This document shows, piece after piece, positions 1-35,895 of a DNA stretch of 35,895 nucleotides; position 1 is the stretch's first letter; every line of letters starts with the position of its first letter. The notes under the pieces are model-generated. The model searched no databases and had not been told where the DNA came from. It saw nothing but the letters and a program-made list of their open reading frames with translations. Both the position numbers and the translations under genes were made by a program. The stretch spans positions 1 to 35,895 of the forward strand of contig JACFMQ010000024.1 in assembly GCA_019455325.1 (NCBI GenBank), given 5' to 3'. The DNA is from Rhodocyclaceae bacterium. Lineage in GTDB: Bacteria > Pseudomonadota > Gammaproteobacteria > Burkholderiales > Rhodocyclaceae.

Positions 1-473
1 AGAACCCGCTGCTCGCGCCCTACGTGGTCAAGATCACCAAGATGTGGCGCAAGCTGGGGGCCTGGTACTGGCTGGCGACGCAGAACATCGACGACCTGCC
101 CAAGGCCGCCGAGCCCATGCTCAACATGATCGAGTGGTGGATCTGCCTGTCGATGCCGCCCGACGAGGTGGAGAAGATCGCCCGGTTCCGCGAACTGTCG
201 CCCGCGCAGAAGGCGCTGATGCTGTCCGCGCGCAAGGAGGCGGGAAAGTTCAGCGAGGGCGTCATCCTGTCCAAGTCGATGGAAGTGCTGTTCCGCGCCG
301 TGCCGCCCAGCCTCTATCTGGCCCTTGCGCAGACCGAACCGGAAGAGAAGGCCGAACGCTACCAGCTCATGCGCCAGTACGGCATCGGCGAACTGGATGC
401 CGCCTTCAAGGTGGCCGAAAAGATCGACCAGGCGCGTGGCATCGCATCGCCGCCGCTGTTCCTGCCGAAATGA
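1..473 (+). CDS. Conjugative transfer ATPase, VirB4/TraC type (PFL_4706 family), C-terminal end only
   Basis: This is the last ~157 codons of a larger gene that enters from the left edge; the frame is open from base 3, so the start is outside the window. The visible part reads ATQNIDDLPKAAEPMLNMIE, then a helical tail ending ASPPLFLPK. This resembles the C-terminus of the VirB4-like ATPase of ICEclc/PAGI-2 elements (TIGR03744 type), which powers the type IV secretion channel from the cytoplasmic face of the inner membrane. The Walker A motif must lie upstream and cannot be checked. The next gene begins 12 bases after the stop on the same strand, as expected for one conjugation operon. The family call is from remembered similarity and gene order. 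Confidence 0.8.
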   Translation, partial: NPLLAPYVVKITKMWRKLGAWYWLATQNIDDLPKAAEPMLNMIEWWICLSMPPDEVEKIARFRELSPAQKALMLSARKEAGKFSEGVILSKSMEVLFRAVPPSLYLALAQTEPEEKAERYQLMRQYGIGELDAAFKVAEKIDQARGIASPPLFLPK

Positions 474-485
474 CCGGGGCGCGTC

Positions 486-1259
486 ATGTCCTCGAAGCGA
501 ACCACCTTGCCGAGCCGGTCCCAGGCCATTCGCAAGCGCGCCGGGCGCCTGCCACGGCTGCCCTGGGTGGTTGCCGGCATCCTTGTGGCCGGCCTGCTGG
601 GCTGGCTCCTGTACCGCACGCCCGGTGCGCCGGCACCACGCACGGGGCCCGAGGTCGCGCAGGCGCATCCGGCCGGCCCACCCTGGCGTCACGGCCCAGC
701 CGATGCGCGCTTCACGCTGACGCTGTACGCCGACCTGGAGTGTCCGTTCTGCAAGGCCTACTACCCGACCCTGATGGCCTGGACCGATGCCCATCCCGAG
801 GCCAGCCTGCGGTGGCATCACCTGCCGCTGGCGATGCACGATCCCGAGGCGAGTCGGCTGGCCCGCGTGGCCGAGTGCGCAGGCGAAGCGCAAGGCCACG
901 AGGCCTTCTTCGGTGCCATCGCCTGGCTCTACCAAAACACCCGCGGCGATGGCCAGGGGCTGCCCACCGATCAGGCCTGGCCAGGTCTGACGACCGCCAT
1001 GCGGACCTGCCTGGACAGCGACCGCCCCGCAGCCATCGTCCGCGCGCAGGCCGACGAGGCCCTGCGCAGCGGCATCAACGCCACGCCCACCGTGCGGCTT
1101 GACGACGGCCTGACCGGGAAATCGCTGCTGCTGCACGGTCCGGTCGAGGGCGATGCGCTGCTGTCGGCGCTCGATCTTGTCTCCAGCGTGCCATCGCGTT
1201 CTGCGGAGCGCCCTCGTGCCGTTGATGCGACCGGCGAAGCGGCCGACGCGCCACGGTAA
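486..1259 (+). CDS. Membrane-anchored DsbA-like thioredoxin-fold protein of the ICE conjugation module
   Basis: The 257-residue protein has a basic N-terminus, one membrane segment at about residues 27-43 and a periplasmic thioredoxin-fold domain. The redox motif CPFC is at residues 86-89, and the likely cis-proline is P201 in NATPTV. The CPFC dipeptide and the long helical insertion place it with DsbA/BdbD-like oxidoreductases rather than classical thioredoxin. It probably oxidises or isomerises disulfides in the cysteine-rich periplasmic transfer proteins encoded further right (20977-23336). It follows the transfer ATPase by 12 bases. In the ICE family I expect the TIGR03757 gene soon after it, but here 19 kb of cargo intervenes. 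The tail after residue ~230 is low-complexity and may be disordered. Confidence 0.75.
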   Translation: MSSKRTTLPSRSQAIRKRAGRLPRLPWVVAGILVAGLLGWLLYRTPGAPAPRTGPEVAQAHPAGPPWRHGPADARFTLTLYADLECPFCKAYYPTLMAWTDAHPEASLRWHHLPLAMHDPEASRLARVAECAGEAQGHEAFFGAIAWLYQNTRGDGQGLPTDQAWPGLTTAMRTCLDSDRPAAIVRAQADEALRSGINATPTVRLDDGLTGKSLLLHGPVEGDALLSALDLVSSVPSRSAERPRAVDATGEAADAPR

Positions 1260-1398
1260 CGGGAACCCCGGTGCGTGTGTGCGTCCAGTCGCACCATCTC
1301 CTCCTTCCAGGGCCCTGCCGTGGCAGCCATCCGCCGGGTGGCCTCGGACGGATGTGGCTCAGCGCCAACAGCGAATTCGGACGATCCGGTCCCATTGT

Positions 1399-1429
1399 TT
1401 GACCTCAAGTTAACCTGAGGTTTTATCCT
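1399..1429 (+). promoter_or_regulatory. SoxR-box promoter for the clpP-like/gst/lysE/hydrolase operon
   Basis: The 18-bp palindrome CCTCAAGTTAACCTGAGG (1403-1420) differs at one base from the SoxR site of the E. coli soxS promoter as I remember it. A -35 element TTGACC (1399-1404) and a -10 like TATCCT (1424-1429) are separated by 19 bp. That over-long spacer is the hallmark of MerR-family promoters, in which the activator untwists the DNA. The operon's first start codon is 73 bases downstream. The soxR gene in this same window and its matching box (11291-11308) make the assignment strong. Confidence 0.88.
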
Positions 1430-1501
1430 GTCGGGGCCCGTGTTTCCAAGCAACGCGAGCGACCTCGACAGGCCATCAAGACATTCCCGGAGTTCCCATC
1501 C

Positions 1502-2101
1502 ATGCTCGCCAGCAATACAGAATCGCCCCCCGTCGCCCAGCCAGGAGGCGCCAGCACCTTTCTCGAAGAAAAAGCCTTTCGCGCACGCACGGTACTCGTG
1601 TTCGGGACCGTGACGGATGCGCTGGCCTCGGAGACCGTGCGCAAGCTCCTGGCACTGGACGCTGAGTCCAGCGCGCCGATCACCATGATCGTTTCCTCCC
1701 CGGGAGGCCACCTCGAATCGGGCGATGCGATCCATGATGTCGTGCGCTTCGTTTCCTCGCCCGTCAACATGGTGGGCACGGGGTGGGTCGGCAGCGCGGC
1801 CACCCATCTCTACCTGGGGGCGTCACGCGAGCGGCGCTTCTGCCTGCCCCAGACGCGTTTCCTGATCCACCAGCCGAGCGGCGGAGCCGGCGGACCGGCA
1901 AGCGATATCGCGATCCAGGCCAAGGAGATCATCAAGGCCCGGGAACGCATTGCCCAGGTCATCGCGCGCGAGACCGGCCAGCCCCTCGAACGCGTGATGC
2001 AGGACATCGAGCGCGATCTGTGGATGCCGGCCGAGGAAGCGGTTTCCTACGGGCTCGTGTCGCGCATCATCCAGCGCCGCGAGGAACTCATGGTCGCGTG
2101 A
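1502..2101 (+). CDS. ClpP-like protein with Thr in place of the catalytic Ser
   Basis: The 199-residue protein aligns by eye with ClpP over its whole length, including SSPGGH (65-70), [18 protein letters not shown] (111-128) and YGLV near the end. ClpP is the self-compartmentalised serine protease of Clp machines. Of the triad, His123 and Asp172 (in DIERD) are present, but the nucleophile motif normally read as GQAASMG is GSAATHL, so Thr101 sits at the Ser position. Either the protein is a non-canonical or inactive ClpP subunit that might assemble with the host ClpP, or threonine serves as nucleophile. It is the first gene after a SoxR-box promoter, so it is probably induced by redox-cycling compounds. 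The ATG at 1502 is the natural start. It is not the housekeeping clpP, because neither tig nor clpX is adjacent. Confidence 0.85.
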
Positions 2102-2169
2102 AGTACACCGGGCCTGACTCCTCGACACCTTCGAAGCCATCACACCCACAAGTTCCACCGGAACGACAC

Positions 2170-2790
2170 ATGCTCAAGATCCTCGGAAAGCGATCCTCCA
2201 TCAATGTCCGCAAGGTCCTGTGGGCATGCGCCGAGCTTGGCTTGCCGTTCCAGCAGGAAGACTGGGGCAACGGCTTTCGTGACGTGACCGAGGACGCCTT
2301 CAGGGCGCTCAATCCGAACGCAATGGTGCCCGTGCTGATCGACGGTGATTTCGTGCTGTGGGAGTCGAACACCATCCTGCGCTACCTCGCCAATCGCCAT
2401 GGCGGTGCGGCGCTGTACCCCCAGGACGCCATGGCACGCGCCCGCGTCGACCAGTGGATGGACTGGCAGGCGTCCGATCTCAACCGTGCGTGGAGCTACG
2501 CTTTCATGGCATTGGCAAGGCACTCGCCGGAGCACGCCGATGCCGCCGAGGTACAGCGGTCGCTGCAAGCCTGGCATCGGTTCATGCGCGTGCTGGATGG
2601 CCGGCTGGTGGAGACGGGTGCCTACGCCGCGGGCGACGCGTTCAGCCTGGCGGACATCGCCATTGGACTGTCCGTGCATCGCTGGTACCAGACGCCATTC
2701 GAACACGCTCGCCTGGAGGCAGTGGACGGCTACTACCGGCGCATCAAACAGCGCAATGCGTTCATCACGCATTGCATCGGCGTGCCGTGA
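2170..2790 (+). CDS. Glutathione S-transferase family protein
   Basis: The 206-residue protein has the two-domain layout of cytosolic GSTs. The N-terminal thioredoxin-like domain has [18 protein letters not shown], where a serine near residue 10 is the probable glutathione-activating residue, then the cis-proline motif MVPVLIDGD and [11 protein letters not shown] (the ESxAI-like glutathione contact). The all-helical C-terminal domain includes FSLADIAIG. It probably conjugates or reduces electrophilic substrates such as quinones with glutathione. It lies 68 bases after the ClpP-like gene on the same strand and is likely part of the SoxR-controlled operon, which fits a detoxification role. The substrate cannot be inferred. 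Confidence 0.9.
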
Positions 2791-2854
2791 TCCGGCACAC
2801 CGCGATCGACCTCGCTTTCCCTTCCTTTCCCATTACCGTGATGCCCATACGTCC

Positions 2855-3463
2855 ATGCGACCCGACTTGCTCCTTGCCTTCATGACCTATGCGTTCGTGA
2901 CTTCCATCACCCCCGGCCCCAACAACACCATGCTGCTCGCCTCGGGACTCAACCATGGGTTCGTTCGTAGCGTGCCGCACATCCTTGGCATCAGCCTCGG
3001 CTTCGCGGCGATGGTGTTCGGCGTGGGGGCGGGACTCGGGCGCCTGTTCCTCGCCTATCCCTTCCTGTACACCACCTTGCGCGTGGTCGGTGCGGTCTAC
3101 CTGCTCTGGCTCGCCTGGCAGATCGCCACGGCCCAGCCGCTGCAGGAAACCTCGGCGCCCGGCCGGCCATTCGGTTTCTGGAAGGCCGCCGCCTTCCAAT
3201 GGGTCAATCCCAAGGCATGGATCATGGCCATCGGGGCCATTGCCACCTACGCACCCGCCGAGGGCGGCGTGCTGGCGGTGATCGTCATCGCAGCGCTCTA
3301 TGCCGTCGTCAATGCGCCAAGCGTTGCCGTCTGGGCAGCCTTCGGCACGACGCTGCGTCGTTGGCTGACGGACAGGCGCCATTTGCGCATCTTCAACATC
3401 GCGATGGCCATCCTGCTCGTGCTGTCGCTGTATCCCCTGCTGTCCGGCCAGGCCTCGCAATGA
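2855..3463 (+). CDS. LysE/RhtB family exporter
   Basis: The 202-residue inner-membrane protein has about five to six hydrophobic segments. Near its N-terminus is the family signature TSITPGPNNTMLLASG, and later FQWVNPKAWIMAIGAI, which is typical of LysE/RhtB transporters that export amino acids or related small molecules by proton antiport. The ATG at 2855 gives a standard-length protein whose first helix begins at residue 3. Its stop codon overlaps the start of the following hydrolase (ATGA), so the two are translationally coupled. As part of a SoxR-box operon it may export a redox-stress product or a conjugate rather than an amino acid, but the substrate is unknown. Confidence 0.9.
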   Translation: MRPDLLLAFMTYAFVTSITPGPNNTMLLASGLNHGFVRSVPHILGISLGFAAMVFGVGAGLGRLFLAYPFLYTTLRVVGAVYLLWLAWQIATAQPLQETSAPGRPFGFWKAAAFQWVNPKAWIMAIGAIATYAPAEGGVLAVIVIAALYAVVNAPSVAVWAAFGTTLRRWLTDRRHLRIFNIAMAILLVLSLYPLLSGQASQ

Positions 3464-4152
3464 CACGATCCCCCCGTGCGAGCGACCTTCTCCTCGTGCA
3501 TGGCGCCTGGCACGGCGGCTGGTGCTGGGAGCGCGTGGCTCCACTGTTGACTGCTGCGGGACGGCGCGTGGTGACACCGACGCTGAGCGGCCTGGATGGC
3601 ACTCCTGGGCGCTTCGGACTGAGCCACCACGTCGACGACATCCTCGCCCATGCCGAGAACCTGGGAACGATCACGTTGGTCGGCCACAGCTATGCCGGAT
3701 TCCCGGCTTGCGCCGCCGCATCACGCCTGGGAGAAAGGATCGACCATCTGGTGCTCCTCGACGCGTTCCTTCCCGTCGACGGAGAGAAGTTGCTCGATCA
3801 CGCACCGCATCTCATCGACCGCTACGCCAATGCCATGGCCGCCGATCCGGACTGGCGGATCCCTCCCTTGCCCGCCGCGCAGTTCGGCATCTCCCCGGCC
3901 GACCAGGCATGGGTGGACATGCGCCTGAGGGGCCAGCCCGCACAGAGTTACTTCGAATGCATCCGCCTGAAAAGCCCGTTGTCCGCCTGCCGCAGGACCT
4001 ATGTCCGTTGCAGCCAGGCGCCCGGTGAGCTTCTCGCACGCTCCGTCTCACGGGCCAGGAACGACGGCTGGAACTATCTGCAACTGGACGCCCCGCATGA
4101 TGCGATGATCAGCCATCCGCAGGCCTTGGCCGATCTGCTGCTGGACATGTAA
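3460..4152 (+). CDS. Alpha/beta hydrolase (plant-esterase-like)
   Basis: The 230-residue alpha/beta-fold protein has the oxyanion-side motif VHGAWHGGWCW at residues 13-23, the nucleophile elbow GHSYAG with Ser77, and a late histidine His213 in DAPHDAM. The acid is probably Asp108 in LLDAFLP or a later residue. The motif spacing resembles the methyl-esterase/hydroxynitrile-lyase-like group that recurs in bacterial genomes as small ester hydrolases. It is the last gene of the SoxR-box operon and overlaps lysE by four bases. The converging lysR gene ends nine bases after its stop. The substrate is unknown. Confidence 0.85.
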   Translation: MTRSPRASDLLLVHGAWHGGWCWERVAPLLTAAGRRVVTPTLSGLDGTPGRFGLSHHVDDILAHAENLGTITLVGHSYAGFPACAAASRLGERIDHLVLLDAFLPVDGEKLLDHAPHLIDRYANAMAADPDWRIPPLPAAQFGISPADQAWVDMRLRGQPAQSYFECIRLKSPLSACRRTYVRCSQAPGELLARSVSRARNDGWNYLQLDAPHDAMISHPQALADLLLDM

Positions 4153-4161
4153 ACAGGCGGT

Positions 4162-5064
4162 CTACTCCTTGTCGGGTACCTGCCTGCTGGGTCGTTGCAA
4201 CCTTTCGACGAAGCTGCGCAGTTGCTCCGAATCCTCGGCATCCCTGCGCAGCAGGTAGGTCGTCAGTGGTGGCACCTCACCGGCCAGCGGACGCGAAGCG
4301 ACGTCCGGGTGCCGCCATAGGGACAGTTGCGGGCGGGTTGTGATCCCGAGGCCGTAGCCTGCTGCCACCAGCGCCATCAGCAAGTCATGGGACACCACCC
4401 GTTCGGCAATCCTGACCTCGCATTCCGCGGCACGCAGGAGCCGGTCGATTTGCCTGCTGCATCCTGCGCACGCTTCCGGATCGCAAAGCACCAGTGGATG
4501 GGACAGCAGTTCCATCAGGGAGAGTTCGGGATGAATCAGGGCGGGATGCCTCGCAGGCACCGCCACGACCAGGGGCTCGCTCCACGCTGGCGTCGCCAGC
4601 AATCCTTCACCTGGATGTTCCGCCTTGGCGAACCCCGCGTCATAGTCACCCTCTCTCAGGCCTTTCAACTGCTGGGCGAGCGTCACCTCGAACAGGCTGA
4701 TCTCGACCTCGGGCGACTCCTCGCGGCAGCGAGCCAGCAGGTCGCTCAGGTGCGACGGCGAAATTCCATCGGACAGCGCGATTCGCAGGATGCCCCGGTA
4801 TCCGGTTGCCGCAGCGCGTGCGCCGGCCCGGGCCTGCTCGGCGGCCGCCAGCACGCGCCGTGCTTCGTCAAGGAAGACCTGTCCAGCCCATGTGAGCCGG
4901 GTGCCATGGCTGTTGCGTTCGAACAGCCTGACGCCCAGGTCATCCTCCAGTTGACGAATGGATCGCGACAGCGGCGACTGCTCGATGTGAAGCCGTTCCG
5001 CCGCACGAGTAAAGCTGAGCTCTTCCGCCACGGCGATGAAGTATCGGATATGGCGCATCAGCAT
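4162..5064 (-). CDS. LysR-family transcriptional regulator at the end of the efflux operon
   Basis: The 300-residue protein has an N-terminal winged helix-turn-helix (FIAVAEELSFTRAAERLHIE, with PLSRSIRQLED following) and a periplasmic-binding-like effector domain from about residue 90. Its ATG lies two bases beyond the stop codon of the opmD-like gene, so it is probably the fifth gene of the mexGHI-opmD-type operon and itself under SoxR control. This is unusual, because most LysR regulators are transcribed divergently from their targets. Its effector domain resembles the stand-alone domain encoded at 28907 (shared features include IALSD near the start, a Cys-rich C..C.QID motif, VAAGYG and LTTY), so both may sense related ligands. 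ATG 5058 is an alternative start. Confidence 0.88.
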   Translation of the reverse strand: MLMRHIRYFIAVAEELSFTRAAERLHIEQSPLSRSIRQLEDDLGVRLFERNSHGTRLTWAGQVFLDEARRVLAAAEQARAGARAAATGYRGILRIALSDGISPSHLSDLLARCREESPEVEISLFEVTLAQQLKGLREGDYDAGFAKAEHPGEGLLATPAWSEPLVVAVPARHPALIHPELSLMELLSHPLVLCDPEACAGCSRQIDRLLRAAECEVRIAERVVSHDLLMALVAAGYGLGITTRPQLSLWRHPDVASRPLAGEVPPLTTYLLRRDAEDSEQLRSFVERLQRPSRQVPDKE

Positions 5065-5066
5065 CG

Positions 5067-6566
5067 CTACACTCCCGATCGATGCCTCGCAGCCTGGCGG
5101 CCGGCGCTGGAAGACAGGCTTTCCGCGTCCTCGGGACTCGGGACGTTCCAGCCCAAGGCCTTGTACAGGGCCACGATGCGTATCTGGGAGTCGACTTCCT
5201 GCTGTGCTATCTGCCGACGCAACTGGAACAGGGTACGCTGGTTCTCCAGCACGGCCTGGTAGCTTCCGGCCCCGGCGCGGTAGCGCCTGTCGGCGATGTC
5301 GAACGCGGCCTGGGCATGCCGCCCCGCCTGCAGCAGCGCGGCCAGTTGGCGTTGCTGTTCGGCCAGTCGGGTCACCGCGTTCTCGACTTCCTCCTGAGCG
5401 GTCAGCAACGCCTGTTCGTAGCGCGCCAGCGCGCCGTCCGACAGGGCCTCGGCACCGCGCAGGCGGGCGCGGACATTCCCCAGGCGCAGGGCGGGCCAGG
5501 ACACCGTGGGCGCGACCTGGAAGGCACGCGAGGCGGCGCTGCCGAAATCTCCGTCGCGCAACGCGAAGAAGCCGAGGAATCCACCCAGGTCGATGCGCGG
5601 ATAGAGGTCGGTCGTCGCTGCGCCGACATCCTCGACGCCGGCGGCGAGCAAGCGCTCGGCCTGCATGACGTCCGGGCGCGCCAGGATCATCCTGTTCACA
5701 TCGCCCAGCGGCACACGCGCCACCAGCGGCGCGGCTCGCACGGCGTCCGGTTCGGGCAGGCCGCCCTGGCCGGGCCGCTGCCCTGCGAGGACATCGAGCC
5801 GATGGCGGGTCTGCTGCAACGCCGCCGCCAGCGCTGGAAGCTCTGCCTCGCTGCGCAACAGGTTGGCCTGCGCATTCTCCACCTCCTCGGGCAGGCCGGC
5901 GCCGGCGTGCAGGCTGGCCTGGGCAAGCCGTACGGTTTCACGCCAGTTGTCTGCTTCCTGTCGTGTGACCTCCAGTCGCCGTCGATAGCCTTGCGCCTCG
6001 AACCAGGTGCGGGCCACCTCGGCGGCAATGCTCAGGCGTGTCATCTCCAGTTCCGCCTGGCTGGCCTCGGCCCGCGCCATCGCCGCCTGCTGCAGCCGGT
6101 CCAGGCGACCGAACAGGTCGATCTCCCATTGCACGTCGAAGCCAGCCTGCCAGGACTCGGACAATGTGCGCTGGCCGCCGTTGCTCGCCTGTTGCTGGAT
6201 GCCGCGGGTGTAGCCAGCACCGCTGGTCACGCCCGGCAGGCGATCGAGCCGACGCTCGTCGAAGATGGCGCGTGCCGCCAGCAGGTTGGCCTGGGCCTGG
6301 CGGATGTCATGGTTGCGCGCCAGCGCCGCCTCGATCCAGCGGCTGAGGCCCTCGTCGTCGAAGACCTGCCACCACGCGACTGGTGCGGCTTCGGCATCGG
6401 CGTCGGCGTCGGCGTCGGCTGCAGCGAACTCCGCGGCCTGCGGACTGGCCAGCACGATGGCAGGCGCTTGCGGCCGGACGTACTGCGGACCGACGGCGCA
6501 GCCCGCCAGCGCCGTGGCGAATGCCACAGCCGCCCAGGTACGGACGCATTGGGTGCTTGTGTTCAT
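5067..6566 (-). CDS. opmD: RND efflux outer-membrane lipoprotein (OpmD/NodT family)
   Basis: The 499-residue protein forms the trimeric outer-membrane exit duct of an RND pump. The N-terminus is a lipoprotein signal with lipobox ALAGC (lipidated Cys23), followed by GPQYVRP, which is typical of the OprM/NodT family. Two outer-membrane-efflux-protein repeats follow. A low-complexity ADADADADAE stretch near residues 50-60 is encoded by a hexanucleotide repeat. Its ATG overlaps the stop of the mexI-like gene (ATGA), and lysR follows within two bases. The name opmD rests on the gene order mexG-H-I-opmD plus SoxR control and not on a phylogeny; OprM-like proteins are hard to separate by sequence alone. 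Confidence 0.9.
   Translation of the reverse strand: MNTSTQCVRTWAAVAFATALAGCAVGPQYVRPQAPAIVLASPQAAEFAAADADADADAEAAPVAWWQVFDDEGLSRWIEAALARNHDIRQAQANLLAARAIFDERRLDRLPGVTSGAGYTRGIQQQASNGGQRTLSESWQAGFDVQWEIDLFGRLDRLQQAAMARAEASQAELEMTRLSIAAEVARTWFEAQGYRRRLEVTRQEADNWRETVRLAQASLHAGAGLPEEVENAQANLLRSEAELPALAAALQQTRHRLDVLAGQRPGQGGLPEPDAVRAAPLVARVPLGDVNRMILARPDVMQAERLLAAGVEDVGAATTDLYPRIDLGGFLGFFALRDGDFGSAASRAFQVAPTVSWPALRLGNVRARLRGAEALSDGALARYEQALLTAQEEVENAVTRLAEQQRQLAALLQAGRHAQAAFDIADRRYRAGAGSYQAVLENQRTLFQLRRQIAQQEVDSQIRIVALYKALGWNVPSPEDAESLSSSAGRQAARHRSGV
6396..6420. repeat. Hexanucleotide tandem repeat inside opmD
   Basis: About four copies of a GTCGGC-type unit encode the alternating Asp-Ala stretch just after the mature N-terminus of the OpmD-like lipoprotein. 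Changes in copy number would keep the frame and only change the linker length. Confidence 0.6.
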
Positions 6567-9500
6567 GTCGCCGCTCCTTCGGCCCGTGCGATCTCGGCCA
6601 GTTGCCGGCTGCGCGCGCTCTGCACACGGTGGTCGCGCGCCAGCAGGGTGTAGATCGTGGGCAGCACGAACAGGGTGAACAGCGTGCCCACCAGCATGCC
6701 GCAGACGATCACCGCCCCAAGGCCGAAGCGGCTGTTGGCACCCGCCCCGCTCGCGAACAGCAGCGGCACCACGCCGAAGGCCATGGCCCCGGTGGTCATC
6801 AACACCGGACGCAGGCGGATCTGGGCGGCACGGATGATCGCGGCGCGACGGTCCAGCCGTTCATGAACCTGCAGTTCGTTGGCGAACTCGACCATCAGGA
6901 TGCCGTGCTTGCTGATCAGCCCGATCAACGTCACCAGACCGATCTGGGTATAGATATTGAGCGTGGCCCAGCCCATTGCCAGCGGCAGCAGTGCGCCGCA
7001 GATGGACAAGGGCACGGTGATCAGGATGATCAGGGGATCGACCAGGCTCTCGTACTGCGCCGCCAGCACCAGGTAGATCACGACCAATGCGGCCAGGAAG
7101 GCGAACACCAGCGCGTTGCCCTCCTGCACGTACTGGCGCGACTCGGACTGCCAGTCGTGGCTGAAGCCGGGCGGCAGTTCGGCCACGACCTGTTCGAGGA
7201 AACCCACCGCCTGGCCCAGCGAGACACCCGGCGCGGGGATGGCCTGCAGGGTCGCCGCATTCTGCTGGTCGAACTGGTTCAGCCGGTTGGGCTCCACGCC
7301 CACGTCCAGGCGCACCACCGTGGACAGCGGCACCAGTTCGCCGCCCGCAGTGCGAACGTACTGCCGCGCCAGCGCCTGCGGGGTGAGGCGCTGCTCGCCC
7401 ACGCTCTGCGGGATCACGTCGTAGGAACGACCGAACAGCGCGAAGCGATTGACGTAGTTCTCGCCCACCAGCACACCCAGCGAATCGCCGATGTCCTGCA
7501 GGGCCAGCCCCAGGCTCGCGGCCTTGGCGCGGTCGATCGTGACCTGCACCACCGGGCTGTCGTACTCCAGGTCGCTGTCCACCACCACGAACAGGCCGCT
7601 GTCGCGGGCGCGTTGCTTGACCCCCTCCATGGCCTCGTACAGCACCGGATAGTCCTGCGCGCTGCGCAGCACCAGTTGCACCGGCAGGCCACCGCTGCCG
7701 CCCGGCAAGGGTGCGACCTGGAACACGAAGATGTCGCTGCCTACGATCTCGCCGACGGCGCCCTGTAGCTCGGCCACGATCTCCGGCTCCTTGCGCGTGC
7801 GCTCGGCCCAGTCGGACAGCATCAGGCCGCCGAAGCTGTTGGCCGGGCCGTCCGTGCCGTTGATGATCCACGTGCCGATCGTCTCGGGTACCTCGGACAT
7901 GACGCGGTGCAGTTCGTCGGCGAAGCGTTCCGCATAGTCCAGGCTGGCGTGCTGCGGGGACTTGACCGCGGCCAGGACGGCCGCCTGGTCTTCTGGCGGC
8001 GCCAGCTCGCGCTGCGGCAACTGGTACAGGAACGGCAGGCTGAGGCAGACCAGCAGGGCGAAGCCGCCGCTGAGCCAGCGATGCCGAAGCGACCCACCCA
8101 GCAGCCGTCCATAGCGATCCGCCAGGCCGCCGAAGACCCGTTCGGCCCATTGCGCCATGCGACCCTGCCCACCGTCCTGGTGGCTGGAATTCAGCAGCAG
8201 CGAACTCATCACCGGCGACAGCGTCAACGCCACCACGCCGGAGACGATCACCGCCCCGGCCAGGGTCAGGGCGAACTCGCGAAACAGCGCGCCGGTCAGC
8301 CCGCCCATCAGGCCGATAGGGGCATAGACGGCCGCCAGCGTCAGCGTCATGGCGATCACCGGCCCCGCGATCTCGCGCGCGCCGACCAGCGCCGCCGCCA
8401 CCGGCGACTTGCCTTCCTCGATGTGGCGATGCACGTTCTCGACCACCACGATGGCGTCATCCACCACCAACCCGATGGCCAGCACCATCGCCAGCAGGGT
8501 CAGCAGGTTGATGCTGAAGCCGAACGCCAGCATCAGTGCCGCCGCGCCCAGCATCGACAGCGGGATGGCGACCACCGGGATGACCACGCTGCGCAGCGAG
8601 CCCAGGCACAGCCAGATCACCAGCACCACGATCAGCACCGCTTCCAGCAGCGTCTTGACCACTTCCTGGATCGAGGCATCGATGAAGCGCGCGCGCTCGT
8701 AGACCATGGCGACCTTCACGCCCGGCGGCAAGGTCTTCTCGATGTCCGGCAGCAACTCGCGGATGCCATCCACGATGACCAGCGGGTTGCCCTTGGGCGT
8801 GGGGAACAGCGACAGGTAGACCGCCGGCTCGCCGTCCATCTGGCCGCTGGTCTGCGTCGAGGCTGCACCCAGTTCCACCGTGCCGACATCGCGCAGGCGC
8901 ACGAGGTCGTTGCCGTCCTGGCGGATGACCAGATCCCGGAATTCCTCCACGCTCGTCAGGTCGGAATTGACCCGCACATTGGCGATCACATACTGCCCAC
9001 GCACCTGTCCCGGCGCGGCCTGGTAGTTGTTGCGGCGGATCGCGGCGGCCACATCGGTGGCGGTCAGGCCGCGCCCGGCGAGGCGTTCGGCATCCAGCCA
9101 CAGCCGCATCGCCAGCTTCTGGCCGCCATCGACCTGCACCTTGGCCACGCCGTCGATGCCGGAAAACAGCGGCTCGACCACCCGCGACAGGTAGTCCGTC
9201 AGCTCTGGCGTGGACAGGCTGCCGGTGGAGAAGCCCACATAGGCCACCGCCGTCGAATCCCCCGCAGACAGCTCGATCACCGGATCATAGGCGCGCTCTG
9301 GCAGGCGGTAACGCACCTGGTTGACCTTGGCCATTGCCTCAGTCAACGCTTGCGTCGAGTCGCGGTTCAGTTCCATGCGCAGCGTGACCAGGCTGCGCCC
9401 CTGCGTCGACGAGGACGACAGGTAGTCGATGCCCTCGACCGAGGACACCGCCTGCGCGATCGGCTGGGTCACGAAGCCCTGCATCAGCTCGGCCGAGGCG

Positions 9501-9658
9501 CCCGGGTACTCGGTGCTGACCGTGATGGTGGAGGTTTCCAGGGTGGGGTATTGCCGGATCGGCAGCTTGCCCAGGGCGAACAGCCCCAGCAAGACAAGCA
9601 GGCTGCTGACCACCAGCGCCAGCACCGGACGGCGCACAAAGACGTCGGTGAACCTCAT
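6563..9658 (-). CDS. mexI: RND multidrug efflux permease (MexI type, HAE1 family)
   Basis: The 1031-residue inner-membrane pump is of standard HAE1 length. It starts MRFTDVFVRRPVLALVVSSL, has the first large periplasmic loop, and has the proton-relay motif GLVVDDAIVVVENV around residue 400 with the paired aspartates of the AcrB family. In the second half LIGLISKHGILMVEFANE carries the matching lysine. It moves hydrophobic compounds from the membrane or periplasm into the outer-membrane duct, driven by protons. ATGA overlaps join it to mexH upstream and opmD downstream. The next-best homologues would be MexF/AcrB-type pumps. The mexI name is inferred from the DoxX-family gene at the head of the operon and the SoxR box, a combination known from Pseudomonas aeruginosa, where it exports phenazine intermediates. 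Confidence 0.93.
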   Translation of the reverse strand: MRFTDVFVRRPVLALVVSSLLVLLGLFALGKLPIRQYPTLETSTITVSTEYPGASAELMQGFVTQPIAQAVSSVEGIDYLSSSSTQGRSLVTLRMELNRDSTQALTEAMAKVNQVRYRLPERAYDPVIELSAGDSTAVAYVGFSTGSLSTPELTDYLSRVVEPLFSGIDGVAKVQVDGGQKLAMRLWLDAERLAGRGLTATDVAAAIRRNNYQAAPGQVRGQYVIANVRVNSDLTSVEEFRDLVIRQDGNDLVRLRDVGTVELGAASTQTSGQMDGEPAVYLSLFPTPKGNPLVIVDGIRELLPDIEKTLPPGVKVAMVYERARFIDASIQEVVKTLLEAVLIVVLVIWLCLGSLRSVVIPVVAIPLSMLGAAALMLAFGFSINLLTLLAMVLAIGLVVDDAIVVVENVHRHIEEGKSPVAAALVGAREIAGPVIAMTLTLAAVYAPIGLMGGLTGALFREFALTLAGAVIVSGVVALTLSPVMSSLLLNSSHQDGGQGRMAQWAERVFGGLADRYGRLLGGSLRHRWLSGGFALLVCLSLPFLYQLPQRELAPPEDQAAVLAAVKSPQHASLDYAERFADELHRVMSEVPETIGTWIINGTDGPANSFGGLMLSDWAERTRKEPEIVAELQGAVGEIVGSDIFVFQVAPLPGGSGGLPVQLVLRSAQDYPVLYEAMEGVKQRARDSGLFVVVDSDLEYDSPVVQVTIDRAKAASLGLALQDIGDSLGVLVGENYVNRFALFGRSYDVIPQSVGEQRLTPQALARQYVRTAGGELVPLSTVVRLDVGVEPNRLNQFDQQNAATLQAIPAPGVSLGQAVGFLEQVVAELPPGFSHDWQSESRQYVQEGNALVFAFLAALVVIYLVLAAQYESLVDPLIILITVPLSICGALLPLAMGWATLNIYTQIGLVTLIGLISKHGILMVEFANELQVHERLDRRAAIIRAAQIRLRPVLMTTGAMAFGVVPLLFASGAGANSRFGLGAVIVCGMLVGTLFTLFVLPTIYTLLARDHRVQSARSRQLAEIARAEGAAT

Positions 9659-10761
9659 GTCGCCTGCTCCCGGGCCGTCTTCGCCTGGGGCGAGGCCGCG
9701 TCCCCGTGCAGCGCGTCGCGTGCAACCGGCTCGACCGGCATGCCGTCGCTGAGCTTGAGCTGGCCGGACACCACCACCCGGTCGCCTTCCTTCAGGCCGG
9801 AGACGATCTCGACGCGGCCATCCCAGCGCTCGCCCGTCTTCACCGCGACGCGGCGCACCGTCATTCCCTGCGGTTCTGCGGCTTCGGCGACGAACACCGT
9901 CTGGCCGTAGGCGGTGTAGGTCACCGCAGTTTCGGGCACCGCCAGCACCGGCGTGGGCTGCTCGCGCAGCACGCGCACATTGGCGAACATGCCGGCCTGC
10001 AGCGCGCCGTCGACGTTGGGCAGGCTGGCCTGCGCACGCAGCGTACGCGACGCGCCGATCAGCGGGTCGATGGCCGACACCTGCGCCTCGAAACGGCGCC
10101 CCGGCCAGGCATCGACCCGGATCTCGACCGGTTGGCCAGGCCGCACGTGCGGAACCGCCTGTTCGTCCAGCGCAAAGTTGACCTTGAGGGTCCCGGCATC
10201 GACCAGGCTGGCGATGCCATCTCCCGCAGCGAGGTACTGTCCCTCGTGCACGCGGCGAATGCCGATCGTGCCCGCGAACGGCGCACGGATCGCCTTCTGC
10301 GCGATGACCGCCTCGATCCCGCGCAGTTCGCCCTGCGCCATGTCGCGTGCAGCCTGCGCATGGTCGAGTTGCTCCTGCGTGGCCACCTTGTCGGCCATCA
10401 ACCGACGAGTGCGCGCCAGCACGGTCTCGGCATTGCGCAACTGTGCGCGCAGCCGAATACGCTCGGCCTGCTCGGGCGCATCGTTGAGCTGCACCAGCAG
10501 TTCCCCTTGCTTCACCCGCTGCCCGGAGGTGAACGCAATGCGCGTCACACGCCCCGCGGTTTCCGCAGCCAGTTCCACCTGCCGCGCTGCCTCCAGTTCG
10601 CCCACGCCGTGGAATGTACGCGGCGCCCGGGCGCGCTCTACCGGTGCCAACGCCACCTTGGTGGCCGGCCAGCCACCTGCGCCGTCCGCGCCCGATGAAC
10701 ATGCGGACAGGCCGATCACGCTCGCCAGTGCCAGGCCAAGAAAAGCAAAGCGGGCGGTCAT
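9655..10761 (-). CDS. mexH: RND efflux periplasmic adaptor (MexH type)
   Basis: The 368-residue membrane-fusion protein has a lipoprotein signal with lipobox GLSAC (Cys21). It then has the biotinyl-lipoyl-like half (GRVTRIAFTSGQRVKQGELL), a helical hairpin rich in RLRAQLRNAE and LDHAQAARDMAQGEL, the second lipoyl half (IRAPFAGTIGIR), a beta-barrel and a membrane-proximal domain ending in GLKEGDRVVVSG. It links the pump to the outer-membrane duct. The ATG at 10761 overlaps the mexG stop (ATGA) and its own stop overlaps the mexI start, so the operon is tightly coupled. Confidence 0.92.
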   Translation of the reverse strand: MTARFAFLGLALASVIGLSACSSGADGAGGWPATKVALAPVERARAPRTFHGVGELEAARQVELAAETAGRVTRIAFTSGQRVKQGELLVQLNDAPEQAERIRLRAQLRNAETVLARTRRLMADKVATQEQLDHAQAARDMAQGELRGIEAVIAQKAIRAPFAGTIGIRRVHEGQYLAAGDGIASLVDAGTLKVNFALDEQAVPHVRPGQPVEIRVDAWPGRRFEAQVSAIDPLIGASRTLRAQASLPNVDGALQAGMFANVRVLREQPTPVLAVPETAVTYTAYGQTVFVAEAAEPQGMTVRRVAVKTGERWDGRVEIVSGLKEGDRVVVSGQLKLSDGMPVEPVARDALHGDAASPQAKTAREQAT

Positions 10762-11177
10762 GCCTTGCCCTCCAACTGGCGGCGCAGGCGGCTGGCGATC
10801 GCCGCTGCGACCAGGCCACCGACGAGGCTGATGTGCTCCAGGGCCCAGAACATGGCCGTCTTGGCCTGCGCCTCCGGCAGTGCCCAGAAGTGGTGCACCA
10901 CGAGGATGGTCAGCAGCAGGAACACCGCCAGCGCGCCTGCCCCCAGCCAAAGCGCACGATCGAGTACCAACAGCACCGAGCCGCCCAGCAGCACCGCGAT
11001 GGTGGCGATGTTGAACAGCCAGTCCGGCTCCAGCCCGGCGGCGCGCATTTCGGCCAGCCCGCCCTGGAAGTCGAGCAGCTTGGCCAGCCCGGAAGACAGG
11101 AACACCACCGCCAGCAGGACGCGGGCGCCAATCCACAGCCAGCGGCTGTCCAATGTCTTGTCAACGATGTTTCGCAT
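10758..11177 (-). CDS. mexG: DoxX-family membrane protein (MexG type)
   Basis: The 139-residue protein has four membrane segments of the DoxX family. It begins MRNIVDKTLDSRWLWIGARV and continues with FLSSGLAKLLDFQGGLAEM and LEHISLVGGL. MexG of Pseudomonas aeruginosa is a DoxX-type inner-membrane protein at the head of mexGHI-opmD, and the order here is the same. Its role is thought to be to bind redox-active substrate or assist the pump. An in-frame upstream start exists at 11207, but 11177 gives the family's usual length. The SoxR-box promoter at 11282-11312 directs its transcription, leaving a leader of about 100 bases. Confidence 0.85.
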   Translation of the reverse strand: MRNIVDKTLDSRWLWIGARVLLAVVFLSSGLAKLLDFQGGLAEMRAAGLEPDWLFNIATIAVLLGGSVLLVLDRALWLGAGALAVFLLLTILVVHHFWALPEAQAKTAMFWALEHISLVGGLVAAAIASRLRRQLEGKA

Positions 11178-11281
11178 GCGTGTCCGCTCTCGAAGAAACG
11201 GCCGCACGGCTCAGCCGCGCGACCGGTGGGTTGGAGAAAGACTGGCCGCCTCGAAGGGACTTGCCAGGATCGATGCGGCGG

Positions 11282-11312
11282 ACTATAAAACCTCAAGTAA
11301 AGTTGAGGTCAA
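11282..11312 (-). promoter_or_regulatory. SoxR-box promoter for the mexGHI-opmD-lysR operon, between divergent soxR and mexG
   Basis: Reading leftward, a -35 TTGACC (11307-11312) and a -10 TATAGT (11282-11287) are separated by 19 bp and enclose an 18-bp near-palindrome (CCTCAAGTAAAGTTGAGG on the plus strand, 11291-11308). This is the same architecture as the site at 1399-1429, and both promoters share the TTGACCTCAA start and a TTTTAT before the -10. The box ends 7 bases before the soxR start codon, so SoxR binding probably also controls its own transcription. Confidence 0.9.
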
Positions 11313-11315
11313 GCC

Positions 11316-11777
11316 ATGCAACCGAAGAAACCGATCGATTTTTCGCGCCTGCTCACCGTGGGGGAGGTGGCGCATCGCGCGGGCGTGCCGGTTTCCACCA
11401 TCCACTTCTACGAGTCGAAGGGACTGATCGCCAGCACGCGCAACGCCGGCAACCAGCGCCGGTTCGCCTCGGTCGTGTTGCGCTACATCGCCGTGATCAA
11501 GGTAGCCCAGCGCACGGGCATTCCCCTTGAGGAAATCAAGGAGGCACTCGGCCGCTATCCGCCGGGAAGCAAGCTCACCGCGGCCCAGTGGCGGGAACTG
11601 TCCACACGCTGGCGCGCCAATCTGGACGAACGCATCACCAAGCTGACGCGGCTGCGCGACGAACTGGACAGTTGCATTGGCTGTGGCTGCCTGTCGCTGG
11701 ACGAATGCCCGTTGCGCAATCCCCAGGACGCACTGGGGGCGGAAGGGCCCGGTCCCCGCATCCTCGAACGGCCGTGA
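11316..11777 (+). CDS. soxR: Redox-sensing transcriptional activator SoxR
   Basis: The 153-residue MerR-family protein has an N-terminal winged helix ([20 protein letters not shown] and then YESKGLI), the SoxR-like GNQRRF, a dimerisation helix and the [2Fe-2S] cluster motif [12 protein letters not shown] with Cys120, Cys123, Cys125 and Cys131. The spacing and the following PLRNP are those of Escherichia coli SoxR, which has 154 residues. Oxidation of the cluster by redox-cycling drugs such as phenazines or viologens switches target promoters on. No soxS is present, as in non-enteric bacteria, where SoxR acts directly on efflux genes. It is divergent from mexG, and both SoxR boxes in the cargo are its likely targets. 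Confidence 0.95.
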
Positions 11778-11887
11778 CGACCCCAGCTTTTCCCGGCGGG
11801 CCGATGCGAAGCGCCTTCGCGGGGCCCGGCAAGGACCTGATGCATTGCCAGCGGGGTAGCCTGACCGGCCTGTCGATGCGAATGGGC

Positions 11888-11906
11888 AATAATGATTGTC
11901 ATTAAC
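11888..11906 (+). promoter_or_regulatory. Putative Fur box before the AraC regulator
   Basis: AATAATGATTGTCATTAAC matches the 19-bp consensus GATAATGATAATCATTATC at 15 positions by direct comparison. It ends one base before ATG 11907 and 18 bases before ATG 11925. It suggests iron-dependent repression by Fur of the regulator of this siderophore-uptake block. Confidence 0.75.
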
Positions 11907-11924
11907 ATGTGCGGCAGGGTGACG

Positions 11925-12779
11925 ATGTCCGGGCAATGGCAGTTACAGGCTTCGACGGCGCCGATGACCATCGGCGGCGGCGCAATGCGCGTGAAGCCGG
12001 ACGAGGTCATCACCGAAGACAACGAGCCGGGGTTGAAACTCGTGCTCATGCTCGGGGACGGTGCTGTCCGCTACCGCATGCCACCGTCTCGGCCCACCCA
12101 GGTGAGCGGGCCGGCCCTCCACCTGAGCCTGAGCGACCAGCCGTTCACGGTCACCCATAGCTTCCACGCCGATACGCCCCTGCGCTATGTGGCCGTGCGC
12201 ATGCCCCAGTCGAGCCTGATGCAGTGGTTCGACACGCAAGGCAGGCCCGCGGATCGCCTCCTGGAGATGGCCGGCTCGACGCCGTTCATCCACGATGCGA
12301 AGGCGGGCCCGGCACTGCAGGCGCTGGCAAGGCAATTGCTGTTATGTCCCTTGCAGGGCGCGTTGCGCGACTTGTACCTGTCTGGAAAGGCGTTGGAATT
12401 GACGGCCAACGTGCTGGCAACGCTGGACGTCCAACCGCCTTCGTCGACAGCAATCGCGTTGCTGGCACGCCATCGCGATCGCCTCCATCGCGCCCACGAA
12501 ATACTGATGCGCGATATCAGTCATCCGCCGGGACTCGACTGGCTGGCAAGCCAGGTCGGGCTGAGCGTGACGCTCCTGACGCGTGGCTTTCGCCAACTGT
12601 TCGGCATGAGCATCTACGAGTTCGTGCGGGAGCAGCGTCTGCAGCAAGCCTATCGAATGCTGGCGACCGGGGAATGCAGCGTCTCCGCCACTGCCGGCGT
12701 GTGCGGCTATACCGACTCGCATTTCTCCAAGATCTTCCAAAGGCGCTTCGGCATCGCGCCGCACAAGCTCTGCCGCTGA
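11925..12779 (+). CDS. AraC-family regulator, PchR-like (siderophore-responsive)
   Basis: The 284-residue protein has an N-terminal ligand-sensing half and a C-terminal double helix-turn-helix of the AraC type (LDWLASQVGLSVTLLTRGF, then TAGVCGYTDSHFSKIFQRRF). Features shared with PchR of Pseudomonas include TPLRY and RDLYLSGKALEL. PchR activates siderophore uptake genes when ferri-pyochelin is bound. I chose ATG 11925 because AGGG lies five bases upstream and because the longer start at 11892 would put the Fur box inside the coding region; ATG 11907 is also possible. The TonB receptor gene starts 105 bases downstream and is the expected target. Confidence 0.85.
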   Translation: MSGQWQLQASTAPMTIGGGAMRVKPDEVITEDNEPGLKLVLMLGDGAVRYRMPPSRPTQVSGPALHLSLSDQPFTVTHSFHADTPLRYVAVRMPQSSLMQWFDTQGRPADRLLEMAGSTPFIHDAKAGPALQALARQLLLCPLQGALRDLYLSGKALELTANVLATLDVQPPSSTAIALLARHRDRLHRAHEILMRDISHPPGLDWLASQVGLSVTLLTRGFRQLFGMSIYEFVREQRLQQAYRMLATGECSVSATAGVCGYTDSHFSKIFQRRFGIAPHKLCR

Positions 12780-12842
12780 ACTGTACCGGCGAGCACCAGA
12801 AGAATACCGGCCAGCGCCATTGGCAGCGCAGCGCGATGCCTA

Positions 12843-12878
12843 GACTCAACGCAATTGATTCCCAGTTGCTTTTGAGTC
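12843..12878. promoter_or_regulatory. Nested inverted repeat (stem-loop) just before the TonB receptor start
   Basis: The outer arms GACTCAA (12843-12849) and TTGAGTC (12872-12878) enclose the inner arms GCAATTG (12851-12857) and CAGTTGC (12863-12869). Together they can form a 14-pair stem, including one G-T pair, with a 5-base loop and a small internal bulge. The structure ends six bases before the start codon and could be an operator for the AraC regulator or an RNA hairpin that limits ribosome access. There is no T-run, so it is not a typical terminator. Confidence 0.6.
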
Positions 12879-12884
12879 CTTGCG

Positions 12885-14996
12885 ATGTCTATTTCCAGAA
12901 CGCGTGGATGGCTGCGCGCGAGCAGTTGTTCCAGCCTGTCGGCCTTGCTGTTGCTCCCATCGGGCGCCTTCGCACAATCGACCCCCGGCATCAGTCAGTT
13001 GGACACCGTCACGGTGACAGCCGACCGGGAAACCACGCCCTCGCTGCTGAAGGGTTCGCAGACGCTGAGGGAAACGCCCCAGTCCGTGACCATCATCACG
13101 CGCGAACGAATGGACCAGCAGAACCTGCAAAGCCTGGACGAGGTCCTGCAGCACGCCCCCGGCATCACGGTGCAGCCGTACCAGTTGCTGACCACCGGCT
13201 ACTACGCTCGCGGCTTCAAGATCGACTCGTTCCAGCAGGACGGGGTCCCCATCCAGATGGGGCAGATGGCCAGCCCGCCCCAGGATGCCGGTATCTACGA
13301 ACGCGTCGAGATCCTGCGTGGCGCCAACGGCCTGATGCAGGGATCGGGCAACCCGGCCGCGACGGTCAACCTCGTTCCCAAGCGTGCTCCACGCGAGTTC
13401 CTGGCGAATGGCGAGCTGTCGGCCGGCAGTTGGAATCGCTATCGCGGCCTGCTCGACGTGGGCGGCCCGCTCAACGAGAGCGGCAGCCTGAGGGCCCGCA
13501 TCGTGGCCAACCACGAGGATCGCGATTTCTTCTACGACGTCGCCGGCCAGAAGACCAGTTCGGTCTATGGCACGGCCGATCTCGACCTGGGGCCGGACAC
13601 GGTGCTGACCGTCGGCCTGCAGCGACAACGCATCCGCTCCACCACCAACATGGCCGGCGTGCCGTTCTACAAGGACGGCTCCGACATCGGCCTGCCTCGC
13701 TCCACCTATCTGGATGTGGATTGGGATCGATTCGATTGGGACACCACGCGCGTGTTCGGCGGCATCGAGCATGCCTTCGGCAATGCGTGGACGGCCAAGC
13801 TGTCCGTCAACTACCAGAACGGCGACTCCAAGTTGAAATACGCCGGCGCCAATGGCGCGGTCGATCCCGCCACGGGCACCGGGCCGCGCCTGACCGGAGC
13901 AGCCTACAAGTTCGAGAACGACCAGAAGAGCGTCGACGGCTACCTGAACGGCCCCTTCGAGTTCCTGGGGCGCCGCCACGAGGCCACCGTTGGCTGGAAC
14001 TACCAGCGCACGAGCCTTGAGCAGTTCTCCGCGAACTTCCTGACGCCGGTGAACCAGCCCGTGAACGTCTGGGACTGGGACCCCGGCAGCGTGCCCGAAC
14101 CCGGCATCGGACCCTACGCGTCCCGTGGCCCGACCCGCACGACGCAATCCGGCCTCTATGCGGTGGGACGGTTCTCGCTGGCCGATCCTCTCACGGTGAT
14201 CACCGGGGTCAGGCTGAGCCGCTGGAAACAGGAGGGCGCAGGCACGTCCACCAAACTGGGCAACGAACTCACACCCTACGGCGGCGTGGTCCTCGACATC
14301 GCCCCCCAGTGGTCCCTGTACGCGAGCTACGCGCAGATCTTCCAGCCGCAGACCCAGACGACCTGGGACGGGAAGACGCTGGACCCCGTCAAGGGCACCA
14401 ACCTGGAAGCGGGCATCAAGGGCGAGTTGCTGGATGGCCGGCTCAACACCAGCCTGGCGTTCTTCAACATCCGCCAGCGCAATCGCGCCCAGGTGGACCC
14501 GGCGTACCCGTGCGCCGGGATGACCTGCTTCTACATCAGTGGCGGTGAGGTGGAAAGCCAGGGCGTGGAAGCCGAGATCAGCGGCCGGCCGCTGCCTGGT
14601 CTCGACCTCTCGTTCGGCTATACCTACAACACCACGAAGTACCTGAAGGATGCCCAATCGCAAGGGCAGGCCTTCGCCAGCTTCACGCCCAGGCACATCG
14701 CACGCCTGTGGGCCAACTATGCGTTTCCCTGGGACGGCGGCCGCCTCAGCGCCGGCATGGGCGTGCAGGCGCAAAGCGCCTATACCGTGCAGTCGGGTGG
14801 CCTGACGCTGCGCCAGGGCGGCTATGCGCTGGTCAGCGCGCGCTTGGGCTACCGCATCAACCGCAACCTGAGTGCGGCCCTGCATCTCAACAACCTGTTC
14901 GACCGCCGCTACTACCAAAGCCTCTCCGGCCCACAGTGGAACAACCGTTACGGGGAACCGAGAAGCGTCATGCTGACACTGCGAGCGCAGTACTGA
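12885..14996 (+). CDS. TonB-dependent siderophore receptor
   Basis: The 703-residue outer-membrane protein has a signal peptide cleaved near AFAQS (about residue 31). A TonB-box-like TVTVTA follows, then a plug domain (ETPQSVTIITRERM, GYYARGFKID, YERVEILRGANGLMQGSGNP, then VNLVPKRA) and a 22-strand-type barrel ending in LNNLFDRRYYQS and a C-terminal tyrosine. The plug motifs place it in the TonB-siderophore receptor group containing FptA, FpvA and FoxA. The neighbours (a PchR-like regulator and an FptX-like permease) suggest pyochelin or a related phenolate siderophore. A ferrichrome- or coprogen-type substrate is possible and cannot be excluded from sequence alone. The start sits just after the 12843-12878 stem-loop. 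Confidence 0.92.
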   Translation: MSISRTRGWLRASSCSSLSALLLLPSGAFAQSTPGISQLDTVTVTADRETTPSLLKGSQTLRETPQSVTIITRERMDQQNLQSLDEVLQHAPGITVQPYQLLTTGYYARGFKIDSFQQDGVPIQMGQMASPPQDAGIYERVEILRGANGLMQGSGNPAATVNLVPKRAPREFLANGELSAGSWNRYRGLLDVGGPLNESGSLRARIVANHEDRDFFYDVAGQKTSSVYGTADLDLGPDTVLTVGLQRQRIRSTTNMAGVPFYKDGSDIGLPRSTYLDVDWDRFDWDTTRVFGGIEHAFGNAWTAKLSVNYQNGDSKLKYAGANGAVDPATGTGPRLTGAAYKFENDQKSVDGYLNGPFEFLGRRHEATVGWNYQRTSLEQFSANFLTPVNQPVNVWDWDPGSVPEPGIGPYASRGPTRTTQSGLYAVGRFSLADPLTVITGVRLSRWKQEGAGTSTKLGNELTPYGGVVLDIAPQWSLYASYAQIFQPQTQTTWDGKTLDPVKGTNLEAGIKGELLDGRLNTSLAFFNIRQRNRAQVDPAYPCAGMTCFYISGGEVESQGVEAEISGRPLPGLDLSFGYTYNTTKYLKDAQSQGQAFASFTPRHIARLWANYAFPWDGGRLSAGMGVQAQSAYTVQSGGLTLRQGGYALVSARLGYRINRNLSAALHLNNLFDRRYYQSLSGPQWNNRYGEPRSVMLTLRAQY

Positions 14997-14997
14997 C

Positions 14998-16671
14998 ATG
15001 CGGCCCTCCGGTTTCAACGGCCGGGCGCGAGGACTGTTCGTACTGGTCGTGGCACCGCTGGTGAGTATCGGCGTAGCCGTCGGGATGACATGCCTTGGGC
15101 CCGGCTCCGATCCACTGAATCGCCTCTATGCAGGGCTGCTCTGCGCCGTGCTCACGCAGTGCGCGCTGCTCGCGGTCGGCCTGGTGGCTGGCCGTCCGGC
15201 CGGCTTGCCACTGCGCAGGGCGGTGTCCATCAGCCACCACTGGATGGGCGCGATGCTCGGCGGCATCCTTTTCGTCATCTGCCTGAGCGGTGCGCTGTCG
15301 GTTCTGAAGCCGGAATTGCGCAGATGGGAGATGCCCACCGAACGGCAGCTTGCCCAGGCCTCCATCGGGCTGGATGACCTGCTCGCGAAGGCGTTGGCAG
15401 CCTTTCCCGAGGCAGATTCACTTCAGTTCGACAGGCCCGAGGCCGGCCCTGGGCCATGGCACGTTCAACCCATGCGGTCGCAACAACGATGGGCAGGCCC
15501 TGCGCCAACCCTGTCTGTGCCCCCCGTGCCCGCCGTGCATGGCGACCTGACCGGCATCGTCACCCGCCTGCACAACACCTTTTTCGCGGGCTTCCCCGGC
15601 CGCGTCTTCGTGAGCCTGTTCGGGTTTGCGCTGGGCGCCCTGGTCGTCGGCGGCGTGGTGTTGCATCCCCGGCAGGAAGGCACGCTGTGGCGCTTGCGCC
15701 TGGGTGCCGGGTTGCGTACCGCAGCCTACGATGCCCACCGGTTGTTCGGCCTGTGGCTGGCGCCGCTACTGTTGCTGATTGCCGTCACGGGGATTTTCTC
15801 GGGGCTGGGCGCACTGGCTACCGTCCAACTCGCCCCGTTTGCCTTTCCCGAACAACCGGGGCAGGTCATGCAGGCATTGATGCAGCCCTATGCGCGCCCG
15901 GCCGGCGGGCATCGTGCGGCCATGGCAAGCATGGACGAACTGCTGCTGCGCCATCGTCGGATGAATCCCGACTTTCGGGTCCAGGGCATCAGCGTCCACC
16001 ACTGGGGCGACGCGCATGCCTACGCGACGCTGCGCGGCACGCAGCGCTGGCAATTGAGCACGGCCATCTTCGAGCGCTATCACTATGCCCTCACGGACCT
16101 GAGCCTGCTGCGGCACAACAGCGCGGCCAACCAGGGCACATTCACGCAAGGCTTCATCGCTATCCAACCCCTGCACTTCGCCCGCTACGCCGACGCCGCC
16201 AGCCGGTGGCTGCACGCGCTGGCGGGCCTGGCCGGCGCGCTGCTGGCCGCCAGCGGTACCTGGCTGTGGCTCAAGCGACACGCCAACGGCGGCTCCACCC
16301 AGTACCTGCGGCCATGGCTGAACGGCATGACCCTCGGCCTGGTGCTGGCCTGCAGCGCCATGTTTGCCATCACGGCGTTGACGCCTGACTCATGGCCGTC
16401 GCGAGAGCGCTGGCAGGCCATGGGCTTCGGGCTGACCTGGGCGGGTGCGCTGATTTGCTGCCTGCTGCCGGGGAAATGGCGCGCACGACTGCCCAACACA
16501 TTGCTGCGGCTTGCTGCGGCGCTTCTCGCTGTGGCGGCCGCGGCCAGCCTTGCAACCCAATGGCGTGGCGCCTGGCAAGCGCCGTGGCCAGCCCTGTCGA
16601 TCAATGTCCTGCTCCTGTCGAGCGCCATCGCGTTCTGGGGCACCGCCCGCAAACTGGAAACACCACCATGA
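14998..16671 (+). CDS. PepSY-associated membrane protein, probable ferri-siderophore reductase or uptake partner
   Basis: The 557-residue inner-membrane protein has PepSY_TM-type features: SHHWMGAMLGGILFVICLSG near residue 80, RLHNTFFAGFPGRVFVSLFG near 190, YDAHRLFGLWLAPLLLLIAVTG near 245 (given in part) and a late WLHALAGLAGALLAASGTWL. Conserved histidines inside membrane segments could bind haem, as proposed for FoxB/FsrB-type periplasmic iron reductases. It starts one base after the TonB receptor stop and overlaps the cupin gene (ATGA), so it belongs to the uptake operon. The likely job is iron release from, or inner-membrane handling of, the imported siderophore. The first ~70 residues are extra hydrophobic segments. 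Confidence 0.85.
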   Translation: MRPSGFNGRARGLFVLVVAPLVSIGVAVGMTCLGPGSDPLNRLYAGLLCAVLTQCALLAVGLVAGRPAGLPLRRAVSISHHWMGAMLGGILFVICLSGALSVLKPELRRWEMPTERQLAQASIGLDDLLAKALAAFPEADSLQFDRPEAGPGPWHVQPMRSQQRWAGPAPTLSVPPVPAVHGDLTGIVTRLHNTFFAGFPGRVFVSLFGFALGALVVGGVVLHPRQEGTLWRLRLGAGLRTAAYDAHRLFGLWLAPLLLLIAVTGIFSGLGALATVQLAPFAFPEQPGQVMQALMQPYARPAGGHRAAMASMDELLLRHRRMNPDFRVQGISVHHWGDAHAYATLRGTQRWQLSTAIFERYHYALTDLSLLRHNSAANQGTFTQGFIAIQPLHFARYADAASRWLHALAGLAGALLAASGTWLWLKRHANGGSTQYLRPWLNGMTLGLVLACSAMFAITALTPDSWPSRERWQAMGFGLTWAGALICCLLPGKWRARLPNTLLRLAAALLAVAAAASLATQWRGAWQAPWPALSINVLLLSSAIAFWGTARKLETPP

Positions 16672-17072
16672 AAACCGATCCCACCCAGATGCTGAAACCT
16701 TTTTCCCTGACTCGCACACTGGCAGTGCTCCAACCCGGTTCCGCCTTGCAGCTGGTTCCCTTCAGCGAACGTGGCCGCGTGAAATCCGACTGGATCATCG
16801 GCATCCGCGCCTTCAGCGATTCCACCTCGGTCCACGGCAGTCACTGGGAACGTCACCCCCGCGGCGACGAGATGCTCACGGTGCTTCAAGGCTGTATCGA
16901 CGTCGTGCTGGATACGCCCCTTGAGGAAACGCGCCTGCACGTCGATGCCGGGCATTCCCTCGTCGTCCCTCAAGGATGCTGGCACCGGCTGGAAGTGGTG
17001 CAGCCAGGGCAATTGCTGTTCGTGACACCGGCGACCGACAGCGAGCATCGGCAACGAGATTCGGAACGCTGA
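16668..17072 (+). CDS. Small cupin-domain protein in the siderophore operon
   Basis: The 134-residue protein has the two cupin motifs. GSHWERHPRGDEMLTVLQG (about residues 57-75) carries the His, His and Glu metal ligands, and AGHSLVVPQGCWHRLEV (about 90-106) contains the last histidine. Single-domain cupins bind a metal and can be enzymes or sensors. The gene overlaps the PepSY gene by four bases and ends one base before the permease gene. It could act on the siderophore or its iron, but no specific reaction can be assigned. Confidence 0.8.
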   Translation: MKTDPTQMLKPFSLTRTLAVLQPGSALQLVPFSERGRVKSDWIIGIRAFSDSTSVHGSHWERHPRGDEMLTVLQGCIDVVLDTPLEETRLHVDAGHSLVVPQGCWHRLEVVQPGQLLFVTPATDSEHRQRDSER

Positions 17073-17073
17073 A

Positions 17074-18324
17074 ATGAGCGGATCATCATCGTTCTCGCGC
17101 ACGCCCGTCAGACTCTGGCCGCTGATCGCCTGCCTGTACGTATCCCAGGGCATTCCTTTTGGCCTGGCGATGGAAGCCATGCCCGCCTCCCTGCGGCATG
17201 CCGGCACGGACCTGCAGGCCTTGGCTTGGCTGCCACTCGTCGGACTGCCCTGGGTGCTGAAGTGGCTCTGGGCGCCGTGGGTGGACAATCATTGGAGCCC
17301 ACGCACCGGTCGCCGCCGCAGTTGGATCCTGCCCATGCAAGGTCTGGTACTGGCGACGCTGCTTGCGGTCGCCCTGCTGGGCCTGTCGGCCCAGACGCTG
17401 CCCTGGATCCTGGGCTTGGCGGTGACCGCCTCGCTGGCCAGTGCCACCCAGGACGTGGCCACGGATGCCCTCGTCGCGGAGCAGTTTGCGACCGAATCCC
17501 TGCCCATGGCCAATGCGATTCAAGTGGCCAGCACCATGGTGGGTTTCTTCTACGGCGGTCCGGTCTTTCTCATGCTCTACGGGACGCTCGGACTGACTTG
17601 GGCCATCGTTGGACTGGTCCTGCCCATCGCCGCGAGCCTTGTGCTCACGCTGTCATGGCGCGAACCACAGGCGCTTGAAGTGGCGGCAAGAACCAGCAAG
17701 GCCAGCCAATGGCACTTCCTGCGATCGGGCCGCAATGCCTGGGCGCTGGTCGTCGCGGCATGTCTGTCCGCCATCACCGTGGTGGCATGTCACGGTCTGG
17801 GCAAGCTATTGCTGGTCGATGCGCAATGGCCGCTGGCCCGCGTTGGCCAGGTCGGCATGCTGGGAGGCGCGTTCACCATCCTGGTGGGGTGCGGTGGCGG
17901 TGCATGGCTCGTACGTCGGTTCGGGGCCTGGCCCGCGTTCCAGTTCGGGATTGCCAGCGCTGGCCTGTCGGCCGTGACCTGGGCCTGGCTCGCAACGCAG
18001 ACGCCGGCCATGCCCATGACCGCTGTCGTCATGGCCACGGTGCTGGCCAGCATCGGATCGGGTTGCGCCTCGGTGGCGATCATGACCGCCGCGATGAATT
18101 TCTGCCGGCGACGCACCCAGGCCGGCACCGACATGACGATGGTGCAAAGCGCACGCGACCTCGGCGAAACGATGGCGTCCTCGTTCCTGATCGCTTTGGC
18201 CGCGAGGGTGGGCTACAAAGAAGGGTTCCTGCTGGGCCTCGGGCTGGCGGTGCTGACCATGCTTGCGACCGCCTGGATGATGCGCTCGCGTCGTGCGAGG
18301 CGATCCCCCGCCCCGGGATCGTGA
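17074..18324 (+). CDS. fptX: RhtX/FptX-type siderophore permease (MFS, AmpG-like)
   Basis: The 416-residue membrane protein probably has 12 segments. The opening LWPLIACLYVSQGIPFGLAM and [20 protein letters not shown] (the MFS loop motif after the second helix) are typical of the AmpG/RhtX/FptX group. FptX moves ferri-pyochelin across the inner membrane and RhtX does the same for rhizobactin. TQDVATDALVAEQF and VQSARDLGETMASSF match the conserved mid-protein loops of the group. It starts one base after the cupin stop and is the last gene of the uptake operon. The symbol rests on family and context and not on a proven substrate. Confidence 0.8.
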   Translation: MSGSSSFSRTPVRLWPLIACLYVSQGIPFGLAMEAMPASLRHAGTDLQALAWLPLVGLPWVLKWLWAPWVDNHWSPRTGRRRSWILPMQGLVLATLLAVALLGLSAQTLPWILGLAVTASLASATQDVATDALVAEQFATESLPMANAIQVASTMVGFFYGGPVFLMLYGTLGLTWAIVGLVLPIAASLVLTLSWREPQALEVAARTSKASQWHFLRSGRNAWALVVAACLSAITVVACHGLGKLLLVDAQWPLARVGQVGMLGGAFTILVGCGGGAWLVRRFGAWPAFQFGIASAGLSAVTWAWLATQTPAMPMTAVVMATVLASIGSGCASVAIMTAAMNFCRRRTQAGTDMTMVQSARDLGETMASSFLIALAARVGYKEGFLLGLGLAVLTMLATAWMMRSRRARRSPAPGS

Positions 18325-18422
18325 GCCTGCCTATTCGATCGCAGAACAGGCTGGCTGCGAATCACTGTTGGCATGGTGGAATGTCGCTTGGGCAGGCGAA
18401 CCACCTGAAAGGAGACCCTTCG

Positions 18423-19799
18423 ATGTACTCGCGTGACGCGCTGAGCGCGCTATGGCCGCTGTCCGGACTGCCATCGCAAGCCCTGGATTGGATCGACTTG
18501 ACCGGACAAGACCCGGTGTCCCCCTCGTCCTTCGCCGTCGGCACCGCCGCGCAGGCCAGCATTGCCGCGGCCGCGCTCGCCGCCTGCGAACTGGGCCATG
18601 AGCGGGGTGCTCCGCGCCAGCGGGTCGCCGTGGACATGGCCCACGCCGCCGCCGAATGCACCGGCTGGTTCACGCTCGACGGCCATGAGCCCGATCTATG
18701 GGACCCGCTCGCCGGCCTGTACCGCTGCGCCGATGGCTATGTGCGCGTCCATACCAATTTCCGGCACCACCGCGACGGCGCATTGCGCCTGCTGGACCTG
18801 GATCCGGCAACCGCCACACGCGCCAACGCCGAGCAGGCCCTGCTGGGCTGGAACGCGCTGGACTTCGAGCAGGCCGCGGCCGACCACGCGCTGGTGGCCA
18901 CGGCGCTGCGCAGCTTCGCCGAGTGGGATGCCACGCCCCAGGGCCAAGCCCTGGCCGCGCAACCACTGATGACAATCACCCGGATCGGTGACGCGCCGCC
19001 GCGCTCGCTGCCTGCCCTGGCGGCGGACGGCCTGCCGCTCGCCGGCCTGCGCGTGCTCGACCTCACGCGCATCCTGGCCGGCCCCGTCGGTGGGCGGGCG
19101 ATGGCCTCGTTCGGCGCGGACCTGATGCTGGCCAATTCACCGAGCCTGCCTAACATCGCCGCCATCGCCGAGACCAGTCGCGGCAAGCGCTCGGCGCACA
19201 TCGACCTGCGCACCGAGATCGGTCGCGAGGCGCTGTGGCGGCTCGTGGAAGACGCCCACGTGTTCTCGCAGGGCTACCGGCCCGGCGGCCTGGCCGCGCT
19301 CGGCTTCTCGCCCGAGGCCTTGGCTGCACGCCGGCCCGGCATCGTCGCCGTGTCGCTGACCGCCTACGGCCCGCAAGGGCCCTGGGCCGACCGGCGCGGT
19401 TTCGATTCGCTGGTGCAGACGGCGATGGGTTTCAACCACGCCGAAGGCGAAGCGGCGGGCGATGGCAAACCGCGCGCGCTGCCGATGCAGATCCTCGACC
19501 AGGCCAGCGGTTTCCTGATGGCTTTCGGCGCCGCCGCGGCGCTGTGGCGACAACAACGCGAAGGGGGAAGCTGGCACGTTCAGGTGTCGCTGGCGCAGAC
19601 CGGGCACTGGCTGCGCGGGCTGGGGCGCATCGAGGACGGCCTGCGGGCCGGCAGGCCAGACCTCAGCCCCTGGCTCGCCGACGAAATCTCCGGCTTCGGC
19701 CAGTTGCGCGCCGTGCGCCCCAGCGCGCAACTGGCGCGAACACCGGCCGGCTATTCGCGACCGTCGGTGCCGCCGGGCACCGACGCGCCGTACTGGTGA
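18423..19799 (+). CDS. Class III CoA transferase (CaiB/BaiF family) with unusual domain order
   Basis: The 458-residue protein is preceded by a strong AAGGAGA ribosome site. The usual CaiB N-terminal motif LAGLRVLDLTRILAGP appears only at residue ~206, followed by GADLMLANSP, the RRGFDSLVQTAMGF motif and QILDQASGFLMAFGAAAAL, where Asp359 is the probable active-site acid. Residues 1-200 look like the second half of a CoA transferase: the ADGYVRVH and preceding GTAAQASIAAAALAA parts resemble segments normally found after residue 150. The order therefore appears to be C-half then N-half, either permuted or a fused partial duplication. It probably moves CoA between organic acids. Its link to the siderophore genes is unclear. 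The next gene starts six bases after the stop. Confidence 0.85.
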   Translation: MYSRDALSALWPLSGLPSQALDWIDLTGQDPVSPSSFAVGTAAQASIAAAALAACELGHERGAPRQRVAVDMAHAAAECTGWFTLDGHEPDLWDPLAGLYRCADGYVRVHTNFRHHRDGALRLLDLDPATATRANAEQALLGWNALDFEQAAADHALVATALRSFAEWDATPQGQALAAQPLMTITRIGDAPPRSLPALAADGLPLAGLRVLDLTRILAGPVGGRAMASFGADLMLANSPSLPNIAAIAETSRGKRSAHIDLRTEIGREALWRLVEDAHVFSQGYRPGGLAALGFSPEALAARRPGIVAVSLTAYGPQGPWADRRGFDSLVQTAMGFNHAEGEAAGDGKPRALPMQILDQASGFLMAFGAAAALWRQQREGGSWHVQVSLAQTGHWLRGLGRIEDGLRAGRPDLSPWLADEISGFGQLRAVRPSAQLARTPAGYSRPSVPPGTDAPYW

Positions 19800-19804
19800 C
19801 GTCG

Positions 19805-20338
19805 ATGTCATCTCAGGTGGTCATTTCGGGGTGCTCCGGCGGTGGCAAGTCGACCTTGCTCGGGGAACTGCGGCGGCGTGGTCATGCGACCGTCGCCGAA
19901 CCCGGGCGGAGGATCATCGCCGAGCAGACTCGACAGGGCGGCAACGCCCTGCCATGGACCGACATGGCAGCCTTTCTGCGCGAGGCGCTGCGCGTCGCCG
20001 CCATGGATCTCGAAGGCACGGCACGGGACGCTGGTCCGGTTTTCTTCGACCGAGGGCTGATCGACGCCGCTGCAGCGCTTCAACGACTCTGCGGGGTACC
20101 GTTGGTGCAAAGCCTGGGCGAATCCCGCCCTTATGGGCGGCTCGTGTTCCTCGCTCCGCCCTGGCCAGACATCTATTGCGCCGACGAGGCGCGGCGGCAC
20201 GGCTTTCGCGAGGCTGAGGCGGAATACGCCCACCTGGATGCCACCTACCAGGCACTCGGCTACGAAGTCAGGGTGCTTCCGCGTGCCAGCGTGGCCGAGC
20301 GGGCCGACTTCGTTCTCGAAGCGATTCGTCGCGGCTGA
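19805..20338 (+). CDS. Small P-loop ATPase (AAA/NadR-like kinase fold)
   Basis: The 177-residue protein has Walker A GCSGGGKST (residues 9-17) near its start and a Walker-B-like VFFDRGLID with Asp82. A lid-like Arg-rich stretch near residues 125-135 and FLEAIRRG-like ending (VLEAIRRG) fit small NTP-binding proteins of the AAA_28/NadR-type kinase fold. The protein may be a kinase acting on a small molecule or a stress-related ATPase; the substrate is unknown. It follows the CoA transferase at once (a GTG overlapping the stop is an alternative start), so the two form a gene pair at the right-hand end of the cargo. Confidence 0.75.
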   Translation: MSSQVVISGCSGGGKSTLLGELRRRGHATVAEPGRRIIAEQTRQGGNALPWTDMAAFLREALRVAAMDLEGTARDAGPVFFDRGLIDAAAALQRLCGVPLVQSLGESRPYGRLVFLAPPWPDIYCADEARRHGFREAEAEYAHLDATYQALGYEVRVLPRASVAERADFVLEAIRRG

Positions 20339-20542
20339 AAGCGAGACCAACTTGTGGCGGCTGCCTTGGCTGCCGATCCGAACGCGACCTTGCCTCAGGC
20401 GCACTCGCGGCACTGTTCTGGAGCGCTCGCGCGATGGCAGGGATGGCGAAAACGGGGCGAGGCGGTTTCCGGTTTGTTTGTCGTGTCGAAGCCGGATTTC
20501 GGTTCGACTGTCACCGGATTGGCTTCCCTCCGGTGTTGTCCC

Positions 20543-20980
20543 ATGGACTCTCGCGCTGTTCCTCATGCCGCTCGCGCTCGCCCAGCATGGTTTGCTGCGG
20601 GGGTTGCCATCCTGGTGTTGGCCACCCGCGCCGCCGCTGCGGAAGTATGGGTCGTTACCGACTCGCATCATCCGGTCCTTGGCCAGGCTGACCGACACCT
20701 CATCTTGGACGCGGGCGCGGTGCTCGAAGCGGAACTGGCCGCCAGCCTGCCCGCCGATCAAGAACGCGCCAGCGCCATCGTCCGGCAACGCCTGAAGCAG
20801 GGCGGTACAGAACTGCAGCGAAGGATCGGCGCCGCCTACCAAGGCATTGCCGATGCCTGGAGCCTTGGCGTCACCAAGGTTCCGGCCATCGTGGTGGATC
20901 GCCGATACGTGGTCTATGGCGAAACGGACGTGGCCCGTGCGGTTGCCCGCATCGACCAATACCGGAAGACGCAGCCATGA
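20543..20980 (+). CDS. ICE conjugation protein, TIGR03757 (PFL_4709) family
   Basis: The 145-residue exported protein has a signal peptide ending near RAAAAEV (about residue 33) and a mature part with VTKVPAIVVDRRYVVYGETD, which is thioredoxin-like in pattern and typical of this family and of TrbC-like proteins. It belongs to the periplasmic part of the type-G mating apparatus. I chose ATG 20543 because longer in-frame versions lack a signal peptide at the N-terminus. The stop overlaps the next start (ATGA). It is the first conjugation gene after the 19-kb cargo. The ~200 bases before it hold no recognisable gene. Confidence 0.85.
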   Translation: MDSRAVPHAARARPAWFAAGVAILVLATRAAAAEVWVVTDSHHPVLGQADRHLILDAGAVLEAELAASLPADQERASAIVRQRLKQGGTELQRRIGAAYQGIADAWSLGVTKVPAIVVDRRYVVYGETDVARAVARIDQYRKTQP

Positions 20981-21927
20981 CGAGGCGTCCGTTCGCGCCG
21001 TCCCGGCGCCAGCGGTTGGCCGTCGCAGCGCTGCTGCTGGGGTGTTCCGCATCGTCCTTTGCACTGAACACCGCCACCATCGTGGCCTCCACCCTGTCAC
21101 CGGATTGCCTGGAATACCGCGTCACCGGCATCTGCTATTGGCTCTATTGCACCTGGACGGGATGCACCGTACGCACCTCGGTCAAGGTCCGCCACTACAT
21201 CCCGGATGCCGTGGTGTCGAGCTACTCGAACACCGGCGAGAACCCTTGGGTCGAGGTGCGGGCGATGAGCCTGCCGAACCCGACCGCGAAGGCCGGTGGC
21301 GACGGCACCACCAACGAGGATCACGAGAACAACCTGGCGAAGTTCAAGAACGCCGACGTCATCGGCCATCCCGGTGGCCATGTGTTCAGCCAGTTCGCCA
21401 GCGCGTCCGGCTACACCTGCGAGGGCGCCGGCACCGCCTTCATGCCCTATCTGCTGAGCACGCTCGACACGCTGGCATGGCGCTACAACATCCCCGAGGC
21501 GCTGTATCCGGAAGCACTGATTCCCGGCCGGCGCGAGATCGGCACGCGCACGGGCCTGAATCTCTGGGGCAACGTCTATCCGCGTGGCGGCTTCCTGCAC
21601 CAGGTGGATGACCACAAGGCCGCAGCCGTGGTCGCCCAGCGCGCGGGTGACATCGTGACGCGCCGCAACCAGATCCACGTCTACCAACCGCTGCTCGCCA
21701 GTTCGCGCGATGGCTACTGGCCGGCCGGCGCCCTGATGGAAACCGATGCCGCCACGGGCAAGTGGCAGGAGCTGACCCCAACGCTGTCCAGCAGTTGCGC
21801 GGTATTCCCCCACGGCAATGCCAAGGTGCAGGCCCGGCAAGGCGACTACGCCTGGGCATTGTGGCGCCCTTATAGCTGCTGCCAGCGCCGCGGCCAGGTG
21901 TTCCTCGGCAGCGTCGATTTCCTGTGA
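20977..21927 (+). CDS. ICE conjugation protein, TIGR03756 (PFL_4710, TraU-like) family
   Basis: The 316-residue secreted protein has a signal peptide ending at SSFALN. The mature part has many cysteines (CLEYRVTGICYWLYCTWTGC near residues 45-64 and YSCCQRRGQVFLGSVDFL at the end), a pattern shared with TraU of the F plasmid, which helps assemble the conjugative pilus. The cysteines are likely to be disulfide-bonded, which gives a use for the DsbA-like protein at 486. It is translationally coupled to the TIGR03757 gene by a four-base overlap and is followed by the TIGR03755 gene within 11 bases. Confidence 0.88.
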   Translation: MTRRPFAPSRRQRLAVAALLLGCSASSFALNTATIVASTLSPDCLEYRVTGICYWLYCTWTGCTVRTSVKVRHYIPDAVVSSYSNTGENPWVEVRAMSLPNPTAKAGGDGTTNEDHENNLAKFKNADVIGHPGGHVFSQFASASGYTCEGAGTAFMPYLLSTLDTLAWRYNIPEALYPEALIPGRREIGTRTGLNLWGNVYPRGGFLHQVDDHKAAAVVAQRAGDIVTRRNQIHVYQPLLASSRDGYWPAGALMETDAATGKWQELTPTLSSSCAVFPHGNAKVQARQGDYAWALWRPYSCCQRRGQVFLGSVDFL

Positions 21928-21938
21928 GGCCCGATGCC

Positions 21939-23336
21939 ATGACGACTCCATCGCCGAATGCCCGTCGATTTCTTTGCGTCGCATTGGCCGTTGTCGCAGC
22001 GCTGAGCTACTCCAGCGCCGGGGCGCAGACCAGCGTCAACGAGTACGGCGTCCAGCATCAAGGCAGCGTGATCGGCGACGACGTGCTCTACAGCATTGGG
22101 GGCGGCCGCGCGGTGTCCATGAGCGGTGCGGCCAACATGCACTCCATCGGCGTTGGCGTCGGCTGGAACAGCAACCTGATCTGTGGCGACATGAGCATCA
22201 CCACCACGCTGCAGAACCAGTTGAACGGCATCACCAACGGCTTCCAGGCCATCATGTCCTCGGTGATCCAGAACGCCACCGCTGCCGTGGCGTCGCTGCC
22301 CGCGTTGATCATCCAGCGCGCCGATCCAGGGCTGTACAACCTGTTGACCAATGGGGTGCTGCAAGCCAGGTTGGATTTCGATCGCAGCAAGCTGACCTGC
22401 CGTGCCATCGCCAACCGCATGGCCGACATGGCGGGTGGGCAGCTCGGCTGGGACCAGCTCGCCGAAGGCATGGCGCTGAAGCAGGCCGTCGCGAGCACAG
22501 ATGCGGTCTCGGCGATCGACGACGCCGAGGCGAACCGTGGCAACAATGGCGTTCCTTGGGTCGGCGGAGACAACGCCGGCGGCGCGGGCCAACGTCCGGT
22601 GCGCGTGGTCGGCGACGTGACCCGCGCCGGCTACAACCTGCTCAACGGCCGTGGCGTCGGCGATGCCAGTTCGATTCCGCAAGCCAGTTGCGGCGGCAAC
22701 CTGGCATGCCAGACCTGGAGTTCGCCCGATGCCGCCGCGGCCTGGGCCGTTCGCGTGCTGGGCGAGCAGGAACAGCGCACCTGCGATGCATGCACCAAGA
22801 CCGTCACCACGCCGGGCGTTGGCCTGACCCCGCTGATCCAGGAGGAATACGAGGACAAGCTGCAGGCCCTGCAGGAACTGGTCGCCGGCAGCCGTCCAAC
22901 CACGGCGCAGAACCTGCAGGCTGCGAGCAGCGCGTCGCTGCCCATCACCCGTGGGGTGATCGAGGCCCTTCGCGACGAGACGGACCAGGACATCCTGGCT
23001 CGGCGCCTGGCCTCGGAGGTCGCGCTGGCCAGCGTGCTGGAGAAGGCGCTGCTGCTGCAACGCACGCTGCTGACCGGGCGCAAGGAGCCCAACGTGGCCG
23101 CCAACGAACTGGCCCAGAAGGCCGTCACCCACGAAAGCGACATCCTCGATCGCGAGATTCACAACCTGAAGACCGAACTGGAACTGCGCCGGGAACTGGC
23201 CGGCAACTCGCCGATGGCGATCATCCAGCGCCACAGCACCCGCGCCGCCGGTGCGCGTGGCATCTACGAAGGCGACCCGGTACGCAATCGGGTCGATGAA
23301 CTGCAGCGGCCGCCGTCCGGCGGAAGCCATCCATGA
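21939..23336 (+). CDS. ICE conjugation protein, TIGR03755 (PFL_4711) family
   Basis: The 465-residue exported protein has a signal peptide (cleavage near SSAGAQT, about residue 30). A Gly/Ser-rich N-terminal part and NLICGDMSITTTLQNQLNGI follow, then a long alpha-helical C-terminal half with EYEDKLQALQELVAG and heptad-like segments near residues 300-440. Family members are periplasmic components of the ICEclc-type mating channel; their exact role is unknown. ATG 21939 puts the signal peptide at the N-terminus; a GTG at 21924 overlaps the previous stop and is less likely. It overlaps the next gene by four bases. Confidence 0.87.
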   Translation: MTTPSPNARRFLCVALAVVAALSYSSAGAQTSVNEYGVQHQGSVIGDDVLYSIGGGRAVSMSGAANMHSIGVGVGWNSNLICGDMSITTTLQNQLNGITNGFQAIMSSVIQNATAAVASLPALIIQRADPGLYNLLTNGVLQARLDFDRSKLTCRAIANRMADMAGGQLGWDQLAEGMALKQAVASTDAVSAIDDAEANRGNNGVPWVGGDNAGGAGQRPVRVVGDVTRAGYNLLNGRGVGDASSIPQASCGGNLACQTWSSPDAAAAWAVRVLGEQEQRTCDACTKTVTTPGVGLTPLIQEEYEDKLQALQELVAGSRPTTAQNLQAASSASLPITRGVIEALRDETDQDILARRLASEVALASVLEKALLLQRTLLTGRKEPNVAANELAQKAVTHESDILDREIHNLKTELELRRELAGNSPMAIIQRHSTRAAGARGIYEGDPVRNRVDELQRPPSGGSHP

Positions 23337-23683
23337 ATACCGTGGTGCGGTGCCTGCGCTGGCTGTCCAGCCGGCGTGCCATCCTGGTGCTGGCATGGAC
23401 GGTGTCGCTGCTGATCGCCGCGACCGCCGTCAATGTGGTCGGCATCCGCATCGCGGGTGGCATCGAGGGCTGGCAGCGCTGGATGGCGGCGCAATCCGGG
23501 GCCTTCCTGGCCTGGCGCTTGTTGCTCTACGCCGTCACCGCCTGGGGTTGGCTCTGGATGCGCCGTCGCCTGCGCGCTCGGGAACCGGAGCGCGCTGCCG
23601 GGCTGCGGCTGCTGCGCGCGGAGGTTGCGGCCATCGTCGCCGTGATTGCTCTCGAAGCCAGCCTGCTGGTGCAGGCACGGTAG
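23333..23683 (+). CDS. Small inner-membrane protein of the conjugation operon
   Basis: The 116-residue protein has three hydrophobic stretches: residues ~15-35, ~56-72 and a C-terminal one at ~98-115. It also has a basic loop RRRLRAREPERAAG. It overlaps the TIGR03755 gene by four bases and precedes traG by 12 bases, a position filled by small hypothetical membrane proteins in related ICEs. It may anchor or stabilise the transfer complex; no conserved motif was recognised. Confidence 0.72.
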   Translation: MNTVVRCLRWLSSRRAILVLAWTVSLLIAATAVNVVGIRIAGGIEGWQRWMAAQSGAFLAWRLLLYAVTAWGWLWMRRRLRAREPERAAGLRLLRAEVAAIVAVIALEASLLVQAR

Positions 23684-23695
23684 CGCGGGGTCGCC

Positions 23696-25219
23696 ATGAC
23701 GCTGTTCACCACCGACTACCTGGAGTACTACCTGACGCTGGTGTCCTGGGTGGTCCACAACGGCATCTGGTCGGTGCTGGTCGCCAGCGGCATGTTCGCC
23801 GTCCCATTCCTGGCGATCGTCATCCAGGAATGGCTGAAGGCCCGCGCGGAAGGCGCGGACGAGGGCAACAAGGGGGTGCTGTCCTCGGCCCGCATCGAGA
23901 ACCGCGTCTTCGTCGCCATCTTGGTGATCATGTTCGCGGGCATCCCCTTCATCGACGTCGATTTCAACACCATCAAGTACGACCGTTCGCGTTCGACCCA
24001 ATGCCAAGTGAATGTCCCGGAGCCGACCGATACGGGCTGGTCGCAATCGTTCAGCACGATCAACAACCAGTCGGCCAAGGTGCCGGTGTGGTGGTTCGCC
24101 ATGCACGCGATCTCGCGCGCGATCACCGGCGCCTCGGTCGCGGCCATTCCCTGCGGCACCGACCTGCGGCAGATCCGCATGGATATCGACGCGACCCGCA
24201 TCGACGACCCGGTGCTGGCCCAGGAGGTCAGCGACTTCACCCGCGACTGCTACGGCCCCGCCCGCGCCAAGCTGTTCATGACCCGGCCCAGCCTGAGCGA
24301 GGAGCAGATGCACGACGTCACCTGGATCGGCTCCAGCTACTTCGTCGGCACCGCCGGCTTCTACGACAGCTACCGCTCCAGGACACCGCGCGATGCCTGG
24401 CCGTTCGACGCCACGCGCGACGCCGGCCTGGCCCAGATGCCCGGCGGGGGCGGCTACCCGACCTGCCGGCAATGGTGGGCCGACGGCAACCAGGGCCTGC
24501 GGGCACGACTGCTGGCCCAGGTCGATCCCAGCCTGCTGACGCGACTGGCCGGCTGGGCGGGCTTCCTGAGCCAGGCCGAGGTCAACGACTCGGTGATCCG
24601 CGCCGTCGCCAGCCCTCGCCAGCAGAAGCTCAACCAGGGGGCGGTCTACACGGACTACGGTGGCCAGATCGACATGACGCTGCCCAACATCGTCACGCGC
24701 GCCGCCAGTGACGTCGGGCTGACCGTCGGGTCACTGGGCTATTTCCCGGCGATGGACGTGGTGCGGCAGGCGCTGCCGATGGTGCTGTCCCTGCTCAAGA
24801 TGGCGCTGGTCATCTGCATCCCGCTGGTGCTGCTGATCGGCACCTATGACCTCAAGACCGTGGTCACGGTGAGCGTGGTGCAGTTCGCGCTGTTCTTCAC
24901 CGACTTCTGGTTCCAACTCGCCCGCTGGATCGACTCGACGATCCTCGATGCGCTCTACGGCTGGGGATGGGGCTGGAACCGGCCGCACACGAACTTCGAT
25001 CCGCTGGTGGGCCTCAACAACACCTTCGGAGACATGCTGCTGAACTTCGTGATGGCGACGATGTTTTTGATCTTGCCGGCGTTCTGGATGACGGCATTGG
25101 TCTGGGCAGGGGTCAGGGCCGGCAATGTTCTGCAAGGACTGGGTACGGGCACTCGCGATGCGGGACAGGCAGGCAGTAAAGGCTCGGGCATGCTGATCAG
25201 TGCAGCCAAGAAAAAGTAG
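23696..25219 (+). CDS. traG: Conjugal transfer protein with TraG N-terminal domain
   Basis: The 507-residue inner-membrane protein starts MTLFTTDYLEYYLTLVSWVV, with a first helix through GIWSVLVASGMFAVPFLAIV. A periplasmic part with several Cys residues follows, then a cluster of membrane helices around residues 360-440 (LLKMALVICIPLVLLIGTYD, FFTDFWFQLARWID) and a final helix before the Gly-rich tail. This is the TraG_N layout known from F-like and type-G systems, where the protein takes part in pilus assembly and mating-pair stabilisation. Its length is that of ICE homologues, which lack the long C-terminal part of F TraG. It closes the rightward conjugation operon; DUF3742 converges from the other strand 13 bases on. 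Confidence 0.88.
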   Translation: MTLFTTDYLEYYLTLVSWVVHNGIWSVLVASGMFAVPFLAIVIQEWLKARAEGADEGNKGVLSSARIENRVFVAILVIMFAGIPFIDVDFNTIKYDRSRSTQCQVNVPEPTDTGWSQSFSTINNQSAKVPVWWFAMHAISRAITGASVAAIPCGTDLRQIRMDIDATRIDDPVLAQEVSDFTRDCYGPARAKLFMTRPSLSEEQMHDVTWIGSSYFVGTAGFYDSYRSRTPRDAWPFDATRDAGLAQMPGGGGYPTCRQWWADGNQGLRARLLAQVDPSLLTRLAGWAGFLSQAEVNDSVIRAVASPRQQKLNQGAVYTDYGGQIDMTLPNIVTRAASDVGLTVGSLGYFPAMDVVRQALPMVLSLLKMALVICIPLVLLIGTYDLKTVVTVSVVQFALFFTDFWFQLARWIDSTILDALYGWGWGWNRPHTNFDPLVGLNNTFGDMLLNFVMATMFLILPAFWMTALVWAGVRAGNVLQGLGTGTRDAGQAGSKGSGMLISAAKKK

Positions 25220-25232
25220 GGGTCATCACGAG

Positions 25233-25604
25233 TCAGTCGTCTCCAAACCGCGGGTCAGGATCGTCGTTGTACGACGCTGGGTGGTAGAACAGGCTTTCGC
25301 GATGATCCAGCTCTTCGGCCTTGCTTCCGAGGAAATCATCTTCGCCTTGCGGCGCTTGCTCCGCCATCCTGGCTGCCACAACGAGAGCGACCAGCAACAG
25401 CGCCGCCCAGACCGCGACGTACAGCAACACCCCGAGGATCGCCAGCTTGATCACCCAGATCAGCACCCTTGCACCGCCTGTCGGCAGTCCCTGCGCCATC
25501 AGCCACCGATGTGTCCGACGCTCCGCGCGCAGGCAACCGCCCCATACACCGCCCAGCCAGCGGCCGAGTCGCGCTGCGGTGGTCATGCGTGCGGTGTGCT
25601 TCAT
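25233..25604 (-). CDS. DUF3742 family ICE membrane protein
   Basis: The 123-residue protein has the features of DUF3742 proteins found next to traG in ICEclc-like elements: a basic N-terminal part with RLGRWLGGVWGGCLRAERRT, one long hydrophobic region at about residues 47-80, and an acidic tail with HRESLFYHPASYNDDPDPRFG. It is probably a single- or double-pass inner-membrane protein. The function is unknown. It is the only conjugation-block gene of its neighbourhood transcribed leftward, converging on traG. Confidence 0.85.
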   Translation of the reverse strand: MKHTARMTTAARLGRWLGGVWGGCLRAERRTHRWLMAQGLPTGGARVLIWVIKLAILGVLLYVAVWAALLLVALVVAARMAEQAPQGEDDFLGSKAEELDHRESLFYHPASYNDDPDPRFGDD

Positions 25605-25660
25605 GGTTGGCTACCTCATGGTCGTTCCACGGTCGTTGGGCAAGGTGATGCCGGTTTCCT

Positions 25661-26074
25661 TCATGCCTGCCGCGCCGCGAATGCTTCGGCGGTCATGATC
25701 AGGCCAGGAAAGTCCTCTCGCATGGCGAGAATGTCCGCATCCCCCGTGATCAACGCATCCGCCTTGCCGACATGCGCGAGCACCAGGAACACCTGGTCCT
25801 TCTCGTCGCGGCAGACCGGCAGATCTGGCCATGGCGCCGGCAGTTCCACCACATCGGCGTAGGGCAGAAAGTCCGCCAGCAACTCCTGCTGTTCCGAGGT
25901 CGACAGCTTGAACTTGGGATAGGCCAGGACGCGCAGGAGTTCACTGACCGTCTCCCGGCAGACCAGCGGCTGCAACTGCTGGTGCTGCCAGGCGTGGCGT
26001 ATCCAGGCCAGGCGTCCGGCACTGAAGATCAGCGCCGACAGCACGATGTTGGTGTCAAGGACGACCCTTCGCAT
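25661..26074 (-). CDS. PIN-domain toxin of a toxin-antitoxin pair
   Basis: The 137-residue protein has the acidic metal-binding residues of PIN ribonucleases: Asp7 in LDTN, Glu45 in SELLR, Asp93 in EKDQVF and Asp112/Asp114 in TGDADIL. PIN toxins cleave RNA when released from their partner. The ATG at 26074 overlaps the antitoxin stop by one base (TGATG), which is typical of such pairs; an in-frame GTG one codon earlier is also possible. It belongs to the group often annotated as putative toxin-antitoxin toxin, PIN family. Its place inside the ICE transfer region suggests a role in keeping the element. Confidence 0.87.
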   Translation of the reverse strand: MRRVVLDTNIVLSALIFSAGRLAWIRHAWQHQQLQPLVCRETVSELLRVLAYPKFKLSTSEQQELLADFLPYADVVELPAPWPDLPVCRDEKDQVFLVLAHVGKADALITGDADILAMREDFPGLIMTAEAFAARQA

Positions 26075-26292
26075 CACTGCCGTGCCCAGGCCACGGCATC
26101 CTCGACGTCCTGCTCGGTGATCCCGAGTTGCTCCAGCTTCTCGCGCACGGTCTGGGCCTTCTGGACCCGCACGGGGGTCAGGACGATCCGACCGCCCTCG
26201 ACGGTCACGTCGAAGTACTCCGCCGCATCCACGCCGGACACGGCCGCCTTGGGCAGCGTGATCTGATTTTTCGAAGTGAGCTTGGCAAGCAT
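26074..26292 (-). CDS. AbrB/MazE-type antitoxin
   Basis: The 72-residue protein starts MLAKLTSKNQITLPKAAV, the swapped-hairpin AbrB/SpoVT DNA-binding fold. An acidic C-terminal helix that could block the PIN toxin (LEQLGITEQDVEDAVAWARQ) follows. It is preceded by GGAGG and by a tandem repeat (26323-26338) that may be its operator. Antitoxins of this class usually repress their own operon, alone or bound to the toxin. Confidence 0.87.
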   Translation of the reverse strand: MLAKLTSKNQITLPKAAVSGVDAAEYFDVTVEGGRIVLTPVRVQKAQTVREKLEQLGITEQDVEDAVAWARQ

Positions 26293-26633
26293 GGGGAGGC
26301 CTCCATCAGTTACAAAGGAAATCTTACTTCCTTACTTCATTCCCGACAAGCATGCGTTCGGGCGCAGGGGTTTCAGGGCCTGTGCGCTTTCAGCGCCGGT
26401 TGAAGCGGCCTGATCCGGTGAAAACACAGTGCCTGTTCCGGGCCCGATCCTGGAGCGCACGGGCTTCGCATTGATTGCGGCACACGAAGCCGACTGCCCC
26501 TATACCAAAGGGCTTGTCGAAGGCCAAAGGACTGGGGAAGAGGCAAGGGAATGGCCTCAAGGGGAAAGGCCCTACCCGAAAAGGCCAAAAGGCCAAAAGG
26601 CTCCTCCGGCCAGCCCATCACCAGGATGTCGCC
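26293..26633. other. Non-coding region between the toxin-antitoxin pair and the relaxase; possible oriT
   Basis: No convincing gene lies here. The region holds the leftward promoter region of the toxin-antitoxin pair, an inverted repeat (GGCTTCG 26462-26468 and CGAAGCC 26485-26491, loop of 16) and, at 26520-26605, a purine-rich stretch with several AAGGCC/AAAAGGCC copies. The inverted repeat beside the relaxase gene would suit an origin of transfer, but no nick-site consensus was recognised. Confidence 0.4.
26323..26338. promoter_or_regulatory. Tandem 8-bp repeat before the antitoxin gene, possible operator
   Basis: Two perfect adjacent copies of CTTACTTC (GAAGTAAG on the coding strand) lie 31 bases upstream of the antitoxin start, within the expected promoter. 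Repeats of this kind are often bound by the antitoxin. Confidence 0.4.
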
Positions 26634-28478
26634 ATGCTTTCGCTGTTCCAGCGCAAACGGATGCCGCTGGCCACTGCCGCCGCGCCGCCTCCCGCCGAGC
26701 CTGCCAAAGGGCTGACCCGGCCGCAGTCGGCCGCATCGCTGCTGGCAGAGCCACGCCGGCAGCGACTGCTGGAACACATCTGGCAGCGCACCTCGCTGTC
26801 GCGTCGGCAGTTCCGCTCGCTGTACCTGGCGCCGCTGGAGCGCTACGCCGAACTGGTCCAGGCGTTCCCGGCCTCGGAGGCGCATCACCATGCCTGGCCG
26901 GGCGGCATGCTGGACCACGGCCTGGAGATCGTGGCCTACGCGCTCAAGCTGAGGCAGTCCCACTTGCTTCCGGCCGGCGCCTCGCCTGAGGCCCAAGCCG
27001 CGCAAGCCGAGGCCTGGACCGCCGGAACCGCCTACGCCGCGCTGCTGCACGACATTGGAAAGATCGCGGTCGACCTGCACGTCGAGCAGGCCGATGGCCT
27101 GGTCTGGCACCCCTGGCACGGGCCGCTGCGGCAGCCGTACCGCTTTCGTTATCGGACGGATCGCGAGTACCGGCTGCATGGCGCCGCCACTGGGCTGCTC
27201 TACACCCGTGTGCTCGATGCCGGCATCCTCGACTGGCTGAGCGACTACCAGGACCTGTGGTCGGCGCTGCTGTACGTGCTGGCGGGCCAGTACGAGCATG
27301 CCGGCACGCTGGGCGAGTTGGTCGTCAAGGCCGACCAGGCATCGGTGGCCCTGGCGCTCGGCGGTGATCCGGCCAGGGCCATGGCTGCGCCGAAGCATGC
27401 TTTGCAGCGCAAGCTGCTCGATGGCCTGCGCTACCTGCTGCGCGAGGAGTTCAAGCTGAACCAGCCCGGCGGCCCGTCGGATGGATGGCTGACCCAGGAC
27501 GCACTCTGGCTCGTCAGCAAGACGGTCAGCGACAAGCTGCGCGCGCACCTCCTGTCGCAGGGCACCGAAGGCATTCCATCAAACAACACCGCCGTCTTCA
27601 CGGTGCTCCAGGACCATGGCATCGCGCAGCCCGCCCCGGATGGGAAGGCGATCTGGCGGGCGACCGTCACGAGCGGCACCGGCTGGTCGCACAGCTTTAC
27701 CTTCCTGCGCCTGTCGCCGGCCTTGATCTGGGAGTCGGGCGAGCGTCCCGCACCGTTCGCCGGCACGGTCACGACGGAAGAGCCCGTCCCTGGCGATGAG
27801 GCAGCGCCGGCCTCCGCCGGCATCCCGGCCACCTCACCGCCCCCTGGGGTGGCGGATTCCCCGGCCGGGCTCGCGGACCCAGTCTCCGATCTGCTGTCGA
27901 TGCTCGATGCGTCCGACGTAGCCACCGCCGGTGCATCGTCCGCCGGCGCGGAACCGCCGTCACCATCCGCCGCAGCAACCGCAGCAATTACTCATTTGGT
28001 GTCGACCGGTCCTGCCACCATGCCGGCTCCCGCGAAGGCCATGCCGTCCGGGGAAGACTTCATCGCCTGGCTCAGGCAAGGCATCGAGTCGCGCAAGCTC
28101 ATCATCAACGATGCGAAGGCACTGGTGCATACCGTCGATGGCACGGCATACCTGGTCAGCCCCGGCGTCTTCCAACGCTACGTGCAGGAACATCCGGAGA
28201 TCCAGGCGCTGGCCCGGCAGGTCAATCTGCACGACTGGCAATGGGTGCAGAAGCGCTTCGAGAAGCTGGGGCTGCACCGCAAACAGGACGGCGGCCTGAA
28301 CATCTGGACCTGCGATGTCACCGGGCCGCGCAAGTCGCGGCGGTTGCACGGCTATCTGTTGGCGGAGCCTTCGGCATTGTTCGCGGAAGTCCCGCCGGAC
28401 AACCCCTACCTGTCCCTGGCGCGGAATTCAGCGCCCCCGGGCACAACGCATGCCAGATGCCTGCGACCAGATGACTGA
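26634..28478 (+). CDS. traI: MobH-family relaxase (TraI_2 domain)
   Basis: The 614-residue protein nicks the origin of transfer and leads the DNA strand into the recipient. The N-terminal TraI_2 domain has the histidine cluster AHHHAWPGGMLDHGLE (His84-86, His95) and the HD motif LLHDIGK (His139, Asp140) typical of MobH relaxases, which use a metal-dependent HD site rather than a tyrosine. A Pro/Ala/Ser-rich linker covers residues ~375-470. The C-terminal DUF1528-type domain starts near 480 (EDFIAWLRQGIESRKLIIND). ATG 26634 gives MLSLFQRKR, the normal start of the family; an open frame continues 53 codons upstream through the repetitive AAGGCC region and is judged non-coding. It is transcribed away from the toxin-antitoxin pair. 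Confidence 0.9.
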   Translation: MLSLFQRKRMPLATAAAPPPAEPAKGLTRPQSAASLLAEPRRQRLLEHIWQRTSLSRRQFRSLYLAPLERYAELVQAFPASEAHHHAWPGGMLDHGLEIVAYALKLRQSHLLPAGASPEAQAAQAEAWTAGTAYAALLHDIGKIAVDLHVEQADGLVWHPWHGPLRQPYRFRYRTDREYRLHGAATGLLYTRVLDAGILDWLSDYQDLWSALLYVLAGQYEHAGTLGELVVKADQASVALALGGDPARAMAAPKHALQRKLLDGLRYLLREEFKLNQPGGPSDGWLTQDALWLVSKTVSDKLRAHLLSQGTEGIPSNNTAVFTVLQDHGIAQPAPDGKAIWRATVTSGTGWSHSFTFLRLSPALIWESGERPAPFAGTVTTEEPVPGDEAAPASAGIPATSPPPGVADSPAGLADPVSDLLSMLDASDVATAGASSAGAEPPSPSAAATAAITHLVSTGPATMPAPAKAMPSGEDFIAWLRQGIESRKLIINDAKALVHTVDGTAYLVSPGVFQRYVQEHPEIQALARQVNLHDWQWVQKRFEKLGLHRKQDGGLNIWTCDVTGPRKSRRLHGYLLAEPSALFAEVPPDNPYLSLARNSAPPGTTHARCLRPDD

Positions 28479-28501
28479 CCGGCCAAGCCCGCGTTGCCGG
28501 G

Positions 28502-28801
28502 CTATTCCATGGTGTCCTGTTCCTCGGACAGTTGCGCCTCGGTCGCAGCCATCAGTGCCGCGGCCGAGCACCCAAGCCCCTTCGCAATCCGCAGGATCAA
28601 CACCAGCGTGGGCATGTGCTCGCCGCGCTCGATCTTGCCCATGTGCGACCGAGCGATGCCCGCCTGTTCCGCGAGCACCTCCTGGGCAAGCCCCTGCGCG
28701 GTTCGTGCCTCGCGCACGGCAACGCCGAAAGCGCGCGCTGGCTCGCTTTCATAGGTTCTTGTCCCGGCGGGTCTCCCGCGTTGTACCGATCGCTTCTGCA
28801 T
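28502..28801 (-). CDS. Small XRE-family helix-turn-helix regulator
   Basis: The 99-residue protein has a Cro/C1-type helix-turn-helix: FGVAVREARTAQGLAQEVLA followed by EQAGIARSHMGKIERGEHMP and LVLILRIAKGLG. The basic N-terminal 20 residues are variable. It is divergent from the LysR-domain gene at 28907, and both probably use the 28802-28906 region, which contains TTTAA (28829-28833) and TTAAA (28840-28844) as a possible operator. Such regulators in ICEs control excision or transfer genes. The frame is open upstream, but the ATG at 28801 fits the domain. Confidence 0.83.
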   Translation of the reverse strand: MQKRSVQRGRPAGTRTYESEPARAFGVAVREARTAQGLAQEVLAEQAGIARSHMGKIERGEHMPTLVLILRIAKGLGCSAAALMAATEAQLSEEQDTME

Positions 28802-28856
28802 CAACAGAAGCGTCACGCGCCAAGCGGATTTAAACCACGTTAAACTTATCTCATCG

Positions 28857-28878
28857 ACCGGTCGCGCCCGGTTTTTTT
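28857..28878 (+). terminator. Possible intrinsic terminator or attenuator in the leader of the LysR-domain gene
   Basis: ACCGG (28857-28861) and CCGGT (28868-28872) form a short GC-rich stem with a 6-base loop, directly followed by seven T. It ends 28 bases before the start codon at 28907. It may stop transcripts coming from the left or act as an attenuator. Confidence 0.4.
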
Positions 28879-28906
28879 CCAGTGTCGGCGTTGTGCAGGT
28901 GACACA

Positions 28907-29530
28907 ATGATCGTTTCCGAACCCTTGAACATTGCCCTGTCGGACTGCCTGGCCTATCCCCGGTTGTCGGTGCCGATGGCGGAACATCGCCGGCGCCATC
29001 CGGACCTCCCCATTCGCCTTCATGAAGAACGCCTGGAGGATCTGCATCAAGGACTGCTCGCGGGGGCCTTCGAGGCAGGCCTCTGCCAATCGCCCGCAGC
29101 CCCTGAAGGCATCGATGTCCGACCCGTCTGGCGCGATGCGCTGGCATTGGCCGTGTCGGCCCATCACCCCTTGCTGGCCTTTGCGTCAGTGTCCCTGGAG
29201 CAGGCCGCCGACCACCCTTGGATCGCCCTGGATGCCCGCGACTGTGTGGGCTACTGCGGGCAGATCGACACGCTGCTGACGGCGGCCGGCGTCTTCCCCT
29301 CGGACGTCACGACGGCCACATCGTTCGGGTTGATGATGACCTTGGTGGCCGCCGGCTACGGCGTCTGCCTGGCACCCGCCGCCCGCATCGAGGGGCATCG
29401 TTCCCTTGGCGTTGTCCAGCGTCCCTTGCAAGAGGGCGCGCTGACACTCACCACGTACTTCCTGAGCCGTCGAAATACGGACAGCACCCGCCTGGAGCCG
29501 TTCTTCCAAGCGCTCCAGGCAAGCGCCTGA
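28907..29530 (+). CDS. Stand-alone LysR-type effector-binding domain, no DNA-binding domain
   Basis: The 207-residue protein corresponds to the ligand-binding half of a LysR regulator: it begins with NIALSDCLAYPRLSVPMAEH and includes CVGYCGQIDTLLTAAGV, MTLVAAGYGVCLAP and LTTYFLSRR. There is no helix-turn-helix in front, and an AGGTG ribosome site precedes ATG 28907, so it looks like a genuine short gene. Proteins of this kind recur near the integrase in ICEclc-like elements. It resembles the effector domain of the cargo LysR (4162-5064). It could be a ligand sensor that interferes with full LysR proteins, or a decayed regulator that is still expressed. It converges on the integrase gene 27 bases on. 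Confidence 0.85.
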   Translation: MIVSEPLNIALSDCLAYPRLSVPMAEHRRRHPDLPIRLHEERLEDLHQGLLAGAFEAGLCQSPAAPEGIDVRPVWRDALALAVSAHHPLLAFASVSLEQAADHPWIALDARDCVGYCGQIDTLLTAAGVFPSDVTTATSFGLMMTLVAAGYGVCLAPAARIEGHRSLGVVQRPLQEGALTLTTYFLSRRNTDSTRLEPFFQALQASA

Positions 29531-29557
29531 CCGAACTTCGGCGCGACCCTGGCTTGA

Positions 29558-31483
29558 TCAGTCTCCGGGCGTCGATTCGGCGGCGTCGGCAGCGTCGGCT
29601 TCGCGCACCAGCCGCTGCACGCTTTGCCGGACCTGCTCAGGGAACTCGGTCGTCACGACTGGCTCGCTCGCCTGCATGCACTGTGCGGCCACCAGCCGCG
29701 CGGCAAGGTGCAGGTTTGTTGGGTTGACGGCTTCGATGGCCGGCCGTGTCCCGAGCGCCTCATATGAGCGCAGAAGGGCGTGGTAGATGTCCCAGGTGTC
29801 GATGCCCCGTGGCAGTTGCTTCAGGACGGACTGGACCAGCCTGCGCTTGAGCGGATCAAGCTGCCAGTCCGGCACTCGCTGCCCACGGTGCCCCATGTGG
29901 ATCGACAGCAGGTTGCCAGCCTGGATCTCGTACGTGATCCAGCGGCGCGACTTGCCCGCGAGCCTGGCGTAGTCCGCCACCGAGAGGTTGTGCGGCGCCT
30001 CGAAGGTCTCCAGCACTTGCTGGCGTTCGCGCTGCACCTCCGACAGGCGCGGCCGTGCGTACTCGGCCATGCGTACGGCCGACAACCGCTGCACCGATGC
30101 CGGCGCTTCGGGTTGGCCGGGCGCCGGCGCGGTCACGATCAGCTGCGGCGCGGTGAGGTCGACCATAGGCGGCTGCACAGCCGCCTGGCCGGCAATGGTC
30201 GGCAGGCCCTGGAGCGTGATGGTCAGATGCCGGCTGGCAACCTCGACCTGGTTTTGCTCGAACAGGTCCAGGCGATCGGCCCAGTCCTGCATCATGACGC
30301 GGCGCTGCTCGACGTATTCGGCATGGTTGTACGTCGCGCTGATCCTGTCCGGGTCGGCATGCGAGAGCTGGGCGTCCACCCATTTCTTCGGGTACCCGAG
30401 TTCGTTCAGCGCCGTCGAGATCGTCGCCCGGATGCCGTGCCCCGTGAGTTGGTCCTCGTAGCCCATGCGCTTGAGCGCGGCGTTGAACGTGTTTTCGCTG
30501 ATCGGGTTCTTCAGGCACCAGTCGCCGGGGATGAGATGGACCTGGGCCGGCTTGCACTGGTCCAACAGGTGGCGAACGATCTCCTGCGCCTGCACCGACA
30601 GCGGCACGATGTAGGGCGGGATGTCGATGAGACGCTTGCGCTTCTTCCTGGTGAGCAGCTTGCGCTGCTTGAGCCTGGCCACAGGGATGATCCACAGGCC
30701 CCGGTCGAGGTCGAACTGATCCGGAGTGGCGAAGCGCAGTTCGCCGGTGCGCACACCCGTGAGCATCAGCAGCCGCAAACCCAACTGCGTGTTCAGGCGT
30801 CCGCGGTACTTGCGCAGCGCCTGCAACATGGCCGGCAACTCGTGCATGCGCAGGAACGGGTTGTGTTCGACCGGCGGCAAGGGCAGTGCGACCACTTCCA
30901 GGTCCCTGGACGGGTTCTCGCCCATGTTGGGAATCGCCACCGTGGCGTAGGTGAACAACTGGGTGAACCAGGTCCGCAGCTTCTCGGCCACCGACAGCGA
31001 ACCGCGCTTTTCCACCTTGCCGATGATGTCCAGCAGGTGCGCGCGGGTGATCTCGTAGATGGTCAGGTGCCGCAGCGACGGGAACACGTCTTTCTTGAAG
31101 ACGCGCCCGATCTGTTCCAGGCTGGTCTGCCGTCCTTCCTCCAGCGAGAGACGGCGATGGGCCAGCCACTGCTCGTAGACGGCCATGAAGGTGTGTTCGC
31201 CGGCCAGGACGATCGCGTGCCGCTTGCGCTTGCGTTCGCTGTGGGGATTGACGCCCTTGGCGAGCAGCGAGCGGGCTTCATCGCGAAGCGCACGGGCGTC
31301 CTTCAGGGAAAGCGCCGGATAGTTGCCTAGGGTGATGCGCTCACGCTTGCCAAACCACGAATAGCGGAAGTGCCAAGCTTTGGTGCCGATGGCGGAAACG
31401 TAGAGATAGAGGCCGTCGAAGTCGGCCAGTGCGTATGGCTTGCCGGTGGACTTGGCCTGCCGGGCCATGAGGTCTGAAAGCAT
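29558..31483 (-). CDS. int: Site-specific tyrosine integrase of the ICE (IntB13-like, long form)
   Basis: The 641-residue recombinase inserts and excises the element at tRNA-Gly. The N-terminal DUF4102-type arm-binding domain (GLYLYVSAIGTKAWHFRYSW, ALSLKDAR) is followed by a core-binding domain. The catalytic domain has Arg245 (TGVRTGELR), His349 and Arg352 (GHGIR), His375 (LSHAD) and the nucleophile Tyr385 (ATYNH). An additional ~230-residue C-terminal extension is typical of the long ICEclc integrases. Upstream in-frame starts (to 31684) were rejected because they run through the repeats next to the attachment site and because MLSDLMARQAKSTGKPYALA is the expected N-terminus. It is transcribed into the ICE, with its start 239 bases from the tRNA end. 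Confidence 0.93.
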   Translation of the reverse strand: MLSDLMARQAKSTGKPYALADFDGLYLYVSAIGTKAWHFRYSWFGKRERITLGNYPALSLKDARALRDEARSLLAKGVNPHSERKRKRHAIVLAGEHTFMAVYEQWLAHRRLSLEEGRQTSLEQIGRVFKKDVFPSLRHLTIYEITRAHLLDIIGKVEKRGSLSVAEKLRTWFTQLFTYATVAIPNMGENPSRDLEVVALPLPPVEHNPFLRMHELPAMLQALRKYRGRLNTQLGLRLLMLTGVRTGELRFATPDQFDLDRGLWIIPVARLKQRKLLTRKKRKRLIDIPPYIVPLSVQAQEIVRHLLDQCKPAQVHLIPGDWCLKNPISENTFNAALKRMGYEDQLTGHGIRATISTALNELGYPKKWVDAQLSHADPDRISATYNHAEYVEQRRVMMQDWADRLDLFEQNQVEVASRHLTITLQGLPTIAGQAAVQPPMVDLTAPQLIVTAPAPGQPEAPASVQRLSAVRMAEYARPRLSEVQRERQQVLETFEAPHNLSVADYARLAGKSRRWITYEIQAGNLLSIHMGHRGQRVPDWQLDPLKRRLVQSVLKQLPRGIDTWDIYHALLRSYEALGTRPAIEAVNPTNLHLAARLVAAQCMQASEPVVTTEFPEQVRQSVQRLVREADAADAAESTPGD

Positions 31484-31721
31484 GATCCCAACTCCATGAA
31501 AGCGAGTTGAGTGCCATGTTTCCCATCGGACCCCGGCTCCTCCAGCAACAATGCGGCAGGGGAAGTTCGCGCATTGTTTGGGCCACTTTTTGTACCAGTT
31601 TGGGCCGGCCGTCAGTGGATTTCGCTGGACGTCACTGGAACGGATTTTCTGGAAAAGCCGAACCGTGACAATGACTTGCAACACTCCATGGACGTCCTTG
31701 GAACACCATGGAAAGTCGAAG
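31484..31721. other. Integrase upstream and attachment region with spaced TGGA repeats
   Basis: No gene lies here; the integrase promoter is expected. Two clusters of TGGA occur at 31616/31626/31636/31650 and 31689/31699/31709/31722, mostly 10 bp apart. Within them TGGACGTCACTGGAAC (31626-31641) is repeated as TGGACGTCCTTGGAAC (31689-31704), 63 bp away. GTTTGGGCC also occurs twice (31576-31584, 31598-31606). These are candidate arm-type sites for integrase, excisionase or a promoter regulator. Confidence 0.5.
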
Positions 31722-31741
31722 TGGAGCGGGCGAAGGGAGTC
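31722..31741. mobile_element. Probable ICE right-end attachment site (core in tRNA-Gly 3' end)
   Basis: This position combines the 3' end of tRNA-Gly with the integrase on the inner side and chromosomal genes on the outer side. The partner copy at the other end of the element lies outside this window, so the exact core length cannot be read here. Confidence 0.65.
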
Positions 31742-31795
31742 GAACCCTCGTCATCAGCTTGGGAAGCTGAGGTAATGCCGTTATACGACGCCCGC
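31722..31795 (-). tRNA. tRNA-Gly (anticodon CCC), ICE attachment target
   Basis: The 74-base gene on the minus strand has a 7-bp acceptor stem GCGGGCG/CGCCCGC, an anticodon stem TCAGC/GCTGA around the loop TTCCCAA (anticodon CCC), a T-arm AGGG-TTCGACT-CCCT, discriminator T73 (as in tRNA-Gly) and an encoded CCA (complement of 31722-31724). The 3' end faces the integrase. Elements of the ICEclc family recombine at about the last 18 bases of tRNA-Gly, so the right-hand attachment core is probably within 31722-31745; the tRNA remains intact after insertion. Confidence 0.95.
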
Positions 31796-31826
31796 ACCGG
31801 CACGCCCGGAAGGCGCGCGAGGGGGC

Positions 31827-31855
31827 ATTCTAAGCCCTTCGCCGCGCCCGTTCAA
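31827..31855 (-). promoter_or_regulatory. Sigma-70 promoter of tRNA-Gly
   Basis: Reading leftward, TTGAAC (31850-31855) and TAGAAT (31827-31832) are 17 bp apart, and a GC-rich discriminator follows, as in stable-RNA promoters. The tRNA starts about 25 bases after the expected transcription start. The -35 overlaps the stop codon of the flavin reductase gene. Confidence 0.7.
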
Positions 31856-32415
31856 TCCCGCGCCAACTGGCGGTAGCGGCCGGCATGGTAGAGCAGCGGC
31901 GGCCGCGCCGGGTCGTGCGCGAAGCGTTCGACCCGGCCGAGGAAGATGAGATGGTCCCCGCCCGCGTGGCGCATCTCGTTGGCGCATTCGAACCAGGCGC
32001 AGCAGCCCTGCAGCAGCGGTGCGCCGCCGGCGCCGAGGCAGAGCTGCAGGTCGCCGAACTTGTCCGGCCGGCGGCTGGCGAAGTGCTGCGAGACCTCGAT
32101 CTGGTCGGCGGCGAGGATGTTCACGACGTAGTGGCTGGCGGCGCGGAAGGCCGCCAGGTTCGGCGAGGCGAGATCCAGGCTCCACAGCACCAGCGGCGGG
32201 TCGAGCGACACCGAGTTGAAGGAGTTGACGGTGAGGCCGACGAACTCGCCGTCCGGCGCGCAGGCGGTGACGACGGCGATGCCGGTGGCGAAGCTGCCGA
32301 GGGCGTCGCGGAAGGCGCGGTGGTCATGGCCGTCCGGCGCCGCGTTGCCGGCCTGATCGGCTGGGCGGTCGGCGGCGGGGTCGTGCGTCTTCGTGGAATC
32401 GGGGGAGGCGGTCAT
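31852..32415 (-). CDS. Flavin reductase-like domain protein
   Basis: The 187-residue protein has the FMN-binding split-barrel features of the flavin reductase family: FRDALGSFATGIAVVTA, VGLTVNSFNSVSLDPPLVLW and YVVNILAADQIEVSQHFAS. Such proteins reduce FMN or FAD with NAD(P)H and often supply two-component monooxygenases. The first ~25 residues are Asp/Pro/Ala-rich and variable. ATG 32415 was chosen; ATG 32436 is an in-frame alternative. It is a chromosomal gene, outside the ICE, and divergent from mutY. Confidence 0.87.
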   Translation of the reverse strand: MTASPDSTKTHDPAADRPADQAGNAAPDGHDHRAFRDALGSFATGIAVVTACAPDGEFVGLTVNSFNSVSLDPPLVLWSLDLASPNLAAFRAASHYVVNILAADQIEVSQHFASRRPDKFGDLQLCLGAGGAPLLQGCCAWFECANEMRHAGGDHLIFLGRVERFAHDPARPPLLYHAGRYRQLARD

Positions 32416-32531
32416 CGATCGGGGGCGTGGTAGCATCGGGCGGAACGGCTGCGGACGGGCGCCGCCGAGCGGGCCGCAGATTATCCCCGCCGCCCGCCAC
32501 GCTGTCGACCCTGCCGCCGAGACTCCGTTCC

Positions 32532-33581
32532 ATGCCGCTCCCTCCCGCCACCTCCGACTTCGCCGCCCGCCTGATCGCCTGGCAGGCGCAGCACGGCCGC
32601 CACGACCTGCCCTGGCAGCGGACGCGCGACCCCTATCGCATCTGGCTGTCGGAGATCATGCTGCAGCAGACGCAGGTCGGCACGGTGATCCCCTACTACG
32701 CGCGCTTCCTCGAACGCTTCCCCGACATCGCCGCGCTGGCGGCGGCGCCGCAGGCGGCGGTGCTCGAACTGTGGGCCGGGCTCGGCTACTACGCGCGGGC
32801 GCGCAACCTGCACCGCTGCGCGCAGAAGATCGTCGCCGAACACGGCGGCATCTTCCCGCGGGAGGCGGAAAAGATCGCCGAACTTCCCGGCATCGGCCGG
32901 TCGACCGCGGCCGCCGTCGCCGCCTTCGCCTTCGGGGCGCGCGGCGCCATTCTCGACGGCAACGTCAAGCGCGTGCTGGCGCGCTGTTTCGCCGTCGAGG
33001 GCTTTCCCGGGCAGGTCGCGGTCGAGCACCGCCTGTGGGCGCTCGCCGAGTCGCTGCTGCCGGCGGCGCGGATCGAGGCCTACACGCAGGGTCTGATGGA
33101 CCTCGGCGCGACGCTGTGCACGCGCGGCCGGCCGCGCTGCGGCGACTGTCCGCTGCGCGGCCTGTGCGTCGCCGAGCGTGAGGAACGGCAGGCGTCGCTG
33201 CCGACGCCGCGGCCGGCGAAGGCGGTGCCGCAGCGCGAGAGCACGGTGACGCTGTTCACCGACGGCCGCCGCGTGCTGCTCGAACGGCGGCCGCCGCAGG
33301 GCATCTGGGGCGGCCTGCTGGCGCCGCCCGAGGGGAAGCCGGAGGATCTGGCGGCGCGCCTCGGGCTGCGCCCCTGCGGCGCGGCCGAGGAACTGCCGGC
33401 GCTGCGCCACGCCTTCACGCATTTCCGGCTGACACTGCGGCCGTGGCGCTGCCGCGTCGAACCGGCGGCGCCGACGGCGGCCGACGCCGACGGCCACGAG
33501 TGGGTGGATCTCGCCGCGCACGCCACGGCGGCGCTGCCGACGCCGGTGAAGAAACTGCTGGCGCGGCTCGCCGCCGCCTGA
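32532..33581 (+). CDS. mutY: A/G-specific adenine glycosylase MutY
   Basis: The 349-residue repair enzyme removes adenine mispaired with 8-oxoguanine. The glycosylase domain has WLSEIMLQQTQV with the catalytic Glu41, the helix-hairpin-helix ELPGIGRSTA (117-126) and Asp142 in LDGNVKR. The [4Fe-4S] motif has Cys196, Cys203, Cys206 and Cys212 (C-x6-C-x2-C-x5-C). The C-terminal NUDIX-like domain with LLERRPPQGIWGGLLAPPEG (residues ~255-274) recognises 8-oxoG. Start ATG 32532 gives the normal length; the open frame upstream is GC-rich chance. It is a core gene and marks host chromosome. Confidence 0.95.
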   Translation: MPLPPATSDFAARLIAWQAQHGRHDLPWQRTRDPYRIWLSEIMLQQTQVGTVIPYYARFLERFPDIAALAAAPQAAVLELWAGLGYYARARNLHRCAQKIVAEHGGIFPREAEKIAELPGIGRSTAAAVAAFAFGARGAILDGNVKRVLARCFAVEGFPGQVAVEHRLWALAESLLPAARIEAYTQGLMDLGATLCTRGRPRCGDCPLRGLCVAEREERQASLPTPRPAKAVPQRESTVTLFTDGRRVLLERRPPQGIWGGLLAPPEGKPEDLAARLGLRPCGAAEELPALRHAFTHFRLTLRPWRCRVEPAAPTAADADGHEWVDLAAHATAALPTPVKKLLARLAAA

Positions 33582-33597
33582 AGGGGTCTGCCCGGCC

Positions 33598-35223
33598 TCA
33601 GGCGAAGCGGAAGCGGGAAACCGCCTCGCGCGTGGCGCCGGCGAGGCGTTCGAGCACGGAGGCGGTGTCGGCGACCTCGCGCGTCGCCGCGCCGTTCTCC
33701 TCGGACATCTGCGCGATGCGCTCGACGTTGGCGGCGATGTCGTTGGCGGCGACGCTCTGCTCGCGCAGCGCGTTCGAGATTTCGTTCACCATCTGTACGG
33801 CGTTCTCGGCGCCGGAGCTGATCTCGGTCATCGAGGTGCTCGCCGCCTGCGCCTTGTCGACGCCGCTGGCGACCTGGACGACGGCCTGCTGCATGGTGTC
33901 CACCGCTTCGCCGGCGCTCGACTGGACGGCGCCGATCACCGCGCCGATCTCGGTCGTCGCCTTCGCCGTGCGCTCGGCGAGCTTTCTCACCTCGTCGGCG
34001 ACGACGGCGAAGCCGCGCCCCTGCTCGCCGGCGCGCGCCGCCTCGATGGCGGCGTTCAGCGCCAGCAGGTTGGTCTGGTCGGCGACGTCCTTGATCACCT
34101 GCACGATGCTCGAAATCTCCTGCGATTTCTCGCCCATGCGCCGGATCGTCGCCGCCGCGGCCTCGACGATGCGCGCCACGGCGCGCATTTCGGTCACGGT
34201 TTCCTCGATCACGCGGTTGCCGTCGTGTGACAGCGTGCCGGTTTCCGAGGCGATGCCGTGCGTCTCGCGCGCCTGCTCGGAGACGTGGTTGACGCTCACC
34301 GTCATCTGCTCGACCGCCGCCGCCATCGACGCCGACGCTTCGGACTGCGCCGTGGTGGCGACGGCCACCTGCGACGACGAGGTGGCCAGTTGCTGCGCCG
34401 CCGAGGCGACGCCCTCGGCGTTCTGCTGCAGGTCGGCGACCATCCGCCGCAGGCTCTGCTGCATGTTGCGCATCGCCGCCACCAGGCTGTGCTCGTCGCC
34501 GGGCTTTACCGTCAGCTCGGCGCTGAGGTCGCCCTCGGCGATGGCGGCGACGATCTCCTTGACCTCGTCCGGCTCGCCGCCGAGCGGCCGCGTCACCGAG
34601 CGGGTCACCCACAGCGCCAGGCCGACGCCGACGAGCACCGCGGCGAGGAAGCCGGCGAGCATCTGCAGGCGCGCCGCGTCGTAGATCGCCTTCGCCTCGG
34701 CGGCGCTTTCGCCGAGGATGCGCCCCTGCAGGGCGACGAGTTCACCCACCGCCGTCAGCAGCGCCTCCAGCGCCGGCACCACCTCGGCGGCCATGGCGCG
34801 CGAGGCTTCCTCGTGGTGGCCGGCGTCGAGCAGGCCGGGAATGCGCGAGAAGGCTTCGACGTAGACCTTGCGCCGCTCGCGCACCTTGGCCAGCAGCGCC
34901 TTGCCGTCCGACCGGTAGAGCTGCGCGTCGAGGGCGTCGAGCTTCTGCGTGATGGTGTTCTTGTGCTGCTCGATGCGCTGCAGGACCGGCGCCCGATCGG
35001 CGGTGTGGAAGAGCAGGAAGGTTTCGCGCGCGTTGGCGTTCATCAGGTCGATGGCGTCGTTGGCGATGACCGTCTTCTGCCAGTCCTGGGCGACGATGCG
35101 CTCGGTCATCCCGTGCAGCGTGTCGAGGCGGGCGAGGCCGGTGGCGATGGCCAGCGCGAGCAGGGCGAGGAAGGTGCCGAAGCCGAGGGCGAGGCGTTTT
35201 GCGATCGTCATTTTTACGAACAT
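33598..35223 (-). CDS. Methyl-accepting chemotaxis protein
   Basis: The 541-residue receptor has an N-terminal membrane helix (residues ~10-30), a periplasmic four-helix-bundle-type ligand domain, a second membrane helix near 190-208, a HAMP region ([20 protein letters not shown]) and a cytoplasmic signalling domain with the hairpin tip [16 protein letters not shown], which contacts CheA and CheW. The final residues lack a CheR-docking pentapeptide. The ligand is unknown. ATG 35211 is an alternative start four codons later. It is chromosomal. Confidence 0.93.
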
Positions 35224-35292
35224 TTCGGTTCCGCAAGCAAGAAAAAGCAGTCGCCACGGATGCCCCGCACCCGTGGTCCGGGCGTCGCCGCG

Positions 35293-35652
35293 CTAGGCGG
35301 ACGCGCAGGATCGGCCTTCCCGGTCGAGGCAGCCGCGACAGCCGGCGAGCAGTTCGGGCGGGAAGATGTGATCGAGCAGGCCGGCGCCGAACAGGCCGTG
35401 CACCTCGTCGCGGCAGCGGTCGAGGGAGACGCGGAATTTGCGGTCGACCATCTCGGCGATCAGCGCCAGCGTACCGATCGAGCACGAGGTGGCGTGGGTG
35501 ACGCCCTGCAGCGTGACGTCGACGCCGCCGAGACCGGCCCGCCATTCGCGGCGGATGCCGAGCAGCAACTCGCGCGCCGCGGCGAGGTCGAAGTCGCCGC
35601 TCACCGTCGCCCGCAGTGTCTGGGTTTCGTCCCGGAAGATATGGATGCCCAT
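35293..35652 (-). CDS. Small STAS-like domain protein
   Basis: The 119-residue protein begins MGIHIFRDETQTLRATVSGD and has alternating strand-helix character (GVDVTLQGVTHATSCSIGTL, ALIAEMVDRKF) like STAS or anti-sigma-antagonist domains, with a Cys-containing C-terminus (CRGCLDREGRSC). STAS proteins relay phosphorylation-based signals. It lies 69 bases before the chemotaxis receptor on the same strand, so the two may be co-transcribed. The family call is moderate; the domain is divergent. The ATG at 35652 fits best, since the longer frame has a Gly/Arg-rich non-conserved lead. Confidence 0.6.
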   Translation of the reverse strand: MGIHIFRDETQTLRATVSGDFDLAAARELLLGIRREWRAGLGGVDVTLQGVTHATSCSIGTLALIAEMVDRKFRVSLDRCRDEVHGLFGAGLLDHIFPPELLAGCRGCLDREGRSCASA

Positions 35653-35749
35653 GCCGAACCTCCCGCCTGCCTCCGTGTCCGCCGCGTACCGTCGGCGCCC
35701 GCTCGTCCGGGCGCCGGCACCGCCGGCATCATAGCCCATACGATGCGCC

Positions 35750-35834
35750 GACAGCGACGCGCTGTCAGTCAGGCAAACCGGATTTTCCGCCGGGTTATCC
35801 TGATCCCGCCGTCAGGCAATTCTGACTGACAGCG
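35750..35834. repeat. Three-part inverted repeat at the right edge
   Basis: GACAGCG (35750-35756) pairs with CGCTGTC (35760-35766). CGCTGTCAGTCAG (35760-35772) pairs perfectly over 13 bases with CTGACTGACAGCG (35822-35834). The middle arm can pair with either outer arm, and GTCAGGCAA is present twice (35768, 35811). No gene was found between 35653 and the window end. Confidence 0.65.
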
Positions 35835-35895
35835 ATCGGCTGCGGATTCAACCGGTCGATGCAACAGCTTGATAAAACTGCTGTGCGGGCGTTTC

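Follow-up and report, generated by a model that had tools for sequence, protein, structure and literature searches.

SoxR regulons differ between bacteria and, to our knowledge, how they gain new targets is not well understood. A stretch of DNA from a Rhodocyclaceae bacterium (the window: one whole contig of 35,895 bases, which ends inside an ICE, in TraC) raises the question of whether a mobile element could carry its own SoxR together with two operons that this sensor would switch and, if so, how one of them, headed by a clpP gene, could have come under such control. The features on which our answer is based are listed in Table 1.

Table 1. Features of the SoxR circuit and of the surrounding element, in window coordinates.
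Feature	Position	Strand	Evidence or remark
Conjugation ATPase TraC_PFL_4706, C-terminal end, cut by contig end	3-473	+	TIGR03744 6.8e-82, positions 747-892/892
DsbA-like thioredoxin protein, left cargo border	486-1259	+	PF13462
-35 TTGACC, clpP operon	1399-1404	+	Direct read; L010/L011 homology begins exactly here
Predicted SoxR box 1, CCTCAAGTTAACCTGAGG	1403-1420	+	Direct read; 17/18 vs E. coli consensus quoted in PMC4411124
-10 TATCCT, clpP operon	1424-1429	+	19 bp downstream of -35
ClpP-type serine protease, paralogue of housekeeping ClpP	1502-2101	+	PF00574 1.6e-55; NF009205 232.4 bits, cut-off 228
Glutathione S-transferase	2170-2790	+	PF13417, PF02798; nearest solved sequence 4kdu, 3.8e-83
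LysE-type exporter	2855-3463	+	PF01810 1.3e-18
Alpha/beta hydrolase	3460-4152	+	PF12697 9.5e-21; nearest solved sequences are hydroxynitrile lyases and esterases
LysR-family regulator, last pump-operon gene	4162-5064	-	PF03466, PF00126
Outer-membrane channel (OpmD-like)	5067-6566	-	PF02321 1.1e-44
RND pump (MexI-like)	6563-9658	-	PF00873 6e-274; NF033617 above cut-off
Periplasmic adaptor (MexH-like)	9655-10761	-	TIGR01730 261.4 bits, above cut-off
DoxX-family membrane protein (MexG-like), first pump-operon gene	10758-11177	-	PF07681 3.1e-16
-10 TATAGT, pump operon	11287-11282	-	19-bp spacer
Predicted SoxR box 2, CCTCAACTTTACTTGAGG	11308-11291	-	Common to pump operon and soxR; 7 bp before soxR start
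-35 TTGACC, pump operon	11312-11307	-	Direct read
SoxR, four-cysteine motif	11316-11777	+	TIGR01950 210.1 bits, cut-off 116.9; aligns to solved SoxR 2zhg, 3.9e-57
ICE backbone genes TIGR03757, TIGR03756, TIGR03755, right cargo border	20543-23336	+	All three above cut-off
Integrase beside tRNA	29558-31684	-	NF007246 7.2e-57, below its cut-off
tRNA-Gly(CCC), probable integration site	31722-31795	-	Same-genus genomes match from here on

The initial annotation had placed both boxes between TTGACC and a TAT-type -10 with a 19-bp spacer, had called the two promoters near-identical and had put soxR beside the second one. Direct reading confirmed each of these points, the 28-bp promoters being identical at 25/28 positions and soxR starting just past box 2. 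In both promoters the 18-bp box thus lies between a -35 and a -10 that are 19 bp apart, which is the architecture of SoxR-activated promoters. The full promoter pattern has exactly two matches in the window, promoters 1 and 2, with none in 100 shuffles, and a search of the 4.46-Mb genome allowing three mismatches found no third full promoter (backward control, 0). The box halves alone are not rarer than chance, with 10 found in the window at up to three mismatches vs 10.26 expected, and they were dropped as evidence since this count equals that of the shuffles. Boxes 1 and 2 are the only ones among those 10 with 0-1 mismatches, and no other bare box with at most one mismatch was found in the whole genome, where the backward control pattern gave one match per strand. 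The significance of the pair therefore rests on the full promoter and not on the bare box.

The SoxR of the window is the only one above the family cut-off in its genome, and among the relatives such a protein was found in 4/100, with 0/6 in the same genus. Its four-cysteine motif, near the C terminus, aligns with the motif of 2zhg; in SoxR this motif has a [2Fe-2S] role. A SoxR match was also seen in Acinetobacter (L140), at a locus without annotation. Profile searches bore out the genes that had been assigned to both operons. The DoxX gene is a mexG-type first pump gene, and DoxX, adaptor, RND pump and outer-membrane channel follow in one gene run with the MexGHI-OpmD layout. A homologue of the RND pump in Azospirillum (75% DNA) is labelled MexW/MexI family, and since the window's subunit scores 1218.2 bits against NF007133, the nearest equivalog model, which has its cut-off at 1763, we call it MexI-like and not MexI. 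In the ClpP of the window, Ser, His and Asp positions, which we take to be the catalytic residues, align with those of the housekeeping ClpP.

The element that carries both promoters is an ICE, as had been claimed: backbone genes matching TIGR03744 and TIGR03755-03757 are present, and the integrase adjoins the tRNA-Gly gene. No convincing direct repeats were found on searching the surroundings of the integrase. A Dsb-like gene follows TraC in 6/9 related stretches, and the distance from it to TIGR03757 is about 1 kb in six of the nine, other cargo filling the gap in two and one ending short. The short gap in most of these stretches supports the view that the SoxR circuit is probably cargo, taken up between the Dsb-like gene and TIGR03757.

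In regards to promoter 1, we compared 80 ClpP relatives, kept from 342 found, and a SoxR promoter precedes clpP in the two closest of them, in Pseudorhodoferax (L010) and in Xenophilus (L011). No other box with at most two mismatches was found within 400 bp upstream of clpP at the 80 loci (one of them unchecked), and the backward pattern gave none at all. The homology of the window with these two loci starts at the first base of promoter 1's -35; in the 24 loci L012-L035 the longest match begins inside clpP, at 1548-1559. In the three-sequence alignment, 25/32 columns of the promoter are invariant vs 19/54 of the leader and 31/103 of the upstream part (Fisher p = 1.1e-4 and 1.8e-6, respectively, for a promoter/leader partition set after the alignment had been seen, with n = 3 sequences). 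As aligned, promoter 1 is conserved more than its surroundings and is the best-conserved non-coding part shared with the two loci. Across the 80 loci, bare boxes with up to two mismatches do not greatly outnumber matches to the backward control (20 vs 12), so that the Xenophilus clpP box, with two left-half mismatches, carries weight only through its position and its -35 and -10; the mexG box of that locus is weaker still (13/18 vs the consensus).

These three SoxR-type clpP loci, the only ones found, differ in operon content. In Pseudorhodoferax, only two SoxR promoters were found when up to three mismatches were allowed, one preceding clpP and the other separating soxR from a mexHI-type pump, and clpP is the only one of the four operon genes at its locus, between an integrase and a tRNA-Gly gene and with no pump beside it. 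In Xenophilus, boxes precede clpP-lysE and doxX-mexHI-opmD, forming a convergent pair as in the window, and no ICE backbone genes were found in the stretches searched. The self-contained module that had been proposed is present in the window, as a SoxR gene and two predicted target operons, but not in Xenophilus, which keeps both boxed operons and has its SoxR above the cut-off on another contig. As for the pair of boxes in relatives, the clpP box is kept in two other genera, although not always with the full module.

Other relatives have clpP behind different upstream regions. An ECF41-type motif, TGTCACR-N16-CGTY, lies in 22/80 clpP upstreams (0.01 expected in shuffled upstreams), and the clpP strand has no further copy of the motif in the 1.46 Mb covered. 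Such clpP relatives have an ECF sigma gene next to them in divergent orientation, and Sigma70_r2 was detected in 23/29 of the sigma proteins; that of the first member reaches 81.8 bits vs the 323.25 cut-off of a curated SigJ/SigX4-type model, and we class these proteins as ECF sigma factors only. The presence of soxR in a genome does not predict a SoxR-type clpP, which was ruled out by 12 genomes or records, eight with a soxR above the cut-off and four of these eight with an ECF-type clpP promoter. In four plasmid copies a PLP-dependent regulator adjoins clpP. One plasmid, pPniHBP1_1 (L136), is the single case of what the initial annotation would count as refuting its claim, a related element that keeps the operon but lacks the box: clpP-gst-lysE-hydrolase is present without it, preceded by doxX and by a divergently oriented PLP-dependent regulator with a GntR domain. 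This plasmid also lacks most of the pump operon, and its soxR has an altered tail. A further clpP piece behind Dsb in L136 was considered as a window-type relic and rejected, since it is nearer to the plasmid's own clpP (91.8%) than to that of the window (90.3%). Among the best 30 of 171 matching plasmid records, NZ_CP049142.1 alone exceeds 90% ClpP identity. None of five Klebsiella plasmid loci (L137, L138, L139, L168 and L169) has a box near clpP at up to two mismatches; at three mismatches L137 and L138 have one each, 368 bp upstream of clpP, and no PLP-dependent regulator is annotated beside clpP in these two. In the protein tree the three SoxR-type ClpPs and the plasmid copy form one group of four (SH-aLRT 95), and control of clpP appears to have been exchanged between regulators, in an order of changes read from one quick protein tree, in which 20/55 inner branches stayed open and the outgroup has a long branch.

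Taken together, we think it likely that the locus is an ICE-borne SoxR circuit with two redox-switched operons, one of which was acquired by exchange of the clpP promoter. The ICE would have inserted at the tRNA-Gly gene with the complete circuit as cargo. SoxR is probably held low by binding to box 2 beside its own start, and would occupy both promoters with 19-bp spacers. Redox-active compounds such as phenazines, quinones and viologens would oxidise its [2Fe-2S] cluster, and the oxidised protein would distort the over-long spacers and turn on the two convergent operons. Genes, promoters, the ICE setting, their uniqueness in the genome, the conservation of promoter 1 in two other genera and the differing upstream regions elsewhere are read from sequence, and from there on we infer SoxR binding, induction, transcription of each gene run as an operon and the status of a regulon. 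The products of doxX-mexHI-opmD-lysR would pump the redox-active compounds out, and those of clpP-gst-lysE-hydrolase could deal with damage and adducts through GST conjugation, hydrolysis and LysE-type export, the second ClpP removing damaged proteins and perhaps working with the housekeeping ClpP; these roles, like the direction of the exchange, are proposals. In one lineage the clpP promoter could have been swapped for a SoxR promoter, by which the operon would have joined the pump under one sensor. A bolder version, which we offer tentatively, is that promoter exchange put a mobile ClpP/GST/LysE operon, which in other places answers to ECF sigma factors or PLP-dependent regulators, under SoxR in a transferable single-sensor redox-drug response. 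Subunits of the host ClpP would then be joined or replaced by those of the second ClpP, allowing a mobile element to re-tune host proteolysis under redox-active antibiotics.

It is rather improbable that only promoter 2 is live, with box 1 a fossil or weak site and the clpP operon read from another promoter. Such a reading would fit the persistence of the operon on pPniHBP1_1 without the box, the fact that clpP in relatives does well behind other promoters, and the half-site symmetry of box 1, which is broken at 1/9 pairs. However, box 1 agrees closely with the E. coli consensus, promoter 1 has the top conservation in the non-coding alignment with Pseudorhodoferax and Xenophilus, and a sigma-70 scan of 1200-1501 with 16-18 bp spacers found nothing; a promoter/terminator scan was uninformative. 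The two operons could also be separate cargo, independently brought under SoxR and without joint function, a possibility that we doubt but take seriously, given that the Pseudorhodoferax clpP has its SoxR promoter while neither the other three operon genes nor a pump lie next to it, and that gene contents vary between elements. Against this, Xenophilus has the same convergent pair where no ICE backbone genes were found in the stretches searched, and the sole two SoxR promoters found in Pseudorhodoferax are likewise those of clpP and a pump. A binning error, by which host and regulon would not belong together, is hardly credible: the window is indeed a single contig with one end inside the ICE, but genomes of the same genus match the flank beyond tRNA-Gly, G001 at 84% over nearly all of it and G006 at 81% over the first 1.9 kb of the flank, and G006 also has a related ICE gene 11 kb from there.

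The layout of promoter 2, soxR and doxX-mexHI-opmD is already known, and promoter 1 with clpP-gst-lysE-hydrolase is the new part. Among the titles and abstract openings covered, we found neither a clpP-gst-lysE operon under SoxR control nor a SoxR regulon carried by an ICE, in line with the claim that the clpP operon lies outside the familiar SoxR regulons; an earlier report may exist. If the locus is an ICE-borne SoxR circuit, then sensor, pump and a new target would enter a lineage mostly without SoxR as a single cargo, and a whole stress response could be transferred between bacteria in one step. As the clpP promoter can be compared across differently controlled relatives, target acquisition by promoter exchange would be directly testable, and the operon suggests that tolerance to phenazine-like compounds may involve a GST and a second ClpP.

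The element presumably belongs to the clc / PFGI-1 type of ICE, with which it shares conjugation genes, integrase, tRNA-Gly and cargo between a Dsb-like gene and TIGR03757; unlike the related ICE stretches, its cargo is a redox-response circuit. The clpP relatives under other control resemble ECF41 systems in their divergent ECF sigma gene and in a promoter close to TGTCACA-n16-CGTC, and differ in the G that replaces the last A of the -35 in 21/22 motifs (nine of the 22 end in T) and in having clpP as target, the targets described being decarboxylase, oxidoreductase and epimerase genes (PMC3426412). Promoter 2 is much like the tested mfsA-soxR promoter of S. maltophilia, where divergent soxR and efflux genes share one box, soxR is auto-repressed, and TTGACC, the 19-bp spacer and the 7-bp distance from box to soxR ATG recur; the pump there is of the MFS type and not RND, and the portion of that report available to us mentions no clpP-type target (PMC4411124). 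In P. aeruginosa the SoxR regulon comprises six genes including mexGHI-opmD, without SoxS (PMC7546422). The window likewise has a MexGHI-OpmD-type pump under predicted SoxR control, but here soxR adjoins the pump, the ICE carries the whole set and the same promoter recurs at a second operon.

Each of the two SoxR promoters of the window combines TTGACC, a SoxR box and a TATnnT -10 element with a 19-bp spacer, and they are identical at 25 of 28 bases. The window has two copies of the full pattern and 100 shuffles have none; the whole genome, with up to three mismatches allowed, likewise has two, against 0 for the reversed pattern. The bare box halves are less telling, since their genome-wide backward control also matched once per strand. 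The window SoxR (210 bits, cut-off 116.9) is the sole match over the cut-off in its own genome, where four weaker MerR-type matches all fall under it. The two near-identical promoters 10 kb apart reported in the initial annotation are confirmed, more strongly than stated there, as the genome yielded no second SoxR over the cut-off and no third such promoter.

Features of the window (positions on the forward strand)
Feature	Position	Strand	Remark
Conjugation ATPase C-terminal end, TIGR03744	left edge		truncated by contig end
DsbA-like gene			after conjugation ATPase end, left of cargo
Cargo			19 kb, between DsbA-like gene and TIGR03757
Promoter 1	1399-1429	+	box 1403-1420, before clpP-gst-lysE-hydrolase
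Promoter 2	11312-11282	-	box 11291-11308, between pump operon and soxR
soxR	11316-11777	+	
Fur-box-like site	11888-11906		at AraC gene start
CoA-transferase family III gene and next frame	18423-20338		after cargo
TIGR03757, TIGR03756, TIGR03755			ICE backbone genes right of cargo, then further frames
Integrase	29558-31684		
tRNA-Gly(CCC)	31722-31795		beside integrase

SoxR passes the cut-off in four of 100 relatives. One belongs to the family (G046, with one stop in the match) and three to further families within the order, and none is among the six members of the genus. The promoter pattern with at most one mismatch is present in 5 of 399 order genomes (this one included), two copies being found only here. 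This is also the only one of the 399 with a ClpP match at E <=1e-90; at E <=1e-60 there are 11 such genomes among 369 of the class, this one included, and the other ten matches are at most 64% identical. From this distribution, the SoxR of the window appears to be imported.

The window is one entire contig (C30, 35,895 bases) within a 4.46-Mb genome. Past tRNA-Gly the DNA has matches in same-genus genomes (84% in G001); one of these, G006, carries a related ICE gene 11 kb away from the place matching the window's tRNA flank. Given these matches together with the conjugation ATPase end, the backbone genes, the integrase and the tRNA-Gly, the module was rightly called ICE-borne. Of nine stretches retrieved from related elements, six have the Dsb-like gene about 1 kb from TIGR03757, two have it 5.2 and 16.8 kb away, respectively, and the ninth ends short of Dsb; clpP, soxR and the pump are absent from all nine. 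The SoxR module is variable cargo at an ICE cargo spot.

The Fur-box-like site differs at three positions from the 19-bp consensus (no such site in 100 shuffles), and the AraC gene is followed by a TonB-dependent receptor, a PepSY protein, a cupin and an MFS transporter, a stretch that looks like iron/xenosiderophore uptake cargo beside the SoxR module. The frame after the CoA-transferase gene resembles an ATPase (named by eye). In L011, a Xenophilus sp. locus, this pair comes immediately after the pump operon, as though that locus lacked the window's soxR-to-MFS stretch (11318-18372).

Named genomes gave 342 ClpP relatives, of which the best 80 were kept; in the two closest of these, L010 of Pseudorhodoferax aquiterrae (93%) and L011 (89%), a SoxR box precedes clpP. 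None with up to two mismatches lies within 400 bp upstream of clpP in the rest, save L085, which has almost no upstream DNA and is outside the count. Homology of the window to both loci starts exactly where the -35 does, at base 1399. In the three-sequence alignment the invariant columns are 25/32 in the promoter, 19/54 in the leader (Fisher p 1.1e-4 against the promoter) and 31/103 upstream (1.8e-6), the final 18 columns before the start codon (11/18) being treated separately from the leader. Promoter 1 is conserved where clpP is closest to that of the window. In L010 clpP lies between an integrase and a tRNA-Gly; at L010:4597-7034 the integrase differs from the window's and the tRNA is of the same kind, tRNA-Gly(CCC). 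A search of that genome turned up just one further SoxR promoter, flanked by soxR (70%) and a mexHI-type pump (RND 57%). In L011 clpP-lysE faces opmD-mexIH-doxX, which has a second, weaker box, and a mere stub occupies the place of soxR; that genome's SoxR over the cut-off is on another contig, next to a third box and an MFS-domain ORF, and a fourth, weak site has three mismatches.

Other clpP relatives have other putative controls. In 22 of the best 80 loci (within L012-L043) clpP is preceded by the ECF41-like TGTCACR-N16-CGTY, with divergent ECF sigma genes in most loci scanned; across the 1.46 Mb of DNA retrieved, the motif occurs nowhere else on the clpP strand, and 0.01 would be expected from shuffled upstream sequence. 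ECF41 sigma factors recognise TGTCACA-n16-CGTC (PMC3426412), from which the present motif differs by a G for the last A of TGTCACA in 21/22. Sigma70 region 2 was detected in 23 of 29 divergent ORFs scanned, chosen from 63 listed, and the one protein examined in detail scores far under the SigJ/SigX4 cut-offs, so we call these ECF sigma factors, not ECF41 members. Since the ECF41 targets described are decarboxylase, oxidoreductase or epimerase genes (PMC3426412), ECF factors that act on a protease gene may form a group of their own. On three Klebsiella plasmids (L139, L168, L169) and the Pseudomonas nitroreducens plasmid pPniHBP1_1 (L136), a PLP-dependent regulator (GntR and aminotransferase domains tested in 2/4) adjoins clpP with lysE and gst, and doxX lies between regulator and clpP in all but L169; neither is beside clpP in Klebsiella L137 and L138. 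The four form a recurring mobile set on large plasmids, sometimes with a nitrilase.

The initial annotation had named, as the case against its self-contained regulon, a related element that keeps the operon and has lost the box, and pPniHBP1_1 is one such element. From doxX, across soxR and AraC, to the early part of the TonB receptor it shares 96% identity with the window, and the Dsb-like genes share 93%. Past Dsb come a 134-bp clpP piece (91.8% to its own clpP versus 90.3% to the window's), the PLP-dependent regulator and another doxX, followed by a complete clpP-gst-lysE-hydrolase operon that has no SoxR box and whose homology to the window's clpP begins at 1489, beyond the SoxR promoter. 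The stretch between hydrolase and doxX lacks lysR and the greater part of the pump operon. Its remaining box has one mismatch in the halves, and its SoxR, with a longer tail in place of the last residues and an intact cysteine motif, may still be active. We read pPniHBP1_1 as a probable promoter exchange accompanied by the loss of SoxR targets, but the plasmid shows that the clpP operon is not SoxR-dependent everywhere. A 60-row tree of ClpP was built from 54 of the 80 loci, four copies on plasmids, the window and housekeeping ClpP (20/55 inner branches open, outgroup long-branched). In it, the three SoxR-type ClpPs and that of pPniHBP1_1 form one group (SH-aLRT 95), flanked on both sides by ECF-type rows. 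The SoxR promoter of clpP therefore probably arose once, by exchange, in a direction that the tree does not fix.

Redox-active drugs would oxidise SoxR, which would then activate both convergent operons. The second operon encodes a second ClpP, whose Ser, His and Asp positions align, along with a glutathione S-transferase, an exporter and a hydrolase; together these would clear adducts and damaged proteins. Other two-ClpP systems are known, and by analogy our guess is that the second ClpP could form mixed rings with the housekeeping one. In literature judged mostly by titles and abstracts, we found no earlier report of the clpP operon as a SoxR target or of its promoter exchange. The pump operon is a known P. 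aeruginosa-type SoxR target (PMC10269722, PMC7546422), and at the tested S. maltophilia mfsA-soxR promoter SoxR switches on the divergent pump gene while repressing its own (PMC4411124). Promoter 2 has the same -35, the same 19-bp spacer and a box likewise ending 7 bp before the soxR start (PMC4411124), from which we infer that SoxR would act on itself and the pump operon in the same way. The self-contained regulon is supported in part, with the operon lacking its box in pPniHBP1_1; the new elements are the clpP operon under SoxR and its promoter exchange, while SoxR regulons and ICE cargo are already known.
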